From positions 806,001 to 870,000 of the forward strand of contig NZ_AP022599.1 in assembly GCF_010725725.1 (NCBI RefSeq): a stretch of DNA of 64,000 bases. The letters are read 5' to 3'. The DNA is from Mycolicibacterium pulveris. GTDB taxonomy: Bacteria; Actinomycetota; Actinomycetes; Mycobacteriales; Mycobacteriaceae. Numbering within the stretch: position 1 is the first letter of the stretch; every line of letters begins with the position of its first letter. A model generated the notes under the pieces. That model was not told where the DNA came from, ran no database searches, and worked only from the letters and a program-made list of their open reading frames with translations. Shown one piece after another: positions 1-64,000 of this stretch. The position numbers and the translations under genes are program-made.

Positions 1-326
1 AGCGAGTCCAGGCCGTCGAGCTTGGCCAGCGGCACCGGCACCCCGATCACCGGCAACGACGTCGCCGCGGCGACCATGCCGGGCAGATGCGCCGCTCCCC
101 CCGCACCGGCGATGATCACCGCGATGCCGCGCCCCGCGGCGCTCTGCGCGTAGTCGAGCATGCGGGCCGGGGTGCGGTGTGCGGAGACGACGCCGACCTC
201 GAACGGAACGTCGAACTCGGCGAGCGCCTCTGCGGCCTCCTGCATGACGGGCCAGTCGCTGTCGCTGCCCATGATCACACCGACCCGGGGTGCGGGGGTC
301 GACCTCTGCTGCTCAGTGCGCGTCAT
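1..326 (-). CDS. purE: N5-carboxyaminoimidazole ribonucleotide mutase, 3' part outside window
   Basis: PurE interconverts N5-CAIR and CAIR in cytosolic de novo purine synthesis. The visible 108 residues hold the class I PurE signature: [13 protein letters not shown] near the N-terminus, [11 protein letters not shown], and the glycine/alanine-rich [14 protein letters not shown] segment. The ATG at 326 starts MTRTEQQR and lies inside the 3' end of purK, which overlaps it by 14 bp, so the two are probably translationally coupled. The C-terminal third lies beyond position 1. The purE-purK pair is standard in mycobacteria (recalled as Rv3275c-Rv3276c). Confidence 0.95.
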
Positions 327-1539
327 GTGGGTCCCATCCGTCCGTCCATTCCGCATGCGACAACCAGTGCGCCGCCCTGGATGCGCGTTCCCGCACCTCG
401 ACGACGTACGCGTCGTCGTCCACCGAACCCGTGGCTTCGCCGATGATGTTGACATGACCGATCTTTCGGCCTGGCCGCTCCGACTTGCCGTAGAGGTGAA
501 CCTTGGCGTCGGGCATCCGCGCGAACAGGTGATGCAACCGCTCATCCATGCTTATCTGCGGGATCTGTTGTGCGCCAAGCACATTGGCCATCACGATAAC
601 CGGCGCGATCGGGGCGGTGTCGCCCAGCGGGTAGTCGAGCACCGCGCGCAGGTGTTGTTCGAACTGGCTGGTTCGGGCGCCGTCCATGGTCCAATGCCCG
701 GAGTTGTGGGGGCGCATCGCGAGTTCGTTGACCAGCAGCCTGCCGTCGACCGTCTCGAAGAGTTCGACGGCCAACACCCCGACGACACCGAGTTCCTCGG
801 CCAGTCGTAACCCCAATTGTGTTGCGGCGCTCTTGAGGTCATCGTCCAAATTAGGCGCGGGCGCGATCGCCTCGACGCAGATGCCGTCGCGTTGCACGGT
901 CTGCACCACCGGCCACGCCGCCCCTTGACCGAACGGGGAGCGCGCCACCAACGCGGCCAGCTCGCGCCGCATCTCGACCTTTTCCTCGACGAGCACGGCC
1001 GCCCCGGCCGCCAGGTGCCGCTCTGCGGCGTCGCGCGCGTCGGCGACGTCACGCGCCAGCGTCACACCGCGGCCGTCGTAGCCGCCGCGTGCGGTCTTGA
1101 CCACGAGCGGGGCACCGACACGGGCGGCGAACGCATCGACGTCGGCGGGCCCGGCGACGGCCGCGAACCGTGGCACCGGCGCGTCCAGCGCCTCCAACCG
1201 CCGGCGCATCACCAGTTTGTCCTGCGCGTGGATCAGCGCCGACGGCGGCGGCGCCACGTTCACCCCGTCGGCCAGCAGCTTCTCCAGCAGCTCGGTGGGC
1301 ACGTGTTCGTGGTCGAAGGTCAGCACGTCGGCGCCGTCGGCCGCGCGGCGCAGCGCGTCGAGGTCGGTGTGCGCGCCGATCACCACATCGGGGCTGACCT
1401 GCGCGGCCGGGTCGTCGGCGGAGACGGCCAGCACCCGCAGCGTCTGGCCCAGCGCGATCGCGGCCTGATGGGTCATCCTGGCCAGTTGCCCGCCACCGAT
1501 CATGGTCACCAGCGGGGGCCCGCTCGAGGTTCGCGACAC
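313..1539 (-). CDS. purK: N5-carboxyaminoimidazole ribonucleotide synthase
   Basis: PurK makes N5-CAIR from AIR, ATP and bicarbonate, directly upstream of PurE in the purine pathway. The 408-residue protein starts with the Rossmann-like [10 protein letters not shown] motif and has the ATP-grasp elements [13 protein letters not shown] and the late [14 protein letters not shown] segment that binds Mg-ATP and AIR. The GTG at 1539 is the longest sensible start; an in-frame ATG at 1503 immediately before IGGGQ is an alternative. It forms an operon with purE (14 bp overlap). A 103-bp gap separates it from the divergent gtrA-like gene. Confidence 0.95.
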
Positions 1540-1642
1540 GCCCTTATCGTGTCATGGCCCCGGTCGGCCGCCTCGCCTGCCTTACGGCCGCTAACCAGCG
1601 CGGCTACGCGTCGGTAGCGGGATTTCCGTAGACTGCCCTTTT

Positions 1643-2362
1643 GTGTCCTTTACCGATGCCACGATCGCGCGGCTGCCCCGCCCGATTCGCCCGTACCTGG
1701 AACGGCATCACGAACTGATCAAGTTCGCGATTGTGGGCGCGACCACATTCGTCATCGACTCCGCGGTGTTCTACACGCTCAAGCTGACCGTGCTGGAGCC
1801 CAAACCCGTCACGGCGAAGATCATCGCGGGCATCGTCGCGGTGATAGCGTCCTACATCCTCAACCGCGAATGGAGCTTCCGCGACCGGGGCGGCCGAGAA
1901 CGCCACCACGAGGCGCTGATGTTCTTCGGAGTCAGCGGCGTCGGAGTGGTGCTGAGCATGGCGCCGCTGTGGTTCTCCAGTTACGTGCTGATGCTGCGGG
2001 TGCCCGAGGTCAGCCTGACCGTGGAGAACATCGCCGACTTCGTCTCCGCCTACATCATCGGCAACCTGTTGCAGATGGCGTTCCGGTTCTGGGCGTTCCG
2101 GCGCTGGGTCTTTCCTGACGAGTTCGGTCGCAACCCCGACAAGGCCATCGAATCGGCCCTCACCGACGGCGGGATCGCAGAGGCGCTGGAGGACCACGCG
2201 GAACACGTGCGCGGCATCGGCTCTGCGGCTGGCTCCCTCAACGGTTCTGCTACCGGCGCTGCTACCGGCAACGTCACCCCGTTGCGCCGCCCCAACCGGC
2301 GCGCCAGGCGGCTGGATCAGCTCGGCGACTCCTCCGAGCCCAGCGTGTCGAAGACTTCGTGA
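1643..2362 (+). CDS. GtrA-family membrane protein
   Basis: GtrA-like proteins are small four-helix membrane proteins, often thought to help flip or present polyprenyl-linked sugars for cell-envelope glycosylation. Hydrophobic segments fall at roughly residues 27-47, 55-73, 92-115 and 128-148. Two GtrA hallmarks are present: NREWSF after helix 2 and FRFWAFRRWVF after helix 4. A hydrophilic tail of about 85 residues follows, with a short Gly/Ser/Ala/Thr-rich stretch. The start is a GTG. Its 3' end overlaps the convergent PH-domain gene by 46 bp. It corresponds in position to Rv3277 of M. tuberculosis. Confidence 0.85.
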   Translation: MSFTDATIARLPRPIRPYLERHHELIKFAIVGATTFVIDSAVFYTLKLTVLEPKPVTAKIIAGIVAVIASYILNREWSFRDRGGRERHHEALMFFGVSGVGVVLSMAPLWFSSYVLMLRVPEVSLTVENIADFVSAYIIGNLLQMAFRFWAFRRWVFPDEFGRNPDKAIESALTDGGIAEALEDHAEHVRGIGSAAGSLNGSATGAATGNVTPLRRPNRRARRLDQLGDSSEPSVSKTS

Positions 2363-2835
2363 TACAGCAGCGAGTGCACTCGTTCCACTCGCGGGATGTC
2401 GTAGAACTCCAGCGGATCCTGCGACGCTGACTCGATGATCAGCGTGCCGGTGCGCAGCATCCGGTCGACCAGCCCGTGCCGGAACTCGACGCTGTTGACC
2501 CGGGCCAGCGGGATGTCGATGCCCGACCGCGTCAACACGCCGTGACGAAACATCACCCGCCGGTCGGTGATGACGAAATGCGTTGTCCACCAGTTGAGGA
2601 ACGGCCAGAGCGTCAGCCATCCGACGATCACCAGCCAGACGGCGGCGATCACGATGAGCACGACGTTGCGCGCGGTGGGGTCCCATCCGGTCTGGTTGAC
2701 GTAGCCGGCGCCGAACGCCGCCAACGCGGTGGCCACCAGCAGGATCAGGATCGGCCCGATCAGCCGCTTCCAGTGCGGATGGCGGTGCAGCACCACCTGT
2801 TCGTCGGTGGCCAGCACGTTGTCCGGATATCCCAT
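2317..2835 (-). CDS. Membrane protein with bacterial PH domain (DUF304-like)
   Basis: This is a 172-residue protein with two hydrophobic helices near residues 24-45 and 52-75, followed by a bacterial PH (YdbS-like) domain beginning around TDRRVMFRHGVL and continuing through GIDIPLARVNSVEF and IIESASQDP. Such domains sit on the cytoplasmic face of the membrane; the biochemical role is unknown. It starts at an ATG (MGYPDNVLATDEQ) and lies downstream of birA across an imperfect inverted repeat. Its position between gtrA-like and birA matches Rv3278c. Confidence 0.85.
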   Translation of the reverse strand: MGYPDNVLATDEQVVLHRHPHWKRLIGPILILLVATALAAFGAGYVNQTGWDPTARNVVLIVIAAVWLVIVGWLTLWPFLNWWTTHFVITDRRVMFRHGVLTRSGIDIPLARVNSVEFRHGLVDRMLRTGTLIIESASQDPLEFYDIPRVERVHSLLYHEVFDTLGSEESPS

Positions 2836-2850
2836 GACGAGAACCTTAAG

Positions 2851-2903
2851 GCGATTTGGGCGTGTTTTGTCCTGCTGAGCGTGACCAAACGCACCGAAAT
2901 CGC
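2851..2903 (-). terminator. Imperfect inverted repeat downstream of birA
   Basis: The left arm 2851-2869 (starting GCGATTTGGGCG) can pair with the right arm 2886-2903 (ending CACCGAAATCGC); seven outer bases are perfect, with mismatches inside and a loop of about 16 nt. It abuts the birA stop codon, so it is well placed to end transcription from birA. A closely similar arm sequence occurs in the hairpin after accA3 (32902-32950). Confidence 0.5.
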
Positions 2904-3709
2904 TATGAGGCCGGGCGCAGGTGCACGATGTCGCCCGCGGACACCCGCGTCGGGCTCCCGTCGGCGTCGATGACCAACCTGCCCTGCTCGTCGATGTCGG
3001 CGGCCAGCCCGACGATCTCGGCGCCGCCCGGCAGCATCGCGCGCACGGTCATCCCGAGGGTCAGGCTGCGGGCTCGGTAGTCGGCGATCAGGCCGGGGTC
3101 GACGCCGCCGGAACGCCGCCACGAGTCGATGCGACGGCCCAGTTCGTGCAGTACGCGCCGGGTCAACTCCTGGCGGTCCGGCGCGGGCACCCCGAGTTCG
3201 ACCAGCGAGGTGACGCCGGGCACCCCGATCTCGGCGCCGCGCAGCGAGACGTTGAGCCCGATGCCGACCACCACCGCATGGCGGGCCGGGGCGACCTCGG
3301 CGAGGATCCCCGCCAGCTTGCCGCCGTCGGCGAGCACGTCGTTGGGCCACTTCAGGCCCGCAGGCACACCGGTGTCGGCGACCGCGTCGACGATCGCCAC
3401 GCCGGTCGCCAGCGGCAACCATCCCCAGGCTTGGCTGGGCACCGAGGCGGCGTCGACGCCGACGGACATGGTGATCTGCGCGTACGGCACCGCCGACCAG
3501 CTTCGGCCCTGCCTGCCGCGTCCGGCGGTCTGGTGCTCGGCGATCAGCACGGCGCCGTCGATGGCCTCGCCGCCGTCCGCGCGGGCGATCAGGTCGGCGT
3601 TGGTGGAGCCGGTTTCGGCCACCACGTCGATGCGACGCCACAGCGGCGATACGCCGATGACGCTGTCGCGCAGCGTCGCCTCGTCGAGCGGAACCCGGTC
3701 AGCAGTCAT
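2903..3709 (-). CDS. birA: Biotin--[acetyl-CoA-carboxylase] ligase
   Basis: BirA activates biotin with ATP and attaches it to the biotin carboxyl carrier domain; the likely target here is AccA3 encoded at 31.1 kb. The 268-residue protein has the biotin/AMP loop GRGRQGRSW (about residues 59-67) and the KWPNDVLADGGKLAGIL segment with its conserved lysines. It has no N-terminal helix-turn-helix, so it is a monofunctional ligase, not a repressor. The ATG at 3709 (MTADRVPLDE) was chosen because it overlaps the upstream lipase stop by 11 bp and matches the family length; a longer reading frame upstream has no family resemblance. Confidence 0.93.
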   Translation of the reverse strand: MTADRVPLDEATLRDSVIGVSPLWRRIDVVAETGSTNADLIARADGGEAIDGAVLIAEHQTAGRGRQGRSWSAVPYAQITMSVGVDAASVPSQAWGWLPLATGVAIVDAVADTGVPAGLKWPNDVLADGGKLAGILAEVAPARHAVVVGIGLNVSLRGAEIGVPGVTSLVELGVPAPDRQELTRRVLHELGRRIDSWRRSGGVDPGLIADYRARSLTLGMTVRAMLPGGAEIVGLAADIDEQGRLVIDADGSPTRVSAGDIVHLRPAS

Positions 3710-4955
3710 CGGGCGCTTGTCTGCCTGCGAACCGGTCACCGATCCAGTCGAGCATCTCGATCGCGTCGGCGGGGTTGTGTCCCCCTTCGGGATCGAACTC
3801 GATCGACACCACCCCACCGAGCGCGCATGCTTCCTCGATCGCAGCCCTGGTCCACTCGGCGTCGATGAACGGGTCCTTCCCGCCGTAGAACACGTAAAGC
3901 GGTGCCGACAAAGGCTTTTGGGGCAGCGCCCAGTCTTCGAGCAACCCCCGCAGCCGGTCGGCCGCCTGCGCGGTCTTGGGAATGAACTCTCGCGGCCCGA
4001 TCCGTTGGATCGCCGCGGCGCGGCGGTAGGCGCCTTCTTCGGTGCAGTCCGACAGCGCGTCCCAGTGGCGCGCGGCCTCGAAGTGGCGGTAGTCGTCGCG
4101 GTTGAGATCGGGATGCAGCCGCGCCAGCGACTCGACCACCGCGTGCATGACGGGCCGCTGCTCGACGGTCAAAGTGCCCTCCTCGGCCTTCGCCACGATT
4201 CCGGAGATGTCGGCGGCCGGCGCCGACGCGACGGCCCCGACCAGGTTCAGTTCCGGCGCGTAACCCCGCGCCTGTTCGTCAGCGGCCCACGCTGCGGCGC
4301 CACCCTGGGAGTCGCCCAGCGCCGCCCATCGGTCGGACACGTCATCGAAGGTGTTGCGCAGGGCCCGCACCGCGTCGATCATGTTCAGCCCCGCCGTGCG
4401 GGCATCCGAATACGGGTGCACGCCCTTGACGCCGAGCCCTTGATAGTCGGGCAGCGCGACGGCGTAGCCCCGCTGGGTGAGCACCCGGACCACGTTGACG
4501 AGGTTCAGCAGGGACGGCGACAGCGACGGCCCGCATACCGGATCGATGCCCAGCGTGCCGTGCCCGAACGCCAGCACCGGCCACCCGCCCTCCGGCGCGT
4601 CGTCCAGCGGGGTGAAGACCGATCCCGACACCACGGTCGCCGCCCCGGTGTCCCCGGAGGTGGAGCGGTAGACCACCCGGGCCGCCCGCAGCCCTCGCCC
4701 CTCCACGGTGCGGGTGACGCCCGGCATCGTGGTCGCCGACACCAACGACCCCGCGCCGGTGGCTGAGGTGTCGGCAGAGTCGATCGGCACCGGAGGTCCG
4801 CCCGAGGACGGAAACTGGTTCAGCACGCGGATCGCGAGCATCGTGGCGATCGGCCGCAACGGCACGATGACCAGCGCACCCAGCACGACGGCCACCAGTG
4901 CGACGGCCACGACCAGCACCGCGGTGCGCGTCGGGCCGCTGCGTTGGCTCGGCAT
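3699..4955 (-). CDS. Secreted or membrane-anchored LIP-family lipase (paralogue 1 of 4)
   Basis: This is a 418-residue alpha/beta hydrolase of the secretory-lipase (LIP) family. One hydrophobic N-terminal helix at about residues 11-33 should anchor or export it. The expected catalytic triad is present: Ser216 in GDSQG, Asp361 in GGKDPF and His393 in GGHNPAD. The oxyanion region FGHGTLGID and the LPDYQGLG motif are shared with the other three paralogues in this window. The ATG at 4955 is preceded by AGGAG five bases away, which favours it over an in-frame GTG start 51 bp upstream. It overlaps birA by 11 bp. The natural ester substrate is unknown; its neighbours suggest acylated EPS or envelope glycolipid. 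Confidence 0.85.
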   Translation of the reverse strand: MPSQRSGPTRTAVLVVAVALVAVVLGALVIVPLRPIATMLAIRVLNQFPSSGGPPVPIDSADTSATGAGSLVSATTMPGVTRTVEGRGLRAARVVYRSTSGDTGAATVVSGSVFTPLDDAPEGGWPVLAFGHGTLGIDPVCGPSLSPSLLNLVNVVRVLTQRGYAVALPDYQGLGVKGVHPYSDARTAGLNMIDAVRALRNTFDDVSDRWAALGDSQGGAAAWAADEQARGYAPELNLVGAVASAPAADISGIVAKAEEGTLTVEQRPVMHAVVESLARLHPDLNRDDYRHFEAARHWDALSDCTEEGAYRRAAAIQRIGPREFIPKTAQAADRLRGLLEDWALPQKPLSAPLYVFYGGKDPFIDAEWTRAAIEEACALGGVVSIEFDPEGGHNPADAIEMLDWIGDRFAGRQAPDDC

Positions 4956-5089
4956 GGATCTCCTGCTCAGGTGGTCGTCGCGCGCCACGGATGGCGGCGG
5001 GACCATCCTATTCAGCGAACATCACCGCGACGGCTCCGGGCGACCCGGTGCGCGCGGGCCGCTTTTTGCAGCGACTCATTGCGTGCCGC

Positions 5090-5165
5090 GAATATTTTTG
5101 CGGTGAGGATCGCACCAATAATTATAAATGGGCGTCAATTATTTCTTTTGTGCGTTGCTGGATGC
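5090..5165. other. AT-rich intergenic patch upstream of lipase 1
   Basis: The 262-bp gap between lipase 1 and the priming transferase has no gene. It includes an AT-rich patch very unlike the flanking high-GC sequence. On the minus strand it contains a perfect TATAAT hexamer (5126-5121), in the right direction to serve as part of a promoter for lipase 1 and birA, although a TTGACG only 6 nt away is badly spaced. It could also be a binding site for the AT-preferring nucleoid protein Lsr2. Confidence 0.35.
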
Positions 5166-5217
5166 CGACAGCGCGGCGCGCGGATATTTCGGAATATGGA
5201 TAGCTGACGGGCGTTGA

Positions 5218-6720
5218 TCAGTACGCGCCGGAGCCGGCGGCGACCGTCCGGATGGTCTTGGCGGCGATCAGCAGGTCGTTGGTGATCGACCAGTTCTCCA
5301 CGTAGGACAGATCCAGCCGCACCGAGTCCTCCCAGGACAGATCGGAGCGGCCGCTCACCTGCCACAGCCCGGTGATTCCCGGCAGCACCAGCAGGCGGCG
5401 GCGAACCTGGTCGGTGTAGGTGTCGACCTCCCGGCGCAACGGCGGGCGCGGCCCCACCACGCTCATGTCGCGGCGCAGCACGTTGATGAACTGGGGTAGC
5501 TCGTCGATGCTGTATCGACGCAGGAACCTGCCCACCTTGGTGACGCGCGGGTCTTCGCGGATCTTGAACAGCACACCGCCGACGCTCTCGTTGATGTCCA
5601 GCAGCCGCTCGAGTTCCTTGTCGGCCCCCTCGACCATGGTGCGGAACTTGAGCATCTGGAACGGCCGGCCGTCCAGGCCGATGCGCTCGGACCGGTAGAT
5701 CACCGGACCCCTGCTGGTCAGTTTGATCGCCAGCGCGGCAAGCAGCATCACCGGCAGCGCGCAGGTCAGAACCGTGATCGACACGCAGACGTCGAAGGCC
5801 CGTTTCTGCAGTTTCTTGGTCCCGCTGTACTGGGGCTTCTCGACGTGGATCAACGGCAGCCCGGCCACCGGACGCATCGTCAGGCGAGGGCCTGCGACGT
5901 CGACAACGCCCGGCGAGACCACGAGGTCGACGCCGAGTTTGTCCATCTCCCAGGACAACTCGCGCACCCCTTCGGGGCCGAAGTGGTCGGTGGTGGTCAA
6001 CGCCACGGTGTCGGCGTCGGTTTTCAGGATCGCGTCGTGCACGTGGTGTTCGTCGCCGAATACCGGCAGCGCGCCGACACCGGGCACCTCCAGCGTGCCG
6101 CCGCCTGTCCGGCCGGTCAGGCATACCCCGACCACCGCGAATCCGTAGGACCAACCGCGCGTGAGCGACTGCACCAGGCTGCGTACCGCCCGCACGTCGC
6201 CGACCGCGATCACGTTCTGCACGCACTTGCCCTGGCGACGTTGTCCGGCCAGCACCCGCCGACACAGGCTGCGGCTGCCCAACAGCGCGAGCAGACCGAG
6301 GGGAAGGGCCACCGCGAGGTAGCCACGCGCGTATTCCGGGCGAAAGATCATCAGCCCGACGGCGATCACGCCGACGGTTGCCAGCGTCGCGGAGAACACG
6401 CGGCGGTACTCCTCCACACCGGCACCGACGATGCGGGGTGAGCGGGTGCGGTAGGCCGCCAGCAAGGCCAGCCACGTCCCCCCGACGATGAACGAAAGCA
6501 GCGAGTAGTAGGAGAAGACCCAGAAGTACGCCCCGTGGGGCATCGCCTCGGGTGCGCCGAGCCTGACGAACTGGGCTGCGACGAGGGAGAGCCCGACGAC
6601 GACGACGTCGCTGACGATCAGTGCGAGCCGGTAGGACTTCTGCCACGGCGCACGGGGCGCGGTACCGATCTTGGTCAAGCGAGGCTTAGCGGGGGTGTAA
6701 GCCTCTTCAGCCACGAACAC
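5218..6720 (-). CDS. Polyprenyl-phosphate sugar-1-phosphate transferase priming EPS synthesis
   Basis: This 500-residue protein belongs to the WbaP/CpsE-type exopolysaccharide polyprenyl glycosylphosphotransferases, which load the first sugar phosphate onto undecaprenyl or decaprenyl phosphate at the inner membrane. The N-terminal half has about four hydrophobic helices and a CoA-binding-like domain. The C-terminal bacterial sugar transferase domain starts at KRAFDVCVSI and carries the conserved MLKFRTM, RRYSIDELPQ, VGPRPP and PGITGLWQVSGR motifs. The GTG start at 6720 follows an AGGAGG about 11 nt upstream. This is the initiating enzyme of the EPS locus. A 262-bp gap separates it from the acetylesterase gene. 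Confidence 0.92.
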   Translation of the reverse strand: MFVAEEAYTPAKPRLTKIGTAPRAPWQKSYRLALIVSDVVVVGLSLVAAQFVRLGAPEAMPHGAYFWVFSYYSLLSFIVGGTWLALLAAYRTRSPRIVGAGVEEYRRVFSATLATVGVIAVGLMIFRPEYARGYLAVALPLGLLALLGSRSLCRRVLAGQRRQGKCVQNVIAVGDVRAVRSLVQSLTRGWSYGFAVVGVCLTGRTGGGTLEVPGVGALPVFGDEHHVHDAILKTDADTVALTTTDHFGPEGVRELSWEMDKLGVDLVVSPGVVDVAGPRLTMRPVAGLPLIHVEKPQYSGTKKLQKRAFDVCVSITVLTCALPVMLLAALAIKLTSRGPVIYRSERIGLDGRPFQMLKFRTMVEGADKELERLLDINESVGGVLFKIREDPRVTKVGRFLRRYSIDELPQFINVLRRDMSVVGPRPPLRREVDTYTDQVRRRLLVLPGITGLWQVSGRSDLSWEDSVRLDLSYVENWSITNDLLIAAKTIRTVAAGSGAY

Positions 6721-6982
6721 GGCTAGGCATTCCTCCTAAGCTTTGCTGATGGCTATCGGCCCCCCGACCAATCGCGAGCGCGTATTTACTATGTCAAAGT
6801 TTGCCCGAGTCCGCTACCCATATGAGGAATTAGCTGGTCAGCGGCGAGTGTCTCGCCGCGCCGTCTTCGCGAAGCCGGCAAATCCATATGTACCCAAAAC
6901 CGTGCCGCGCAAGCAGCGAAAACCGATGCGTCCCGGGCACCGGCGCGACACGTCCGCACCCCGGTGGGGCTCGCCGATGACG
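6721..6982. promoter_or_regulatory. Intergenic region upstream of the priming transferase
   Basis: No gene is visible. The minus strand carries the AGGAGG ribosome binding site of the transferase and, around 6788-6806, the sequence TTGACA followed by TAGTAAAT, giving promoter-like but not ideally spaced hexamers. The region is less GC-rich than its surroundings. The first bases also form the downstream end of the acetylesterase operon, but I see no strong terminator hairpin. Confidence 0.35.
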
Positions 6983-7876
6983 TCAGCCGGATGCGTACCG
7001 CGCCAGCTGGTCGGTTCGCATCCGGCGGTATTCGTGCCACATGTCGTGCCCCATCTGCCGCAACCCCGCGCCGTTGTAGTGCCGGTCGGTCTCGGAGTTG
7101 ACCGACTTGCGCGGTCCGGGAATGAACGCCGTGCCGGGCACCCGGTCGGGCGTGTCGACGTGCACGGCATGGATCTTCGAATAATCGCGGCCGCTGAGCT
7201 CCATCTCCTCTGGCGCCATCCCGCCCAACAACACCGGCAGGTCCGCTCCGTAGCGCGCGCGCAGGTCCTCGATCAGGGAGTCGAGCTTGGCCTGATACAC
7301 CGGGGCGGCGGTCAGCGGAACGTCGCTTTCGCCCTGATGCCACAGCACCGCGGCCACCTCGCTGCCCGGATGGGTCGTCAGCGCCTTGTCGATGGCGGCC
7401 ACCGCGCGCCGGTAGAGGTTGACCCGGGTGCGGGTGTCGGCGGGATCCCAGGTGTAGCCGTTCTTCGGGGTGAACGACGTGTCACCGCGCGCGCCCGGGA
7501 CGAGAAGCACCGTGCGTCCGGTCTCGTCGGCCAGATGCTTGGCGAACGTCAGCCCGAAACCCACACCCTTACCGGGGATCTCATGGATGAGCGGCTCAAC
7601 GGCCAACACGGCCTCACCCTTGGACGGCCCGCACATCGCCCACTGATGGACGCGGGGATGCGGTCGGTCCTGGCCGTTCAGATCGAGCCCACGGCCCATG
7701 CCGAACGCGTTCGACTGGCCCAGCACCGGCACGATCAGGTAACCGCGCTCGGGGGGCGTGACGTCGATTCCCTTCGGGGCGAGCATGCGCAGCACCACGC
7801 ATTTGGTCTCGGTCAGCGCCCGCCGCCACAGCGGCCAGTCGCCGTCAGGTCCCTGGTGCGGCAGAGGTGCACTCAT
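6983..7876 (-). CDS. SASA/CE6-like carbohydrate acetylesterase
   Basis: This 297-residue protein of the sialate O-acetylesterase-like SGNH group removes acetyl groups from sugars. The nucleophile block GQSNAFGMG is at residues 53-61 (Ser55), and the WHQGESD block around residues 179-185 supplies the oxyanion and histidine region. No signal peptide is evident, so it may act on cytosolic lipid-linked repeat units, or be exported in an unrecognised way. It is the last gene of a seven-gene minus-strand operon that includes an acyltransferase and three lipases. Its start overlaps lipase 2 by 32 bp, so it belongs to the acylation-editing functions of the EPS locus. Confidence 0.8.
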   Translation of the reverse strand: MSAPLPHQGPDGDWPLWRRALTETKCVVLRMLAPKGIDVTPPERGYLIVPVLGQSNAFGMGRGLDLNGQDRPHPRVHQWAMCGPSKGEAVLAVEPLIHEIPGKGVGFGLTFAKHLADETGRTVLLVPGARGDTSFTPKNGYTWDPADTRTRVNLYRRAVAAIDKALTTHPGSEVAAVLWHQGESDVPLTAAPVYQAKLDSLIEDLRARYGADLPVLLGGMAPEEMELSGRDYSKIHAVHVDTPDRVPGTAFIPGPRKSVNSETDRHYNGAGLRQMGHDMWHEYRRMRTDQLARYASG

Positions 7877-9083
7877 TTGCCACCGGCTTTCCTGCGAATC
7901 TGTCTGTCAGCCAGGCATATTGGGAGCTGATGTCCACGTTGCCGTGTCCCGCTTGCGGCTGTAGGTCCCACACGACCGGGCCCCCGAGCGCGCAGGCCCG
8001 TGCGATCGCGTCGGTGATCCACTGGGCGTCGATGTATTCGTCGCGGCCGCCGTAGGAGACCGACAGCGGCGCCGTGAGCGGCTGCTGCGGCAGTGCCCAC
8101 TGGCGCAGCAGCTCGCGCAACCGTTCGGCGGCCCGCGGTGTCTTCGGTGCCAAGTCGCCCGGCGCAAGCGCCTCCGCGGCCTCCTTGCGGTCCAGCCCCT
8201 TGGCGCCCGAACACGACGACAGCACGTCCCAGTATTCGGCGGCGGCGCCGCTGCGGAAGTCGTCCCGGTTGAGATCGGGGTGCAGCCGCGCCAGCGTCTC
8301 GACCACCGACTGAAACGCCGGACGTTGGTAGTACGTCAACGTGTGCTCCTGCGCCTTGTCGACGAGGCCGGTGACGTCGACGGCCGGAACCATCGCAACC
8401 ACGCCGACCAGGTCGAGTTCGGGTGCGTAGGCGCCCGACTGCTCCCCTGCGGCCCAGACCGCACCGCCGCCCTGTGACCCGCCAAGCGCGGCCCACTTGT
8501 GGGAGATGTCGTCGAAGGTGTGGCGCAGTGCGCGCACCGAGTCGATGATGTTGAGCCCCGCGGTCTTGGCGTCGAGGTAGGGATGGATGCCCGGCGCGCC
8601 GAGCCCCTGGTAGTCGGCGAAGGCGACGGCGTAACCCTTCCGCACCAGCCCGACCACCATGGAGGACATGCCCAGCAGTGAGTCGGACAGCGACGGCGCG
8701 CAGGGCTCGTCGATACCAGTCGTGCCGTGCCCGAACGCCACCACCGGCCAGCCCTCTTGTGGGGCAGCGCCTTTGGGGGTGTACACCGATCCGGAGACGA
8801 CGGTCGGCTCGCCGGTGTCGCCGTTGGTGGAGTGGTACACCACGCGGGCGGCGTTGAACTCGCTTCCCGCCTTGCTGCGGCTGAGACCCGGCATCGTCAT
8901 GGCGCTGATCAGGTCACCGGGTGCCGACCCGCCGAGGTGCGCGGTCGGGATCGGCTCGGCGTCCGAGCGGGCGGCCGACGCGGCGCCACGGTCGAAGACG
9001 TCGGTGCCGACCGCCCACGCCACCGCCCCTGCGACCAGAACCACCGCTGCCGCGACGGCGAGCCCGACCCGCAGTCGGCCCAT
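7845..9083 (-). CDS. Exported LIP-family lipase (paralogue 2 of 4)
   Basis: This is a 412-residue LIP-family hydrolase with an N-terminal signal anchor (about residues 5-25) followed by an Asp/Ala/Ser-rich linker. The triad is intact: Ser203 in GGSQG, Asp348 in GGRDEY and His380 in QAGHGNVD. It is the closest relative in the window of lipase 1, sharing long blocks such as FGHGTTGID, ADYQGLG and RLHPDLNRDDF. The ATG at 9083 shares a base with the acyltransferase stop (TGATG), so translation is coupled. Co-translation with an acyltransferase suggests the two act on the same acylated polymer or lipid; the substrate itself is not shown by the sequence. Confidence 0.85.
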   Translation of the reverse strand: MGRLRVGLAVAAAVVLVAGAVAWAVGTDVFDRGAASAARSDAEPIPTAHLGGSAPGDLISAMTMPGLSRSKAGSEFNAARVVYHSTNGDTGEPTVVSGSVYTPKGAAPQEGWPVVAFGHGTTGIDEPCAPSLSDSLLGMSSMVVGLVRKGYAVAFADYQGLGAPGIHPYLDAKTAGLNIIDSVRALRHTFDDISHKWAALGGSQGGGAVWAAGEQSGAYAPELDLVGVVAMVPAVDVTGLVDKAQEHTLTYYQRPAFQSVVETLARLHPDLNRDDFRSGAAAEYWDVLSSCSGAKGLDRKEAAEALAPGDLAPKTPRAAERLRELLRQWALPQQPLTAPLSVSYGGRDEYIDAQWITDAIARACALGGPVVWDLQPQAGHGNVDISSQYAWLTDRFAGKPVANECTSAAPGT

Positions 9084-10348
9084 CAGCGCCACCTGTACCG
9101 GTACCGTCGGGCGATGTTCATCGCGGGCTTCTCCACGCTGTAGTAGGTGACGGCGGATACGGCCAGCGTAACCGCAAGCACCACAACGATGTTCAGGCAC
9201 ATCGCGCCCAGTGAGTCGCCTGCCAGCAGGCCGAACCGGTGCAGCATCAACATCGTCGGGAAGTGCAGCAGATACAGCGACAACGACACCTTACCGACGA
9301 ACTGGAACGGAGCCAGTTCGAGGCCCTCGCCGATCCTCGAACGCTGGCCACACGACAGCGGTGCGACGATCACCAGAATCGCCAGCGCCGAGGCGATCGC
9401 TACTCCGCTGGTGCCGAACATGTTGCCGAGCGCGATCAGCGCGAACGACACACCCAGCACCACGGGCAGCGCCAGCGCCGACACCGGCCGGACCCGCCGC
9501 GCCGCCGCCTCCCGCACCGTGCCGTTTTCGATCGCCACGACGACGATCGCGGCCAGCATGCCGAACGCGAAGTTGTCGGCGTTGACCAGGAAACTCCTCA
9601 GATACACCGAAACCCAGTTCGGGCCCCACTGCATCATCTCCGGGTCGGCCACCCCGAAGTAGTTGCTCACCACGGGCAGCAACAGCTTTCCGACGAAACC
9701 GATGACGATAAAGAGCACCGGCAGGCTCGCGGCCAACAGCAAGGGACGCATGGCCGTTCGGCGGCGCATCGTGAACAACACCACGGCGGCCAGCGGCAGC
9801 GACGCATAGAAGGCGAACTCCAGGGTCAGCGACCACGACGGGTTCAGCCCGGTGAAGACATACTCGGGGATGTAGGTCTGCACCAGGGTCAGGTTGGCCA
9901 GCAGCTGCCAGGGATCGGTGATGGTGCCGGTGCCCGCGTCGGTGCCGAGAGCCTGCTCGGTCGGGTTCTCTACGTACACCACGCCGAAGACGTAGTTGCA
10001 CAGCAAGAAGATGACGAGGTAGCCGGGCACGATGCGGGCGAACCGGTGGATCGCGAAGTTGCGTGCGCTGGGAGCTGTTGCCACCGCGGCGTCTTCGGTC
10101 AATCGCCGCACGTAGGGCAGGAACAACAGAAAGCCGCTGAGCACGAAGAAGAAGATCAGGCTCATGCCGACGATCCCGATCTTCGTCTGCGCTGCGGTGT
10201 TCGGCGAGAAGTTGCCCGCCACGTGCATGACGGCGACCCCGACGGCCGACAGTCCGCGTGCGCCGTCCAGGCCGATGATGCGCCCGGTGGTGCGGGCCGC
10301 CGGCTTCGATGACAACCGGTCCGCGGTGTCCCGTGGCTTGATCGTCAT
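9083..10348 (-). CDS. Acyltransferase-3 family integral membrane O-acyltransferase
   Basis: This 421-residue polytopic membrane protein has about ten hydrophobic helices. Its first helix bears the family signature GLDGARGLSAVGVAVMHV, including the conserved Arg and His of acyltransferase-3 proteins. Members such as OafA and ExoZ transfer acetyl, succinyl or other short acyl groups onto exported polysaccharides. The ATG at 10348 overlaps the lipase 3 stop by the 4-bp ATGA arrangement, and its own stop overlaps lipase 2. It is probably the enzyme that decorates the EPS or its repeat unit with an ester group. Confidence 0.88.
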   Translation of the reverse strand: MTIKPRDTADRLSSKPAARTTGRIIGLDGARGLSAVGVAVMHVAGNFSPNTAAQTKIGIVGMSLIFFFVLSGFLLFLPYVRRLTEDAAVATAPSARNFAIHRFARIVPGYLVIFLLCNYVFGVVYVENPTEQALGTDAGTGTITDPWQLLANLTLVQTYIPEYVFTGLNPSWSLTLEFAFYASLPLAAVVLFTMRRRTAMRPLLLAASLPVLFIVIGFVGKLLLPVVSNYFGVADPEMMQWGPNWVSVYLRSFLVNADNFAFGMLAAIVVVAIENGTVREAAARRVRPVSALALPVVLGVSFALIALGNMFGTSGVAIASALAILVIVAPLSCGQRSRIGEGLELAPFQFVGKVSLSLYLLHFPTMLMLHRFGLLAGDSLGAMCLNIVVVLAVTLAVSAVTYYSVEKPAMNIARRYRYRWR

Positions 10349-11607
10349 TGCGGCGCCCCCATCGGGGCCAGGCCGAGACAGCTGTCGGGTGCCGGCTCCC
10401 CGCGGAACCGCGCGTTGACCCAGCCGAAGGCCGAGGAGACGTCGATGGCGGCGTGGCCCTTGTCCGGTTGCAGCTGGATGTCGATCACATCGCCCATCCC
10501 GCAGGCCGCCCGCAACGCGTGCTCGGTCCATGCCTGCGGCACCAATGCATCCTCACCGCCGAAGAGGACCAGCATCGGAGCGCTCGTCGGGTGCTGGGGC
10601 AGGCTCATGCGCTGCAGATGCGCGCGCAGCGTGTCGAGCGCCTGCGGTGTGCTCGGCACAAGATCGGCACCCGACAGCTGCAGTGTCAGCCCGGCGCGCT
10701 CGGCCGCCTCCGGCCCGTCGCACGCAATCAATGTGTCCCAGTTGTCTTTTACGAACCCCCGCCGGTAGTCGTCGAGTGGGAAATCCGGATACGCCCGGTG
10801 CAGCGTTTCGAGGAGCACCACCAGCGCGGGCATCTGTTCGGCGGTCAGCTGCCCACCGGCCGCCGCGTCGGCGAAACCGGTGATGTCGGCCGCGGGCGAC
10901 ACGCTCACCGTGCCCAGCAGCGCGAGGCCGGCGCCGTAGCTTGCCGCCAGCTCGTTGGCCGCCCAGGTAGCCTGCCCGCCTTGGGACACCCCGATCGCCA
11001 CCCAGCGTTCGGACGCCTCGGGAACCAGGTGGCGGGCGGCCTTCACCGAGTCGATCACGTTGTAGCCGGCCGTCGTCGAATCGAGGTAGGGGTGGTAGCC
11101 GCCGTCGTCACCGCTGTCGACGCCCAGACCCTGATAGTCCGGCACGGTGACGACGAACCCGGCGTTGACGAGCGCGGTCACCACGTTCGACGTGCCGAGC
11201 AGCGTCGGCGACAGCGACGGCGCACAGTCGGATTCGATGCCGGTGGTGGCGTGCGCGTACACGACGATCGGCCAACCACCTTCGGGCGGTTCGCCTTTCG
11301 GGACGAACACGCTGCCGCTGACCTGGGTGAGACCGCCGGTGATGCCCGAGGTCGACGTGTACTCGACGCGCGCGGCCAACGAGCTCAGAGCGCGCAGCCT
11401 GCGGTCGATGGTCGGGAAGGAGTGGGCCTCCGACAGCGCCCCCGGCGCTTCGCCTGCGGCGCTGTAGTCGGCGTCGAGGCGCATACCGGTCATCGCCGAG
11501 GGTGCCTGCGCGGAAGTGTGGTCGGCGCAACCCGATACGATGGCGCCCGCCGCGAAGACAAGGCCGGCCAGCGCGATGCCCGCAGTGTTGAGGTGCCCGC
11601 GGATCAT
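10345..11607 (-). CDS. LIP-family lipase lipoprotein (paralogue 3 of 4)
   Basis: This is a 420-residue LIP-family hydrolase made as a lipoprotein. The N-terminal signal ends with the lipobox VSGC, placing the acylated Cys at residue 27, so the enzyme should sit on the outer face of the plasma membrane. The catalytic residues are present: Ser208 in GVSQG, Asp353 in GGEDAL and His385 in DKGHAAID. Conserved blocks YAHATTGIE and PDYQGLG tie it to the other paralogues. The ATG at 11607 overlaps the Wzz-like gene stop (ATGA), so it is co-translated with polysaccharide chain-length machinery. Confidence 0.85.
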   Translation of the reverse strand: MIRGHLNTAGIALAGLVFAAGAIVSGCADHTSAQAPSAMTGMRLDADYSAAGEAPGALSEAHSFPTIDRRLRALSSLAARVEYTSTSGITGGLTQVSGSVFVPKGEPPEGGWPIVVYAHATTGIESDCAPSLSPTLLGTSNVVTALVNAGFVVTVPDYQGLGVDSGDDGGYHPYLDSTTAGYNVIDSVKAARHLVPEASERWVAIGVSQGGQATWAANELAASYGAGLALLGTVSVSPAADITGFADAAAGGQLTAEQMPALVVLLETLHRAYPDFPLDDYRRGFVKDNWDTLIACDGPEAAERAGLTLQLSGADLVPSTPQALDTLRAHLQRMSLPQHPTSAPMLVLFGGEDALVPQAWTEHALRAACGMGDVIDIQLQPDKGHAAIDVSSAFGWVNARFRGEPAPDSCLGLAPMGAPQ

Positions 11608-12272
11608 CGATCTCGTCCCGTGAGCACCTCGTCGACGACATGGTCGAGTTGCCGGGCGCCGTGCATGCGGTCCCTGAGCAGTCCGTACGCCAGCACCAAC
11701 AGGGCACTGAGCACGAACCCCAACGCGCCTGCGGCAATGACGAACTGCCACACCGAGCCCTGCCGGACCGCGGGTTCGGCCGCGTCGACGACGACCAGTT
11801 CGGCGCTCCCGGTGTCGACCGCGGCCATCTCCTTGGTCAGCGCGACGAGGTTGTGCGTGACGGTGTCGGCGGTCCGTTGGGTCAGGTCGGGGTCGCCGCC
11901 GGCCACCACCACCTCCAACAGCACGGAGTTCCTGCCCACCACGGTGATTCGAGACGCCAGCTCAGCCGGGCTGGTCTTCAGGTCCAACCGCTCGATGGTG
12001 CGCACCGTCACCTGCCGGCTGCGGGCCAGCTGCTGGGTGGTGACATTTCGGGAAAGCGAGTTCAGGTGACCGTAATAGGCATCCACCGGGGTGGCGCCGC
12101 CGGGCGTCACGGCGAAGACCCGTGCCGTCGAGGTGTACGCGGGCGGGGTGCTCTGCCAGGCGAGCCAACCGGCCCCCGCCGACAACGCGGTCGCGCACAG
12201 CAGCACGACCCAGCCGTTGGCGAGCAGTCTCAGATAGTCCCGTATCCGGGGCACGTTGGCGGGTGGCCTCAC
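11604..12272 (-). CDS. Wzz/YveK-like polysaccharide chain-length determinant
   Basis: This 222-residue membrane protein has two flanking transmembrane helices (about residues 18-38 and 176-198) around an extracytoplasmic domain, the topology of polysaccharide co-polymerases. Typical features include PPAYTSTARVFAVTPGG after helix 1 and the VVVDAAEPAVRQGS segment before helix 2. It has no kinase domain; that is carried by the separate Wzc-like gene upstream in the operon. It likely works with the Wzy polymerase to set chain length. The GTG start at 12272 overlaps the lipase 4 stop (GTGA). Confidence 0.82.
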   Translation of the reverse strand: MRPPANVPRIRDYLRLLANGWVVLLCATALSAGAGWLAWQSTPPAYTSTARVFAVTPGGATPVDAYYGHLNSLSRNVTTQQLARSRQVTVRTIERLDLKTSPAELASRITVVGRNSVLLEVVVAGGDPDLTQRTADTVTHNLVALTKEMAAVDTGSAELVVVDAAEPAVRQGSVWQFVIAAGALGFVLSALLVLAYGLLRDRMHGARQLDHVVDEVLTGRDR

Positions 12273-13513
12273 GTCGCACCCACGCAGATGTCGGCGGGCC
12301 GTTGTCCGTCGAATCGTGCTCTCAGCCAGTGCAGCGACGACTGAATGATCAGTTCGTTGGTGGTCGTCGTGTCCCCGATCCGGCGATTCACGACGATGGG
12401 ATCGCCTTTGGCGCAGGCGTCTTTCACCGCGAGCGCGACGCCCGCCTGCGGCACCAGCGGATCATGGGTGCCATAGACCACCAGCACGGGGGCGGGGGGC
12501 GCCGGGGACGGCCCCGGCAGGGCCAGCGCGCTGAGCGCGTCACGCAACGCCGAGGCGGCGGCGTCGTCGCGTGGACGCAGATCCTGCGGGCCCAGCTGCG
12601 ACGCGAGCCGCTGCGCCTCCGCGGGGTCCGCGGGCGCGCACGAGGTCAATTCATCCCAATGGTCGCTCGCCGGACCCGATCGGTAGGCGTCCAGGTCGAG
12701 GCTGGGCAGTTCCTGCGACAGGCCCTGCAGTATCACCATGAGCAGCCGGTACTGGTTCTGACTGAGGTTGCCGTTCATCGCGATGTCGACCAACGGCGAA
12801 AGGTCGGCGTACGGGGAGAGGGCCACGGCTCCGACAAGGTTGAGCCCCGCACCGTGGTCAACGGCTCGAATGGCCGAAGCCCAAGCCGCCAGTCCGCCTT
12901 GGCCACTGCCGTAGGCCGCCCAGTCGGTGCTGGCGTCGGGCAGCACCCGGCGCGCGGCTCGCACACCGTCGATCATGTTGTTGCCCAAGGCCACCCAGTC
13001 CAATGGGGCATGCTGGGGACCCGACACACCCAGCCCCTGAAAGTCGGGCATCATCACCATGTAGCCGCGGTTGAGCATCACCGTCATCGCGGACGCGTAG
13101 CCGCCGAGGCCCCTGGCCAGCGACGGCGCACAGTTCTGCGTCACGCCGGTCAGCGTGTGCCCGAACGCGATGATCGGCCATCCGCCCTTGGGGGCCTTGC
13201 CCGCCGGGACCGCGACCACACCGGAGACGTCGGCTGGTTGACCGGCGGTGGTGGTGGAGCGGTACACCACCCGGACGGCCGAAACTCCGGCGTCGGTGAA
13301 GTAGTCGTTGGCGGCCAGCGGTTTGACCTCCACGAGCGATCCGGGGCCGTCGTCGGTCATATCCGGCGGCGGCAACTCCGTCGCCCCGACGAACGGCGGT
13401 GTCAGCGTGCGCGGGGGCCGGTTGTAGTCGGCCGGCGGCTGCGGTGGGCTCGGCGCACAGCCGGCCAGGACCGACAGCACGCCGACGGCGGCCACCACAA
13501 GCCGCAAGCCCAC
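12269..13513 (-). CDS. Catalytically degenerate LIP-family lipoprotein (paralogue 4 of 4)
   Basis: This 414-residue lipoprotein has signal lipobox LAGC (Cys19). The fold motifs of the LIP family are kept (IIAFGHTLTGV, MPDFQGLGVSG, VVYGTHDPL with Asp351). The nucleophile elbow reads YGSGQGG, with Gly203 where the paralogues have the catalytic Ser. The terminal GGH/GH histidine is also gone: the segment reads RRIGDTTTTN, with Asp381 at that place. Loss of both Ser and His argues for a non-catalytic binding or chaperone role. Reading frame and length are intact, so this is not an obvious pseudogene. The GTG start shares a base with the kinase stop (TAGTG). Confidence 0.85.
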   Translation of the reverse strand: MGLRLVVAAVGVLSVLAGCAPSPPQPPADYNRPPRTLTPPFVGATELPPPDMTDDGPGSLVEVKPLAANDYFTDAGVSAVRVVYRSTTTAGQPADVSGVVAVPAGKAPKGGWPIIAFGHTLTGVTQNCAPSLARGLGGYASAMTVMLNRGYMVMMPDFQGLGVSGPQHAPLDWVALGNNMIDGVRAARRVLPDASTDWAAYGSGQGGLAAWASAIRAVDHGAGLNLVGAVALSPYADLSPLVDIAMNGNLSQNQYRLLMVILQGLSQELPSLDLDAYRSGPASDHWDELTSCAPADPAEAQRLASQLGPQDLRPRDDAAASALRDALSALALPGPSPAPPAPVLVVYGTHDPLVPQAGVALAVKDACAKGDPIVVNRRIGDTTTTNELIIQSSLHWLRARFDGQRPADICVGAT

Positions 13514-15060
13514 TAGCCGCTGCCTCCGTGCCGAGACCGGCTGCTTGCTCCCATCGCGGCGTCGCCGTTGGCGCGGCGGGAGTCACCGGATCCGACGAGC
13601 TGACCCTTCTGGGGCGCCACGGTGTCGGTGTCCACGGAGCGGGCACCGGCGGCGCGCTCACGCCCGGCGGAACGCTGCGCCGAATCGCGCTGCGCCTGCT
13701 TGTGGTGTCGGCGCCTGAGGCGCCCGCCGACACGCTCGAACGTCGCCACCGTGCCGATCAGGGCGACGTTGGCGGTCTCGAGCGCTTGGATCGCTCGGCG
13801 CAGCGCCGAGCTGGTGGTGGATCCGATGCGCGCCAACAGGATCGCGCCGTCACACAACGCGCCGACGTTGGCGCCGTCGGCGTAGTGCTCCAGCGGCGGG
13901 GTGTCGACGACGATGTAGTCGAAGTTGCGGGCGAGTTCGTCGAACATGGCGGCCGCGCGGTCGTTGGCCCACATCTCGCCGGGCCGCGTCGCCTTGGGAC
14001 CGGCGGGCAGCAGCGCGATGGCGTGCGCGCCGACCGGGATCTCGCCGATCACCGCTTCGGCCAGCGCGTGCTCCCCGGCGATCACCGTGCTCACTCCCCG
14101 GTTCATGGCGCGGGCGCGCCGCTGATCGTCGAGGCCCAACCGGTCGGCGAGGTCCCCGCCGCGCAGGTCACCGTCGACGACGACGACCGACCGCCCGGAC
14201 TCTGCGAGCGCGGCCGCCAGGTCGATGGCGACCGTGGTGCGCCCGTCGCCGGTGGATGGGCTCGTCACCGCGATGCGGCGCGGTGGGGCGCCGCTGCCTG
14301 GCGGGACGGCGAACCGCAGGTTGGTGCGCAGTTCGCGCACCCGCTCGGCGTAGAGCTCGTTGCCGTCGAGATCGACGACGGTGGTCGTGGGCCGGGCCGG
14401 TTCGGCGGGCAGTGCCCCGAGCAGGTGGGTACCGACGGCTCCCTCCACCGAGTCACGGCCGCGCAACCGTTTGTCGACGATGCCTGCCAGCACGGCGACG
14501 ACGATGCCGAGCACCAGACCGATGAGCGCGCCGAGCGCGATCATGGTGAGCAGCCCTAGGCCCGTCGGCGCCGTCGGGTAGGTGGCCTCGTCGACCACGA
14601 CAAGGCCGGCGGCGGGGCTGCCGCCCCGGCGCGAGGTCTCCAGCTCGCTGACCAGGCCGACCAGTTGGTCAGCAACCGCGTTGGTGTAGGTCTGCGCCTG
14701 CGCGGGGTCGGGGTCGGTGACGCTCACATCGAGCAGCACGGTCTTCTCACCGGGCATCGCGGTGACCTTCGAGCGCAACTCCCCGGGTGAGATCGGGGCC
14801 TTCAACTGGTCCACCGCCCGCGCCGCTACTTGTTCGCTGGACGCCAGGTCGGCGTACGAGTAGACACGTTCCTGGGAGAAGAGGTTGTTCTGGTACGCCT
14901 CGGTGACCGAAGTCCCGTTCTGCGTTGCTACGAACAGGCGCGCGGTCGACTGATATTCGGGTGTCAGTAAAAGTGTGGCCGCGTAGCCGCCGGCGCCACC
15001 CACGAGCGTCAGGGCCACGATTAGCCACCAGTACCTGCGGAAAATGCGCAGGTATTCCAT
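13513..15060 (-). CDS. Wzc/CpsD-like co-polymerase with BY-kinase domain, altered Walker A
   Basis: This 515-residue protein joins a Wzz domain (helices at about 11-33 and 170-193) to a cytosolic P-loop domain like bacterial tyrosine kinases that govern EPS export. Walker A' (VVVVDGDLR, 292-300) and Walker B (DYIVVDTPP) are clear. Walker A reads STGDGRTT, with Arg274 replacing the near-invariant Lys. No tyrosine cluster ends the chain; the tail is Arg/Ser/Gly-rich. It may therefore be a weak or non-phosphorylating regulator. I prefer the ATG at 15060 (MEYLRIFRRY); an in-frame TTG at 15084 is possible. It heads the seven-gene operon running to the acetylesterase. Confidence 0.85.
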   Translation of the reverse strand: MEYLRIFRRYWWLIVALTLVGGAGGYAATLLLTPEYQSTARLFVATQNGTSVTEAYQNNLFSQERVYSYADLASSEQVAARAVDQLKAPISPGELRSKVTAMPGEKTVLLDVSVTDPDPAQAQTYTNAVADQLVGLVSELETSRRGGSPAAGLVVVDEATYPTAPTGLGLLTMIALGALIGLVLGIVVAVLAGIVDKRLRGRDSVEGAVGTHLLGALPAEPARPTTTVVDLDGNELYAERVRELRTNLRFAVPPGSGAPPRRIAVTSPSTGDGRTTVAIDLAAALAESGRSVVVVDGDLRGGDLADRLGLDDQRRARAMNRGVSTVIAGEHALAEAVIGEIPVGAHAIALLPAGPKATRPGEMWANDRAAAMFDELARNFDYIVVDTPPLEHYADGANVGALCDGAILLARIGSTTSSALRRAIQALETANVALIGTVATFERVGGRLRRRHHKQAQRDSAQRSAGRERAAGARSVDTDTVAPQKGQLVGSGDSRRANGDAAMGASSRSRHGGSG

Positions 15061-15204
15061 GATCTCCAAGATCGGCCCTTTCAAAAGCGCGCCGCAAACA
15101 AACCTTCAAACAAGCACAGAGTAGCGGTTGCTCCCGCGGTTCGCGCTATTGCACCTGAGGGGGCTGGCTGGTATCCCGCCGGCGAAGCTGTCACCATTGT
15201 CTGC
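15061..15204. promoter_or_regulatory. Divergent intergenic region between kinase and polymerase genes
   Basis: This roughly 140-bp gap separates the divergently transcribed kinase operon and polymerase gene, so it should contain promoters in both directions. I cannot pick out convincing -35/-10 pairs by eye. No open reading frame of its own is credible. Confidence 0.4.
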
Positions 15205-16629
15205 GTGACGCCCCGTCAGAGTCTGATCGGCAAATCCATGTTAGCCCTTGCGGCGATCGCAATCTGTCCGCTCGTGGCGTGGGTCGCGTTCGGGCACGGC
15301 ACGCTTGTCACGTACGCCGTGATCGGCCTGCTTGGCCTGATCATCGGGGTGTACATCGGTTTGCGGCATCCGTTGTGGCTGTTTTGGGCGACGGCCGCGG
15401 TGATCGGCGGATTGCCGTTCGGATACTTCCCCGGCGTGCATATCCCGCTGTACCTGCTGTTCGCGGCCGGGGCGGTGCTGGCGGCGATAATTCATCCCAG
15501 CCAGCGAACTCGACTCAGCACCCTCGAAATAACCATTTTGGCGTTGCTGGTTGCGTCGGCAATTTCCGTCGTCGGCACCGGGGTCAGCGTTCCGGCGGTG
15601 TTGCTGTATGCGAAGTGGGGGATCGCCACAGCGGCTGCAATAGCGTTGCTGAGACTGTCCCGCGAGAACCTGGCCAGGTTCGGCAGGATCTTCGTCTACG
15701 CCGCGTCGGCCAACGCCTTCGTGGGGATCCTCATGGCGACGGTGGACCAGCAGCAGCGCCTGCTGAAACCGCTGCAGATCTTCGGCTACGGCGTGGGCGC
15801 GGGGCTGCGCGAGCAGACTGCGCTGTACGTCTACTCCAACGAGGGCGGCACGATCGGCAGGACGCTGCGGCTGGGCGGCACCTGGGTGCTGCCCAACAGC
15901 GCCGGGCTGGCGTTGGCGACCGCGTTGATCATCTGCCTCGTCCTGTTCGCCGGCTGGCGCAGGGCCGTGATGTCGACCGTAATCGTGGTGGCGCTGCTGC
16001 TCACACTGAGCCGCAGCATGATCTTCTCCGTCGCGGTCGGGTTGCTGCTGGTGCTGCTCTTCCACAGCATGCGCGCCCGCGACCGTCAGATCGCGCTCGG
16101 GTTGATCGGTGTCGGCGCCGCGGCCGCCCTGCTGACCCCGATGATCCGCGACCGCATCTTCTCCACGTTCGCCGACGAGGACACCGGCCGGGAGGCCCGT
16201 GCCGACTCGATCGCGGACTTCCCGCATCGCATGTCGGGTCACTGGCTGTTCGGCCTCGGGTGGGACCGACCCGAGTTCCGCAGCGGCCAGCTGGCCCAGT
16301 CGCTCAACTACGTCTCCAACGCCCCGCTGTTGACGGTCTACCGCGGCGGCATCATCACGGGGCTGGTGTTCGTCACCGTCCTCGTCGTCGGCTGCGTGAT
16401 GGCCTACCGGGCGCTGCGCTCGCCGTCGCTACCTCATGCCGTCTACGGCGGGGTGTTCATCGGCATCGCGGTGGTGTCGGCCAACCTGCAGCAGTCGGTC
16501 GTCGACATGCCGCAGATGACGCTGACCTTCTCGATCTTGCTGGCGTTCCTCGTCTACGTCGACCAGACCCGGCACGAGCCGCTCACCGACGCCCGCACAT
16601 CACCCGAATTGGCAAGGTCGTTCACCTGA
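15205..16629 (+). CDS. Wzy-like polysaccharide polymerase / O-antigen ligase family protein
   Basis: This 474-residue protein has around ten to twelve hydrophobic helices and the large extracytoplasmic loop typical of O-antigen ligase/Wzy polymerases, here between roughly residues 310 and 370. The conserved loop arginine context HWLFGLGWDRPEF matches the family. It would polymerise lipid-linked repeat units at the outer face of the plasma membrane. It starts at a GTG (MTPRQSLIGK). It is divergent from the kinase operon and convergent with a glycosyltransferase gene, whose stop lies only 7 bp after its own. Confidence 0.85.
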   Translation: MTPRQSLIGKSMLALAAIAICPLVAWVAFGHGTLVTYAVIGLLGLIIGVYIGLRHPLWLFWATAAVIGGLPFGYFPGVHIPLYLLFAAGAVLAAIIHPSQRTRLSTLEITILALLVASAISVVGTGVSVPAVLLYAKWGIATAAAIALLRLSRENLARFGRIFVYAASANAFVGILMATVDQQQRLLKPLQIFGYGVGAGLREQTALYVYSNEGGTIGRTLRLGGTWVLPNSAGLALATALIICLVLFAGWRRAVMSTVIVVALLLTLSRSMIFSVAVGLLLVLLFHSMRARDRQIALGLIGVGAAAALLTPMIRDRIFSTFADEDTGREARADSIADFPHRMSGHWLFGLGWDRPEFRSGQLAQSLNYVSNAPLLTVYRGGIITGLVFVTVLVVGCVMAYRALRSPSLPHAVYGGVFIGIAVVSANLQQSVVDMPQMTLTFSILLAFLVYVDQTRHEPLTDARTSPELARSFT

Positions 16630-16636
16630 CCGCGGG

Positions 16637-17785
16637 TCACGCCGCGACGGTCTCGGCGCGCAGCAGAGCCGCAACCGCGCGGTGGGGCCGCCGCTGTTGC
16701 CAGCGTTGCCTGTTGACGTCGTAGAGCCGGTCGCCGTCGGCCACGGCAGCGGGCCGGTCGAGAAGATAGCGACGGCACTCGGCGACGAAACTGTCCTCAT
16801 CGTCGTGGGTTTGCAGTCCGTACATGGAGCCCAGGTCGCCGATCGCGGCGGTGGTGCCCACCACCGGCAGTCCCATCCGGATCGCGTCGAGGATCTTGAC
16901 CCGCACGCCCCCTCCCGTCTTGATGGGGGCCACCAGCGCCCGGCAGGTTCCGAGGAACGCGGAGAGGTCCTCGACGAAGCCGAGATCGCGCACGCCGGCG
17001 GGGTAGACCGGATCGGGCGCACCCGGTTTCTTCTTGCCGATGACGCACAGCTCGGCATCGGAGATGCCCGCGCAGATCCTCGGCCACAAGGCCAGCGTGT
17101 GCAGGAACGCCTCCTGGTTGGGCGGCCAGTCCCGCAGCCCCATGAACACGAGCCGGCGCGGGGTCCGTGCCACGTCGACCTGGCGCACCGGCGGCAGGGA
17201 CACGTCGAGCCATCGTGCCCCGAAAATCCCGTTGGCGCGGTAGAACTCGGCTTCCGGCGCGTCATAGGTGCCGACGGCATCGGCAGCCCTGGCGATCCGG
17301 ATCTCGTCGCGGCGCAGCCGGGGTGCCTCGATCCGGCCCAGCACGCCGCGGCTGGCCCGCCACACCAGCGCCTCGGAGATATTGGTGTTGACGACCAGGC
17401 GCGCGCGACCGAACTTGGCGCTGCGCAGGAAGGATTCGGCCATGTAGCTGTGCTCCGCGACGAAGACGTCGGCGTCACACGCCTCGATCGCGGCGACCAG
17501 GTCGTCGGTGTCGAACCGGACGTGAACCAGGCTGCGCCGCTTGCGAATCGAATCCACCAGCAGTCGGGCCGGTCGGATCTTGGGCTTCGGCAGCCGTTTC
17601 AGCGGAAGGTCGCCTGGCAGCGTGGTCGAGCCCGTCTGCGCGGACAGGCACAGCCCGGACACCTCGAATTCGTCGGCGGCCAGCCCCATGAGCAGCTGCC
17701 CGAGCTCGACGTCACCCGCCCGCTCCGTCACCGGGTCTTTCGACAGCAGAAACGTCACCTTGGTCGTTGGCCGGCCGTCTGCCAT
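16637..17785 (-). CDS. Glycosyltransferase (GT4-like, GT-B fold)
   Basis: This 382-residue cytosolic protein has GT-B features in its C-terminal half: RRLVFMGLRDWPPNQEAF at the start of the nucleotide-sugar domain and the late acidic stretch TGGGVRVKILDAIRMGLPVVGT, which corresponds to the family 4 donor-binding region. It would add one sugar to the EPS repeat unit; donor and linkage cannot be deduced. The ATG at 17785 (MADGRPTTKV) has AAAGGGA six bases upstream, better than the ATG 15 bp earlier. The upstream flippase gene extends about 70 bp into it. Confidence 0.82.
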   Translation of the reverse strand: MADGRPTTKVTFLLSKDPVTERAGDVELGQLLMGLAADEFEVSGLCLSAQTGSTTLPGDLPLKRLPKPKIRPARLLVDSIRKRRSLVHVRFDTDDLVAAIEACDADVFVAEHSYMAESFLRSAKFGRARLVVNTNISEALVWRASRGVLGRIEAPRLRRDEIRIARAADAVGTYDAPEAEFYRANGIFGARWLDVSLPPVRQVDVARTPRRLVFMGLRDWPPNQEAFLHTLALWPRICAGISDAELCVIGKKKPGAPDPVYPAGVRDLGFVEDLSAFLGTCRALVAPIKTGGGVRVKILDAIRMGLPVVGTTAAIGDLGSMYGLQTHDDEDSFVAECRRYLLDRPAAVADGDRLYDVNRQRWQQRRPHRAVAALLRAETVAA

Positions 17786-18947
17786 GCCGTCCCTTTCCAT
17801 AGATCGCCAGCGTGAAGATGAGCAGCAGCACCGCGTCGCTGACCGACGTCGTTATCGCGGCGCCCACCGCCCCGAGGTGGGCGAGCACCGCCAACAGCCC
17901 GAACTTGACCGGCACCAACCCGATCACCGCCGTCATCCGAACCATGTCGCGACGCTGGGCGTAGAGCACGAACTGAAAGACCATGATGATCGTGCGGAAC
18001 GCGCAGTAGGCCGCCATGACGATCATCGCGACGGCCAGTTCGTTCGGTGCGGGCGAGATCAGCAGCACGATCCCGATGACCAGGACCAGCAGCCCGCCGC
18101 CCGCGCCGATCGCCAGGGTGTATTTGAGCGGCGGGCCGGTCGACAGCGCTCCGCCGCTGTCACGCAGCGTCTGCGCGTATGTGGTGCCGAACGCCTGCCC
18201 CACATAGCAGATCGCGGAAGCGACCACCCAGGTCAGGTTGTAGTAGCCGACGACCGTGGTGTCGGTGAGCCAGCCCAGCAGCAGCACATCGCCAGCGAGA
18301 AAGGCTGACGTGCCGAGCATTTCACCGGCAAGCACGAGAATGGTGCGCGGCGGACCGGGCAGCTGGGGCCGGTGGCCGCGCACGGTGAATGCCGCCAGCG
18401 CCGCGATCACCACGTAGGGCAGGCAGTACGCGATGCTGGCGCCCAGCAGCGTCGGATGCATGCCCATCACCGACGCGCCGAACAGATACGCGCAACCCGC
18501 CACCACGCTGCCGACCTGCCTGGTGGTGTCGATTCTCGACGTCACGTGCGGGTCGCCTTGACGCATGGCGCGCGCCTTGTACGCGCCGACGATCAGCTCG
18601 CCGCCGGCCACCGTGACGCCGAACCACGCGATGTAGTTGAGCGGCAGGAAGCACTGGCCCAGCACCATGAGCCCGAGACCGAGCAGGTACCGGCCGGCGC
18701 GCTCGCGCAGGAAGTCCTCCTCGGGTTCGCGCACCGCGCGCACCACGTAGGGGTTGCTCAGCGTCTGGCCGAGCACCGACATCAGCGCGAAACCCAGGCT
18801 GTACAGGCCGTAGTCGCTGATCCCGAGCTGATGGATCAACGCCACCGTCCACACCAGGCCGGTGCCGCGACCACCGTAGACGTACAGCATCGACACCACC
18901 GTCTTGGCGGATCGGCGGGGTGCGGCCCTTGGCATGGATTCGGGCAT
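17712..18947 (-). CDS. Wzx-type polysaccharide flippase
   Basis: This 411-residue integral membrane protein of the polysaccharide/lipooligosaccharide flippase group (MOP superfamily) has about ten to twelve hydrophobic helices across the whole chain. The N-terminal signature YVYGGRGTGLVWTVALIHQLGISDYGLYSL resembles Wzx/PST proteins. Its job would be to move polyprenyl-linked repeat units across the membrane to the Wzy-like polymerase. The ATG at 18947 is used; a second in-frame ATG at 18935 is also possible. It lies 19 bp after one glycosyltransferase gene and overlaps the next, in one operon. Confidence 0.87.
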   Translation of the reverse strand: MPESMPRAAPRRSAKTVVSMLYVYGGRGTGLVWTVALIHQLGISDYGLYSLGFALMSVLGQTLSNPYVVRAVREPEEDFLRERAGRYLLGLGLMVLGQCFLPLNYIAWFGVTVAGGELIVGAYKARAMRQGDPHVTSRIDTTRQVGSVVAGCAYLFGASVMGMHPTLLGASIAYCLPYVVIAALAAFTVRGHRPQLPGPPRTILVLAGEMLGTSAFLAGDVLLLGWLTDTTVVGYYNLTWVVASAICYVGQAFGTTYAQTLRDSGGALSTGPPLKYTLAIGAGGGLLVLVIGIVLLISPAPNELAVAMIVMAAYCAFRTIIMVFQFVLYAQRRDMVRMTAVIGLVPVKFGLLAVLAHLGAVGAAITTSVSDAVLLLIFTLAIYGKGRHGRRPANDQGDVSAVERPGDGAGG

Positions 18948-18966
18948 GGATTTGGGTGAAGTCAGC

Positions 18967-20103
18967 TCAGTGCCCCCCGTGGTGTCGGGCCAGCAGCTGC
19001 GCCCAGGTCGCCGCGTACGCCTGCGCGGTGGCGGCCCCCGAGCGGGCCTGGCGCGTCTTCTCCGCGTACTCCCCCAGCTCCGTCAACCGCCCGGTGTCGC
19101 CCAGCAGCGCCTCGATCGCCCGGGCGAGCCCGGCGGCGACGGCGGCCTGGTCGGTGCCGGATGTCCGCACCACGACGGCTCCGGTCTGCTCGTCCAGCTC
19201 GGCCAGCGAGCCGTACGCGGTGCACACCACCGGTGTGCGATACGCGGTGGCGTGGGCCACGACGCCCGACGCCGGATATGTCTCGTCGTACCAATGGCGC
19301 TTGCCGTAGGGCACCACAATCGCCCGCACCGAGCCGAAGAAGGCATCTTCGGCCGGCCCGTCGACGCCGCCGAGGATCTCGATGCCGTCCACCCGCGGCA
19401 GCGCTTCGGTGCCGCGCCCGGCCACCCGGATCGCGATGTCGTCGGGAAGCAGCTCGCGGATGCGGGCGATCTGCTCGAAGCCCTTGCCGCGGTACACGTG
19501 GCCGAAGAACCCGACGGCGTTCGCCCGTTCCTGCACGGGCTGGATAACGGGCCGGTCGCGCACGATGTGCGGCACGTACACCGCGGTGGTGTGCGGATAC
19601 CGCTGTTCGATCGAGCGACGGCCGGTGTCGGTGAGCGCGAACAGCGTTCGCCGCCCGTTGACGATGCCTTCGACCTTGGTGGACAACGGCCGCAGCGGAT
19701 AGTGCAGGCCGTGAAAGATCAGCTTGCGGGTCAGCGTGGGGCCGAACATGAACTTGGTCGCCGCGGGCCACCACACCCCTTGCGGCGGGTCGTGGATGGT
19801 GGCGGTCACCGGAGTGCCGGGCAGGCCGGCGATGGCCCAGAACGGTGCCGCTCCGCCCGCGGCCAGCTCACCGTGCACGAGCACCCGGTTCGGCGCCTCG
19901 GCAACCGCCGCGGCCACGCTCCGCCGATACCGGCGGATGTCGCGCACGGTGTCCCCGCCGGGGCCCCGGGTGCGGACCTCGGTGACGTCGCCGAAGTGCG
20001 GTCTGACGGCGGTGACGAAGTCCTGGGCATAGTCGCCCACCGCGGTCTGACCCTCGCCGGGACCGACGAAGACCAGCCGGTACTCGCGCAGGTTCGTCGT
20101 CAC
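18967..20103 (-). CDS. Glycosyltransferase (GT4 family)
   Basis: This 378-residue GT-B glycosyltransferase has the N-terminal VFVGPGEGQTAVGDYA acceptor-domain start, and the C-terminal donor domain has VGFFGHVYRGKGFEQIARI, IRVAGRGTEAL and the region PASGVVAHATAYRTPVVCT. It probably builds part of the EPS repeat unit. It starts at a GTG (20103) with GGGAG nine bases upstream. It is the first gene of the operon that continues into the flippase and the next glycosyltransferase. It is divergent from a methyltransferase gene across about 150 bp. Confidence 0.83.
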   Translation of the reverse strand: MTTNLREYRLVFVGPGEGQTAVGDYAQDFVTAVRPHFGDVTEVRTRGPGGDTVRDIRRYRRSVAAAVAEAPNRVLVHGELAAGGAAPFWAIAGLPGTPVTATIHDPPQGVWWPAATKFMFGPTLTRKLIFHGLHYPLRPLSTKVEGIVNGRRTLFALTDTGRRSIEQRYPHTTAVYVPHIVRDRPVIQPVQERANAVGFFGHVYRGKGFEQIARIRELLPDDIAIRVAGRGTEALPRVDGIEILGGVDGPAEDAFFGSVRAIVVPYGKRHWYDETYPASGVVAHATAYRTPVVCTAYGSLAELDEQTGAVVVRTSGTDQAAVAAGLARAIEALLGDTGRLTELGEYAEKTRQARSGAATAQAYAATWAQLLARHHGGH

Positions 20104-20255
20104 CTCGAATGCTCCCGTCCTCGATCGGAGCTAACGATACCCAAATGGCATTTTGACGCCCGTGAAGGGCTGTGCGAGGCCGGTACACAAGGGCTCCAGC
20201 AACGTCGCCGTGTTATGCTACGCCACGTTTTTTCGCCATTTGGCAGGAGTGGATC

Positions 20256-20939
20256 GTGGGTATAGCTGGGACCGTCAGATTCCTTGCAACACAACGCCTT
20301 ATCGGCTTCGACGTACCCGATACGCCGGTCTTCTACGGGGCGGACGGCAGCTTCGACAAAGGGACCGATTGGTTCATTGACACGCTGCGCAGATCGAAGC
20401 GTTATCTGGAATTCGGAACCGGCGGGTCCACGTACCTGGCAGCAAAGTTCGGCATCGAGTTCGTCGCGGTCGATTCCGACCCGTTTTTCCTCAAGAGCGT
20501 GCAGAAGAAGATCCGCGACGACGGGCTGGCCCGACCGGTCGGGCAGAGCTTTCACTACGCCGACATCGGCCTGACCGCGCACTGGGGCCGCCCGATCGGG
20601 CCGGGGCTGAACTCGCCGAGACGGCTGGCGAAGTTCCGCCGCTATTCGGACCCGCCGCCGCAAAGTTTCGAGGGCGGGCGCGCGCCGGACCTCGTTCTGG
20701 TCGACGGCCGGTTCCGGGTCGCCTGCGTGCTCAAAACCCTTCGCGCGCTGCGCAATGAGCGCGGCTGGACGATCGCGATGGACGACTACGGGGACCGTCC
20801 ACACTTCCATGTGGTGTCCGAGTTCGCCGAGATCGATCAATTGGTCAACGACCGGATGGCGGTCATCACGGCGGCCAAGCCGGTCAGTTCCGAACTGCTC
20901 GACAGCGCGATCCGCAAGTACGAAACCGAACTCGACTAA
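20256..20939 (+). CDS. Class I methyltransferase-like protein
   Basis: This 227-residue protein has a Rossmann-like glycine motif LEFGTGGSTYLAAKF and the acidic strand end FVAVDSDPFF, as in SAM-dependent methyltransferases, followed later by DLVLVDGRFRVACVLKTL. I chose the GTG at 20256 (MGIAGTVRFL) because AGGAG lies six to seven bases upstream; a longer frame exists without a ribosome site. It ends in a shared CTAA with the convergent acetyltransferase gene. It could methylate a sugar of the EPS or a lipid carrier; no substrate is visible. Confidence 0.7.
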   Translation: MGIAGTVRFLATQRLIGFDVPDTPVFYGADGSFDKGTDWFIDTLRRSKRYLEFGTGGSTYLAAKFGIEFVAVDSDPFFLKSVQKKIRDDGLARPVGQSFHYADIGLTAHWGRPIGPGLNSPRRLAKFRRYSDPPPQSFEGGRAPDLVLVDGRFRVACVLKTLRALRNERGWTIAMDDYGDRPHFHVVSEFAEIDQLVNDRMAVITAAKPVSSELLDSAIRKYETELD

Positions 20940-21619
20940 CCGAACAGCGGTCGGTAGTACGCGCTGTACTGCAGCGCGTCGGGGTTGCGCTTGGAGATCA
21001 CCTTCGCGGGCACTCCGCCGACCACCTCGAGTTCCCCGATGTCCTTGTACTGGTTGACCAGCGCCTGCGCCGCCACCACAGCGCCACGGCGGATGAGGCT
21101 GGGCAGGATCATCGCCCGGCTGGCGATCCACACGTAGTCCTCGATCACGGTCGGGACCGGCACCGGCAAGAAGTCCGGATGGTTGATGTCATGGCCGCCG
21201 CCGATGATGTGCACATCGCTGGCGATGGTGACGTTGTCACCGATCCACAACCCGGCGCGGGCGTCGAGCAGGCAGCGCTGCCCGACCGTGCTGTTGCGTC
21301 CGATGCGCAGGAACTCCGGATCCAGCACCTGCGTGGTCCGCATGATCGACGACCCCTCGCCGATCGTCGCACCCATCAACCGCAAGAAGCCCAACCGGAC
21401 CGTGTGAGAGGGGATGTGGGTGACGACCATGTTGTACAGCAGCTGGGCGATCCGGTTGCGCGCCTTGCGCGCGAAGCCCATCGTCTGCATGCGGTAGTTG
21501 ACGAGCTCACCGTCGGGGCCCACCTCCCACGACGGCGGCGGAGGTAGCTTGAGGTCGGGCGCGGCCGCGAGCTTGCGCGCGATGTCGTCGGGATCAGCTT
21601 TCGTCGGTTCCACGAACAC
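20936..21619 (-). CDS. Hexapeptide-repeat acyltransferase (WcaF/NodL-like), copy 2
   Basis: This 227-residue left-handed beta-helix acetyltransferase has recurring hexapeptides in IGRNSTVGQRCLLDARAGLWIGDNVTIASDVHI, followed by GGHDINHPDF with the catalytic His and VIEDYVWIASRAMILPS. It would O-acetylate a sugar using acetyl-CoA. The start is the GTG at 21619 (MFVEPTKADPDD) with AGGAG seven bases upstream; it aligns residue for residue with the start of the neighbouring copy (MRLEPAKIDPE). The two genes overlap slightly less than the longest frame would imply, with 13 bp between them. Clearly a tandem duplicate. Confidence 0.85.
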   Translation of the reverse strand: MFVEPTKADPDDIARKLAAAPDLKLPPPPSWEVGPDGELVNYRMQTMGFARKARNRIAQLLYNMVVTHIPSHTVRLGFLRLMGATIGEGSSIMRTTQVLDPEFLRIGRNSTVGQRCLLDARAGLWIGDNVTIASDVHIIGGGHDINHPDFLPVPVPTVIEDYVWIASRAMILPSLIRRGAVVAAQALVNQYKDIGELEVVGGVPAKVISKRNPDALQYSAYYRPLFG

Positions 21620-21632
21620 CAAATCGCTCCTG

Positions 21633-22313
21633 TCAGAAGAAGAGTGGGCGGTAACTCGCGCTGTAACACAACGCGTCCGGGTCACGTTTACCGATCGGCT
21701 TGGCCGGGTTTCCGCCGACCACCGTCAGCTCCTCGACGTCCTTGGCCACCAACGCGTGTGCCGCCACCACAGCGCCGCGCTTGATGTGGCTGGGCAGCAC
21801 CATGGCGCGGCTGGCGATCCACACGTAGTCCTCGATGACGGTGGGGTCGGGGCCGACGATCGGAAAGTCGGGGTGGTTGATGTCGTGACCACCGGCAAGA
21901 AGCTGCACGTCGCTGGCCAGCGTCACGTTGTCGCCGATGTAGATGCCGGCGCGGGCGTCGAGCACGCACCGCATCCCGACGGTGCTGTTCTCCCCGATCA
22001 CCAGGTAGTGGGCGTTCTGGATCTGGGTGCCCCGCATGATCGAGGAGCCCTTGCCGATCTCCGCGCCGAACAACCGCAGCCAGCCCAGCCGGACGGTATG
22101 CGACGGGATGTAGGTGACGATGATGTTGAAGGCCAGCTGACCGATCCACTTGCGCAACTTGTCGGAGAACGCGACGCCTTGGGTCTCCACGTCGACGATC
22201 CGGCCGTTCTCGTCGGTGATGTAGTCGAACGGCGGGCTCATCTTCAACCGGGGTGCGGCGGCGCGCTTTCGCGCGACGACCTCGGGATCGATCTTCGCCG
22301 GTTCCAGACGCAC
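21633..22313 (-). CDS. Hexapeptide-repeat acyltransferase (WcaF/NodL-like), copy 1
   Basis: This 226-residue paralogue of the following gene shares over half its residues by eye, including IPSHTVRLG, GGHDINHPDF, TVIEDYVWIASRAM and the C-terminal SYRPLF ending. The hexapeptide coil and catalytic His context are intact. The GTG at 22313 starts only 4 bp after the glycosyltransferase stop, so it is in that operon. Different residues in the loop before GGHDINH suggest the two copies may acetylate different positions or sugars. Confidence 0.85.
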   Translation of the reverse strand: MRLEPAKIDPEVVARKRAAAPRLKMSPPFDYITDENGRIVDVETQGVAFSDKLRKWIGQLAFNIIVTYIPSHTVRLGWLRLFGAEIGKGSSIMRGTQIQNAHYLVIGENSTVGMRCVLDARAGIYIGDNVTLASDVQLLAGGHDINHPDFPIVGPDPTVIEDYVWIASRAMVLPSHIKRGAVVAAHALVAKDVEELTVVGGNPAKPIGKRDPDALCYSASYRPLFF

Positions 22314-22317
22314 CGTG

Positions 22318-23454
22318 TCACCCCCTCGCGGCAGCGAGGTTGTCGACCGCGGTGTGCAGTTTCTCGGTGAAGACCTCCTCGGTGAACTGCTCGACGTGGA
22401 GGCGGATCTTGTCCGCGTCGAATTCGGTGGCCTCGAACCGGTTCAGCGTGTCGACGATCGCATCGGGTTCGGGCTCGTCGAAATACATTCCGGTGACGCC
22501 CTCGTCAATGGTGTCGAGGAACCCGCCGAACCGTAACGCCACACTCGGGCGGCCCCAGACGCCGGCTTCGATGGGCGTCAAGCCGTAATCCTCGTAGCTC
22601 GCGGCCAACAGGGCGCGGCAGTTCTTGTAGAGCCAGGCCATCTGACCGTCAGTCAGATCCGAAAGCATTGTCACGTTGGGGGTTTTCATGCCGCGCAACC
22701 GGTCGGCGTCGGGGCCCTTGCCGACCACGACGAGCCTGCGGTCGCTTCCGGCGAACGCCCGCACGATGACGTCGACGTTCTTGTACGGCAGCAGCCGGGA
22801 GACCACCAGATAGAACCCGCCGTCCTCGCCGTTCAGGGTCGGGATCGGCTCGGGCTGCATCGACTGCGACATCGCGACCGGCGCGAACATCACCTCGGCG
22901 TCGATCCCGTAGGTGTCGGCGATCCGGTTCTGGATCAGCGTCGAGATCGCGTAGTACTTGTCGGCGCCCAGCGCCTGGCGGCGGTCCCATGCCTTGAGGT
23001 AGGGCTTGGACAGCGCCAGCCCCACGCGTTTGATCAGGTTGGTTTCGTCGCCGAGGTACTTGTCGGACAGGTACAGCCATCGCGCCGGTGAGTAGCAGTA
23101 GATGAGCTTGCGGCCGTTGGTGCGGAATCCATGTGCCCATCCGCTGGTGCTCGTCAGCACGATGTCGGCGTCCACGAACACCGACCGGGCGATCGCCGGA
23201 TACAGCGGCAGCGCCGCACGGTGGTAGGTCCGCAACGGCGCGAACCTGTTGTACGGCGACACCCGGATGTCGCAGTCGGCAAACTCGGGGTAGGTCGTCT
23301 CCGGCTCGTAGAGCATCGTGTAAATAGGGGCGCCGGGAAACGCCTTGGCCATCGAAAGAACGATTTTCTCCGCTCCTCCGAGTTGGGTCAGGTAATCATG
23401 CGCAATCGCGACCTTCGGGCCGTCAACACCGTCGTATTTGCGGGCTCGTTGCAC
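22318..23454 (-). CDS. Glycosyltransferase (GT4 family)
   Basis: This 378-residue GT-B enzyme starts with KVAIAHDYLTQLGGAEKIV, the usual acceptor-domain glycine loop. It has the donor-domain motif LVVSRLLPYKNVDVIVRAF and the family 4 signature SYEDYGLTPIEAGVWGRPSVAL with the conserved glutamate. It is a strong family assignment, but sugar specificity is unknown. It starts at a GTG with AAGGGGA about eight bases upstream. It is the first gene of an operon with the two acetyltransferases and is divergent from a methyltransferase gene. Confidence 0.9.
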   Translation of the reverse strand: MQRARKYDGVDGPKVAIAHDYLTQLGGAEKIVLSMAKAFPGAPIYTMLYEPETTYPEFADCDIRVSPYNRFAPLRTYHRAALPLYPAIARSVFVDADIVLTSTSGWAHGFRTNGRKLIYCYSPARWLYLSDKYLGDETNLIKRVGLALSKPYLKAWDRRQALGADKYYAISTLIQNRIADTYGIDAEVMFAPVAMSQSMQPEPIPTLNGEDGGFYLVVSRLLPYKNVDVIVRAFAGSDRRLVVVGKGPDADRLRGMKTPNVTMLSDLTDGQMAWLYKNCRALLAASYEDYGLTPIEAGVWGRPSVALRFGGFLDTIDEGVTGMYFDEPEPDAIVDTLNRFEATEFDADKIRLHVEQFTEEVFTEKLHTAVDNLAAARG

Positions 23455-23660
23455 GCTTTAATCCCCTTCGCGAGGCTCCGTGGCATGTTTGCCGGCGTCT
23501 GGTAATCACGTAGATTCTGCATCCGCGGCCCCTATAGAACCGCAAACCAGCCACCATGACAAGCCGGACAGATGGAATTTGCTGATCTTGTCTCGTCGCT
23601 TGGGAGCCATCAAAGGTATGCTTTGCCGAGCCGCCGCCCCGAGAATTTCGGAGAACAACA
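23455..23660. promoter_or_regulatory. Divergent intergenic region
   Basis: This 206-bp non-coding gap lies between the glycosyltransferase and methyltransferase genes, with base composition clearly less GC-rich than the coding surroundings. It carries the GGAG ribosome site of the plus-strand gene at about 23650. Promoters for both sides must lie here, but no consensus pair stands out. Confidence 0.4.
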
Positions 23661-26380
<2,720 letters not shown>

Positions 26381-26384
<4 letters not shown>

Positions 26385-27025
26385 CGCGGGTAGTCCTCGC
26401 GTCTGCCTCATCGGGTCGCCGAAAGGTCCTGCGTCAGGCGGGAATCGATCCGCTGGTCATCGTCTCGGGCGTCGACGAGGAGGCTGTGCTCGCCGGCCTG
26501 GGGCCCGAGAGCACCCCTCCGGATGTCACGGCCGCGCTGGCCACCGCCAAGGCCGAGGCGGTCATCGACGGCCTCGATGCGGCCGTGGCCGCCGATTGCG
26601 TTGTGATCGGCTGCGATTCGATGCTCTACCGCGACGGGGCGCTGGTCGGGAAACCGGCGACGGCCGCGGCCGCGCGCGCCGGCTGGCGGCAGATGGGCGG
26701 CACGTCGGGCCAGCTCTACACCGGGCATTGCGTTATTCGCTTACGGGACAGCGCTGTTGCGTATCGCGGGGCCGACAGCACGGTCACCACGGTCAGGTTC
26801 GGGGTGCCGTCACCCGCCGAGCTCGACGCGTACGTCGCCAGCGGTGAGCCGACGTCGGTGGCGGGCGGCTTCACCATCGACGGGCTGGGCGGGTGGTTCA
26901 TCGAGGGCGTGGACGGCGACCCGTCGTCGGTGGTCGGCATCGGCCTGCCGCTGACCCGCCGCCTGCTGGCCGCCGCGGGCCTGAACCTCGCCGCCCTGTG
27001 GGCCGCCAACCCCCTCACCCCGTGA
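26381..27025 (+). CDS. maf: Maf-like nucleoside triphosphate pyrophosphatase
   Basis: Maf proteins hydrolyse non-canonical or surplus nucleoside triphosphates to monophosphates. The 214-residue protein begins with the Maf motif [17 protein letters not shown] and has the active-site blocks [16 protein letters not shown] and [30 protein letters not shown]. The ATG at 26381 overlaps the accE5 stop. A strong inverted repeat follows the stop codon. Confidence 0.92.
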
Positions 27026-27027
27026 CC

Positions 27028-27087
27028 GCGAGCAGACGCGAATACCCCCTAAAACACGTGAAATAAGGGGTTTTCGCGTCTGCTCGC
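27028..27087. terminator. Perfect 15-bp inverted repeat between convergent genes
   Basis: The arms GCGAGCAGACGCGAA (27028-27042) and its exact reverse complement (27073-27087) flank a 30-nt centre that can extend pairing through CCCC/GGGG. It lies between the stops of maf (+) and the epimerase gene (-), so it can act as a bidirectional terminator. The sequence resembles a motif that I recall as recurring in mycobacterial intergenic regions. Confidence 0.65.
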
Positions 27088-27098
27088 CGGAAAAACTG

Positions 27099-28079
27099 CT
27101 ACATCAGGTCGTTGGGTGGGGCATCGCCGCGGTGCGCGCGATACCACTCGACGGTGCGTTCCAACCCCTCATCGAGGCTGATCTCCGGCGACCAGCCGAG
27201 CGCGCGCATCTTGGCGATATCGGGACATCGCCGCTTCGCACCCCCTTTGGGGGCCGCGCCGGGCTGGATGTCCAGATCCACGCCGACGGTCTTGGCGATC
27301 CGGGTGGCCAGCTCACGAATGGTCAGCTCGTCGTCGCTGCCGATGTGGTAAATCTCGCGGTGCGCGCCCTTCGCATACATGGTGAGAATGCCGTCGACAC
27401 AGTCGTCGACGTAGAGAAAAGACCGCGTTTCGCTTCCGTCACCCTGGATCGGGAGCACGTCGTCACCGGCCTCCTGCGCGGCCAGCGCCCGCATGATCAG
27501 CTGCGGCTCCACGTGCTTCCATCCCATGTCGGGCCCGAACACGTTGTGCGGCCGGAAGACCTGCACCTTGCGGTAGTGCTCCTGGCCGTAGTTGAACGCG
27601 ATCAGCTCGCTGACGATCTTCGACCCGCCGTACGAGTAGCGCGGGTTGAGGCTGTCGGGCAGCATCAGCGGAACGGTTTCCGGGGTGGGAAACACCGGCG
27701 GCGTCTGGTAGACCTCGGCGGTCGACGCCACCACCAGGTCGGGGACGCCGGCATTGCGCCCGGCGTTGCTCACCGCCAGCGCGCCGCGCAGGCCCATGTC
27801 GAGCACCAGTTCCGGTCTCTTGTAGAAGTTTTCGGTGCCGTTGATGGCCGCCAGGTGCATCACCACGTCGGCGCCCTTGAACGCCCGCTCCAACGCGTCC
27901 TGGTCGCGCACATCGTTGGTGAACAGTTCGACGTCGTCGGCGACGTCGCCGAGCCGGCGCGCGTCGCCGCGGATCATCGAGTCGACGACGGCGACATTCC
28001 AGCCGTCGACGACCATCCGTCTCGCCAAGTACGCCCCGATGAACCCACAGCCACCGGTGATGACCACCCGTTCAGGCAT
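27099..28079 (-). CDS. NAD-dependent epimerase/dehydratase (extended SDR)
   Basis: This 326-residue nucleotide-sugar SDR enzyme has the NAD-binding GGCGFIGAYLARR motif (residues 9-21), HLAAINGTENFYKRPE in the cofactor loop, and the catalytic Tyr150-Lys154 pair in YGGSK. The VFRPHNVFGPDMGWKHVEPQ block matches UDP-glucose 4-epimerase/dTDP-glucose dehydratase relatives. The ATG at 28079 (MPERVVITGG) overlaps the dehydrogenase stop by 8 bp. With that gene it should supply an activated sugar; exact product unknown. Confidence 0.88.
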   Translation of the reverse strand: MPERVVITGGCGFIGAYLARRMVVDGWNVAVVDSMIRGDARRLGDVADDVELFTNDVRDQDALERAFKGADVVMHLAAINGTENFYKRPELVLDMGLRGALAVSNAGRNAGVPDLVVASTAEVYQTPPVFPTPETVPLMLPDSLNPRYSYGGSKIVSELIAFNYGQEHYRKVQVFRPHNVFGPDMGWKHVEPQLIMRALAAQEAGDDVLPIQGDGSETRSFLYVDDCVDGILTMYAKGAHREIYHIGSDDELTIRELATRIAKTVGVDLDIQPGAAPKGGAKRRCPDIAKMRALGWSPEISLDEGLERTVEWYRAHRGDAPPNDLM

Positions 28080-29421
28080 CGCACACCACACGTCCACTCT
28101 TGCCGACCGCGAAGTACGAGTCACCCAGTTCCGACGCCGGGAGGTGGCTGAAGTGGTTCCAGTAGTCGAAGACGAACCCGTTGGGCTTGATGAACTCGCT
28201 GATGGTGCGCGGCGAGATGGTGCCGAGCGACGGATGGTTGTTGCCGATCACCACCACCGATGCACCGCTGACCGCGTCGCCGAACCGGTCGAACACCGTC
28301 TCGTCGGGAAACTCGGCCGACAGCAGATCGCTCGGCGCGACGGGATCGTAGATGCCGATCTCGGCGTTCGGGTGGGCCTTTTTCAGCGCGTCGAGCACCC
28401 GGATCGACATCGACCCGCGCAGATCGCTGGTCTCGGGTAGTCCCTTGAACGCCATTCCGAGCAGGCTGATCTTCATTGGCGCCGACGCATCCAGGTCGCG
28501 CCGCTGGATCTCACTGCTGATGAAACGCACCGTCTCCTCCGGTTGGCGCTCGTTGACCAACCGGCCGGCCGCGGTGATCTCCAGGGCGACGCCGCGGGTG
28601 CGCGCGCTTTCCATCAGGATGTGCGGGTCTTTCTCCAGGCACGGGCCGCCGACCAACCCAGGCAGCGGGATGTTCGTGCGGCTGTAGCCGAGCTTGCCCG
28701 ACGAGATCACCTCATGTGCGCTGACGCCGAAGGCATCGCACACCCGGGCGACCTCGTTGGCGAACGCGAACTGCACATCGCGGTAGGTGTTGCTGACCAG
28801 TTTGATGATCTCGGCGGTCTCGATATCCGATACCGAGATGATGGATTTCGTTAGCCGGCGAAATATTGCCGCGGCACGATCGGCGACCTCAGAATTGTCG
28901 GCACCGACAATTTGCGGCAATTCGCGCAATTCCTGCAGCGCCTTGCCCTCGAGCGTCCTTTCCGGACACATCGCAATATCGAATTTCTTGCCGCTTGCGG
29001 CCAGGATCGGCGCGACCACCTGGCGCGTCGTGCCGACCTTGACCGTCGAACGCAGGAGCACCAGCGCCCCGTCGCGCATGTTCTCGGCGATGTCGCGGGC
29101 CGCCGCCTCGATCATGTCGACGCGCGCGACACCGGCCGCCGAAAGCGGTGTACCGACCGTAATGATGTAGGTATCACAGGTGAAACTGCTGTCGAAGCGC
29201 TCGGTCGCCACCAGCTTCTTCAGCCTGGTCGCCCCGGACAGCGCATCGGGCAGCCCCGTCTCCGTGAAGTGCGGAATGCCCTCGTTGGTCATCGCCACCA
29301 GATCGGGCCGCTTCTCCACCCCGATCACCGAGTACCCCGCTTCGGCGAGCACCGTGGCCAAGGTCAGCCCCACATAACCCAGTCCGACTATTCCGATGTC
29401 GTAATTTGCTGGACGAGCCAT
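28072..29421 (-). CDS. Nucleotide-sugar dehydrogenase (UDP-Glc/UDP-ManNAc/GDP-Man family)
   Basis: This 449-residue NAD-dependent enzyme oxidises a nucleotide sugar to its uronic acid. It has the GLGYVGLTLA motif near residues 13-22, Lys207 and Asn211 in IIKLVSNTYRD, and the catalytic Cys261 in LVGGPCLEKDP. The C-terminal domain has LLGMAFKGLPETSDLR. Two adjacent ATG codons (29424 and 29421) are possible starts just after GAGGA. A uronic or aminouronic acid would make an acidic EPS, fitting the locus at 3.7-24.4 kb. Confidence 0.9.
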   Translation of the reverse strand: MARPANYDIGIVGLGYVGLTLATVLAEAGYSVIGVEKRPDLVAMTNEGIPHFTETGLPDALSGATRLKKLVATERFDSSFTCDTYIITVGTPLSAAGVARVDMIEAAARDIAENMRDGALVLLRSTVKVGTTRQVVAPILAASGKKFDIAMCPERTLEGKALQELRELPQIVGADNSEVADRAAAIFRRLTKSIISVSDIETAEIIKLVSNTYRDVQFAFANEVARVCDAFGVSAHEVISSGKLGYSRTNIPLPGLVGGPCLEKDPHILMESARTRGVALEITAAGRLVNERQPEETVRFISSEIQRRDLDASAPMKISLLGMAFKGLPETSDLRGSMSIRVLDALKKAHPNAEIGIYDPVAPSDLLSAEFPDETVFDRFGDAVSGASVVVIGNNHPSLGTISPRTISEFIKPNGFVFDYWNHFSHLPASELGDSYFAVGKSGRVVCDA

Positions 29422-29541
29422 CATTCCTCGAGTTTGTAGCACAGGGATATTGCGACAACGAGAGCTCACAATACTTTGCCAGAACATTTTTTGCCCGGTG
29501 GGTGCATGTCGCGGGGCGAAGTCGCTGGGTACGCTCTGACT

Positions 29542-30429
29542 GTGCCTCTGCCACCCGACCCAGATCCCACGCTGCGGGCGTATGCCCACCCCGAACGTCT
29601 AGTCACCGCCGACTGGTTGTCGGCCAACCTCGGCAGGCCGGGATTGGCCATCGTCGAATCCGACGAGGACGTGCTGCTCTACGACACCGGCCACATCCCC
29701 GGCGCAGTCAAAATCGACTGGCATACCGACCTCAACGACCCCCACGTCCGCGACTACATCAACGGCGAACAGTTCGCAGACCTGATGAACCGCAAGGGCA
29801 TCGCCCGCGACGACACGATCGTGATCTACGGCGACAAGAGCAACTGGTGGGCCGCCTACGCCCTGTGGGTCTTCACCTTGTTCGGCCACCCCGATGTCCG
29901 GTTGCTCAACGGCGGGCGCGATCTGTGGATCTCCGACGGCCGCGAAACCACCCTGGACGTGCCGAGCAAGCAGTCCAGCGGATATCCGGTCGTCGAACGC
30001 AACGACGCGCCGATCCGCGCCTTCAAGAACGACGTGCTGGCCATCCTCGGCAAAGAGCCGCTGATCGACGTGCGCTCGCCCCAGGAGTACACCGGCGAGC
30101 GCACCCACATGCCCGACTACCCCGAGGAAGGCGCGCTGCGCGGCGGCCACATCCCCACCGCCAAGTCGATCCCGTGGGCCAAGGCGGCCGACGACAGCGG
30201 CCGGTTCCGCGGCCGCGCCGAGCTCGAGGACCTCTACGGCTTCTTGACGCCCGACGACAGCACGGTGGTTTACTGCCGCATCGGTGAGCGCTCCAGCCAT
30301 ACCTGGTTCGTGCTGACCCATCTGCTGGGCCTGCCCAATGTGCGCAACTACGACGGCTCCTGGACCGAGTGGGGCAACGCCGTGCGGGTACCGGTGGCCG
30401 TCGGTGAAGAGCCCGGCGAGGCACCCTGA
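29542..30429 (+). CDS. sseA: Thiosulfate sulfurtransferase (rhodanese)
   Basis: SseA is a two-domain rhodanese that passes sulfane sulfur from thiosulfate to acceptors. The 295-residue protein has an inactive N-terminal domain ([10 protein letters not shown] through LNGGRDLW) and a C-terminal domain with [18 protein letters not shown] and active-site loop [12 protein letters not shown], Cys245. It closely resembles M. tuberculosis SseA as I remember it. The GTG at 29542 ([10 protein letters not shown]) fits the family start. A SufE-like gene follows after 4 bp, so sulfur relay is likely. Confidence 0.94.
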
Positions 30430-30433
30430 TTCC

Positions 30434-32901
<2,468 letters not shown>

Positions 32902-32903
<2 letters not shown>

Positions 32904-32950
32904 TTTCGGCGCGCCGACAACCCGTGAGCGACCTTTAGCGCGCCGAAATC
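32902..32950 (+). terminator. Perfect 13-bp hairpin after accA3
   Basis: GATTTCGGCGCGC (32902-32914) pairs exactly with 32938-32950 around a 23-nt loop. It begins within the accA3 stop codon and ends just before the next ATG. There is no U-tract, which is common in mycobacterial terminators. The arm resembles the one downstream of birA. Confidence 0.6.
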
Positions 32951-32952
32951 GC

Positions 32953-33270
32953 ATGGAGTCGGTGGAGATCAATGCTGGCGCGTGGTATCTGCGCGCCTTA
33001 CGCGCCGATGAGCGCATCGACGATCGGCCCGCGCTGACCGAGTTGGGTGAGGCGGCGCCCGCCGACTACATCGAAGCTCGAACCGCCCAGTGGGCGTCCG
33101 ACAGCGTCTATTCGTGGGCGGTCTGCGAGCCGACGACCGGTGAACTCGTCGCGGAGGTGACGTTGACGCCGGACACCGGGCTCATCGGCCTGCGGGCGCG
33201 CCCCGGCCACGCCGAGGCCGCGCAGGCCGCCGGCGACGTGGTGCGACGGTTCGCCGATTCGCTGAACTAG
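32953..33270 (+). CDS. Small GNAT-like protein of unknown function
   Basis: This 105-residue protein starts MESVEINAGAWYLRALRADE. The layout of an N-terminal strand, a helical segment and the strand GELVAEVTLTPDTGLIGLRAR followed by a C-terminal helix resembles part of a GNAT acetyltransferase. It lacks a clear acetyl-CoA pyrophosphate loop and is shorter than normal members. It begins 2 bp after the accA3 hairpin. Its stop shares CTAG with the convergent nucleotidyltransferase gene. I regard the coding call as fair and the function as open. Confidence 0.55.
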   Translation: MESVEINAGAWYLRALRADERIDDRPALTELGEAAPADYIEARTAQWASDSVYSWAVCEPTTGELVAEVTLTPDTGLIGLRARPGHAEAAQAAGDVVRRFADSLN

Positions 33271-33797
33271 GTGTCGATGTCGGTCCCGGCGGCGAGGTCC
33301 CGGCACTGAACGGCGACGACGTCGTCGCGCTCTGCCAAGAACGGCCGCGCACCCTCGTCGCCGCGCAGCCGCCCGAGCAGCGCCGGCCAGTGCCTGCGCG
33401 CCACCACCACGGGGTGGCCGGGCGTGTCGGCGTAGTACGCCCGCGCCAGACCCGACGGCGACGTCGTCGCCGCCGAGAGCACCCGCGACACGACGTCGGG
33501 GCCGATATCGGGGGTGTCGATCGTGTGCACCACCGCGTAGTCGGCGTCGGCCGCGGTCAGACCTGCGCGCAGCGACGCCGACAGACCGGTTGACCAGTCC
33601 TCTGCGATGACGGCGCGGGCGGGAGCGGGCACGTCGACGATCGCGGCACCCAGCACCACCAGCACGTCATCGCATCCGCCGCCGTGCAGCGCGGAAACCG
33701 CCGACATCAACCATTGGCCTTGTAAGGCAAGCACTTTCGGCATCCCATAGCGACTGCCCGCTCCAGCGGCCAGCAATACCCCAGCGGCGAACGCCAC
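33267..33797 (-). CDS. MobA/MocA-like NTP transferase
   Basis: This 176-residue protein starts with the nucleotidyltransferase signature AAGVLLAAGAGSRYGMPKVLAL (GTP/CTP-binding loop and conserved Lys). It contains VHTIDTPDIGPDVVSRVL, corresponding to the metal-binding D-x-P region, and GHPVVVARRHW. Such proteins transfer a nucleotide to molybdopterin or to a sugar phosphate. No molybdenum genes are near, so the substrate is uncertain. The GTG at 33797 follows GAGAGG by six bases. Confidence 0.8.
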   Translation of the reverse strand: MAFAAGVLLAAGAGSRYGMPKVLALQGQWLMSAVSALHGGGCDDVLVVLGAAIVDVPAPARAVIAEDWSTGLSASLRAGLTAADADYAVVHTIDTPDIGPDVVSRVLSAATTSPSGLARAYYADTPGHPVVVARRHWPALLGRLRGDEGARPFLAERDDVVAVQCRDLAAGTDIDT

Positions 33798-33894
33798 GTT
33801 CTGCCTCTCAGACTCGCGATGCTTTGACCTGCGATTATAAGAAGGATGCCGTTGCAATTGTTTGTTGGCTGCCCACAGCGTAGGGTTCAGGACA

Positions 33895-33921
33895 GGTTGA
33901 GTTCACAGCCGAGCTGGGAAC
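33895..33921 (+). promoter_or_regulatory. Possible SigF promoter of STAS gene
   Basis: GGTT at 33895-33898, a 17-nt spacer and GGGAAC at 33916-33921 fit the relaxed SigF pattern. It would give a leader of about 110 nt before the STAS gene. The adjoining 225-bp gap otherwise holds no gene. Confidence 0.35.
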
Positions 33922-34037
33922 GTCATCGACGAGCAGGGCAGAGATCCTCTCCTGCAATTAGGGTTTTGAGTTAGCAAGGCCTTTTTCAATTGACGTGAAC
34001 CTCAGTCCACCTTTTCTGACTGATGGAGTCACACACA

Positions 34038-34481
34038 ATGTCCACCACATCTGATACCCAAGCAGCTTCGCAAGAGCCAACTGCCGACACAGTCACCTGC
34101 CGTACCGCGCGTTTCACCACCCAATGGCTGCGGACCGACACGGCTGTCATCAGCGCACACGGTGAGATCGACGCGGCGAACTCCCAAGAGTTCATCGAGT
34201 ACGCACTGCGCCACGCCAACCGGATCAACCGTTTGATACTCGACCTGTCCGGTGTCGAATTCTTCGGCACCGCAGGGTTTTCCGCACTGCACACCTTCAA
34301 CGTGCGCTGCGTGGGTGAACGCATCGAGTGGGCGCTGGCGCCCAGCTCCGGGATGGCCCGGATCCTGAAGATCTGCGATCCCGATCGGACACTGCCGACA
34401 TACACCAACGTGGACGAAGCGATTTCAGCGGTGCAGCACCAAGAACAGCCGCTACTGCAGCTGGTCCCGAAGTCGCGCTAG
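34038..34481 (+). CDS. STAS-domain anti-sigma factor antagonist-like protein
   Basis: This 147-residue protein with a STAS fold has VISAHGEIDAANSQEFIEYALR, then LILDLSGVEFFGTAGFSALHTF. In SpoIIAA-type antagonists a Ser follows Asp in the loop D-S-S/T-G; here the loop is G77-T78-A79-G80, so the conserved Asp and Ser are both missing and Thr78 is the only hydroxyl. The 3' end overlaps sigF by 30 bp on the opposite strand. It may bind RsbW or a related anti-sigma factor. ATG 34038 is preferred since GGAG lies nine bases upstream; ATG 34023 is an alternative. Confidence 0.82.
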   Translation: MSTTSDTQAASQEPTADTVTCRTARFTTQWLRTDTAVISAHGEIDAANSQEFIEYALRHANRINRLILDLSGVEFFGTAGFSALHTFNVRCVGERIEWALAPSSGMARILKICDPDRTLPTYTNVDEAISAVQHQEQPLLQLVPKSR

Positions 34482-35240
34482 CGATTTCGCCAGCAGCCTG
34501 GAAACGTGCATCTGGGAGATGCCTACTCGCTCGGCGATCTGAGTCTGGGTGAGCGATTCGAAGAACCGCAGCACCAGGACGGTTCTTTCCCGCTCCGGTA
34601 GCGCAGCGAGCAACGGGCGCAAGGCTTCTCGATTCTCGATCTGATCGAGACCGAAGTCGACGTCGCCGAGCGTGTCGGCGATGGCGGGGGCGTCGTCGTT
34701 GGCGCTGCCGCCGCTGTCTATCGACAGCGTGTTGTAGGAGCTGCCTGCCACCAGGCCCTCCACCACCTCGTCGCGGTCCATGTCCAGTTCGGCGGCCAGC
34801 TCCGACGCGGTCGGCGCGCGGCCGAGCCGCTGAGACAGTTCGGCGGTTGCGGCGCCGAGCCGCAGGTGCAGTTCCTTGAGCCGGCGCGGCACCTTGACCG
34901 ACCAGCTGTTGTCCCGGAAGTGCCTGCGGACCTCGCCCATGATCGTGGGCACCGCGAACGAAACGAAGTCCGAACCCGTCTCGACGTCGAACCGGATCAC
35001 CGCGTTCACCAACCCGACGCGGGCCACCTGAACCAGGTCTTCGCGGGGCTCGCCGCGCCCGTCGAAGCGACGGGCGATGTGGTCGGCCAGCGGCAGGCAT
35101 CGCTCGACGATCCGGTCGCGTTGCCGCTGAAAGTTCGCCGAACCTTCCGGAACGGCCTTCAGCTCGCGGAACATGTCGGCAACATCCGCGTACTCAGAGT
35201 TCGATCGGGATGACGAACCCTGCGACGTCGGTGGTGTCAC
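34452..35240 (-). CDS. sigF: RNA polymerase sigma factor SigF
   Basis: This is a 262-residue group 3 sigma factor of the SigF/SigB family. Region 2 includes DLVQVARVGLVNAVIRFDVETGSDFVSFAVPTIMGEVRRHFRD, region 3 LGRAPTASELAAELDMDRDEV, and region 4 has the helix-turn-helix ERVGISQMHVSRLLAKSLARLRDQL. SigF directs stationary-phase, stress and pigment genes in mycobacteria. The GTG at 35240 overlaps the rsbW stop by 4 bp. Many genes in 35.7-50.7 kb carry matching promoters. Confidence 0.96.
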   Translation of the reverse strand: MTPPTSQGSSSRSNSEYADVADMFRELKAVPEGSANFQRQRDRIVERCLPLADHIARRFDGRGEPREDLVQVARVGLVNAVIRFDVETGSDFVSFAVPTIMGEVRRHFRDNSWSVKVPRRLKELHLRLGAATAELSQRLGRAPTASELAAELDMDRDEVVEGLVAGSSYNTLSIDSGGSANDDAPAIADTLGDVDFGLDQIENREALRPLLAALPERERTVLVLRFFESLTQTQIAERVGISQMHVSRLLAKSLARLRDQLQ

Positions 35241-35671
35241 TGCAGCGAGCTCGCTCGTCTCGTCGTCATCGAGATCCCGAATACCCGCGCCTCGTCCGGG
35301 CCCTGCCCGTTCTCGAAGGTCCGGACCTCGTCGGTCAGCGAGCTGAGCACGTGCCAACTGAAGCTTCCCGGCGCCAGGATGTCGGGGCTCTTGCACGTCG
35401 TCGACGCGTCGATGACGACCGCATCCTGGCGCGGATCGATCACCACGAGAAGCGTGGAGCCGGGTACGGCCGACCGGATCAACCGGGTGCACGCTTCGTC
35501 GACGGCCAGCCGCAGGTCGGCGACCGCGTCGAAATCGAGGTCTTCGAAGGTCGCCACCGCGGCGACCAGAGTGCGCAACACCGCGAGGTTCTCCAGCTCG
35601 GCGGCGACGCGAAGTTCCACCGCCGAGCGCCCACGCTGGTGCCCGTTGTTCGTACTGGCGGCTTCGGCCAT
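35237..35671 (-). CDS. rsbW: Anti-sigma factor RsbW (UsfX)
   Basis: This 144-residue GHKL-type anti-sigma factor binds and silences SigF until released by STAS antagonists. The N-box DLRLAVDEACTRLI is intact, while the later G1 region is shortened to FSWHVLSSLTDEVRTFEN as in M. tuberculosis UsfX-type proteins. The ATG at 35671 has GGAGGG three bases upstream. It is the first gene of the rsbW-sigF operon, with a consensus SigF promoter just upstream. Confidence 0.92.
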   Translation of the reverse strand: MAEAASTNNGHQRGRSAVELRVAAELENLAVLRTLVAAVATFEDLDFDAVADLRLAVDEACTRLIRSAVPGSTLLVVIDPRQDAVVIDASTTCKSPDILAPGSFSWHVLSSLTDEVRTFENGQGPDEARVFGISMTTRRASSLQ

Positions 35672-35700
35672 TTGCCCTCCCGGCGATGTCGAGCCGAGAT

Positions 35701-35726
35701 TACCCCAGGTTGATTCCCAGCTAACC
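35701..35726 (-). promoter_or_regulatory. SigF promoter of rsbW-sigF
   Basis: On the minus strand GGTT (35726-35723), 17 nt, then GGGTA (35705-35701), the mycobacterial SigF consensus. It is 30 bp upstream of rsbW, implying the autoregulation known for sigF operons. Confidence 0.8.
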
Positions 35727-35757
35727 ACTCGAGCTCCGATACCCCGTGCGGCCCGGC

Positions 35758-35783
35758 GTGTGACGTATGCGCCCGGCGGGTAT
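35758..35783 (+). promoter_or_regulatory. Candidate SigF promoter of small membrane protein gene
   Basis: GTGT (35758-35761), 16 nt, GGGTAT (35778-35783): near-consensus SigF spacing with one mismatch in the -35. The ATG is only 10 bp further, so the transcript would have almost no leader. Confidence 0.45.
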
Positions 35784-35792
35784 GCCCGGGTC

Positions 35793-35912
35793 ATGGACAC
35801 TCGCTTGCGCAAAATCCTGGTGACCGCCGGGCTGGTGCTGTTGGCGTTGATCCTGATCGCGGTGGCGGTGTACGCCGCGGCGTTCATCATGCTCGCGCCG
35901 ATGATGCAGTGA
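35793..35912 (+). CDS. Small single-span membrane protein (39 residues)
   Basis: The predicted peptide MDTRLRKILVTAGLVLLALI continues as one hydrophobic helix of about 25 residues and ends LAPMMQ. Positive residues before the helix predict a cytosolic N-terminus. No relatives recognised. Support comes from the SigF-like promoter immediately upstream and location divergent from rsbW-sigF; coding status is otherwise unproven. Confidence 0.5.
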   Translation: MDTRLRKILVTAGLVLLALILIAVAVYAAAFIMLAPMMQ

Positions 35913-36029
35913 CGCCGACAGTGGCGCCGACACCGATGTTGGGTCTTTCACGTTCTCTCTTTCCGCATGGTGCAGGTCCAATACCCCGACGTCCTGAGCC
36001 GCCAAACCTCCGGCCTTTCGCCGACCCGG

Positions 36030-37262
36030 TCAGCCCGGCGCACGGCTCGTCGCCGGTTCGCCGATCCGCCCGACGGGGACCGGGGCCAGGCGCCGGTAAA
36101 TGTTGTTGGTGTCTCCTGCGATGCGGTCCCACGAGTAGCGGGCTCGGGCTCGATCGCGCCCGGCAGCTCCGAGGCTTTGGCGCAGGAAGTCGTCCCGCAA
36201 CAACTGGTTGACGGCGTCGGCGACCTTGTCGGGCCGACTCGACCGCACCAATCGTCCGGTGACATCGTGCACGACGGTGTCGAGCAGGGCGCCGACCGCG
36301 GAGGCAATCACCGGCACGCCGCACGCCATCGCCTCCAGCGAGACGGCGCCCAACAGTTCGTTGCCCGGCGTACATGCAACGACGTCGGCCGATCGCAGGA
36401 TCGACGGCAGGTCTTCGCGGGCCACCCGTTGGTACAGCCGCACCCGGTCGGCGACACCGAGCCGCTCGGCGAGCTCACGGAGCCGGTGCGCCTCCGGGTC
36501 GGAGTCCCTTCGCGTGATGTCCGGCCCACTCACGATCACCAGCTCGGTGTCGCGAATATACGGCAGTGCACGAACCAGAACATCAAACCCGTTATGCGGC
36601 ACTAAGGTTCCGGTACTGACTATTCGCCGATACTTCCCGCGGCCGACCCTGGGTCCCTCGGGATTGAACAGATCGAGGTCGACACCGCAGGGTACGACGG
36701 ACATCCGGCTGCGTGATCTTCCCATCCGCATGAGCTCGGAGATCTCGTCGGTACAGGTGGCGACGACCCAAGTGGCGGTCCGCGCGACCGTCGCCTCAAG
36801 GTGCCACCGGTCGGACGAGCCGGCTTCCTGAAGTCCCTGACGCCGCGGCTCGACGTAGCCCAGTGTGTGAAACGTCAGCACCGCAGGCAAATTCAGGTGG
36901 CGCGCGGCCAACTGCGTTGCGATACCGGACATCCAAGAGTGGGCGTGTGTGACATCTGGCCGGTCTACGGCCCACGCGGCGTCGAGAAACTGAGCGAACG
37001 GCCCCATGTGGGCGAGCAGTTCGTCGTCAGGTATCGGTTCAGGAGGTCCGGCAGGCACGTGCGCGACGGTGTAGCCGTGTGCGGTCTCGACGCGGTCGGG
37101 CAGGCCGGGGTCGTCTCGTCGGGTGTAGACGGTCACCTGATGACCGCGTCGGGCCAGCGCCGCCGACAGGTCGGCGATGTGCACGGTCTGCCGGTCCGCG
37201 CCGTCGGGACCGCCGGACACGGCGAGAGCGCCCGGGTACTCGGACACCATGGCGATCTTCAT
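36030..37262 (-). CDS. Glycosyltransferase (GT4, MshA-like)
   Basis: This 410-residue GT-B enzyme begins MKIAMVSEYPGALAVSGGPD with the nucleotide-sugar acceptor glycine loop, has THAHSWMSG, VVPCGVDLDLFNPEGP, and the family 4 signature PGNELLGAVSLEAMACGVPVIASAVGALLDTV with conserved Glu. The start has GAGGAGGG about six bases upstream. Its SigF promoter is at 37299-37323, so it is predicted to be a stress-induced enzyme. Acceptors could be a carotenoid, a glycolipid or a small thiol precursor; sequence does not decide. Confidence 0.88.
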   Translation of the reverse strand: MKIAMVSEYPGALAVSGGPDGADRQTVHIADLSAALARRGHQVTVYTRRDDPGLPDRVETAHGYTVAHVPAGPPEPIPDDELLAHMGPFAQFLDAAWAVDRPDVTHAHSWMSGIATQLAARHLNLPAVLTFHTLGYVEPRRQGLQEAGSSDRWHLEATVARTATWVVATCTDEISELMRMGRSRSRMSVVPCGVDLDLFNPEGPRVGRGKYRRIVSTGTLVPHNGFDVLVRALPYIRDTELVIVSGPDITRRDSDPEAHRLRELAERLGVADRVRLYQRVAREDLPSILRSADVVACTPGNELLGAVSLEAMACGVPVIASAVGALLDTVVHDVTGRLVRSSRPDKVADAVNQLLRDDFLRQSLGAAGRDRARARYSWDRIAGDTNNIYRRLAPVPVGRIGEPATSRAPG

Positions 37263-37298
37263 CGGTGCCCTCCTCTCGACCGGCCCACAGCGGCGGCG

Positions 37299-37323
37299 TA
37301 CCCGGTTACTTCGCCGGCAAAAC
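37299..37323 (-). promoter_or_regulatory. SigF promoter of glycosyltransferase
   Basis: GTTT (37323-37320), 16 nt, GGGTA (37303-37299) on the minus strand, 37 bp before the glycosyltransferase ATG. Confidence 0.72.
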
Positions 37324-37348
37324 AGTCTCGGACCGCACTTGCGGGCTT

Positions 37349-37375
37349 GGTTTTTCCGTAGTCGGGTGCGGGGTA
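37349..37375 (+). promoter_or_regulatory. SigF promoter of transporter operon
   Basis: GGTTT (37349-37353), 17 nt, GGGTA (37371-37375) on the plus strand. The first ATG lies 10 bp after the -10 element, which predicts a leaderless or near-leaderless mRNA. It is back to back with the opposite SigF promoter. Confidence 0.75.
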
Positions 37376-37385
37376 ACCTTCGGCT

Positions 37386-37595
37386 ATGCAGGACAGCGAA
37401 GAGGTTCCTTGGGACGTGCCGGTTGCCGACGCGGTGGATCAGCAACGTCCCGCCGAATCGACGCCCGACGACGAGGATGCGCTCGACGATCAAGATCGCA
37501 GCGTGCCGTTGGAGGCCAGCGTTTCCGACTGGCAGGAACAGCAGCAGATCGCTGACCTGGACCCGGACGTCGAAGGTTTCGACTACCGCGGGTAG
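37386..37595 (+). CDS. Small acidic protein of unknown function
   Basis: This 69-residue, strongly acidic protein begins MQDSEEVPWDVPVADAVDQQ, then DDEDALDDQD, and ends GFDYRG; it has no membrane segment and is probably largely disordered. It is the first gene of the SigF-promoted operon. I do not recognise a named family. Confidence 0.7.
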   Translation: MQDSEEVPWDVPVADAVDQQRPAESTPDDEDALDDQDRSVPLEASVSDWQEQQQIADLDPDVEGFDYRG

Positions 37596-37616
37596 GACCG
37601 GCTGACGGGAGCCGCG

Positions 37617-38081
37617 ATGGCGAGCCAGGGTGAGCGCATCCGGCGTGCCCGTCCGATACTTCTGCTGACCGTGCTGGCCGTCGGCCTGGCCTTGCTGTTG
37701 ACCCGTTGTCCCGCCAATCGGGACGGGATGCCGGGCCGACTCGCCCAGGCGATGCAGGAAACCACCTCGGCCGCACGCAGCGCCGTGTTGGCGTTGGATC
37801 TGTGGTCGCAGGGCCGCTCGACGACCCAGCTGGCCAGCGTGCAGATCACCGATGCCCGCGACGATGTGGCCAAGGCTTACAACGGAATTGTCGTCCTGCG
37901 GGCCCAAGATCCCGTTGATGTGCGACGTCAGCGGAAACTGGCCGAGTCGATGACGGCGATCATCGCTGAGCTCAACGCGGCTTCGGCCGTGCTGCGCGAC
38001 GTCGGCGAGCGGTCCAGCCTGGCGGCCGTGCGCGCCGAGCTGGCGAGGTCGACGCAGGAGCTCGAAGCCGGATACGGCTGA
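37617..38081 (+). CDS. Membrane-anchored protein of unknown function
   Basis: This 154-residue protein has an N-terminal transmembrane helix at about residues 12-29 followed by an extracytoplasmic, largely helical domain rich in Ala, Arg and Glu (RKLAESMTAIIAELNAASAVL). The predicted coiled-coil character suggests oligomerisation. Its stop overlaps the transporter start as TGATG, so it is likely co-translated with it and may be an accessory of the transporter. Confidence 0.75.
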   Translation: MASQGERIRRARPILLLTVLAVGLALLLTRCPANRDGMPGRLAQAMQETTSAARSAVLALDLWSQGRSTTQLASVQITDARDDVAKAYNGIVVLRAQDPVDVRRQRKLAESMTAIIAELNAASAVLRDVGERSSLAAVRAELARSTQELEAGYG

Positions 38082-39310
38082 TGGCCAAGTTATTCGGGGT
38101 GGCGCTTGGCATCCTGACCGCGATCGGCGGGTTCCTCGACATCGGCGACCTGGTGATGAACGCGGTCGTCGGGTCGCGGTTCGGGTTGTCGCTGGCCTGG
38201 GTGGTGGTGGTCGGCGTCATCGGTATCTGCCTGTTCTCCGAGATGGCCGGCCGGGTGGCCGCGGTGAGCGGACGAGCCACCTTCGAGATCATCCGGGAAC
38301 GGCTGGGGCCGCGAACCGCCGCGGCCAACCTGAGCGCATCGTTCTTCATCAACCTGATGACGTTGACCGCCGAGATCGGGGGCATTGCGCTGGCTTTGCA
38401 GCTGGCCACCGACGTCGGTCCGATGATGTGGTTCCCGGTCGCCGCGTTCGCGGTGTGGGTGGTGATCTGGCGCGTCAAGTTCAAGGTCATGGAGAACGTG
38501 GCCGGGCTGATGGGCCTGTGCCTGATCGTCTTCGCCGTCGCCGTGTTCATGCTGGGCCCGGACTGGTCGAACCTGGCCCATCAGGCGACGGCACCAAGCA
38601 TTCCGGAATCGGAATCGGCGGCGAGGTACTGGTATTTCGCGATCGCACTGTTCGGAGCGGCGATGACGCCCTACGAGGTGTTCTTCTTCTCCTCGGGCGC
38701 CGTGGAAGAGCATTGGACTCCGAAAGACCTCGGGGTGGCACGCCTGAACGTCATGGTCGGCTTTCCTTTCGGCGGGGTGCTGTCGATCGCCATCGCCGCG
38801 GGCGCGGCGATCGTCCTGTTGCCCAACCAAATCGAGGTGACATCGCTGTCGCAGGTCGTCATGCCGGTGGTGGCGGCTGGCGGAAAGCTGGCGCTGGCCT
38901 TCGCCATCGCCGGCGTCGTCGCCGCCACCTTCGGCGCGGCGCTGGAGACAGCGTTGTCCGCCGGGTACACGGTCGCGCAGTATCTCGGCTGGCCATGGGG
39001 CAAGTTCCGCCGCCCCGCCGACGCGGCGCGCTTTCACGTTCTGATGTTCGTGTCCATCGTGGCAGCGGTGGCAGTGCTGTTCACCGGGGTGGACCCGATC
39101 CTGGTCACCGAGTACTCCGTGGTGTTCTCCGCGATCGCGCTGCCCCTGACCTACCTGCCGATCCTCGTCGTCGCCAACGACCCCGCCTACATGGGGGACC
39201 GGACCAACGGCAGGGTGCTCAACGCGCTGGGCTCCCTCTACCTCGTCATCATCCTGGCCGCGTCGTTGATGGCGATTCCACTGATGATCGTGACAGGAGC
39301 CGGACAATGA
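38081..39310 (+). CDS. Nramp-like divalent metal transporter with altered binding motifs
   Basis: This 409-residue protein with about eleven transmembrane helices follows the Nramp/SLC11 layout. The first-helix motif, normally DPGN, reads D20-I-G-D23 in GGFLDIGDLVMN. The sixth-helix MPHN motif reads T196-P-Y-E199 in GAAMTPYEVFFF. The metal-ligand Met is thus Thr and the His is Tyr, unlike MntH. Substitution of this Met accompanies changed selectivity toward Mg or Al in described Nramp relatives, so Mn/Fe transport should not be assumed. It forms an operon with two PRC-barrel genes; it overlaps the first as ATGA. Confidence 0.82.
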   Translation: MAKLFGVALGILTAIGGFLDIGDLVMNAVVGSRFGLSLAWVVVVGVIGICLFSEMAGRVAAVSGRATFEIIRERLGPRTAAANLSASFFINLMTLTAEIGGIALALQLATDVGPMMWFPVAAFAVWVVIWRVKFKVMENVAGLMGLCLIVFAVAVFMLGPDWSNLAHQATAPSIPESESAARYWYFAIALFGAAMTPYEVFFFSSGAVEEHWTPKDLGVARLNVMVGFPFGGVLSIAIAAGAAIVLLPNQIEVTSLSQVVMPVVAAGGKLALAFAIAGVVAATFGAALETALSAGYTVAQYLGWPWGKFRRPADAARFHVLMFVSIVAAVAVLFTGVDPILVTEYSVVFSAIALPLTYLPILVVANDPAYMGDRTNGRVLNALGSLYLVIILAASLMAIPLMIVTGAGQ

Positions 39311-39705
39311 CCACCGAACCCGTACTCAAGCCGCATCGCGGGCGTGCCCTCGATGCCCGTCTGCAACTGTTGGACCGGCAACTCGTCGACGCCGACGACG
39401 ATCCGATCGGCATCGTCGACGATCTCGAGCTGACCGGGATCGACCTGGGCCAGGACATTCCGCAGGGTTCCCAACCACCCCGGTTGACCGCTCTGCTGTC
39501 CGGCAAGGTGGTGGCGACCCGCATCTTCGGAGGTACGCCGCCGCGGTCGCACCTGCAGGAAATCCCGTGGCGCCTGGTCCATTCCGTCGGCATCACGGTG
39601 AAGCTGAAGCCGACCGACATGCGCTTCGATGTCCAGTGGGTGGAGCGGTGGTTGCGCGACCGGATCGTCAAGCGCATACCGGGAGGACGTCATGCAGCTG
39701 AGTAG
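39307..39705 (+). CDS. PRC-barrel domain protein, putative transporter regulator
   Basis: This 132-residue cytosolic protein has a PRC-barrel beginning LLDRQLVDADDDPIGIVDDLELTG. This pattern occurs in actinobacterial MgtE/CBS-type regulators of magnesium transport. It overlaps the Nramp-like gene by 4 bp and the next PRC gene by 14 bp. The likely role is binding a cation or a partner in the transport system. Confidence 0.78.
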   Translation: MTTEPVLKPHRGRALDARLQLLDRQLVDADDDPIGIVDDLELTGIDLGQDIPQGSQPPRLTALLSGKVVATRIFGGTPPRSHLQEIPWRLVHSVGITVKLKPTDMRFDVQWVERWLRDRIVKRIPGGRHAAE

Positions 39706-40054
39706 CCTGTTGGGGCTGCGGGTCATCGACGCGAGCTCTCAGCGGTTGGGCACCGTCATCGATGTGCGTCTCACCGTCGCCGGCGACCTCTCGGACAGCC
39801 CCCCGACCCCCCGGGTGCTCGGACTGGTGATCAGCCCGCACAGCAAGGGCTCGTTTCTCGGCTACGAGCGCATCGACATCAACGGCCCGAAAATGATTGC
39901 CGGACTGCTGCGTTGGGGACATCGGGGGACGTTCCTGGCTGCCTGGGGTGACATCGCCCGGGTCAGCACCGACCACGTCACGCTACGCCCCGGTTACACG
40001 CGGTACTCGGCAGCGCTGCAGGACCCACCGGCCGCTCACGGCCGCCGTTCGTGA
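39692..40054 (+). CDS. Second PRC-barrel domain protein
   Basis: This 120-residue PRC-barrel protein, MQLSSLLGLRVIDASSQRLG followed by TVIDVRLTVAGD, then VLGLVISPHSKGSFLGYERIDINGPKMI. It is independent in sequence from the first PRC protein apart from the barrel pattern. GGGAGG lies five bases before the ATG. It overlaps the convergent hypothetical gene by 19 bp at its end. Confidence 0.78.
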   Translation: MQLSSLLGLRVIDASSQRLGTVIDVRLTVAGDLSDSPPTPRVLGLVISPHSKGSFLGYERIDINGPKMIAGLLRWGHRGTFLAAWGDIARVSTDHVTLRPGYTRYSAALQDPPAAHGRRS

Positions 40055-40464
40055 CCGGGACGACCGTCGGTGCGGCGCCGATCCTTCATCTCCTCCTCCC
40101 ACACGTGACGGACTCCGCCTTGTAGTTCGTCACGCAGGGCGCGCTCGTGTTCACGGAAGACCGTCCAGTAGTTGTCGTCGAAGTCCTCGACGATCTGAAA
40201 GGTCCACCGGCCATGCAGAACGTTTCGGCCCACGACTTCGGTCTCGAGTCGGTCCGCCACGGCGCCATGGCCCGCCGCCCGCAACATGTCACACGCGTCG
40301 CCGAGCATCAGGTCAGCGTGTCCTATCAACTGGTGAAACGAATACAGGTCACCGCGGGCACGTTCGACACACTCCAACGCCTCCGACACCTTGCCGACGG
40401 CCTCGACCGTCGCGTCGTCGACCCCCTCGGGGCGCCGGGTCTTTTCTGCTTGCAGATCGGTCAT
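40036..40464 (-). CDS. Hypothetical protein
   Basis: This 142-residue, mostly helical, soluble protein contains ECVERARGDLYSFHQLIGHADLMLGDACDML and a later WTFQIVEDFDDNYWTVFREHERALRDEL segment; no catalytic motif is evident. A GGGTAT hexamer (40480-40475) lies 12 bp before the ATG, like a SigF -10 without a clear -35, so regulation with its neighbours is possible. Confidence 0.7.
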   Translation of the reverse strand: MTDLQAEKTRRPEGVDDATVEAVGKVSEALECVERARGDLYSFHQLIGHADLMLGDACDMLRAAGHGAVADRLETEVVGRNVLHGRWTFQIVEDFDDNYWTVFREHERALRDELQGGVRHVWEEEMKDRRRTDGRPGHERRP

Positions 40465-40532
40465 GAGAAGTGTGATACCCAGTACGCGCCGGTTGCATCA
40501 CAGCAAAGCCGGACCGTTTTCGCATTGATTTC

Positions 40533-40558
40533 GTATTGACCGGGAGCAGGACGGGTAG
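40533..40558 (+). promoter_or_regulatory. Weak candidate SigF promoter of idi
   Basis: GTAT (40533-40536), 16 nt, GGGTAG (40553-40558); one mismatch from GTTT. The ribosome site AGGAGG overlaps downstream. Confidence 0.35.
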
Positions 40559-40567
40559 AAGGAGGGG

Positions 40568-41125
40568 GTGACGGAGATGACGGTCGCCGCCGGCGATGAC
40601 CTCGTGGTGTTGGTGGACGACGCCGGCCGGCAGGTGGGGAGCGCGGCGAAGTCGGTGGTGCATCACCGCGCGACCCCGCTGCATCTCGGGTTCTCCTGTT
40701 ATGTGTTCGACGCCGCCGGTCGGGTTCTGCTGACGCGGCGGGCGCTGGCCAAGCGGACGTGGCCGGGCGTGTGGTCGAACTCCTTCTGCGGTCATCCCGC
40801 CCCGGGTGAGCCGATCGCCGATGCGGTACGGCGCCGGGCGCGCCAGGAGCTCGGCCTTTCGCTCGGCGAGTTGCAATGCGTATTGCCGGAGTTTCGCTAC
40901 CGGGCGGTGGCCGCCGACGGCACGGTCGAGAACGAGATCTGCCCGGTGTTCTACGCCCACAGCGAGGAGCCGCTGCAGGTCGACCCCGATGAGGTGATGG
41001 AGTGGCGGTGGGTGTCGTGGCGCGACCTGCGGTCGGCCGCCGCGCTGGGCTGGTCGATCAGCCCGTGGGCCGCCGAGCAGGTGCCCCTGCTGGATGCGGC
41101 TACCTCTCGGAACCGCCCCTGTTGA
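40568..41125 (+). CDS. idi: Isopentenyl-diphosphate delta-isomerase, type 1
   Basis: Idi interconverts IPP and DMAPP, providing the primer for crtE-encoded GGPP synthesis. The 185-residue Nudix-fold protein has catalytic Cys74 in SNSFCGHP and the metal/acid Glu in ENEICPVFYAH, the type 1 signatures. The start is GTG 40568 right after AGGAGGG, or ATG 40577. It converges on the Rieske gene with 26 bp overlap, opposite to the carotenoid operon it serves. Confidence 0.93.
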   Translation: MTEMTVAAGDDLVVLVDDAGRQVGSAAKSVVHHRATPLHLGFSCYVFDAAGRVLLTRRALAKRTWPGVWSNSFCGHPAPGEPIADAVRRRARQELGLSLGELQCVLPEFRYRAVAADGTVENEICPVFYAHSEEPLQVDPDEVMEWRWVSWRDLRSAAALGWSISPWAAEQVPLLDAATSRNRPC

Positions 41126-42131
41126 GCCCGGCGAACCGCAGCGCGAAAAGCCGCTCCGCGTAGGCCAGGTCGTCGCGCCACAGCCGGGTCGCCGCGCTGC
41201 GCATGAACGGGGCGATCAACGGTGCGCCCCGCACGGCGTGCACGAACCCCGGCCGATCGGAATGGGCGATGACGGCCTCGATGACCGCGGTGCGCGGTAA
41301 CCCGTCCGGCCCGTTGCCCAGTGGTGTGGCGTGTGTCTCCACGGTGCTGCCGGAGCCCTCGCCGTCGATGATGCGCATCACGATGGTCCGCGGCTCGGGG
41401 CTGGTGAACTCGGCGACCACGGGAACGCCGAACCGTCCGATGCGGAAGGTCACCGCGACCAGGAAACGGTCCGCCGATTCGCAGACGTCCTCCCCCACAG
41501 GCGGGCTGGCGAGCACGTCGAGCCGGGTGAAGGAGTACGGGTGGAACCAGGAACCGTGCCACGGATCCATCCGGTTCGCGATGACATCGCGCGGCTCGCA
41601 GGTACCGTCCAGCCGGGTGACGGCATGCATCCGGGGGGCATCCGGACGCTCGGGAAGCACCGGTCGCTCGGTCGGCGTCTCCATGCCGACGTCATCGAGC
41701 CGCACCCACGCCAACACGCCGTCGTCGTAGGCGGGGAAAGGAGCCCAACCGGACCGGCGGCCGCCCGACAGTCGCAGCCCGTGCCAGGGACAGATCAGAA
41801 CGCCGTCGTCGACCTTTCCGCTCGACAGGTCCGCCCCCAGGTGTGGGCAGGCGCCAGGACCCACATGCAGCGAACCGTCGGCGCCGCGCCATGCCACCAG
41901 CTCTTCACCCGCGACGACCGCGCGCTCCGGCCTGCTGCGGATGCTGTCGCTGGCGGCGAACACATACCAGTTGCCGCTGCGCCTGGCCTGCGACCGGCGC
42001 AGAGCGCCGTCGATGACGGCGGGTGAGGCATCGCGGTGGGTGGGCCGCTGCGCCGACCACCGGGACGGTGGAAGTACCTGAAACGGCCAGGTTTTCGACA
42101 GTTTCGATCGCATCTCAGCCAGCACGCTCAT
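41100..42131 (-). CDS. Rieske [2Fe-2S] protein in carotenoid operon (DUF5914-like)
   Basis: This 343-residue protein has an N-terminal Rieske centre: Cys95-Pro-His97 and Cys114-Pro-Trp-His117. The C-terminal part includes RMDPWHGSWFHPYSFTRL, suggestive of a metal-binding oxygenase domain, but it does not match classic ring-hydroxylases clearly. It overlaps crtU (ATGA) as the last gene of the crt operon. A role in oxygenating the aromatic carotenoid ring is plausible. Confidence 0.8.
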   Translation of the reverse strand: MSVLAEMRSKLSKTWPFQVLPPSRWSAQRPTHRDASPAVIDGALRRSQARRSGNWYVFAASDSIRSRPERAVVAGEELVAWRGADGSLHVGPGACPHLGADLSSGKVDDGVLICPWHGLRLSGGRRSGWAPFPAYDDGVLAWVRLDDVGMETPTERPVLPERPDAPRMHAVTRLDGTCEPRDVIANRMDPWHGSWFHPYSFTRLDVLASPPVGEDVCESADRFLVAVTFRIGRFGVPVVAEFTSPEPRTIVMRIIDGEGSGSTVETHATPLGNGPDGLPRTAVIEAVIAHSDRPGFVHAVRGAPLIAPFMRSAATRLWRDDLAYAERLFALRFAGLNRGGSER

Positions 42132-43648
42132 CGCCCGATGCGCCTTTCGCTCGTGGCAAGACGCCGCAGCACCGCTGAGCGGCCCTGCCTCGGGACGGTG
42201 TGCAGGGTGTGCCCCGTGATGCCGAAGCGCTCCAACAGCTGGTTGGCCGCGGTCCAGCCGGTCGTCGCGGCGCGCTCCATCAACGCCACCGGCAGGTCGA
42301 TGCGGACGCCGTCCCCCGCCAGCACCAGCCCGTCGTGCGGGGTGGTGACGCCGGGTCGCTGGGCGAAGTCGCCGGGGCCAAAGCGCGGACAGTCGTTGTG
42401 GCACAGCACCCGTTCCCCGACCACCCGTGTCCGGGCCGTCTCCGGATAGAGCTCGTGCAGGCGCTTGACGAGCTGCTCGGTGACCTCGGTTTCACCGGTC
42501 GCGTAGGCGTGCAGTTCGACCACCGAACCGCCGCAGCGGGCACTCCAGTCGGCGGCCTCCCGTTCATACCGCTCGAGCACGCTCACATTGTCCAGCGGCG
42601 GCAGGCCGCCGGTGCCCAGAAACGGGGCGCGGTCGGGGTTGACCGGACCGTCCAGCCAGAGCCTATGCACCACGAACGGCGGTGCGGTGCGCAGCCCGGC
42701 GACCCGGTTGCGCCACGCCTGGTCGCCCAGGTGCGGCGAGTTCTCGACGATGCGTTGCAGCGCAGCGACATCTGTCGCCAACACCACGCCGTCGGCATGC
42801 AGCGTCGTATCGGAACCGCAGTGCACCGCGAACGGCGCGCCGGCGCGCACCTCGGTCACCGCCACCCCGGTGTGGAAGCGAACGCCCCGCGACTGCAAGT
42901 AGGCGCGCAGCGGGTTCCACAGCGCCACATCGAAGTTCGCGACGGCGACGTCGAAAACGAGACCTTCGCTGGAGCCCAGGAAGTAGATGTGGAACATGGT
43001 GGCCAGTTCGGCGGCCGACAGTTCGGCGGGCTTGGCGAAGAAGCTGCGGCTGAACACCTCGAAGGCCAGATGTCGTGCGGCCTCGGGAAAGTTGATCGCG
43101 CGCAGGAACGTCTCGGCGTCAACATGGTCGAGCCGGTGGTAGGTCTCGGGCACCGACACGGCGGCCAGCGGCGCGGCGGCGCGGGCGTTCAGGCGTACCA
43201 GATCGCGCAACCGGAATGTGGGGCTGCGCATCGCGAACGCCAGCGCGTTGAGCGGCGGGGTCCTCGGCAGTCCACGGAACGTGTCGCGGCGACCGTCCGC
43301 GTCAACCAGCGGATAGTCCTGCACGGGCGTCAACATCGTCAGCCTGGAATCTATGCGGCCCAGCAGTTTTCGAAGGTTGTAGTACTGGCGGAAGAACGCA
43401 TGGAAGCCACGGTTCATCGCCACCGGTGTGCCGTCGTCAAGCGTGTCGGTCCAGCCGCCCACCCGACCGCCCAGATATGGCTCGCGTTCGACGACGTCGA
43501 CGCTGACACCGCGTTCGGCCAACCCGGCCGCGGCGGCCAACCCGGCGATGCCGCCGCCGACGACCACGACGTGCGGTGTGGCGGCCAACGCGGCGGCGTT
43601 CGCGACGCCGGGTGTTGCGGTCAACGTGACCCGCCGCGGATCGGTCAT
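42128..43648 (-). CDS. crtU: Carotene desaturase/methyl-shift enzyme CrtU-like
   Basis: This 506-residue FAD-dependent amine-oxidase-type protein starts with VVVVGGGIAGLAAAAGLAERGVSVDVVER and ends with GLVLAGDGVRIDLPVALMERAATTGWTAANQLL, the carotenoid-desaturase C-terminal FAD motif. CrtU converts beta-ionone ends to aromatic phi-ends, forming isorenieratene (leprotene). The ATG at 43648 overlaps the methyltransferase stop. Distinct from CrtI upstream; assignment rests on family features and operon order known from actinobacterial crt clusters. Confidence 0.78.
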   Translation of the reverse strand: MTDPRRVTLTATPGVANAAALAATPHVVVVGGGIAGLAAAAGLAERGVSVDVVEREPYLGGRVGGWTDTLDDGTPVAMNRGFHAFFRQYYNLRKLLGRIDSRLTMLTPVQDYPLVDADGRRDTFRGLPRTPPLNALAFAMRSPTFRLRDLVRLNARAAAPLAAVSVPETYHRLDHVDAETFLRAINFPEAARHLAFEVFSRSFFAKPAELSAAELATMFHIYFLGSSEGLVFDVAVANFDVALWNPLRAYLQSRGVRFHTGVAVTEVRAGAPFAVHCGSDTTLHADGVVLATDVAALQRIVENSPHLGDQAWRNRVAGLRTAPPFVVHRLWLDGPVNPDRAPFLGTGGLPPLDNVSVLERYEREAADWSARCGGSVVELHAYATGETEVTEQLVKRLHELYPETARTRVVGERVLCHNDCPRFGPGDFAQRPGVTTPHDGLVLAGDGVRIDLPVALMERAATTGWTAANQLLERFGITGHTLHTVPRQGRSAVLRRLATSERRIGR

Positions 43649-44367
43649 GCCGAGGCCTTCGCGAGAAAGGTGTGCACGATGCCATGTTGCCACCCCGGCA
43701 CGGTCTGGCTGTGCACATCGGTGAACCCGTTGGTGCGCAACCGGTTACAGAATGTCGCCACGCCGTCGAATCGATTCACGCTGCGACGGAGGTATCTGTA
43801 GAGCGACGCGTCGCCGCTGCGGAGCCGGCCTGCGGGGATGATGATCGTCGCGCACACCGTGTTCCACACCGCTGTGGCGAAGCGGGAGTCGATGACCGAG
43901 TACTCGTGTACGGCCAGCGTGCCGCCCGGCCGCAGCAGCGCGCGGAACGCCTGTAGTTGGGCGTCCGGGTCGGCCAGGTTGCGCAGCAGGTACGCCGCGA
44001 AGATCCCGTCGAACGGTCCTTCGACGCCGGTGTCGGCGAGGTTCTCGATGCGGCTGTGCACGAACCGCACCGCCCCCTGCCACCGTTTGGTCCGCGCCTC
44101 GGCCAGCATGCCCTCCGAGCCGTCCACGGCCACGATCTCCGCCTCCGGCGCGACACGCAGCAGCGCCGCGGTGGAAGCGCCTGTGCCGCACCCGGCGTCG
44201 AGCAGACGAAGCCCGCGGCCATTGTCGGGCAACATCATCCGCCGGGCCGACAACCGCAGGTGGCTGTGGTAGCCGGGGTTGGTGTCGACGAGTCTGTCGT
44301 AGGTGGGGGCCGCGGCGTCGAATGCGGCGGGCAGGTCGCCCGGCTCGCTGACCTTGCGGGTACTCAC
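43645..44367 (-). CDS. crtT: SAM methyltransferase in carotenoid operon
   Basis: This 240-residue class I methyltransferase has motif I LLDAGCGTGASTAALL, acidic EIVAVDGSEGMLAEA, FDGIFAAYLLRNLADPD and LLRPGGTLAVHEYS, similar to UbiE-type enzymes. The crt context makes a carotenoid or quinone substrate likely; crtT is the name used for such genes in related clusters. GTG start at 44367 overlaps crtYd (GTGA). Confidence 0.72.
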   Translation of the reverse strand: MSTRKVSEPGDLPAAFDAAAPTYDRLVDTNPGYHSHLRLSARRMMLPDNGRGLRLLDAGCGTGASTAALLRVAPEAEIVAVDGSEGMLAEARTKRWQGAVRFVHSRIENLADTGVEGPFDGIFAAYLLRNLADPDAQLQAFRALLRPGGTLAVHEYSVIDSRFATAVWNTVCATIIIPAGRLRSGDASLYRYLRRSVNRFDGVATFCNRLRTNGFTDVHSQTVPGWQHGIVHTFLAKASA

Positions 44368-44693
44368 GACACGTCCTCCTGACCCTCACGCGACCGCTGA
44401 CGTTCCCACAACAGCAGCACCGCGGTGACCAGCGCCCACCCGAACAGAAAGTCCTCGACCGGGATATCGAAGGGAAACCGGATGCCGCTGGTGTGGCGCT
44501 CGTCGTAGATGACGATCGGTGCGCTCAGTTTCGTCAGCCACCCGTCGACGGGCACCTGAAACGCCATCACGATCGCCATGGACAGCCAATAGGCGGGCCG
44601 CCGGAACAACCCGGTGCGCAGCATGACGACCTCCCACATGCACACCAGGACCACCGCCAGCACGGCGGGAAGCGTGTAGCCAAGGCCGGTCAT
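44364..44693 (-). CDS. crtYd: Lycopene cyclase subunit, CrtYd type
   Basis: This 109-residue membrane protein with three helices is one half of the heterodimeric lycopene beta-cyclase found in actinobacteria. The FDIPVEDFLFGWALVTAVLLLWE block is the subunit's conserved segment. It overlaps crtYc (ATGA). Confidence 0.9.
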   Translation of the reverse strand: MTGLGYTLPAVLAVVLVCMWEVVMLRTGLFRRPAYWLSMAIVMAFQVPVDGWLTKLSAPIVIYDERHTSGIRFPFDIPVEDFLFGWALVTAVLLLWERQRSREGQEDVS

Positions 44694-45025
44694 CGCTGGC
44701 GCACCGACTTGCGTCGCGAGCGTTCGAGGATGGTGTCAACGGCGTTGTAGGTGAGCAGCCCGCACAGCGGTATCACGAAGAAGAACAGCAACTCCTCCAC
44801 CGGCATGATGCCGGGCACGTCGACACCGGTCACATACAACGGGTTGTAGCTCCAGACGCCGGCGAAGATGGCCACGACGTCCCAGGTGATGAACACCGCG
44901 GCGACCGGGAGGATCGCCGCTGTCGCCCGCCACGCCCGCCGGTAGACCCCGGCACCGAACAGCTCGAGCGGAGCGGTGATCGCCAGGCAGGCGGCGAGCA
45001 CGAGCAGGTAGTGCCAACGGTCCAC
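44690..45025 (-). CDS. crtYc: Lycopene cyclase subunit, CrtYc type
   Basis: This 111-residue membrane protein has three helices and the conserved VPGIMPVEELLFFFVIPLCGLLTYNAV segment, which parallels the one in CrtYd. I take the GTG at 45025 because AGCAGG lies eight bases upstream; a GTG at 45061 inside crtB would add 12 residues. It works together with CrtYd to form beta-carotene. Confidence 0.88.
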   Translation of the reverse strand: MDRWHYLLVLAACLAITAPLELFGAGVYRRAWRATAAILPVAAVFITWDVVAIFAGVWSYNPLYVTGVDVPGIMPVEELLFFFVIPLCGLLTYNAVDTILERSRRKSVRQR

Positions 45026-45027
45026 GT

Positions 45028-45975
45028 CTAGAGCCTGCTCTCTCGCAGCCGGGTGCGCCACGCTTTGACCAGTCCGCCCGCGGCGACCCGCAGGCGCCGG
45101 CCGTTACCGACCGTGGCGCGTTGGCTGAAGATCGCGAAGTCGAGGTCTTCGATGCGGTCGAGGATCTGGGAGTACAGCGTCAGGGCCGCCGATATGCACG
45201 GCCTCGACCGGGGCGCCAGCAGCGCGATGCCCTGCTGGGCATATCCGTAGATGCGCCGGGTGGTGGCGTGCTGCTCGACCAGCGCGCGACGCACCCGCAC
45301 ATCGGTACGACGGTGATCGTGACACCACGACAGCACATCACGGTCGACGTGGTGGGCGGCCAACTCGTCCGCGGGCAGATACACGCGGCCACGCTGGAGG
45401 TCCTCGTCGACGTCACGTAGGAAATTGGTGAGCTGGAACGCTTTTCCGAGCGCGGCCGCATATGGCTCGGCGTCTTCTCTGGGCCCGACCGTGCCGAGAA
45501 CCGGCAGCAGTTGCAGCCCGATGACCTCGGCCGAGCCGTGCATGTATCGGTCCAGGGCGGCACGGTTCGCATAGTCGGTGACGGTCAGGTCCATGCGCAT
45601 CGAGCTCAGGAAGTCGTCGAACAGTTCCCAGGGGATGTCGTACTTTCTGGCGCTGTCCACGACCGCGGCCAGCGCGGGATCGTCGTCGTCGCCGCGGTCC
45701 GAGACCATGCGCGAGAACAGCCGAGTGCCCAGATGTTGCAGCTGGTTCGCCCGCTCGGCGGTGGTCAGGTTGGGGTCGAAGTCGTCGAGGATGTCGTCGG
45801 CGCGGCGGGCGAAGCCGTACAGGGCGTGCACCGCGGGACGTTGCTCGGGGGCCAGGAGCCTGGTGGCCAGATAGAACGTGCGGCCGTGTTCGGCGTTGAG
45901 CCGACGGCAGCACCGATAAGCTTCGCGCAGCGCCGGGTCTCGCACGCCGGCCGCATCCAGTTCGGAACTGATCAT
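45028..45975 (-). CDS. crtB: Phytoene synthase
   Basis: CrtB condenses two GGPP to phytoene. The 315-residue protein has the two Asp-rich metal sites: ADDILDD (residues 59-65) and DVDED (188-192) followed by LQRGRVYLP. The ATG at 45975 overlaps the crtI stop (ATGA). Confidence 0.95.
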   Translation of the reverse strand: MISSELDAAGVRDPALREAYRCCRRLNAEHGRTFYLATRLLAPEQRPAVHALYGFARRADDILDDFDPNLTTAERANQLQHLGTRLFSRMVSDRGDDDDPALAAVVDSARKYDIPWELFDDFLSSMRMDLTVTDYANRAALDRYMHGSAEVIGLQLLPVLGTVGPREDAEPYAAALGKAFQLTNFLRDVDEDLQRGRVYLPADELAAHHVDRDVLSWCHDHRRTDVRVRRALVEQHATTRRIYGYAQQGIALLAPRSRPCISAALTLYSQILDRIEDLDFAIFSQRATVGNGRRLRVAAGGLVKAWRTRLRESRL

Positions 45976-47495
45976 GTCTGCACCACCTGTGAATTCCTGG
46001 GCCGGGCCTGCGCTCCCGTGATCCGGTCGGCTGCCAACCGACCGGACAACAAAGCTGTCGGCACACCGACGCCGGGCACCGTTGACGATCCGGCGAGCAC
46101 CACGTTGTCGATGCCCCGGACGATGTTGGCCGGGCGGAACGGCCCGGTTTGGCCGAAGGTGTGTGCGAGCGCGAACGGGGTGCCCGCGGCCATGCCCTGG
46201 CGCTCCCAACCGGCGGGATCCACCGCGTGCAAGAGTTCGGTGTCGACGCCCACGTGCGGGAGCCGGTCGACGACCCGGCCGAGCATGTGCTGCGTGTACG
46301 CGTCGCCACTGTTGGCCCAGTCGACCTTTCCCACAGCGGTATTCGGCGTCGGCGCAAGGATGTAGAGCAGGTCCCGGCCGGGCGGCGCCAAGCTCGGGTC
46401 GCTGACCGTCGGCCGGGTCACCAGCAGCGACGGGTCACCCATCACACGCCCGTCGTCGATGATGTCGCGGAACGTCTGATCCCACGCGTCGCCGAACACG
46501 ATGGTGTGGTGACCGGTTTTTGTGGTACCACGCGGCCCGGCTCGACAGCCGACATGCGCGACGACCGCGGACGGGGCCGGGCGCAGCCGCAGCAACCGTC
46601 GCGGGGTACGGCCGAGCAGGCGGTAGGTGTCGGGGAGTTCGGTGGTCAGCACCACCGCGTCGGCCGGGATGCGTTCCCCGGTGTCGGTGTACGCCGCGGT
46701 CACTCGGTTTCCGCGGCGTTCCAGGCGGGAAACTGCACGGCCATAGCGGAATTCGACACCGGCAGCGGATGCCGCGGCGGCCAGCGCGTCGGGCAGCGCC
46801 CGTACCCCGCCGCGCGGGAAGAAGACGCCGGCGACGGTGTCCATGTAGGCGATGACGGCATACACCGCCAACGCGCGCTGCGGCGGGACACCGGCGTAGA
46901 GGGCTTGGAAGGTGAACACCCGTCTCAGCCGTTCGTCGGAGATGCACCGACGCACCATGCGGTCCCAGCGCCGGAACCCGCCGATGGCGGCCAGCCGCGC
47001 CAACTGCGGCGTCAACAGCGAAAGGGGTGAGTCGAAGTTGGCCGCAATGAACCCGTCGAACTCGACGCGGTACAGCCGCATGAGCCAATCGCGCAGCCGC
47101 AGATAACCGTCGGCTTCACCGGTGCCCGCCAACCGTTCGACCTCGCCGGCCATCGCGGCGGGGTCACTGTGCACGTCCAGACCCGACCCGTCTGCGAACG
47201 ACGCGTGGTAGCAGGGCTGTAGCGGCATCAACTCGAGGCGGTCACCCATGGATTCGCCGACGGCGGCGAAGGCGTCCTCGATGATGTCGGGCATGGTCAG
47301 CACGGTAGGTCCGGTGTCCAGGCGGTATCCGTCGATATCCAGTCGGCCCACCCGGCCGCCAGGGTGGATCCCGCGCTCGACGACGGTCACCGCGCGCCCT
47401 CTGCCTGCCAGTTGCAGCGCCGCCGACAGGCCGGACAGTCCGGCGCCGACCACGACGACGCGAGAGCAGCTACCCTCGACGGTCCGCACGGCCAC
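45972..47495 (-). CDS. crtI: Phytoene desaturase
   Basis: CrtI carries out the four desaturations from phytoene to lycopene with FAD. The 507-residue length is typical, with the N-terminal VVVVGAGLSGLSAALQLAGRG motif, GYRLDTGPTVLTMPD, and the C-terminal NVVLAGSSTVPGVGVPTALLSGRLAADRI. It starts with GTG, 17 bp after crtE. Confidence 0.94.
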   Translation of the reverse strand: MAVRTVEGSCSRVVVVGAGLSGLSAALQLAGRGRAVTVVERGIHPGGRVGRLDIDGYRLDTGPTVLTMPDIIEDAFAAVGESMGDRLELMPLQPCYHASFADGSGLDVHSDPAAMAGEVERLAGTGEADGYLRLRDWLMRLYRVEFDGFIAANFDSPLSLLTPQLARLAAIGGFRRWDRMVRRCISDERLRRVFTFQALYAGVPPQRALAVYAVIAYMDTVAGVFFPRGGVRALPDALAAAASAAGVEFRYGRAVSRLERRGNRVTAAYTDTGERIPADAVVLTTELPDTYRLLGRTPRRLLRLRPAPSAVVAHVGCRAGPRGTTKTGHHTIVFGDAWDQTFRDIIDDGRVMGDPSLLVTRPTVSDPSLAPPGRDLLYILAPTPNTAVGKVDWANSGDAYTQHMLGRVVDRLPHVGVDTELLHAVDPAGWERQGMAAGTPFALAHTFGQTGPFRPANIVRGIDNVVLAGSSTVPGVGVPTALLSGRLAADRITGAQARPRNSQVVQT

Positions 47496-47512
47496 TCACC
47501 ACCTTCACCCCG

Positions 47513-48616
47513 TCATGCCGCTCGTGTCGTGCACGTCGTGGCCATGTCCAGCAACGCTTTTCGCACAGGTACCCGGATCAACGGTGTTCGGATGCCCTCG
47601 ATCGCCCGGCACACCCGCTCTTCGATCATCTGCTCGACCCACTGGACCGCTCCGGTAGCCGCGATCAGGTGACGCCACCGGTCGATGTCGGAGTGGTCGA
47701 GGTCTGCTGCGCCCATCAGCTCGGCCAGCTGGCAGCGCAGCGACGATCCCGCGAGGTGGTAAGCCGCGACCACGACGCTGGTGGCCTTGTGCTCGGACAG
47801 GTCGACGCCTGCCGGCTTTCCGGTGACCGCCGGGGATCCGAAAACCCCCAGCAAGTCGTCGCGCATCTGAAACGCTTCGCCGACCGCCTCGCCGTAGCCG
47901 CTCAGCGTGGCGAGCACGGCGTGGCCGCACCCGGCCAGCGCCGCGCCGATCTCCAGCGGGCGGCGCACCGTGTAATTGCCCGACTTGCGCCGTGACACGT
48001 CGAGCACCTCGTCCCAGGAGGGAAAGCCGCTCGAGTCGTTGACGAGGTCGGCGAATTGGCCGACGGCCAGCTCGGTGCGCATCGCGTCGTATCGGGGCCA
48101 GGCGCGCGACAGTGCCGCGGCCGGCACGCCGCTCTCGCGCAGCATCTGTTCGGCCCACACCAGGCACAGGTCGCCGAGCAGGACGGCGGCCGACTCACCG
48201 AAGCGGTCGGGCGAGCCGGTCAGCCCGCGCTCGCGGTGCCAGCGCGCGAAGGCGACGTGCGCGGCGGGCCGTCCGCGGCGCAGCGTGGCGCCGTCCATCA
48301 CGTCGTCCTGCAGCAGCGCGAACGCGTGGAGCAGCTCCATGCTGGCGGCCGCCCGCAGCGCCGCGGGGTCCTCGTCCTGGCCGCACAGCCAGCCCAGGTA
48401 CATGAACGTCGAGCGCAGGCATTTTCCGCCGGTCAGAAAGCTCAGCAGGATGTCGCCGGTGATCTCCACCCCGGTCTTGCCCAGCTGGTCGGCGCCGCGT
48501 TCGGCGACAAAGTCCATCACGGCATCGGAGACGGCGTCGCGGACACCTGCGCGCCACGAGGCAGACGACGGAGGCGCCGATACCAGAGCGCACGTTTGCC
48601 CGTCACCTGTATTCAA
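47513..48616 (-). CDS. crtE: Geranylgeranyl diphosphate synthase
   Basis: This 367-residue polyprenyl synthase extends allylic diphosphates to GGPP. The first Asp motif is DDVMD (104-108) followed by RRGRPAAH. The second motif is FQMRDDLLGVFG. A TTG start at 48616 is inferred from AAGGA seven bases upstream, an unusual start codon; the next in-frame GTG is 11 codons later. First gene of the operon, with a consensus SigF promoter 35-59 bp upstream. Confidence 0.92.
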   Translation of the reverse strand: MNTGDGQTCALVSAPPSSASWRAGVRDAVSDAVMDFVAERGADQLGKTGVEITGDILLSFLTGGKCLRSTFMYLGWLCGQDEDPAALRAAASMELLHAFALLQDDVMDGATLRRGRPAAHVAFARWHRERGLTGSPDRFGESAAVLLGDLCLVWAEQMLRESGVPAAALSRAWPRYDAMRTELAVGQFADLVNDSSGFPSWDEVLDVSRRKSGNYTVRRPLEIGAALAGCGHAVLATLSGYGEAVGEAFQMRDDLLGVFGSPAVTGKPAGVDLSEHKATSVVVAAYHLAGSSLRCQLAELMGAADLDHSDIDRWRHLIAATGAVQWVEQMIEERVCRAIEGIRTPLIRVPVRKALLDMATTCTTRAA

Positions 48617-48650
48617 CGTTCGTCCTTTTCTCGTCCGGCGTTGAGTTCAC

Positions 48651-48675
48651 TACCCACTTCGAACGGAAATGAACC
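48651..48675 (-). promoter_or_regulatory. SigF promoter of the crt operon
   Basis: GGTT (48675-48672), 16 nt, GGGTA (48655-48651) on the minus strand. This is the best-placed signal to drive all eight crt genes and agrees with the known SigF-dependent carotenoid production in mycobacteria. Confidence 0.78.
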
Positions 48676-48765
48676 GCCGCACCGTTCGCCGCGCCTCCTT
48701 TCCACGCGGCCGCGGAATGCGGGACGAATGACGCTGTTGCGCAGCGGCTGTCACATCACGGATCG

Positions 48766-49254
48766 CTACCGGTGTCGATTCAGCAGCCAGATGTGCGTGG
48801 ACAGGGCGGTCGCGAACGCGCACCACGCCGGGTAGGGCGCGAGCACCAGCGCGTTCTTCCCGCTGACCGCGGTGGCCCTTCGCGTCAGATCCACGCTGCT
48901 CGCGGTCAACGCGGCCGCGGTCACCGCGGCCAACCCGAGTCGTCGCTGGTTGAAGAAGACCCACGACCAGCCCGCGTTGAGGATCAGGTTGATCGACAAC
49001 GCCGAGGCGAAGGCCGTGCGCCGGGCGTCGTCGGTGACGCCGCGGCTGTCATCGAGCGCCTGCGCGGAGACCAGGGCGATATCGGCGTAGAGCAACGGCC
49101 ATACCACCGGGAACACGGTGCTCGGTGGTTGGTAGGGCGGTTTGCGCAGCTTCTTGAACCACGATGACCGGGGGGTGCGCCCCGTGGCCGCACCGCCGAC
49201 GAGGGCGGTAGCGGTGACGGCGGCCGCAGCTGCCCCAAGTGTCTTGATACGCAA
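48766..49254 (-). CDS. TspO/MBR family membrane protein
   Basis: This 162-residue protein with five helices shows the TspO features KPPYQPPSTVFPVVWPLLY and GWSWVFFNQRRLGLA. These proteins bind porphyrins and cholesterol-like compounds and sense light or stress. A TTG at 49254 (MRIKTLGAAA) is the best start because CGGAG precedes it by five bases. A GGGTAT lies upstream (49308-49302) without a clear -35. Confidence 0.83.
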   Translation of the reverse strand: MRIKTLGAAAAAVTATALVGGAATGRTPRSSWFKKLRKPPYQPPSTVFPVVWPLLYADIALVSAQALDDSRGVTDDARRTAFASALSINLILNAGWSWVFFNQRRLGLAAVTAAALTASSVDLTRRATAVSGKNALVLAPYPAWCAFATALSTHIWLLNRHR

Positions 49255-49362
49255 GGCAACTCCGTTCGACGGCGGATTTCGGTGGGCACGGCTTGCGGAG
49301 AATACCCGGGCGGTACGCCTTCGACTCCTTCTCGTCGTGTGCCGTCCAGCACAAACGTAGCC

Positions 49363-49388
49363 GTTTAGCCCGCCGGGCGCACGGGAAC
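49363..49388 (+). promoter_or_regulatory. SigF promoter of csbD-like gene
   Basis: GTTT (49363-49366), 16 nt, GGGAAC (49383-49388). It gives a leader of about 75 nt. CsbD-type genes are typical general-stress sigma targets. Confidence 0.6.
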
Positions 49389-49471
49389 ACCACGAATGCG
49401 TGGGGAGACTCCCCCGTTCGGCCCGTTCAAGCGGGCAAGACCGATCCACCGTTTGAGGGGAAAGGCGACCA

Positions 49472-49708
49472 ATGACCGAGAAGAACAGCGGCCCTGAAGA
49501 AGGCATCAAGGGCGCCGTGGAAGACGTCAAGGGCAAGGCGAAGGAAGCGGTCGGCACCGTGACCGGTCGCGACGACATGGTGCGTGAGGGTAAGGCCCAG
49601 CAGGACAAGGCCGACGCCCAGCAGGACGCGGCGAAGAAGGAAGCCGAGGCCGAGTCGGCGCGCGGCGGTGCGAAGGCCGCCGAGGAGCGTCAGAAGTCCG
49701 AGCAGTAG
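49472..49708 (+). CDS. CsbD-family stress protein
   Basis: This 78-residue, highly charged protein follows the CsbD pattern: GIKGAVEDVKGKAKEAVGTVTGRDD, then a Glu/Ala/Lys-rich helix. The family is induced by general stress; biochemical role unknown. GGGGAAAGGCGACC before the ATG acts as ribosome site. A strong terminator follows. Confidence 0.88.
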   Translation: MTEKNSGPEEGIKGAVEDVKGKAKEAVGTVTGRDDMVREGKAQQDKADAQQDAAKKEAEAESARGGAKAAEERQKSEQ

Positions 49709-49747
49709 GGCTCACGAGCCCCAACGGACGACCCGAACGAACCCGAC

Positions 49748-49785
49748 AAAAGAGGCCCAGCCGATCGTCCGGCTGGGCCTCTTTT
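49748..49785. terminator. Strong intrinsic terminator after csbD-like gene
   Basis: A perfect 16-bp stem (49748-49763 with 49770-49785) with a 6-nt loop and TTTT on one side and AAAA on the other. It is symmetrical, so it can stop transcripts from csbD and from usfY. Confidence 0.92.
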
Positions 49786-49814
49786 GTTCTGTCTACTGTC
49801 TTGCGGGTCTTCGA

Positions 49815-50123
49815 CTAACTGCTGGGCCGCTGGCGCTGGGCATCGGGATGCTCTGAGTGCCAACGTTCTTCGATCTTTCGCACTCGCAAATGCTCGATCG
49901 CCAGCCAGCCGAGCGACACGATGAACAGGCCTGCAGAAATGCAGCCCAGCGTGACGCCCATGTTGTGGTGGGTGGTGGCGTGCGCGGCCAAGGCTGCAAC
50001 GAAGGCGACCAGCGCCAGGCCGAGCACCACCAGCGCCGGCATGTTCTTGCTGTCCTTCATGGTCTCGCCGGCGTGCGGACGCGTCGTACGTGAATGATCG
50101 ACAGGATCGTTCGGGCTTTTCAT
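49815..50123 (-). CDS. usfY: UsfY-like membrane protein
   Basis: This 102-residue protein has DPVDHSRTTRPHAGE at the N-terminus, two helices at about 29-48 and 55-77, and EHLRVRKIEERWHSEHPD at the end. This strongly resembles M. tuberculosis UsfY (upstream of sigF factor Y) as I recall it. A consensus SigF promoter lies 25-50 bp upstream. In M. tuberculosis usfY directly adjoins rsbW; here about 14 kb intervenes. Confidence 0.8.
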   Translation of the reverse strand: MKSPNDPVDHSRTTRPHAGETMKDSKNMPALVVLGLALVAFVAALAAHATTHHNMGVTLGCISAGLFIVSLGWLAIEHLRVRKIEERWHSEHPDAQRQRPSS

Positions 50124-50147
50124 GACTTCTCCTCTCCCGCCTAGAAC

Positions 50148-50173
50148 TACCCGACTACGCCGGTAAAGAAACC
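50148..50173 (-). promoter_or_regulatory. SigF promoter of usfY
   Basis: GGTTT (50173-50169), 16 nt, GGGTA (50152-50148) on the minus strand; among the best matches in the window. Confidence 0.8.
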
Positions 50174-50229
50174 GCCGATTTCACTGGTAGCGCGGATATT
50201 GATCTTCACGCGGCAGCTCGCCGGCGCGC

Positions 50230-50601
50230 TCATAGGCCGAACACCGACGGCCCGGAAAGCGACGGAACGCTCATCGTCAGCACCAGCAACATCAGCGTCA
50301 GCAGCAACCAGCCCGCGCCCTGCCACGGCCAGAACGACTCGCGCCTGCGCCACGCCTGATGTGTGCGGAAAAACGCAAACAAGGCGCCGAACAGCAGGAT
50401 GGCCGGCGCACCGAGCGTCAGCAGCGCGCGCTGCGGTGCGCCGCACGCCACGGTGTCAACGGTCGATCCCGAGCATGTGCTCAACCAGACGGCGGCGGTG
50501 ACCAGAAACGCCACCCCGATCACGCCGACGACCACCGTGTAGCGGACCGCGTCGCGCACGGTCGAATCGACGTGCCGTAATTCGCCTTGGTTCTGACGCA
50601 C
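50230..50601 (-). CDS. Conserved membrane protein
   Basis: This 123-residue protein has three hydrophobic helices (about 22-41, 56-79 and 96-114) and two cysteines in the STCSGSTVDTVACG loop. Position before usfY matches Rv3289c. Starts at GTG 50601; another GTG 10 codons later is possible. SigF-type promoter at 50657-50683. Function unknown. Confidence 0.75.
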   Translation of the reverse strand: MRQNQGELRHVDSTVRDAVRYTVVVGVIGVAFLVTAAVWLSTCSGSTVDTVACGAPQRALLTLGAPAILLFGALFAFFRTHQAWRRRESFWPWQGAGWLLLTLMLLVLTMSVPSLSGPSVFGL

Positions 50602-50656
50602 TACCGTTCTCCCGGTTCGCTGTTCACGGGCGCCGTCCGACGACGACGCGAAAATT

Positions 50657-50683
50657 GTTCCCGGCCTCTTGACCAGCTAAACC
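50657..50683 (-). promoter_or_regulatory. SigF promoter of the membrane protein gene
   Basis: GGTTT (50683-50679), 16 nt, GGGAAC (50662-50657) on the minus strand, squeezed directly after the PAS-ANTAR stop codon. Confidence 0.6.
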
Positions 50684-51364
50684 TCAGGATTGGACGCGAT
50701 AATGCGCGGTCAACAGCAATTTGTCGTAGGCGGACCGCGGCGGCAGTTCCTCGTCGTAGGTGAGCTCCAAAAAGTCCTTTGCGATTTGCTCGGCAAGGAG
50801 TCGCAGCTTCGTGTTGGTCTCCTGCGAGCGCCACTTGAGCAGCTCGAACGCCGACTCGGCGTTGATCCGGTACACGAGCATCAACATGCCCTTGACCTGT
50901 TCGATGACGCTGCGCGCCTCGGCGATCTCCGCGACCGCGGCGGTGACCATCTTGTTCTGACGCTCGGTCATCTCCGGCGTCACGTCCACGTAGAAGCCCT
51001 GGGTGCCGATCACTTCGCCGGCGTCGTCGAGGATCTGGTCGCCGACCACGACGACGTGATGTGTCTCGCCGTGGGTGTCGATGATCCGATGTCGGGTGGA
51101 GAAGACGCCGGCGGTGCGCTTGATCTCGTTCAGCGTCGCGGCCACCTGACCGTAGTCGTCTGGATGCTTGTGCGACAGCACCAGATCCGTCGTTGGCTCG
51201 ACCGTGCCCGGCTCGTACCCGTGCATTCGCTGTACTTGCGGTGACCATTCCCACCGCTCGTCGGCGAAGTAGAAGCGGAACCAGCCGACCCGGTGCGGGT
51301 CTCCGCCACCAAGGGCGTGTTCGACGGACGTCTGCCCATCGAAGTCGACCAGGTCATCAGCCAT
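50684..51364 (-). CDS. PAS-ANTAR domain sensor/regulator
   Basis: This 226-residue protein has an N-terminal PAS domain (WFRFYFADERWEWSPQVQRMHGYEPG through IGTQGFYVDVTPEM) and a C-terminal ANTAR helical bundle (VIEQVKGMLMLVYRINAESAFELLKWRSQETN). ANTAR proteins bind dual stem loops in RNA to prevent transcription termination. ATG 51364 begins MADDLVDFDG. Ligand of the PAS domain and RNA targets are not evident. Confidence 0.88.
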   Translation of the reverse strand: MADDLVDFDGQTSVEHALGGGDPHRVGWFRFYFADERWEWSPQVQRMHGYEPGTVEPTTDLVLSHKHPDDYGQVAATLNEIKRTAGVFSTRHRIIDTHGETHHVVVVGDQILDDAGEVIGTQGFYVDVTPEMTERQNKMVTAAVAEIAEARSVIEQVKGMLMLVYRINAESAFELLKWRSQETNTKLRLLAEQIAKDFLELTYDEELPPRSAYDKLLLTAHYRVQS

Positions 51365-51593
51365 GAATTGAAGGCTAACCCTGTCCAGGCAGATAGACAT
51401 CGGGCCTGGTCAACACTTCGCGAACTGGATAGGCGCCGGGGCGAGCGCAACACTATCGCGAGCCCAGCCCGTGGTGCGATCATGGACCGTGGGCTTTGTC
51501 GGCGAGCTCGTCGCGTCCGTCTGATGCGCCCATACCGCGGAGAGGTGAGGCTCCTGGCGATCTTCGAGATCGCACCAGTCAAGGAGGTTCCTG

Positions 51594-53006
51594 ATGCCTG
51601 TGGCACCGACGGATTCGCCGACGGCCGGACGCCGCTACCCCGACGAGTTCTTTTGGGGCACAGCCACAGCGGCCTTCCAGATCGAAGGCGCCTGGAACGA
51701 GGACGGCAAAGGCCCGTCGATCTGGGACACCTTCGGTCATGCCGGCAAGATCAGGGACGGTTCGACCGGCGACGTGACCGTCGACCACTATCACCGATAC
51801 CAACAGGACGTCCAACTGATGAAGGCGATCGGCGCGACGGCCTACCGATTCTCGATCTCGTGGCCCCGCATCTTCCCCGACGGCACCGGGCAGCCGAACC
51901 CGAAAGGTCTGGACTTTTATCGCCGCCTGGTCGACGAGTTGCTCGAAAACGGCATCGAGCCGTTCGCGACGCTGTATCACTGGGATCTGCCGCAGGCGCT
52001 GCAGGACAAGGGCGGATGGCAGTCGCGCGACACCGCCAAGGCGTTCGGCGATTATGCCGGCTACCTCGCCGCGCAGCTCAGCGACCGGATGCGGCACGTC
52101 TTCACGATCAACGAGTTCTCCAGCTTCGTGGAACTCGGATACGGGAGGGGCATGCTCGCTCCCGGTCTGCAGCTGCCTCCCGCTGGGGTCAACCAAGTTC
52201 GTCACCATGCCGTTCTGGGCCACGGCCTTGCCGTCCAGGCGATTCGCGCTCAGGCCCGCGCCGGGACCAAAGTCGGGCCGGCGGAACAGATCATCGGCAC
52301 AGCTCCCATCATCGAGACGCCCGAGAACATCCGGGCCGCCGCGACCGCATTGCGGGACTTCAACGCGGGCTACATGACCGTGATGATGGAGGGCCGTTAC
52401 CCCGACGCGTTCCTCACCGGGCACGGGGCGGACGCGCCGAAGTTCACCTCCGAGGACCTGCAGATCATCGGTAGCCCGGTGGACTTCATCGGCACGAACA
52501 TCTACATGGTCCACGCCTTCGTCCAGGCATCCGACTCCGAGCCCGGGTACGAAGTGGTCGCGGGAAGCTCCATGGTGCCTCCGCCGGCGCGGCCCTATCA
52601 GCCGGCACATGCCCGCGCCCAGTATCCGAACTCAGAAATCGCGTTGAGGCTCAGCCCGGAGTCGATGTACTGGGGGACGCGCCTGCTGGTCGACGTCTGG
52701 AACGCCAAGGAGATCTTTATCACCGAGAACGGCATGCCGACGACCGCCGAGGAGGACGCCGAGGGGTTCGACACCGGCCGCATCATCTGGCTGCGCGCTT
52801 ACCTGACAGAGCTACAGCGGGCGACCGCCGACGGGGTGCCGGTGCGTGGCTACTTCCACTGGAGCCTGATGGACAACCTCGAGTGGGGCGCGGGCATGCA
52901 ACCGAAGTTCGGGCTCTATCGCGTCGACCTTGCCACCCAGCAACGGATTCCGAAACTCAGCGCCACGTGGTTTCGCGAAGTCGCCCGCCACAACGCCGTC
53001 GTGTAG
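51594..53006 (+). CDS. Glycoside hydrolase family 1 beta-glucosidase
   Basis: This 470-residue, presumably cytosolic retaining beta-glycosidase has the N-terminal signature FFWGTATAAFQIEGAWNEDGKG, acid/base Glu174 in TINEF and nucleophile Glu378 in ITENG; SLMDNLEWGAGMQPKFGLYRVD is the family end motif. The acid/base box is usually NEP, here NEF. AAGGAGG precedes the ATG by six bases. No signal peptide. Confidence 0.93.
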   Translation: MPVAPTDSPTAGRRYPDEFFWGTATAAFQIEGAWNEDGKGPSIWDTFGHAGKIRDGSTGDVTVDHYHRYQQDVQLMKAIGATAYRFSISWPRIFPDGTGQPNPKGLDFYRRLVDELLENGIEPFATLYHWDLPQALQDKGGWQSRDTAKAFGDYAGYLAAQLSDRMRHVFTINEFSSFVELGYGRGMLAPGLQLPPAGVNQVRHHAVLGHGLAVQAIRAQARAGTKVGPAEQIIGTAPIIETPENIRAAATALRDFNAGYMTVMMEGRYPDAFLTGHGADAPKFTSEDLQIIGSPVDFIGTNIYMVHAFVQASDSEPGYEVVAGSSMVPPPARPYQPAHARAQYPNSEIALRLSPESMYWGTRLLVDVWNAKEIFITENGMPTTAEEDAEGFDTGRIIWLRAYLTELQRATADGVPVRGYFHWSLMDNLEWGAGMQPKFGLYRVDLATQQRIPKLSATWFREVARHNAVV

Positions 53007-53068
53007 TCGTAGGGACTCGCCTCGACGCGTTGTCCGCTGATGTCGGCGCCCATGCTTACCATCCGGCT

Positions 53069-53623
53069 GTGAGGTTGCGGCTGTACTTGCTCACGGGTGT
53101 CGTCGCCGGCGTCGGCACATATCTGCTCGGCCTCGACGTCGGCTGGAGCGTGGCCGTCGGCGTGGCCGCACCGCTGGTCGTGGCGGCAGCGCCGGCGTTC
53201 CTCGCCGGTACCTTGGCCGGGCTGCGGACCCCGCACGATCCCGCCGAAGCCATGTCCGGCACCGAGTTCGAGGACCACGTCGCGCGGATCGCGCGGTCCT
53301 GCGGGCTGCCGGTCATCATGACGTCGCTGACCGGCGACTGGGGCGTCGACATCATCGCCGGCAAGCGCCCGAACCGGCTGGCCATCCAGTGCAAGCGTCA
53401 GTCGCGCCCGGTCGGCGCCGCCGCCGTCCAGGAGGTGGTGGCCGGCGCCCCCATGCAGGACTGCGCCAAGACCATGGTGGTCACCAACAACGACTTCACC
53501 CCTGCGGCAAGGAAACTCGCGGAGCTGCACGGCTGCGAACTGGTCAGCGGCACAGAGCTGCGCCGGTTGCCCGCGACGATCCGGCGGCTCACGCTGCCCG
53601 CGGCCCCGACCGAGATCAGCTGA
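53069..53623 (+). CDS. Membrane-anchored Mrr-like restriction endonuclease
   Basis: This 184-residue protein begins with two hydrophobic helices (about 4-20 and 25-50), followed by an Mrr-type nuclease domain (PF04471-like): GTEFEDHVARIA (Glu66/68), DWGVDII (Asp94), IQCKR (Gln107, Lys109). This E...D-QxK set is the PD-(D/E)xK active site. Membrane-fused versions might cleave incoming DNA. The GTG at 53069 removes a poorly coding upstream extension. Ends by 8-bp overlap with lat, convergent. Confidence 0.82.
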   Translation: MRLRLYLLTGVVAGVGTYLLGLDVGWSVAVGVAAPLVVAAAPAFLAGTLAGLRTPHDPAEAMSGTEFEDHVARIARSCGLPVIMTSLTGDWGVDIIAGKRPNRLAIQCKRQSRPVGAAAVQEVVAGAPMQDCAKTMVVTNNDFTPAARKLAELHGCELVSGTELRRLPATIRRLTLPAAPTEIS

Positions 53624-54929
53624 GGGCGTCGCGCACAGCGCCGATCGCGGCGTCGATCTGCTCACGCGAAACGGTCAGTGCCGGGCGGAACCGCACTCCG
53701 GCCGGCCCGGTCGGCAACACGATCACCCGGCGGTCCCACAGTCCGCGGATCAGCGCGTCGCGCTGTGCCGCCGACGGCAGGCTGAACGCGCACATCAACC
53801 CGCGCCCCCGGACGTCGAGCACCCGACCGGGGAACTCGGCGGCCAGCTCCTCGAGCCGCGTGAGCAGGTATCGGCCCGTGTCGGCGGCCCGCGCGATCAA
53901 CCCGTCGGTTTCGATGACCTCCAGGATGCGCCGCGCCCTCACCATGTCGGCAAGGTTGCCGCCCCAGGTGGAGTTGAGCCGGGAGCTGACCGCGAAGACG
54001 TTGTCGGCGACCTCGTCGACCCGACCGCCGGCCATGATCCCGCACACCTGCGTCTTCTTGCCGAACGCCACGACATCCGGCGTCACCCCCAATTGCTGGT
54101 AGGCCCAGGCCGTTCCGGTCAAGCCGCATCCGGTCTGCACTTCGTCGAAGATCAACAACGCGTCGAACTCGTCGCACAGCTGCCGCATCGCCGCGAAGAA
54201 CTGGGGGCGCATGTGCCGGTCACCGCCCTCGCCCTGGATCGGCTCGACGATGAAACAGGCGATGTCGTGCGGGTTGGTCTCGAACGCCGCACGCGCCTGG
54301 GCGAGCGAACGGCCTTCTACCGCATCCATGTCCGCGCCCTTGCGCACGACGGGTGCGTCGATGCGGGGCCAGTCGAACTTCGGAAATCGGGCGACCTTGA
54401 CCGGGTCGGTGTTGGTGAGCGAAAGCGTGTAGCCGCTGCGGCCGTGGAACGCGCCGGTGAGGTGTAACACCTTGGTGCCCAGGCTCGCATCGATGCCGCG
54501 TGCCTCGTTGAGCCGGCTCTTCCAGTCGAACGCCACCTTCAGTGCGTTCTCGACCGCCAGTGCGCCGCCGTCGACGAAGAACAAGTGCGGCAGCGCGGGG
54601 TCGCCGAGCACGCGGACGAACGTGTCGACGAACCGTGCCATCGGGACCGTGTAGATGTCGGAGTTGCTGGGCTTGTTGACCGCGGCCCGCGCCAGCTCCG
54701 CGCGGAACTGCTCGTTGGCCAGCGCCGGATGGTTCATGCCGAGCGCGGACGACCCGAAGAACGTGAACATGTCGAGGTAACGCGCACCGGTGCGGGCATC
54801 GACCAGATAGGAGCCCACCGAGCGGTCAAGGTCGAGCACCAGATCCAGACCGTCGGTCAGCATGCTGCGGGCCAGCACCTCGTGCACGTCGGACGCGGCG
54901 ATGTCATGCCGCGCTAGAACAGCGGTCAT
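53616..54929 (-). CDS. lat: L-lysine epsilon-aminotransferase
   Basis: Lat transfers the epsilon-amino group of lysine to 2-oxoglutarate, yielding piperideine-6-carboxylate. The 437-residue class III aminotransferase has LIFDEVQTGCGLTG and the PLP-binding Lys in VVAFGKKTQVCG. Homologue of Rv3290c; known as strongly raised in persistence models of M. tuberculosis. A TACAGT -10-like element occurs 12-20 bp before the ATG in AT-rich sequence. Confidence 0.95.
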   Translation of the reverse strand: MTAVLARHDIAASDVHEVLARSMLTDGLDLVLDLDRSVGSYLVDARTGARYLDMFTFFGSSALGMNHPALANEQFRAELARAAVNKPSNSDIYTVPMARFVDTFVRVLGDPALPHLFFVDGGALAVENALKVAFDWKSRLNEARGIDASLGTKVLHLTGAFHGRSGYTLSLTNTDPVKVARFPKFDWPRIDAPVVRKGADMDAVEGRSLAQARAAFETNPHDIACFIVEPIQGEGGDRHMRPQFFAAMRQLCDEFDALLIFDEVQTGCGLTGTAWAYQQLGVTPDVVAFGKKTQVCGIMAGGRVDEVADNVFAVSSRLNSTWGGNLADMVRARRILEVIETDGLIARAADTGRYLLTRLEELAAEFPGRVLDVRGRGLMCAFSLPSAAQRDALIRGLWDRRVIVLPTGPAGVRFRPALTVSREQIDAAIGAVRDALS

Positions 54930-54996
54930 ACGGCGATTTTACTGTATATTTTCTGTTCTTACCGCTGTGACACCGGATATATTCCTGTCGTGTGGC
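54930..54996 (-). promoter_or_regulatory. AT-rich promoter region of lat
   Basis: This 67-bp gap between lrpA and lat is markedly AT-rich, with overlapping ATATAC and TACAGTAAAAT on the minus strand. It is a likely LrpA-controlled promoter of lat, by inference from the neighbouring regulator. Confidence 0.5.
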
Positions 54997-55476
54997 TTAC
55001 GGGACGTGCTGACGTCCGTCGTAGAAGGTCTGCAGGATGACGGTGCTTCTGGTGCGGACATTGGCCGCGGTGCGGATCTGTTGCAACAGGTCCTCGAGGG
55101 CGCGGGCCGAGCTGACCCGCACCAGCAGCACGTAGCTCTCCTCGCCGGCCACCGAGTGGCAGGCCTCGATTTCCGGTATGTGCTCCAGCCGGGCAGGCGC
55201 ATCATCGGGTTGGGACGGATCGAGAGGGGTGATGGCGACGAACGCCGACAGCTGGTGCCCGATGGTTTCGGGGTCGATCCTGGCCTGGTATCCGGTGATG
55301 ACGCCGCGGGCCTCCAGGCGGCGCACCCGCGACTGCACCGCCGACACCGACAAGCCGGCGCTGGCTGCCAGATGCGCCAGCGTCGCGCGGCCGTCGGCGA
55401 CCAATTCGCGCGCCAGAATGCGATCGATTTCGTCCAACTGCACCGTTTCGTGCGGGTGTTCGTCGAGTTCACCCAT
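54997..55476 (-). CDS. lrpA: Lrp/AsnC-family regulator
   Basis: This 159-residue regulator has an N-terminal helix-turn-helix (ARELVADGRATLAHLAASAGLSVSAVQSRVRRLEARGVITGY) and C-terminal RAM ligand-binding domain (FVAITPLD, VAGEESYVLLVRV). It likely senses amino acids such as lysine and controls lat and pcd. Homologue of Rv3291c. Confidence 0.93.
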   Translation of the reverse strand: MGELDEHPHETVQLDEIDRILARELVADGRATLAHLAASAGLSVSAVQSRVRRLEARGVITGYQARIDPETIGHQLSAFVAITPLDPSQPDDAPARLEHIPEIEACHSVAGEESYVLLVRVSSARALEDLLQQIRTAANVRTRSTVILQTFYDGRQHVP

Positions 55477-55548
55477 GGCCGCACTGTATCCGAGGCGGTG
55501 TCGGCGATCTGCCAGCCGTTCCTACGACCTCGACCCGAAGGCGCCATC

Positions 55549-57090
55549 ATGACCGACAGCCGAACCGTCCCGCTGCCCACCGCGGCCACGCTGAGCGCGA
55601 AAGTGCACGACGCGCTCAACGCCATGGGAGCATCCGTCGAACTCGGTGAGCCGACCGCACCGGGCCTGCACGCGAGCACCCCGATCACTGGAGACGTGCT
55701 CTACACCATCCCGGAGACGACGCCTGAAGAGGCCGACGCCGCCGTTACCCAGGCGGCGCGGGCGTTTACGACATGGCGCACCACGCCCGCCCCGGTGCGG
55801 GGCGCGCTGGTGGGTAGGCTCGCCGAACTGCTCGTCGAGCACAAGTCAGACCTGGCGACGCTGGTCACCGTGGAGGCCGGAAAGATCACCTCCGAGGCGC
55901 TCGGCGAGGTGCAGGAGATGATCGACATCTGCCAGTTCGCCGTCGGCCAGTCACGGCAGCTGTACGGCAAGACCATCGCTTCGGAGCGGCCGGGTCATCG
56001 GCTGATGGAGACCTGGCATCCGCTCGGGGTGGTCGGCGTGATCACGGCGTTCAACTTTCCCGTGGCGGTGTGGTCGTGGAACGCCGCGATCGCGCTGGTG
56101 TGCGGTGACACCGTGGTGTGGAAGCCTTCCGAGCTGACGCCGATGACCGCGGTCGCCTGCCAGGCGCTGCTGGAACGGGCGGCCGCCGACGTGGGCGCTC
56201 CCCAGGGGGTGAGCCGGCTGATAGTCGGCGGGCGGGAGATCGGCGAGCGGCTGGTCGACGATCCGCGGGTGGCGCTGTTGTCGGCCACCGGTTCGGTGCG
56301 GATGGGCCGACAGGTCGGCCCGCGGGTGGCGCAGCGGTTCGGCAAGGCGCTGCTGGAACTCGGCGGAAACAATGCCGCGATCGTGACGCCGTCGGCCGAC
56401 CTCGAGCTCGCGGTACGCGCGATCGTGTTCTCGGCCGCGGGCACCGCCGGTCAACGGTGCACCACCCTCCGGCGTCTGATCGTGCACTCTTCGATCGCCG
56501 ACGAGCTCGTCGACCGGATCGCTTCGGCCTTCCGGCAGCTGCCGGTCGGCGACCCGGCCGCCGACGGGACGCTGGTCGGCCCGCTGATCCACGAAACCGC
56601 CTACCGCAACATGTTCCGTGCGTTGGAGCAGGCGCGCAGCGACGGGGGCGAAGTCCTCGGCGGCGAGCGCCACAACTTCGGCGTGGGTTCGTACTACGTC
56701 TCCCCCGCGCTGGTGCGCATGCCCGCGCAGACGGAGTTGGTGCACACCGAGACGTTCGCCCCGATCCTCTACGTGCTCACCTACGACGAGCTCGACGAGG
56801 CGATCGCGTTGAACAACGCCGTACCGCAGGGGCTTTCGTCGTCGATTTTCACCACCGACCTCCGGGAGGCCGAGCGGTTCCTGGCCGCCGACGGTTCGGA
56901 CTGCGGCATCGCCAACGTCAACATCGGCACCTCCGGCGCCGAGATCGGCGGCGCGTTCGGCGGTGAGAAGCACACGGGCGGCGGCCGGGAGTCCGGCTCG
57001 GACGCCTGGAAGGCGTACATGCGCAGGGCCACCAACACGATCAACTACTCGAGCGAACTACCGCTGGCCCAGGGCGTGCACTTCGGCTAG
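55549..57090 (+). CDS. pcd: Piperideine-6-carboxylate (aminoadipate semialdehyde) dehydrogenase
   Basis: Oxidises the Lat product to alpha-aminoadipate. The 513-residue aldehyde dehydrogenase has Asn169 in FNFP, Glu270 in LELGGN and catalytic Cys304 in GQRCTT. Divergent from lrpA across 72 bp. Homologous position to Rv3293; Rv3292, between them in M. tuberculosis, is missing here. Confidence 0.92.
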   Translation: MTDSRTVPLPTAATLSAKVHDALNAMGASVELGEPTAPGLHASTPITGDVLYTIPETTPEEADAAVTQAARAFTTWRTTPAPVRGALVGRLAELLVEHKSDLATLVTVEAGKITSEALGEVQEMIDICQFAVGQSRQLYGKTIASERPGHRLMETWHPLGVVGVITAFNFPVAVWSWNAAIALVCGDTVVWKPSELTPMTAVACQALLERAAADVGAPQGVSRLIVGGREIGERLVDDPRVALLSATGSVRMGRQVGPRVAQRFGKALLELGGNNAAIVTPSADLELAVRAIVFSAAGTAGQRCTTLRRLIVHSSIADELVDRIASAFRQLPVGDPAADGTLVGPLIHETAYRNMFRALEQARSDGGEVLGGERHNFGVGSYYVSPALVRMPAQTELVHTETFAPILYVLTYDELDEAIALNNAVPQGLSSSIFTTDLREAERFLAADGSDCGIANVNIGTSGAEIGGAFGGEKHTGGGRESGSDAWKAYMRRATNTINYSSELPLAQGVHFG

Positions 57091-57524
57091 CGCGTTTCCA
57101 ACGCCTTGGCGCAGCCGTCGAGGACGGCGAGGAAGCTCCACCGCAGCAGGCGCGAACTCACCGGTTCGAAGGCCTTTCCGCCCGACCAGACCGGGTGGGT
57201 GTACCTGGTCACCCAGTCGACGTGGGTGCCTGCGTCTGCGGGGCTGAACGTCAGCGTGCCCCCTTCGTGGACGAAACCCGGAACCGACCGCACGATGCGG
57301 TAGGAGTAGCTGCGCGGCGGGTCGAACGCCGTGTACTCCTCTTCGAACCAGATGCCCGCACCGGTCACGACACGCACCGCGCCCTTTCCCGGCTCCGACG
57401 ACCCCTTCGCCATCCTGGCGCCGAAGACCAGCGGCGCCGCCGTCAGGCTCTTCGGGTCGGCCAGCCAGTCGAATACGCGCTCGGGCTGAGCCGCGATGGT
57501 GCGTTCGACGTGCAATTCGATCAT
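57087..57524 (-). CDS. SRPBCC/polyketide cyclase-like protein
   Basis: This 145-residue helix-grip protein starts with MIELHVERTIAAQPERVFDWLADP and includes GTHVDWVTRYTHPVW. SRPBCC domains bind lipids or other hydrophobic ligands; real function unknown. It shares the CTAG stop with convergent pcd and lies 40 bp downstream of mceF. Confidence 0.85.
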   Translation of the reverse strand: MIELHVERTIAAQPERVFDWLADPKSLTAAPLVFGARMAKGSSEPGKGAVRVVTGAGIWFEEEYTAFDPPRSYSYRIVRSVPGFVHEGGTLTFSPADAGTHVDWVTRYTHPVWSGGKAFEPVSSRLLRWSFLAVLDGCAKALETR

Positions 57525-57564
57525 CGCGCCATTCTAGGTCGAGTGCACATGCGGCCCAATGGGG

Positions 57565-58971
57565 TCAGTTCGGCGGCACCAGCATGCTCTGCCACGTGCG
57601 TTCCCCGTTGGCCGGGGCCAGGTCCTGCTGTGTGTAGACGTTGCCGTCCGGCGCCCGGTAGCTGCCGGTGGTGGGGTCGTAGAACGCGGTCGCGACCGGC
57701 GGCACCTCCGGCGGCGCCTGCGGGATGTCCTGCCCGGACAGGGTCGCGTTCGGATCGCCCTTCCAGTTGAACCCGTCGTTGAGCGGCACATACTCCTCGC
57801 CGCTCCGACACATCTTCGCGGTGGGCGCGCGCTTCCCCGGCTTCATCATGCAGGGTAGATTCCTGGCGCCGCGCACGGCATTCCACGAATTCTGAGGTAT
57901 CCGGCAGTAGAGATCGTCGACCGGCCGATCCGGGGTGTCGGTCAGCGTCGGGATCCGCTGTTGCTGCGCGGGTAGGTATCCCGTGGTGCAGGGCGGGGGC
58001 AGGTTGAGGTTCAGGTTGAACGACAGGACCAGTCCGGGGTTCGGGGTGTTCTGGTTGGCGACGGTGCCGGCCTGCATGACCGCGACGCCCATGGGCAGCA
58101 GCACCAGCAGCTGTTCGATGCCCGGATGGTAGGTGAGGGCGAGTTCGCCGATGCCCAGCAGGTTGTTCATCAGCACGGGCACGGTCGGGTTCAGCCGTTC
58201 CATCAGTTGGCGGGCCTGGTCGGCGGCCGCAGCGCCGTGTTCGATCAGGCCGGCGACGGCGCTGTCGTGGGTCTTGAGCTGCCGGGTGAGGTCGGCGGCA
58301 TTGGCCGCCCACGCCTTGATGGCGTCGGCGGTGTCGGCCTGCGAGTCCAGCACGGGTTGCGCCTGGTCGATCAGCGACACCATCGGTTCCAGGTTCGCGC
58401 GGGCGTCCATGGCCAGCTGGGTGGACCCCTGCACGATCCGGGAGAGTTCGGGCCCCAATCCGCCGACGGCGGCGTAGCTTTCGTCGACCACGGTCTTGAC
58501 GTCGTCGCGCGGGATGGCCCGCAGTCCGCGGTTGGCCGCATCGAGCAGCGCGCCGATGTCGGGCGGGGTCGACGTGTCTTCGATCCCGATGACGTCGCCG
58601 TCGCGCAGCGGGCGTTCGTGGTCGCTGCGCGGCAGCAGCGCGACGTACTGTTCGCCGATCGCCGACGTGCTGTGCACCCTCGCTTCCAGGTCGGACGGGA
58701 TCGCAACATCCGAGCGCAGCGAAAGCACCGCGTCCACCCCGGTTTCGGTGATGTTCACCGCGGTGACCCGGCCGACCTCGGTGCCGCGGTAGGTGACGTT
58801 CGCGGTCTCGTAGAGCCCGGCCGCCTCCGGCAGTTGCACCGTGACGGTGTAGCGGCCCAGCCCGATCATGGCGGGCAGCTTGATGTAGCCGAAGATCATC
58901 ACCGCGCTCGCGATCACCGCGACGATGGTGAAGATCGACAGCTGCGTCTTCACGTGCCTCGTCAGCCGCAT
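57565..58971 (-). CDS. Mce-family protein, MceF type
   Basis: This 468-residue substrate-binding component of an Mce lipid importer has an N-terminal helix (13-33), then an MCE domain from YTVTVQLPEAAGLYETANVTYRGTEVGRVTAV, a long helical part and a Pro-rich tail. Last of the mce genes in the operon; 1-bp gap to mceE. Which of the Mce systems it is cannot be told from this window. Confidence 0.9.
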   Translation of the reverse strand: MRLTRHVKTQLSIFTIVAVIASAVMIFGYIKLPAMIGLGRYTVTVQLPEAAGLYETANVTYRGTEVGRVTAVNITETGVDAVLSLRSDVAIPSDLEARVHSTSAIGEQYVALLPRSDHERPLRDGDVIGIEDTSTPPDIGALLDAANRGLRAIPRDDVKTVVDESYAAVGGLGPELSRIVQGSTQLAMDARANLEPMVSLIDQAQPVLDSQADTADAIKAWAANAADLTRQLKTHDSAVAGLIEHGAAAADQARQLMERLNPTVPVLMNNLLGIGELALTYHPGIEQLLVLLPMGVAVMQAGTVANQNTPNPGLVLSFNLNLNLPPPCTTGYLPAQQQRIPTLTDTPDRPVDDLYCRIPQNSWNAVRGARNLPCMMKPGKRAPTAKMCRSGEEYVPLNDGFNWKGDPNATLSGQDIPQAPPEVPPVATAFYDPTTGSYRAPDGNVYTQQDLAPANGERTWQSMLVPPN

Positions 58972-58972
58972 G

Positions 58973-60115
58973 TCACGGCCCCTGGTCGAGACGGTAGGGA
59001 ACGACCAGCGGATTCGCCGCCGTGTAGGGGCTCGGTAGTTGGCCGATCGTGCGGCCCCACTGCATCTCCAGCTCGGTCAGATCGCCCTCCCACCGCGTGC
59101 CGGTGAACAGGTTGTTGTCGATGCGGCTGAGCGTCAGGTCGACGATCGCGGTGATGTTCGCGTAGTCGCCGCGAATCCAGTTGGCCAGCGGCCCTTTCGG
59201 CCACGGGAAGGTGCCCAGGAAGTCCAGCGAGCGGGTCAGGTCGGGGCCTGCGTCGGCCAGCGACTGCAGCACCGGTGCCACCGCTTCGAGTTCCTTGACC
59301 AGATTGTCCTTGCTCTGGTTGACGGTGTCGGTGGCCAGCGCGCTGAAGCGTCCGAGCGCGGTGACCGCGTCGGCGAGTTGATCCCGGCGGTCGGCGAGCA
59401 CCTCCAGCGCGTCGGGGATGCTGTGGATCGCCTTGTCCAACACCGGCTTCTGGTCGGCGACTTGGCTCACCAGCCCGTTGAAGCTCTCGGTGGCGGAGAT
59501 GATGTCACCGGTCTGGGTGTTGAGCCGGGCGGTGAACTGGTCGATCTGTTCGATCAGCCCGCGCAGGTCGGCTTCGCGCTGGTGAAAAGCGGTCGCGAAG
59601 GCCGCGGTGATGTCCTGCACCTGGCCGATTCCGCCGCCGTTGAGCAGGAGCGACAGCGCCGCCAGGGTCTGGTCGGTGCCCGGGTAGGCGCCCGCATTCC
59701 GCAGCGGGATCAAAGATCCGTTGCCCAGCTTGCCCTCCGGCGGAACCCCGACCGGAGGAGCCAGTTCGATGTGCAGCGAACCCAGCAGGCTCGTCTGCCC
59801 GACCTTGGCCGTGGCGTTGGCGGGCAAGTCGACATCCGGATTGAGGGTCATCGTCACCAGCGCGTGCCAACCCTGGCGCTCGATCTTGGTGATCGTACCG
59901 ACGTTGGCGTCGCCCACCCGCACGCGCGAGTTCTGCTGGATGTAGCCGACGTCGGGCAGCTGCGCCTGCACGACGAAGGAGCCCGGGCCACCGCCCTCGG
60001 TGCCGGGCAGTGACAGCGAGTTCAGACCGTGCCACTCACAACCGCTGAGCACCATCGCGGCCATCGCCGCCAGCGCACCGGACGCGGAGCGGCGCAGCAG
60101 GTTTCGTCGGCTCAC
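58973..60115 (-). CDS. Mce-family lipoprotein, MceE (LprK-like) type
   Basis: This 380-residue lipoprotein with lipobox LSGC (after MSRRNLLRRSASGALAAMAA) has the MCE domain FVVQAQLPDVGYIQQNSRVRVGDANVGTITKI. MceE subunits are the lipidated members of the heterohexamer. GTG at 60115 overlaps mceD (GTGA). Confidence 0.9.
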   Translation of the reverse strand: MSRRNLLRRSASGALAAMAAMVLSGCEWHGLNSLSLPGTEGGGPGSFVVQAQLPDVGYIQQNSRVRVGDANVGTITKIERQGWHALVTMTLNPDVDLPANATAKVGQTSLLGSLHIELAPPVGVPPEGKLGNGSLIPLRNAGAYPGTDQTLAALSLLLNGGGIGQVQDITAAFATAFHQREADLRGLIEQIDQFTARLNTQTGDIISATESFNGLVSQVADQKPVLDKAIHSIPDALEVLADRRDQLADAVTALGRFSALATDTVNQSKDNLVKELEAVAPVLQSLADAGPDLTRSLDFLGTFPWPKGPLANWIRGDYANITAIVDLTLSRIDNNLFTGTRWEGDLTELEMQWGRTIGQLPSPYTAANPLVVPYRLDQGP

Positions 60116-61401
60116 GGCTGGCCTCCGGGGACCATGATGCCCTCGAGCCCGGCGCTCGGATCGGTCGGTGTCGCAGGCACTTCCGCCGGAAGCGCTGGGC
60201 CATGCGTCTGCGCCGGTGGCGGGGGCGACGGTCGGTAATCGGGGCGCAGCCAGTCTTCGGAGTAGGTGAGCTCGTTCGGTCGGGCCGACTGACCGACGAC
60301 GTAGTTGGCGCCGAGCGGCAGGAAGTTGTACTGGCGGTTCTTGATGATCGGGGCCAGGTACTGCACGCACAGCTTCGCGGACTCCTCGTTGTTCTTCCGC
60401 GACGCGGCTTGGATACCGCCGCACAAGAACGAGATCGGGTTCGCGAAGTTCTGCAGTGTGAGGGCTCCGGTGATGCCCTGCTGCGTGGGTTGGTAGATGT
60501 TGATGAAGTTCTGCAGGGTGTTCGGGAACAGGTGCAGCGATTGCTCGACGTCGTCGATGCTGTCGTGGACCGCGCTGGTGATCGACGCGAGCTTGTCGGC
60601 GGCGGTGCCGATCGCGTCCTGGTTCTCCGAGAGGAACGCGGTGGCCTCGGTGACCACGTGGTTGAGGTCGGCGATCGCGTCGCCGACACCGTCGGGAGCG
60701 CTGTTCAACGCCCCGGTCGCTGCGGCGAGGTTCCCGTTGAGCTGACGCAGCAGCGCCGAGCTGTCGTGCAGCGCGGAAACCACCACCGACAGGTTCTTCA
60801 CGGTCGCGAACGTGTCGGCGCTGTGATCGCCGAGAATCGACAGTGCCCGTGCGAGTTTCACCACGGTGTCGTGGATGTTCACGCCCTCACCGCGCAGGTT
60901 GTTCGCGGCGGTGTCGACGAACGCGCCGAGGGTGCTCACGCCGCCGGGCTGCGTCGGCGCCAGCGCTTCGGTGAGCTTCTCCAGTTGCAACCGCAGGTCG
61001 TCCCACTCGAGGGGGACGGCGGTGCGGTCCTCGCCGATGACCGCACCGTCGGCCAGCTTCTCCCCACCCGTGTATGCGGGCGTGAGTTGGATCGCGCGGG
61101 CGGTGACGAGTTGCGGAGAGACGATCGCGGCCCTCGCGTCGGCGGGCACCGAGTATTTCCCGTCGACCCAGAACGTGATCTTCACGCGCTGCACCTGCGG
61201 TTCGATACTCGTTATCCGTCCCACCGGCACACCGAGGATGCGCACTTCGTCGTTGACGTAGAGCCCGTTGCTGTTCTCGAAGTAGGCGGTCAGATGAATT
61301 CGGTTGGCGGCAGCCACCGTTCGCCAGATCACCGCGGTGCTCGCGGCGAGTAGCAGCGCCAGCGTCACGGCGAGGCCGATGCGTAAGCGGCGCGACGTCA
61401 T
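60112..61401 (-). CDS. Mce-family protein, MceD type
   Basis: This 429-residue protein has N-terminal helix, MCE domain (HLTAYFENSNGLYVNDEVRILGVPVGRITSI), helical needle-like region and Pro-rich C-terminus. It overlaps mceC by ATGA. Confidence 0.9.
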   Translation of the reverse strand: MTSRRLRIGLAVTLALLLAASTAVIWRTVAAANRIHLTAYFENSNGLYVNDEVRILGVPVGRITSIEPQVQRVKITFWVDGKYSVPADARAAIVSPQLVTARAIQLTPAYTGGEKLADGAVIGEDRTAVPLEWDDLRLQLEKLTEALAPTQPGGVSTLGAFVDTAANNLRGEGVNIHDTVVKLARALSILGDHSADTFATVKNLSVVVSALHDSSALLRQLNGNLAAATGALNSAPDGVGDAIADLNHVVTEATAFLSENQDAIGTAADKLASITSAVHDSIDDVEQSLHLFPNTLQNFINIYQPTQQGITGALTLQNFANPISFLCGGIQAASRKNNEESAKLCVQYLAPIIKNRQYNFLPLGANYVVGQSARPNELTYSEDWLRPDYRPSPPPPAQTHGPALPAEVPATPTDPSAGLEGIMVPGGQP

Positions 61402-62663
61402 CGCTGGCCTCCCCTACTCGGCGGGCCGGGCGGCGGTCCTCCCGGCGGGGGTGCCTGCGGTGGCTCGCGGTGCGGATAACAGCCGGGTCCCGGCAACGGC
61501 AGGCCGGGCGGGCCGCAGCCCTGGTCGCCGGGATTGCCGGTGATCGCGTCGGGCACGGTCAGGCGTGGTTCGCCACCTTGGCCCGTGCGCGGGTACGGCA
61601 CCGGCAGCGGCGGGGTGGCCCGCTGACCGACCTGCGGATCCGTGCGTTCGGAGGGCAACAGCACGTTGGGATCGAGCCCGAGGTCGGAGAACGCCGCGTC
61701 GACGAACGGCTGAATGAACTGTCCCGGCAGCAGGTTGGCGATGTAGGCCTTGAAGAACGGTCCCGAGGCCACCGACTCTCCCAGCGACATCGCGTACTGG
61801 TTCAGGTATTTGATCGCCTGCTGCAGACCCGCTTTCCGCGCATCGACGATGGCCAACGCCCCGTTGAGCTCGTCCAACGCGGGACGCAACCGGGCCTTGT
61901 TGTCGGCGATGAAGCCCGACAGCTGCTGGGCGAGGGCGGACAGATTGCCCGAAAGCTGCGCCAGGGCATCGCGTTGTGCCAGCAACTCGGCGAGAAGCGC
62001 GTTGCTGTTGGCGACCAGCTGGCCGACCTGGTCGGCGCGCTCTGACAGCACCGCACTCGCCTGGTTGGCGTTGGCGAGCAGGCTGCGCAGCGCCGTGTCC
62101 CGCTCGGCCAGCGTCTGGGAGAACCGGCCGACACCCTCTACGGCGTTGCGGACGTCCGGCGGCGTGTCCTTGAACGTTTCGGCCAGAGTGGCCAGCGACT
62201 CCGAAACTCCTGTGGTGTCGAGGCTTTCGATCGTGGCGGTCAGATCACCCAGGGCATCGGGCAGCTGGTAGGGCGACTGGGTGCGCTCGGCCGGGATGGC
62301 GCGGCTGAGCCGTCCCTCACCTCGCGGGGTGATCTCGAGCACCTTGGCGCCCAGCAGGCTCTTGGTTCGGATCTTCGCCTCGGTCTGCTCGCCGAGCCGC
62401 ACGCCCGAATCGACCTTGAATTTCACCAGAACCTGTGCACCTTCGAGGTCCACCGACGACACCTCGCCGATGCGGTATCCCGCAACCTGTACGGGCGCAC
62501 CCGCTTTCAGGCCACCGGACTCGACGAAGTAGGCGGAGTACTTGTCGGTGCTGTTGAGGAAGGGGAGTTTGTCGTACTGCAGCGCCAGCGCGACGATCGC
62601 GACCGTGACGGCGATTCCGATGATGCCGATGATCACCGGGTTGCGTTCCTGGAAGGATCTCAT
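61398..62663 (-). CDS. Mce-family protein, MceC type
   Basis: This 421-residue protein starts MRSFQERNPVIIGIIGIAVT with the usual N-terminal helix, has MCE domain (YSAYFVESGGLKAGAPVQVAGYRIGEVSSV) and a very Pro/Gly-rich tail. ATG overlaps mceB by 4 bp. Confidence 0.9.
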   Translation of the reverse strand: MRSFQERNPVIIGIIGIAVTVAIVALALQYDKLPFLNSTDKYSAYFVESGGLKAGAPVQVAGYRIGEVSSVDLEGAQVLVKFKVDSGVRLGEQTEAKIRTKSLLGAKVLEITPRGEGRLSRAIPAERTQSPYQLPDALGDLTATIESLDTTGVSESLATLAETFKDTPPDVRNAVEGVGRFSQTLAERDTALRSLLANANQASAVLSERADQVGQLVANSNALLAELLAQRDALAQLSGNLSALAQQLSGFIADNKARLRPALDELNGALAIVDARKAGLQQAIKYLNQYAMSLGESVASGPFFKAYIANLLPGQFIQPFVDAAFSDLGLDPNVLLPSERTDPQVGQRATPPLPVPYPRTGQGGEPRLTVPDAITGNPGDQGCGPPGLPLPGPGCYPHREPPQAPPPGGPPPGPPSRGGQR

Positions 62664-63688
62664 TTCGGCGCACACCGTCCCGTGCTCTGCCCGGCCAACT
62701 TGACGTACACCGGTTGACCGCCCTTCCCGTTGACCTTGAGCACCAGGTCGCAGAGGTAGAACGTGAAGAAGTCGCCCATGATGCCCAGCCGGCTGAGCAC
62801 CTTGTAGGACTCCGGCAGCGTCTCGAGGTACTCGTCGAACCATTCGTGGTCGGCCGCGATGATGGCAGCGACGCGATCGGTTTGCGCCACGGTCTCGTTG
62901 GCCGCGGGCCGGGAGCGCACGAGCAGGTCGGCGAGGGTCGCCGACGCGGCATTGGTGTAGGCGACGGAGTTGGCGATCTCGGTCTTGCGATCCGCCAGCC
63001 CCTTCGTGAGTTCGGACAGCTTGTCGACGGCCTTGGCGAACTGCTCGCTCTCACCGGCGAACGAGCCCGTCACGGCGTTGAGGTTGATGATCACCTGCCC
63101 GATGAGCTCGTCGCGGTCGGCGAGCGTGCTGGTGATCTGCGCGGCCTGGCTCAGGAATGCGCTGACCGTGGCGCCTTCGCCTTGGAACACCGAAATCAAC
63201 TGGGCCGACAGCATGTTAACCTGCTCCGGGTCGAGCGCGCGGAACAGCGGGCGGAAGCCTCCGAGAAGGGTGTCGAGGTCTAGCGCCGGTTCGGTCAGGT
63301 TCGCCGTGATCGTGCCGCGAGGGGGAAGGGGCCTGGTTGCGCCGGTGCCCTCCAGCAGGGCCAGGTACCGGTCACCGATGGGGTTCTCCCACCGGATCGC
63401 GGCCTTCGACGCGTCGGTGAGCTCCACGGTGGGGTCCGTCGAGAACTCCACCACGGCTTGGGAATTCTCGTTGATCGAGATGCCCTTCACCTTGCCGACC
63501 TCCACGCCGGCGATGCGGACGAAGTCGCCGGACTGCAACCCGCTGACATCGGTGAACTCGGCGCGGTAGAGCCGCTCGCTGGAGAACCGGAACTGCGAGA
63601 AGATCGCGAGCAGCCCCGCGGTGCCGAGCAGGCACACGACCACGAAGACGGTGAATCCGATCGCAGCGCGTCGCAGGCTGGTGTTCAC
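62660..63688 (-). CDS. Mce-family protein, MceB type
   Basis: This 342-residue protein has the N-terminal helix 9-29, then YRAEFTDVSGLQSGDFVRIAGVEVGKVKGI and C-terminal GDFFTFYLCDLVLKV, ending CAPK. GTG start; 37 bp after mceA. Confidence 0.9.
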   Translation of the reverse strand: MNTSLRRAAIGFTVFVVVCLLGTAGLLAIFSQFRFSSERLYRAEFTDVSGLQSGDFVRIAGVEVGKVKGISINENSQAVVEFSTDPTVELTDASKAAIRWENPIGDRYLALLEGTGATRPLPPRGTITANLTEPALDLDTLLGGFRPLFRALDPEQVNMLSAQLISVFQGEGATVSAFLSQAAQITSTLADRDELIGQVIINLNAVTGSFAGESEQFAKAVDKLSELTKGLADRKTEIANSVAYTNAASATLADLLVRSRPAANETVAQTDRVAAIIAADHEWFDEYLETLPESYKVLSRLGIMGDFFTFYLCDLVLKVNGKGGQPVYVKLAGQSTGRCAPK

Positions 63689-63725
63689 GGGTTCGGCTTC
63701 CTAAGCTTTCGGGGGCTTTCGGGGC

Positions 63726-64000
63726 TCACGGCGCAGGCGGCGGGACGGGTGCGGGATCCACGGGCAGCCCGGGATACAGCGGCGTGCCGTCAGCGGCGTA
63801 CCAGGGTGCGCCGTAGGGCGGCCCACCCGGGTACGGGGGCGGCGGGCCGGGCGCCGGGCCGGGCAGGCACTCGCCGACGTGCGGCGGTTCGGGGACGGCG
63901 CGGGTGACGGGGAAGTAATCGGCCGCGCAGGTGCGTCCGATCCCGGGATTCGGCCGCCAGTCCAAGCCGGTGCCGAAACCGGTGTTGGTCACCAGTTGGC
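63726..64000 (-). CDS. Mce-family protein, MceA type, C-terminal fragment
   Basis: The visible C-terminal ~90 residues include TGLDWRPNPGIGRTCAADYF and a Pro/Gly-rich tail typical for MceA proteins. The N-terminus with its MCE domain lies past the window end. Confidence 0.8.
   Translation of the reverse strand, partial: QLVTNTGFGTGLDWRPNPGIGRTCAADYFPVTRAVPEPPHVGECLPGPAPGPPPPYPGGPPYGAPWYAADGTPLYPGLPVDPAPVPPPAP

Follow-up and report, generated by a model that had tools for sequence, protein, structure and literature searches.

The presence of four genes of the LIP family (PF03583) among the genes of an EPS locus in Mycolicibacterium pulveris raises the question of whether their products belong to the machinery that makes the polymer and, if so, which chemistry they might contribute. 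The locus lies between birA and accD5 in the window, the stretch of 64,000 nucleotides analyzed here, which forms part of a single-contig genome of 5.48 Mb (Table 1).

Organization of the locus

Three markers of a Wzx/Wzy-dependent pathway are present in the window: an initiating PST, a Wzy-type polymerase and a Wzz co-polymerase. An array on the minus strand comprises, in order, WzzBYK, LIP4, Wzz, LIP3, AT3, LIP2, SASA, PST and LIP1; the Wzy-type gene lies on the opposite strand, and beyond it are three glycosyltransferase genes, two for hexapeptide transferases and one for a probable Wzx. Orthologs of the last matched PF01943 weakly in 5/7 cases (best E 0.011), the protein of the window itself being unmatched. 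WzzBYK also matches TIGR01007 with 90 bits, which is below the cut-off of that model. Two open reading frames of the window (1604-2686 and 2760-3641) were rejected as genes because they are wrong frames over GtrA/bPH/birA, and were left out of all counts.

Table 1. Genes of the EPS locus and its flanks, with window coordinates, strand and supporting matches.
Feature	Coordinates	Strand	Evidence
birA	2903-3817	-	One flank of the EPS locus
LIP1 (slot D), exported or membrane-anchored LIP-family hydrolase	3699..5006	-	PF03583, 80.7 bits; triad S233-D378-H410 (triad columns)
PST, polyprenyl-phosphate sugar-phosphate transferase, repeat-unit initiator	5218..6720	-	PF02397, 4.1e-67
SASA-family carbohydrate O-acetylesterase-like protein	6983..7876	-	PF03629, 3e-26; PDB matches: NanS, acetylxylan esterase-like
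LIP2 (slot C)	7845..9083	-	PF03583, 67.1 bits; hydrophobic N-terminal anchor; GGSQG nucleophile motif, Asp and His kept
AT3, membrane acyltransferase-3	9083..10348	-	PF01757, 1.2e-23
LIP3 (slot B), lipoprotein	10345..11607	-	PF03583, 62.4 bits; triad kept
Wzz, second polysaccharide co-polymerase, without kinase domain	11604..12272	-	PF02706, 9.4e-4; TIGR01006, 3.5e-6; both below cut-off
LIP4 (slot A), lipoprotein, pseudo-lipase by motif	12269..13513	-	PF03583, 51.6 bits; GSGQG (Gly for nucleophile Ser), His lost
WzzBYK, Wzz fused to a degenerate BY-kinase domain	13513..15084	-	PF02706, 2.2e-10 (41.1 bits, cut-off 25.5); AAA_31, 9.7e-10
Wzy-type polymerase / O-antigen ligase family	15205..16629	+	PF04932, 2.8e-9 (37.4 bits, cut-off 31.7)
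Glycosyltransferase	16637..17800	-	PF13692, 4.1e-13
Probable Wzx flippase	17712..18947	-	No domain match for the window protein alone
Glycosyltransferase	18967..20103	-	PF13692, 3.7e-7
Hexapeptide acetyltransferase, WcaF-like	20936..21685	-	PF00132; PRK10502, 4.9e-22, below cut-off
Second hexapeptide-repeat transferase	21633..22313	-	PF00132, 3.8e-10
Glycosyltransferase	22318..23454	-	PF00534, 9.4e-20
accD5	24478-26115	+	Other flank of the EPS locus

All four LIP proteins score above the PF03583 gathering threshold of 23 bits, and LIP2, LIP3 and LIP4 share, respectively, 52%, 40% and 37% identity with LIP1. These matches confirm the four LIP-family paralogs that the first-pass annotation had placed within 10 kb in the EPS locus, and they make up four of the six PF03583 matches in the whole genome. 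The same annotation had described three of the genes as joined by overlaps of 1-4 bp to kinase, Wzz and acyltransferase genes, which is correct for LIP2, LIP3 and LIP4. The stop of WzzBYK and the start of LIP4 have 1 bp in common, as read in the sequence, and overlaps of 4 bp link LIP4 with Wzz, Wzz with LIP3 (ATGA) and LIP3 with AT3; the AT3 stop and the LIP2 ATG at 9083 again have 1 bp in common, and LIP2 overlaps the SASA esterase gene by 32 bp. Stop/start overlaps are thus continuous from WzzBYK through the SASA gene, LIP1 lying separately, 211 bp downstream of PST. The LIP genes are interleaved with the co-polymerase genes and mostly coupled to them in translation.

Catalytic residues and predicted location of the LIP proteins

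A Ser-Asp-His triad with a GxSxG motif is present in LIP1, LIP2 and LIP3 and absent in LIP4, which has Gly at the Ser position and Thr at that of His. The label of lipase that had been given to all four proteins hence applies to three at most, and the reading of all four as enzymes is ruled out by the missing nucleophile of LIP4. Across the related loci described below, the triad is complete in all 122 open reading frames assigned to slots B, C and D, which argues for selected catalysis in these slots. Another 30 LIP open reading frames fall outside all slots; 27 have an intact triad, the exceptions being a second copy in locus L046 (G/Q), a reverse-frame open reading frame in L075 and one in L090. 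Both LIP proteins that were modelled adopt the CAL-A fold in the structure models.

With a looser pattern, and with starts moved next to the stop codon upstream, a lipobox was found in 47/48 proteins of slot A, 36/45 of slot B, 1/48 of slot C and 0/28 of slot D; a stricter pattern, which was too narrow, had given 8/48, 15/45, 0/49 and 0/28 on overlong open reading frames. Hydrophobic N-termini are found in 48/48 proteins of slot C and 26/28 of slot D. From these signal features, the LIP proteins should be located on the outer side of the plasma membrane.

Conservation of the neighborhood

Relatives were sought with LIP queries in 80 genomes, in the contigs of named genomes (13 loci) and in samples of 297 genomes of the genus and 397 of the order. 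Including the window, 56 loci were obtained, of which seven were duplicates (L054, L055, L056, L062, L067, L073 and L088), leaving 49 annotated loci. These are not all independent counts, since some are related (L064 and L065 are nearly identical). WzzBYK, LIP, Wzz and LIP are contiguous in 45/49 loci, contiguity referring to the order of the markers sought, in a search that may miss short or diverged genes. The second Wzz was not detected by the marker search in L045, and L051 comprises a single LIP and no Wzz within its 13.3 kb stretch. Three to six LIP paralogs are found in 48/49 loci, and PST, Wzy, AT3 and SASA were detected in 45, 43, 37 and 31 of the 49, respectively. The LIP genes are retained in the 12 loci in which AT3 was not detected, and therefore need not serve the AT3 product. 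Named carriers include M. elephantis, M. arenosum, M. bacteremicum, M. neoaurum and Gordonia sputi.

The neighborhood is conserved, and such synteny rules out an ordinary lipase cluster. The first-pass annotation had named homologs scattered without EPS genes as evidence against its reading. This does not apply to the set as a whole; it does apply to the single-copy homologs of L034-L038, L040 and L053 (G. jinhuaensis), which lie away from EPS markers. Together with L039, the only neighbors of which are a sugar transferase and an epimerase, these single LIP genes without the EPS core were kept outside the 49 loci. No Rhodococcus was present among the 13 loci obtained by scanning named genomes with LIP4. 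LIP2 matched 37 plasmid records (8 from Rhodococcus), each below 60% identity and none covering 80% of the query, and hence there is no sign of plasmid-borne spread of the locus.

Co-occurrence of LIP and WzzBYK genes

Because LIP queries had served to find the 49 loci, only the comparison of the 297 genus genomes, searched with a LIP profile and a Wzz-kinase profile, is free of that choice, its Wzz query having nonetheless been built from LIP loci. The best Wzz-kinase scores are bimodal: 39 genomes reach E ≤ 1.4e-178, and the next score is 5.2e-115. All 39 genomes of the first group harbor at least three LIP genes (E ≤ 1e-45), as do two of the remaining 258 (G236, in 130 contigs, and G286, in 590); LIP copy counts are lower bounds in both the genus and the order searches. 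From close to the best scores of the second group, eight Wzz-kinase loci were inspected, and none has a LIP open reading frame within 15-18 kb. In the order sample, a first-group WzzBYK (E ≤ 4.1e-163) occurs in 8/397 genomes, all with at least four LIP genes. Here, 14 further genomes present at least three LIP matches (E ≤ 1e-45) and no first-group WzzBYK (G359, G373, G486, G518, G560, G575, G583, G587, G599, G611, G615, G627, G633 and G660), and two of them, G587 and G660, carry a divergent array with a Wzz-kinase and three LIP genes (L090 and L093). The link between LIP and WzzBYK is looser outside the genus. The conserved neighborhood (45/49 loci) and the co-occurrence in the genus (39/39 genomes) sustain the earlier suggestion that the LIP proteins are part of the polymer machinery, which we consider very probable.

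Motif loss in WzzBYK and LIP4

The window WzzBYK reads GDGRTT at the Walker-A motif, with Arg in place of Lys, and has no Tyr tail. The Lys is replaced by Arg or Ala in 47/48 loci, the 48th (L093) being too poorly aligned to read, and the C-terminal 60 residues contain no or one Tyr in 48/48. The eight control paralogs chosen all have the Walker-A Lys and 4-6 Tyr in the tail. The loss of the Lys and the missing Tyr cluster led to the rejection of an active BY-kinase and correct the kinase label of the first-pass annotation; judged by Walker A and tail, the motifs compared here, WzzBYK is a pseudokinase.

A LIP gene follows WzzBYK in all 48 loci with a detected WzzBYK, and in 20 of these its product is non-catalytic and under purifying selection. 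Among named relatives, that of M. elephantis is closest to LIP4 (91-92% identity). In the Gly clade of slot A the frame is open at full length in 20 loci, as given by an open reading frame search to which broken copies are invisible, and dN/dS ranges from 0.06 to 0.28 in 10 pairs; LIP4 as a decaying pseudogene is ruled out by both results. The slot-B dN/dS values for the window, L041 and L061 are inflated because these frames were left untrimmed and overlap Wzz. Slot A forms a separate group on the LIP tree, the careful version of which excludes L090 and L093; in a quick tree these two share joined long branches, and the catalytic loss there needs two changes. Judged by its residues, slot A in the clade of the window is a retained pseudo-lipase. 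Loss of catalysis in one slot and one lineage, with retention of the gene, is what would be expected if the chief task of that slot there were binding. Since 26/48 slot-A proteins keep the catalytic residues, a non-catalytic role is not the whole role across the family.

Proposed function and alternatives

The observed gene set, coupling, motifs and conservation lead us to infer a Wzx/Wzy-dependent EPS locus of which CAL-A-like proteins with a lipase fold are an integral part; the full explanation, acyl chemistry included, we hold to be somewhat better than an even proposition. LIP1, LIP2 and LIP3 would form acyl-enzymes outside the plasma membrane, at its surface, and would either load acyl groups, most likely long-chain fatty esters, onto the growing polymer or its lipid-linked repeats or remove them; AT3, both hexapeptide acetyltransferases and the SASA protein would work alongside them. 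That the LIP proteins act on acyl esters of the polymer is, on balance, mildly favored, and transfer rather than hydrolysis is given somewhat less than even odds. Acyl transfer is plausible by analogy, given the modelled CAL-A fold and the fact that some CAL-A-related lipases move long acyl chains in water (PMC7383625). LIP4, in turn, would be a lipoprotein without catalytic activity, bound to acylated glycan and associated with both Wzz proteins, such that protein contacts, and not tyrosine phosphorylation, would govern chain growth. A bolder and rather improbable version envisages a co-polymerase free of phosphorylation, its tyrosine-kinase cycle replaced by lipase-fold lipoproteins outside the membrane. 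In it, LIP4, clamped between the Wzz proteins, would sense the acylation of the chain and set its length, and LIP1, LIP2 and LIP3 would fatty-acylate the chain to yield a lipid-decorated, envelope-bound polymer.

The same three proteins might instead be plain hydrolytic esterases that strip acyl or acetyl groups laid down by AT3 and the hexapeptide transferases, so that the polymer could be edited, released or remodeled. Their intact triads are consistent with such a role, as are the SASA-type carbohydrate esterase and three acyltransferase genes of the same locus and the case of Xanthomonas LipA, a protein of the same fold that is a cell-wall-degrading esterase according to its PDB entries. 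However, the LIP genes persist where AT3 was not detected, their copy number and their lipoprotein and anchored forms exceed the needs of a simple editor, and some CAL-A relatives prefer transfer in water (PMC7383625), so that we regard hydrolysis alone as unlikely. Less likely still is a mainly structural use of the fold, as a subunit of the co-polymerase complex that binds glycan or lipid, in which case catalysis would be secondary and the dead LIP4 would reveal the essential function: the invariable LIP after WzzBYK, non-catalytic yet constrained in 20 loci, agrees with it, as does the binding of octyl glucoside by LipA (PMC4329599), but the full triads of slots B, C and D do not.

Nutrient lipases for external triacylglycerol or host lipids, merely co-expressed with the EPS genes, would fit the family name and the general lipase fold; the interleaving with Wzz genes, the overlaps, the co-occurrence and the retention of slot A despite its loss of catalysis make this very improbable. 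Tandem duplicates hitchhiking in the locus, with no role there, would account for the closeness and the variable number of the paralogs, and are close to refuted by the fixed slot positions, the tree group of slot A and the low dN/dS.

Relation to known systems

The locus presents a known kind of pathway and known folds that are newly combined. With other Wzx/Wzy-dependent EPS and capsule pathways of the Wzz/Wzc type it has in common the initiating PST, a Wzy-type protein, the fusion of Wzz to a kinase-like domain, glycosyltransferases, acetyltransferases and a probable Wzx; it differs in its second Wzz gene, in the LIP genes between the Wzz genes and in the lost kinase motifs. In contrast to Candida antarctica lipase A and CpLIP2, members of the CAL-A superfamily (PF03583), the LIP proteins of the window are bacterial, encoded as several paralogs in an EPS locus and lipoprotein or anchored in form, LIP4 lacking Ser and His. 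To our knowledge, the gene for Xanthomonas oryzae LipA does not lie in an EPS locus. LipA (3h2g-3h2k) is, unlike the LIP set, a single secreted esterase acting on the plant cell wall.

The pseudokinase element alone is not new, since a co-polymerase with a BY pseudokinase, EcpK/EpsV, has been described in Myxococcus xanthus (PMC12004946). As portrayed in that report, the kinase-like domain likewise is without Walker A motif and Tyr tail, but EcpK is a separate protein with its Walker motifs gone, whereas in the window the domain (compared at Walker A and tail) is fused to Wzz and accompanied by LIP lipoproteins. The EPS of Rhodococcus (FACEPS/FR2 and S-2), a related actinobacterium, is described as bearing stearic and palmitic acid ester-linked to its sugars (PMC12786566), the type of product predicted for the window locus, and the portion of that report drawn on here names no LIP gene for it. 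The word lipase is absent from the main text, as far as drawn on, of a Rhodococcus EPS gene survey (PMC12298843), and Rhodococcus is absent from the 13 named loci, so that only chemistry connects the window locus with Rhodococcus EPS. A description of an EPS locus that contains LIP genes was not found in the open literature, subscription papers being mostly outside its scope, nor, in the same literature, an enzyme set for the fatty-acid-containing EPS of related actinobacteria, the chemistry of which is known. Wzy-dependent polymers of mycobacteria seem to be little described, with no such locus found in the literature.

The locus supplies named candidate genes for the fatty acylation of an exported glycan in water and, if LIP1, LIP2 and LIP3 do transfer fatty acyl groups, they would supply the enzymes so far missing for fatty-acid-containing EPS. 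The setting of chain length by co-polymerases in the absence of tyrosine phosphorylation is a question raised for EcpK in 2025 (PMC12004946), and the retained pseudo-lipase beside a pseudokinase makes this question testable. Phosphorylation-free control by lipase-fold proteins, if true, would be a principle of control new to Wzy-dependent polymers.

Genomic setting of the EPS locus

The EPS locus (window 2903-24478) is flanked by birA and accD5, two genes that are neighbours in M. tuberculosis. Since purK lies within the fetched stretch at 27 of the 49 annotated EPS-type loci, the site is a shared one. The epimerase and dehydrogenase genes found just past accD5/maf (see table) may supply sugar nucleotides for EPS. 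Further along the window, a probable carotenoid cluster, a run of Mce-family proteins and a sigma-70-family factor, presumably SigF going by gene order, were also identified.

Features of the window and of related loci (LIP, PF03583 lipase-fold protein)
Feature	Location	Remarks
NAD-dependent epimerase, UDP-glucose/GDP-mannose dehydrogenase	window 27099-29589	just past accD5/maf
Sigma-70-family factor	window 34452-35492	regions 2, 3, 4; near biotin carboxylase gene at 31086
Carotenoid cluster, probable	window 41100-48616	Rieske/DUF5914 protein, HpnE-like and CrtI-family desaturases, prenyl diphosphate synthase
Mce-family proteins, at least 4 in a row	window 57565-62843	
LIP3-like, single copy, no EPS markers near	L034:9753-11009	Ser position G
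As above	L035	Ser position G
As above	L036:9058-10281	Ser position G
As above	L037	Ser position R
As above	L038	Ser position A
As above	L040	Ser position F

Active-site losses and accessory genes

The carbohydrate O-acetylesterase-like gene (SASA; window 6983-7876) is present in all 20 loci of the clade in which Gly replaces the Ser of slot A, the LIP position after the Wzz-kinase, whereas it is missing from 16 of the 26 loci with an intact slot A. Loss of the nucleophile Ser also extends to single-copy LIP3-like proteins of six loci from other mycobacteria (see table), which may constitute a second family of dead LIP proteins. In L034 and L036, the Ser-less gene is adjoined by a PF00756 esterase. 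An additional LIP3-type LIP at L046:13171-14577, in which Ser is replaced by Gly and His by Gln, lies alongside an intact copy.

The genome that holds the window encodes a second Wzz-kinase (L094, G000:C1:1218114-1219487). Because its predicted product retains both the Walker A motif and the tyrosine tail, the species apparently possesses an active BY-kinase away from the EPS locus.
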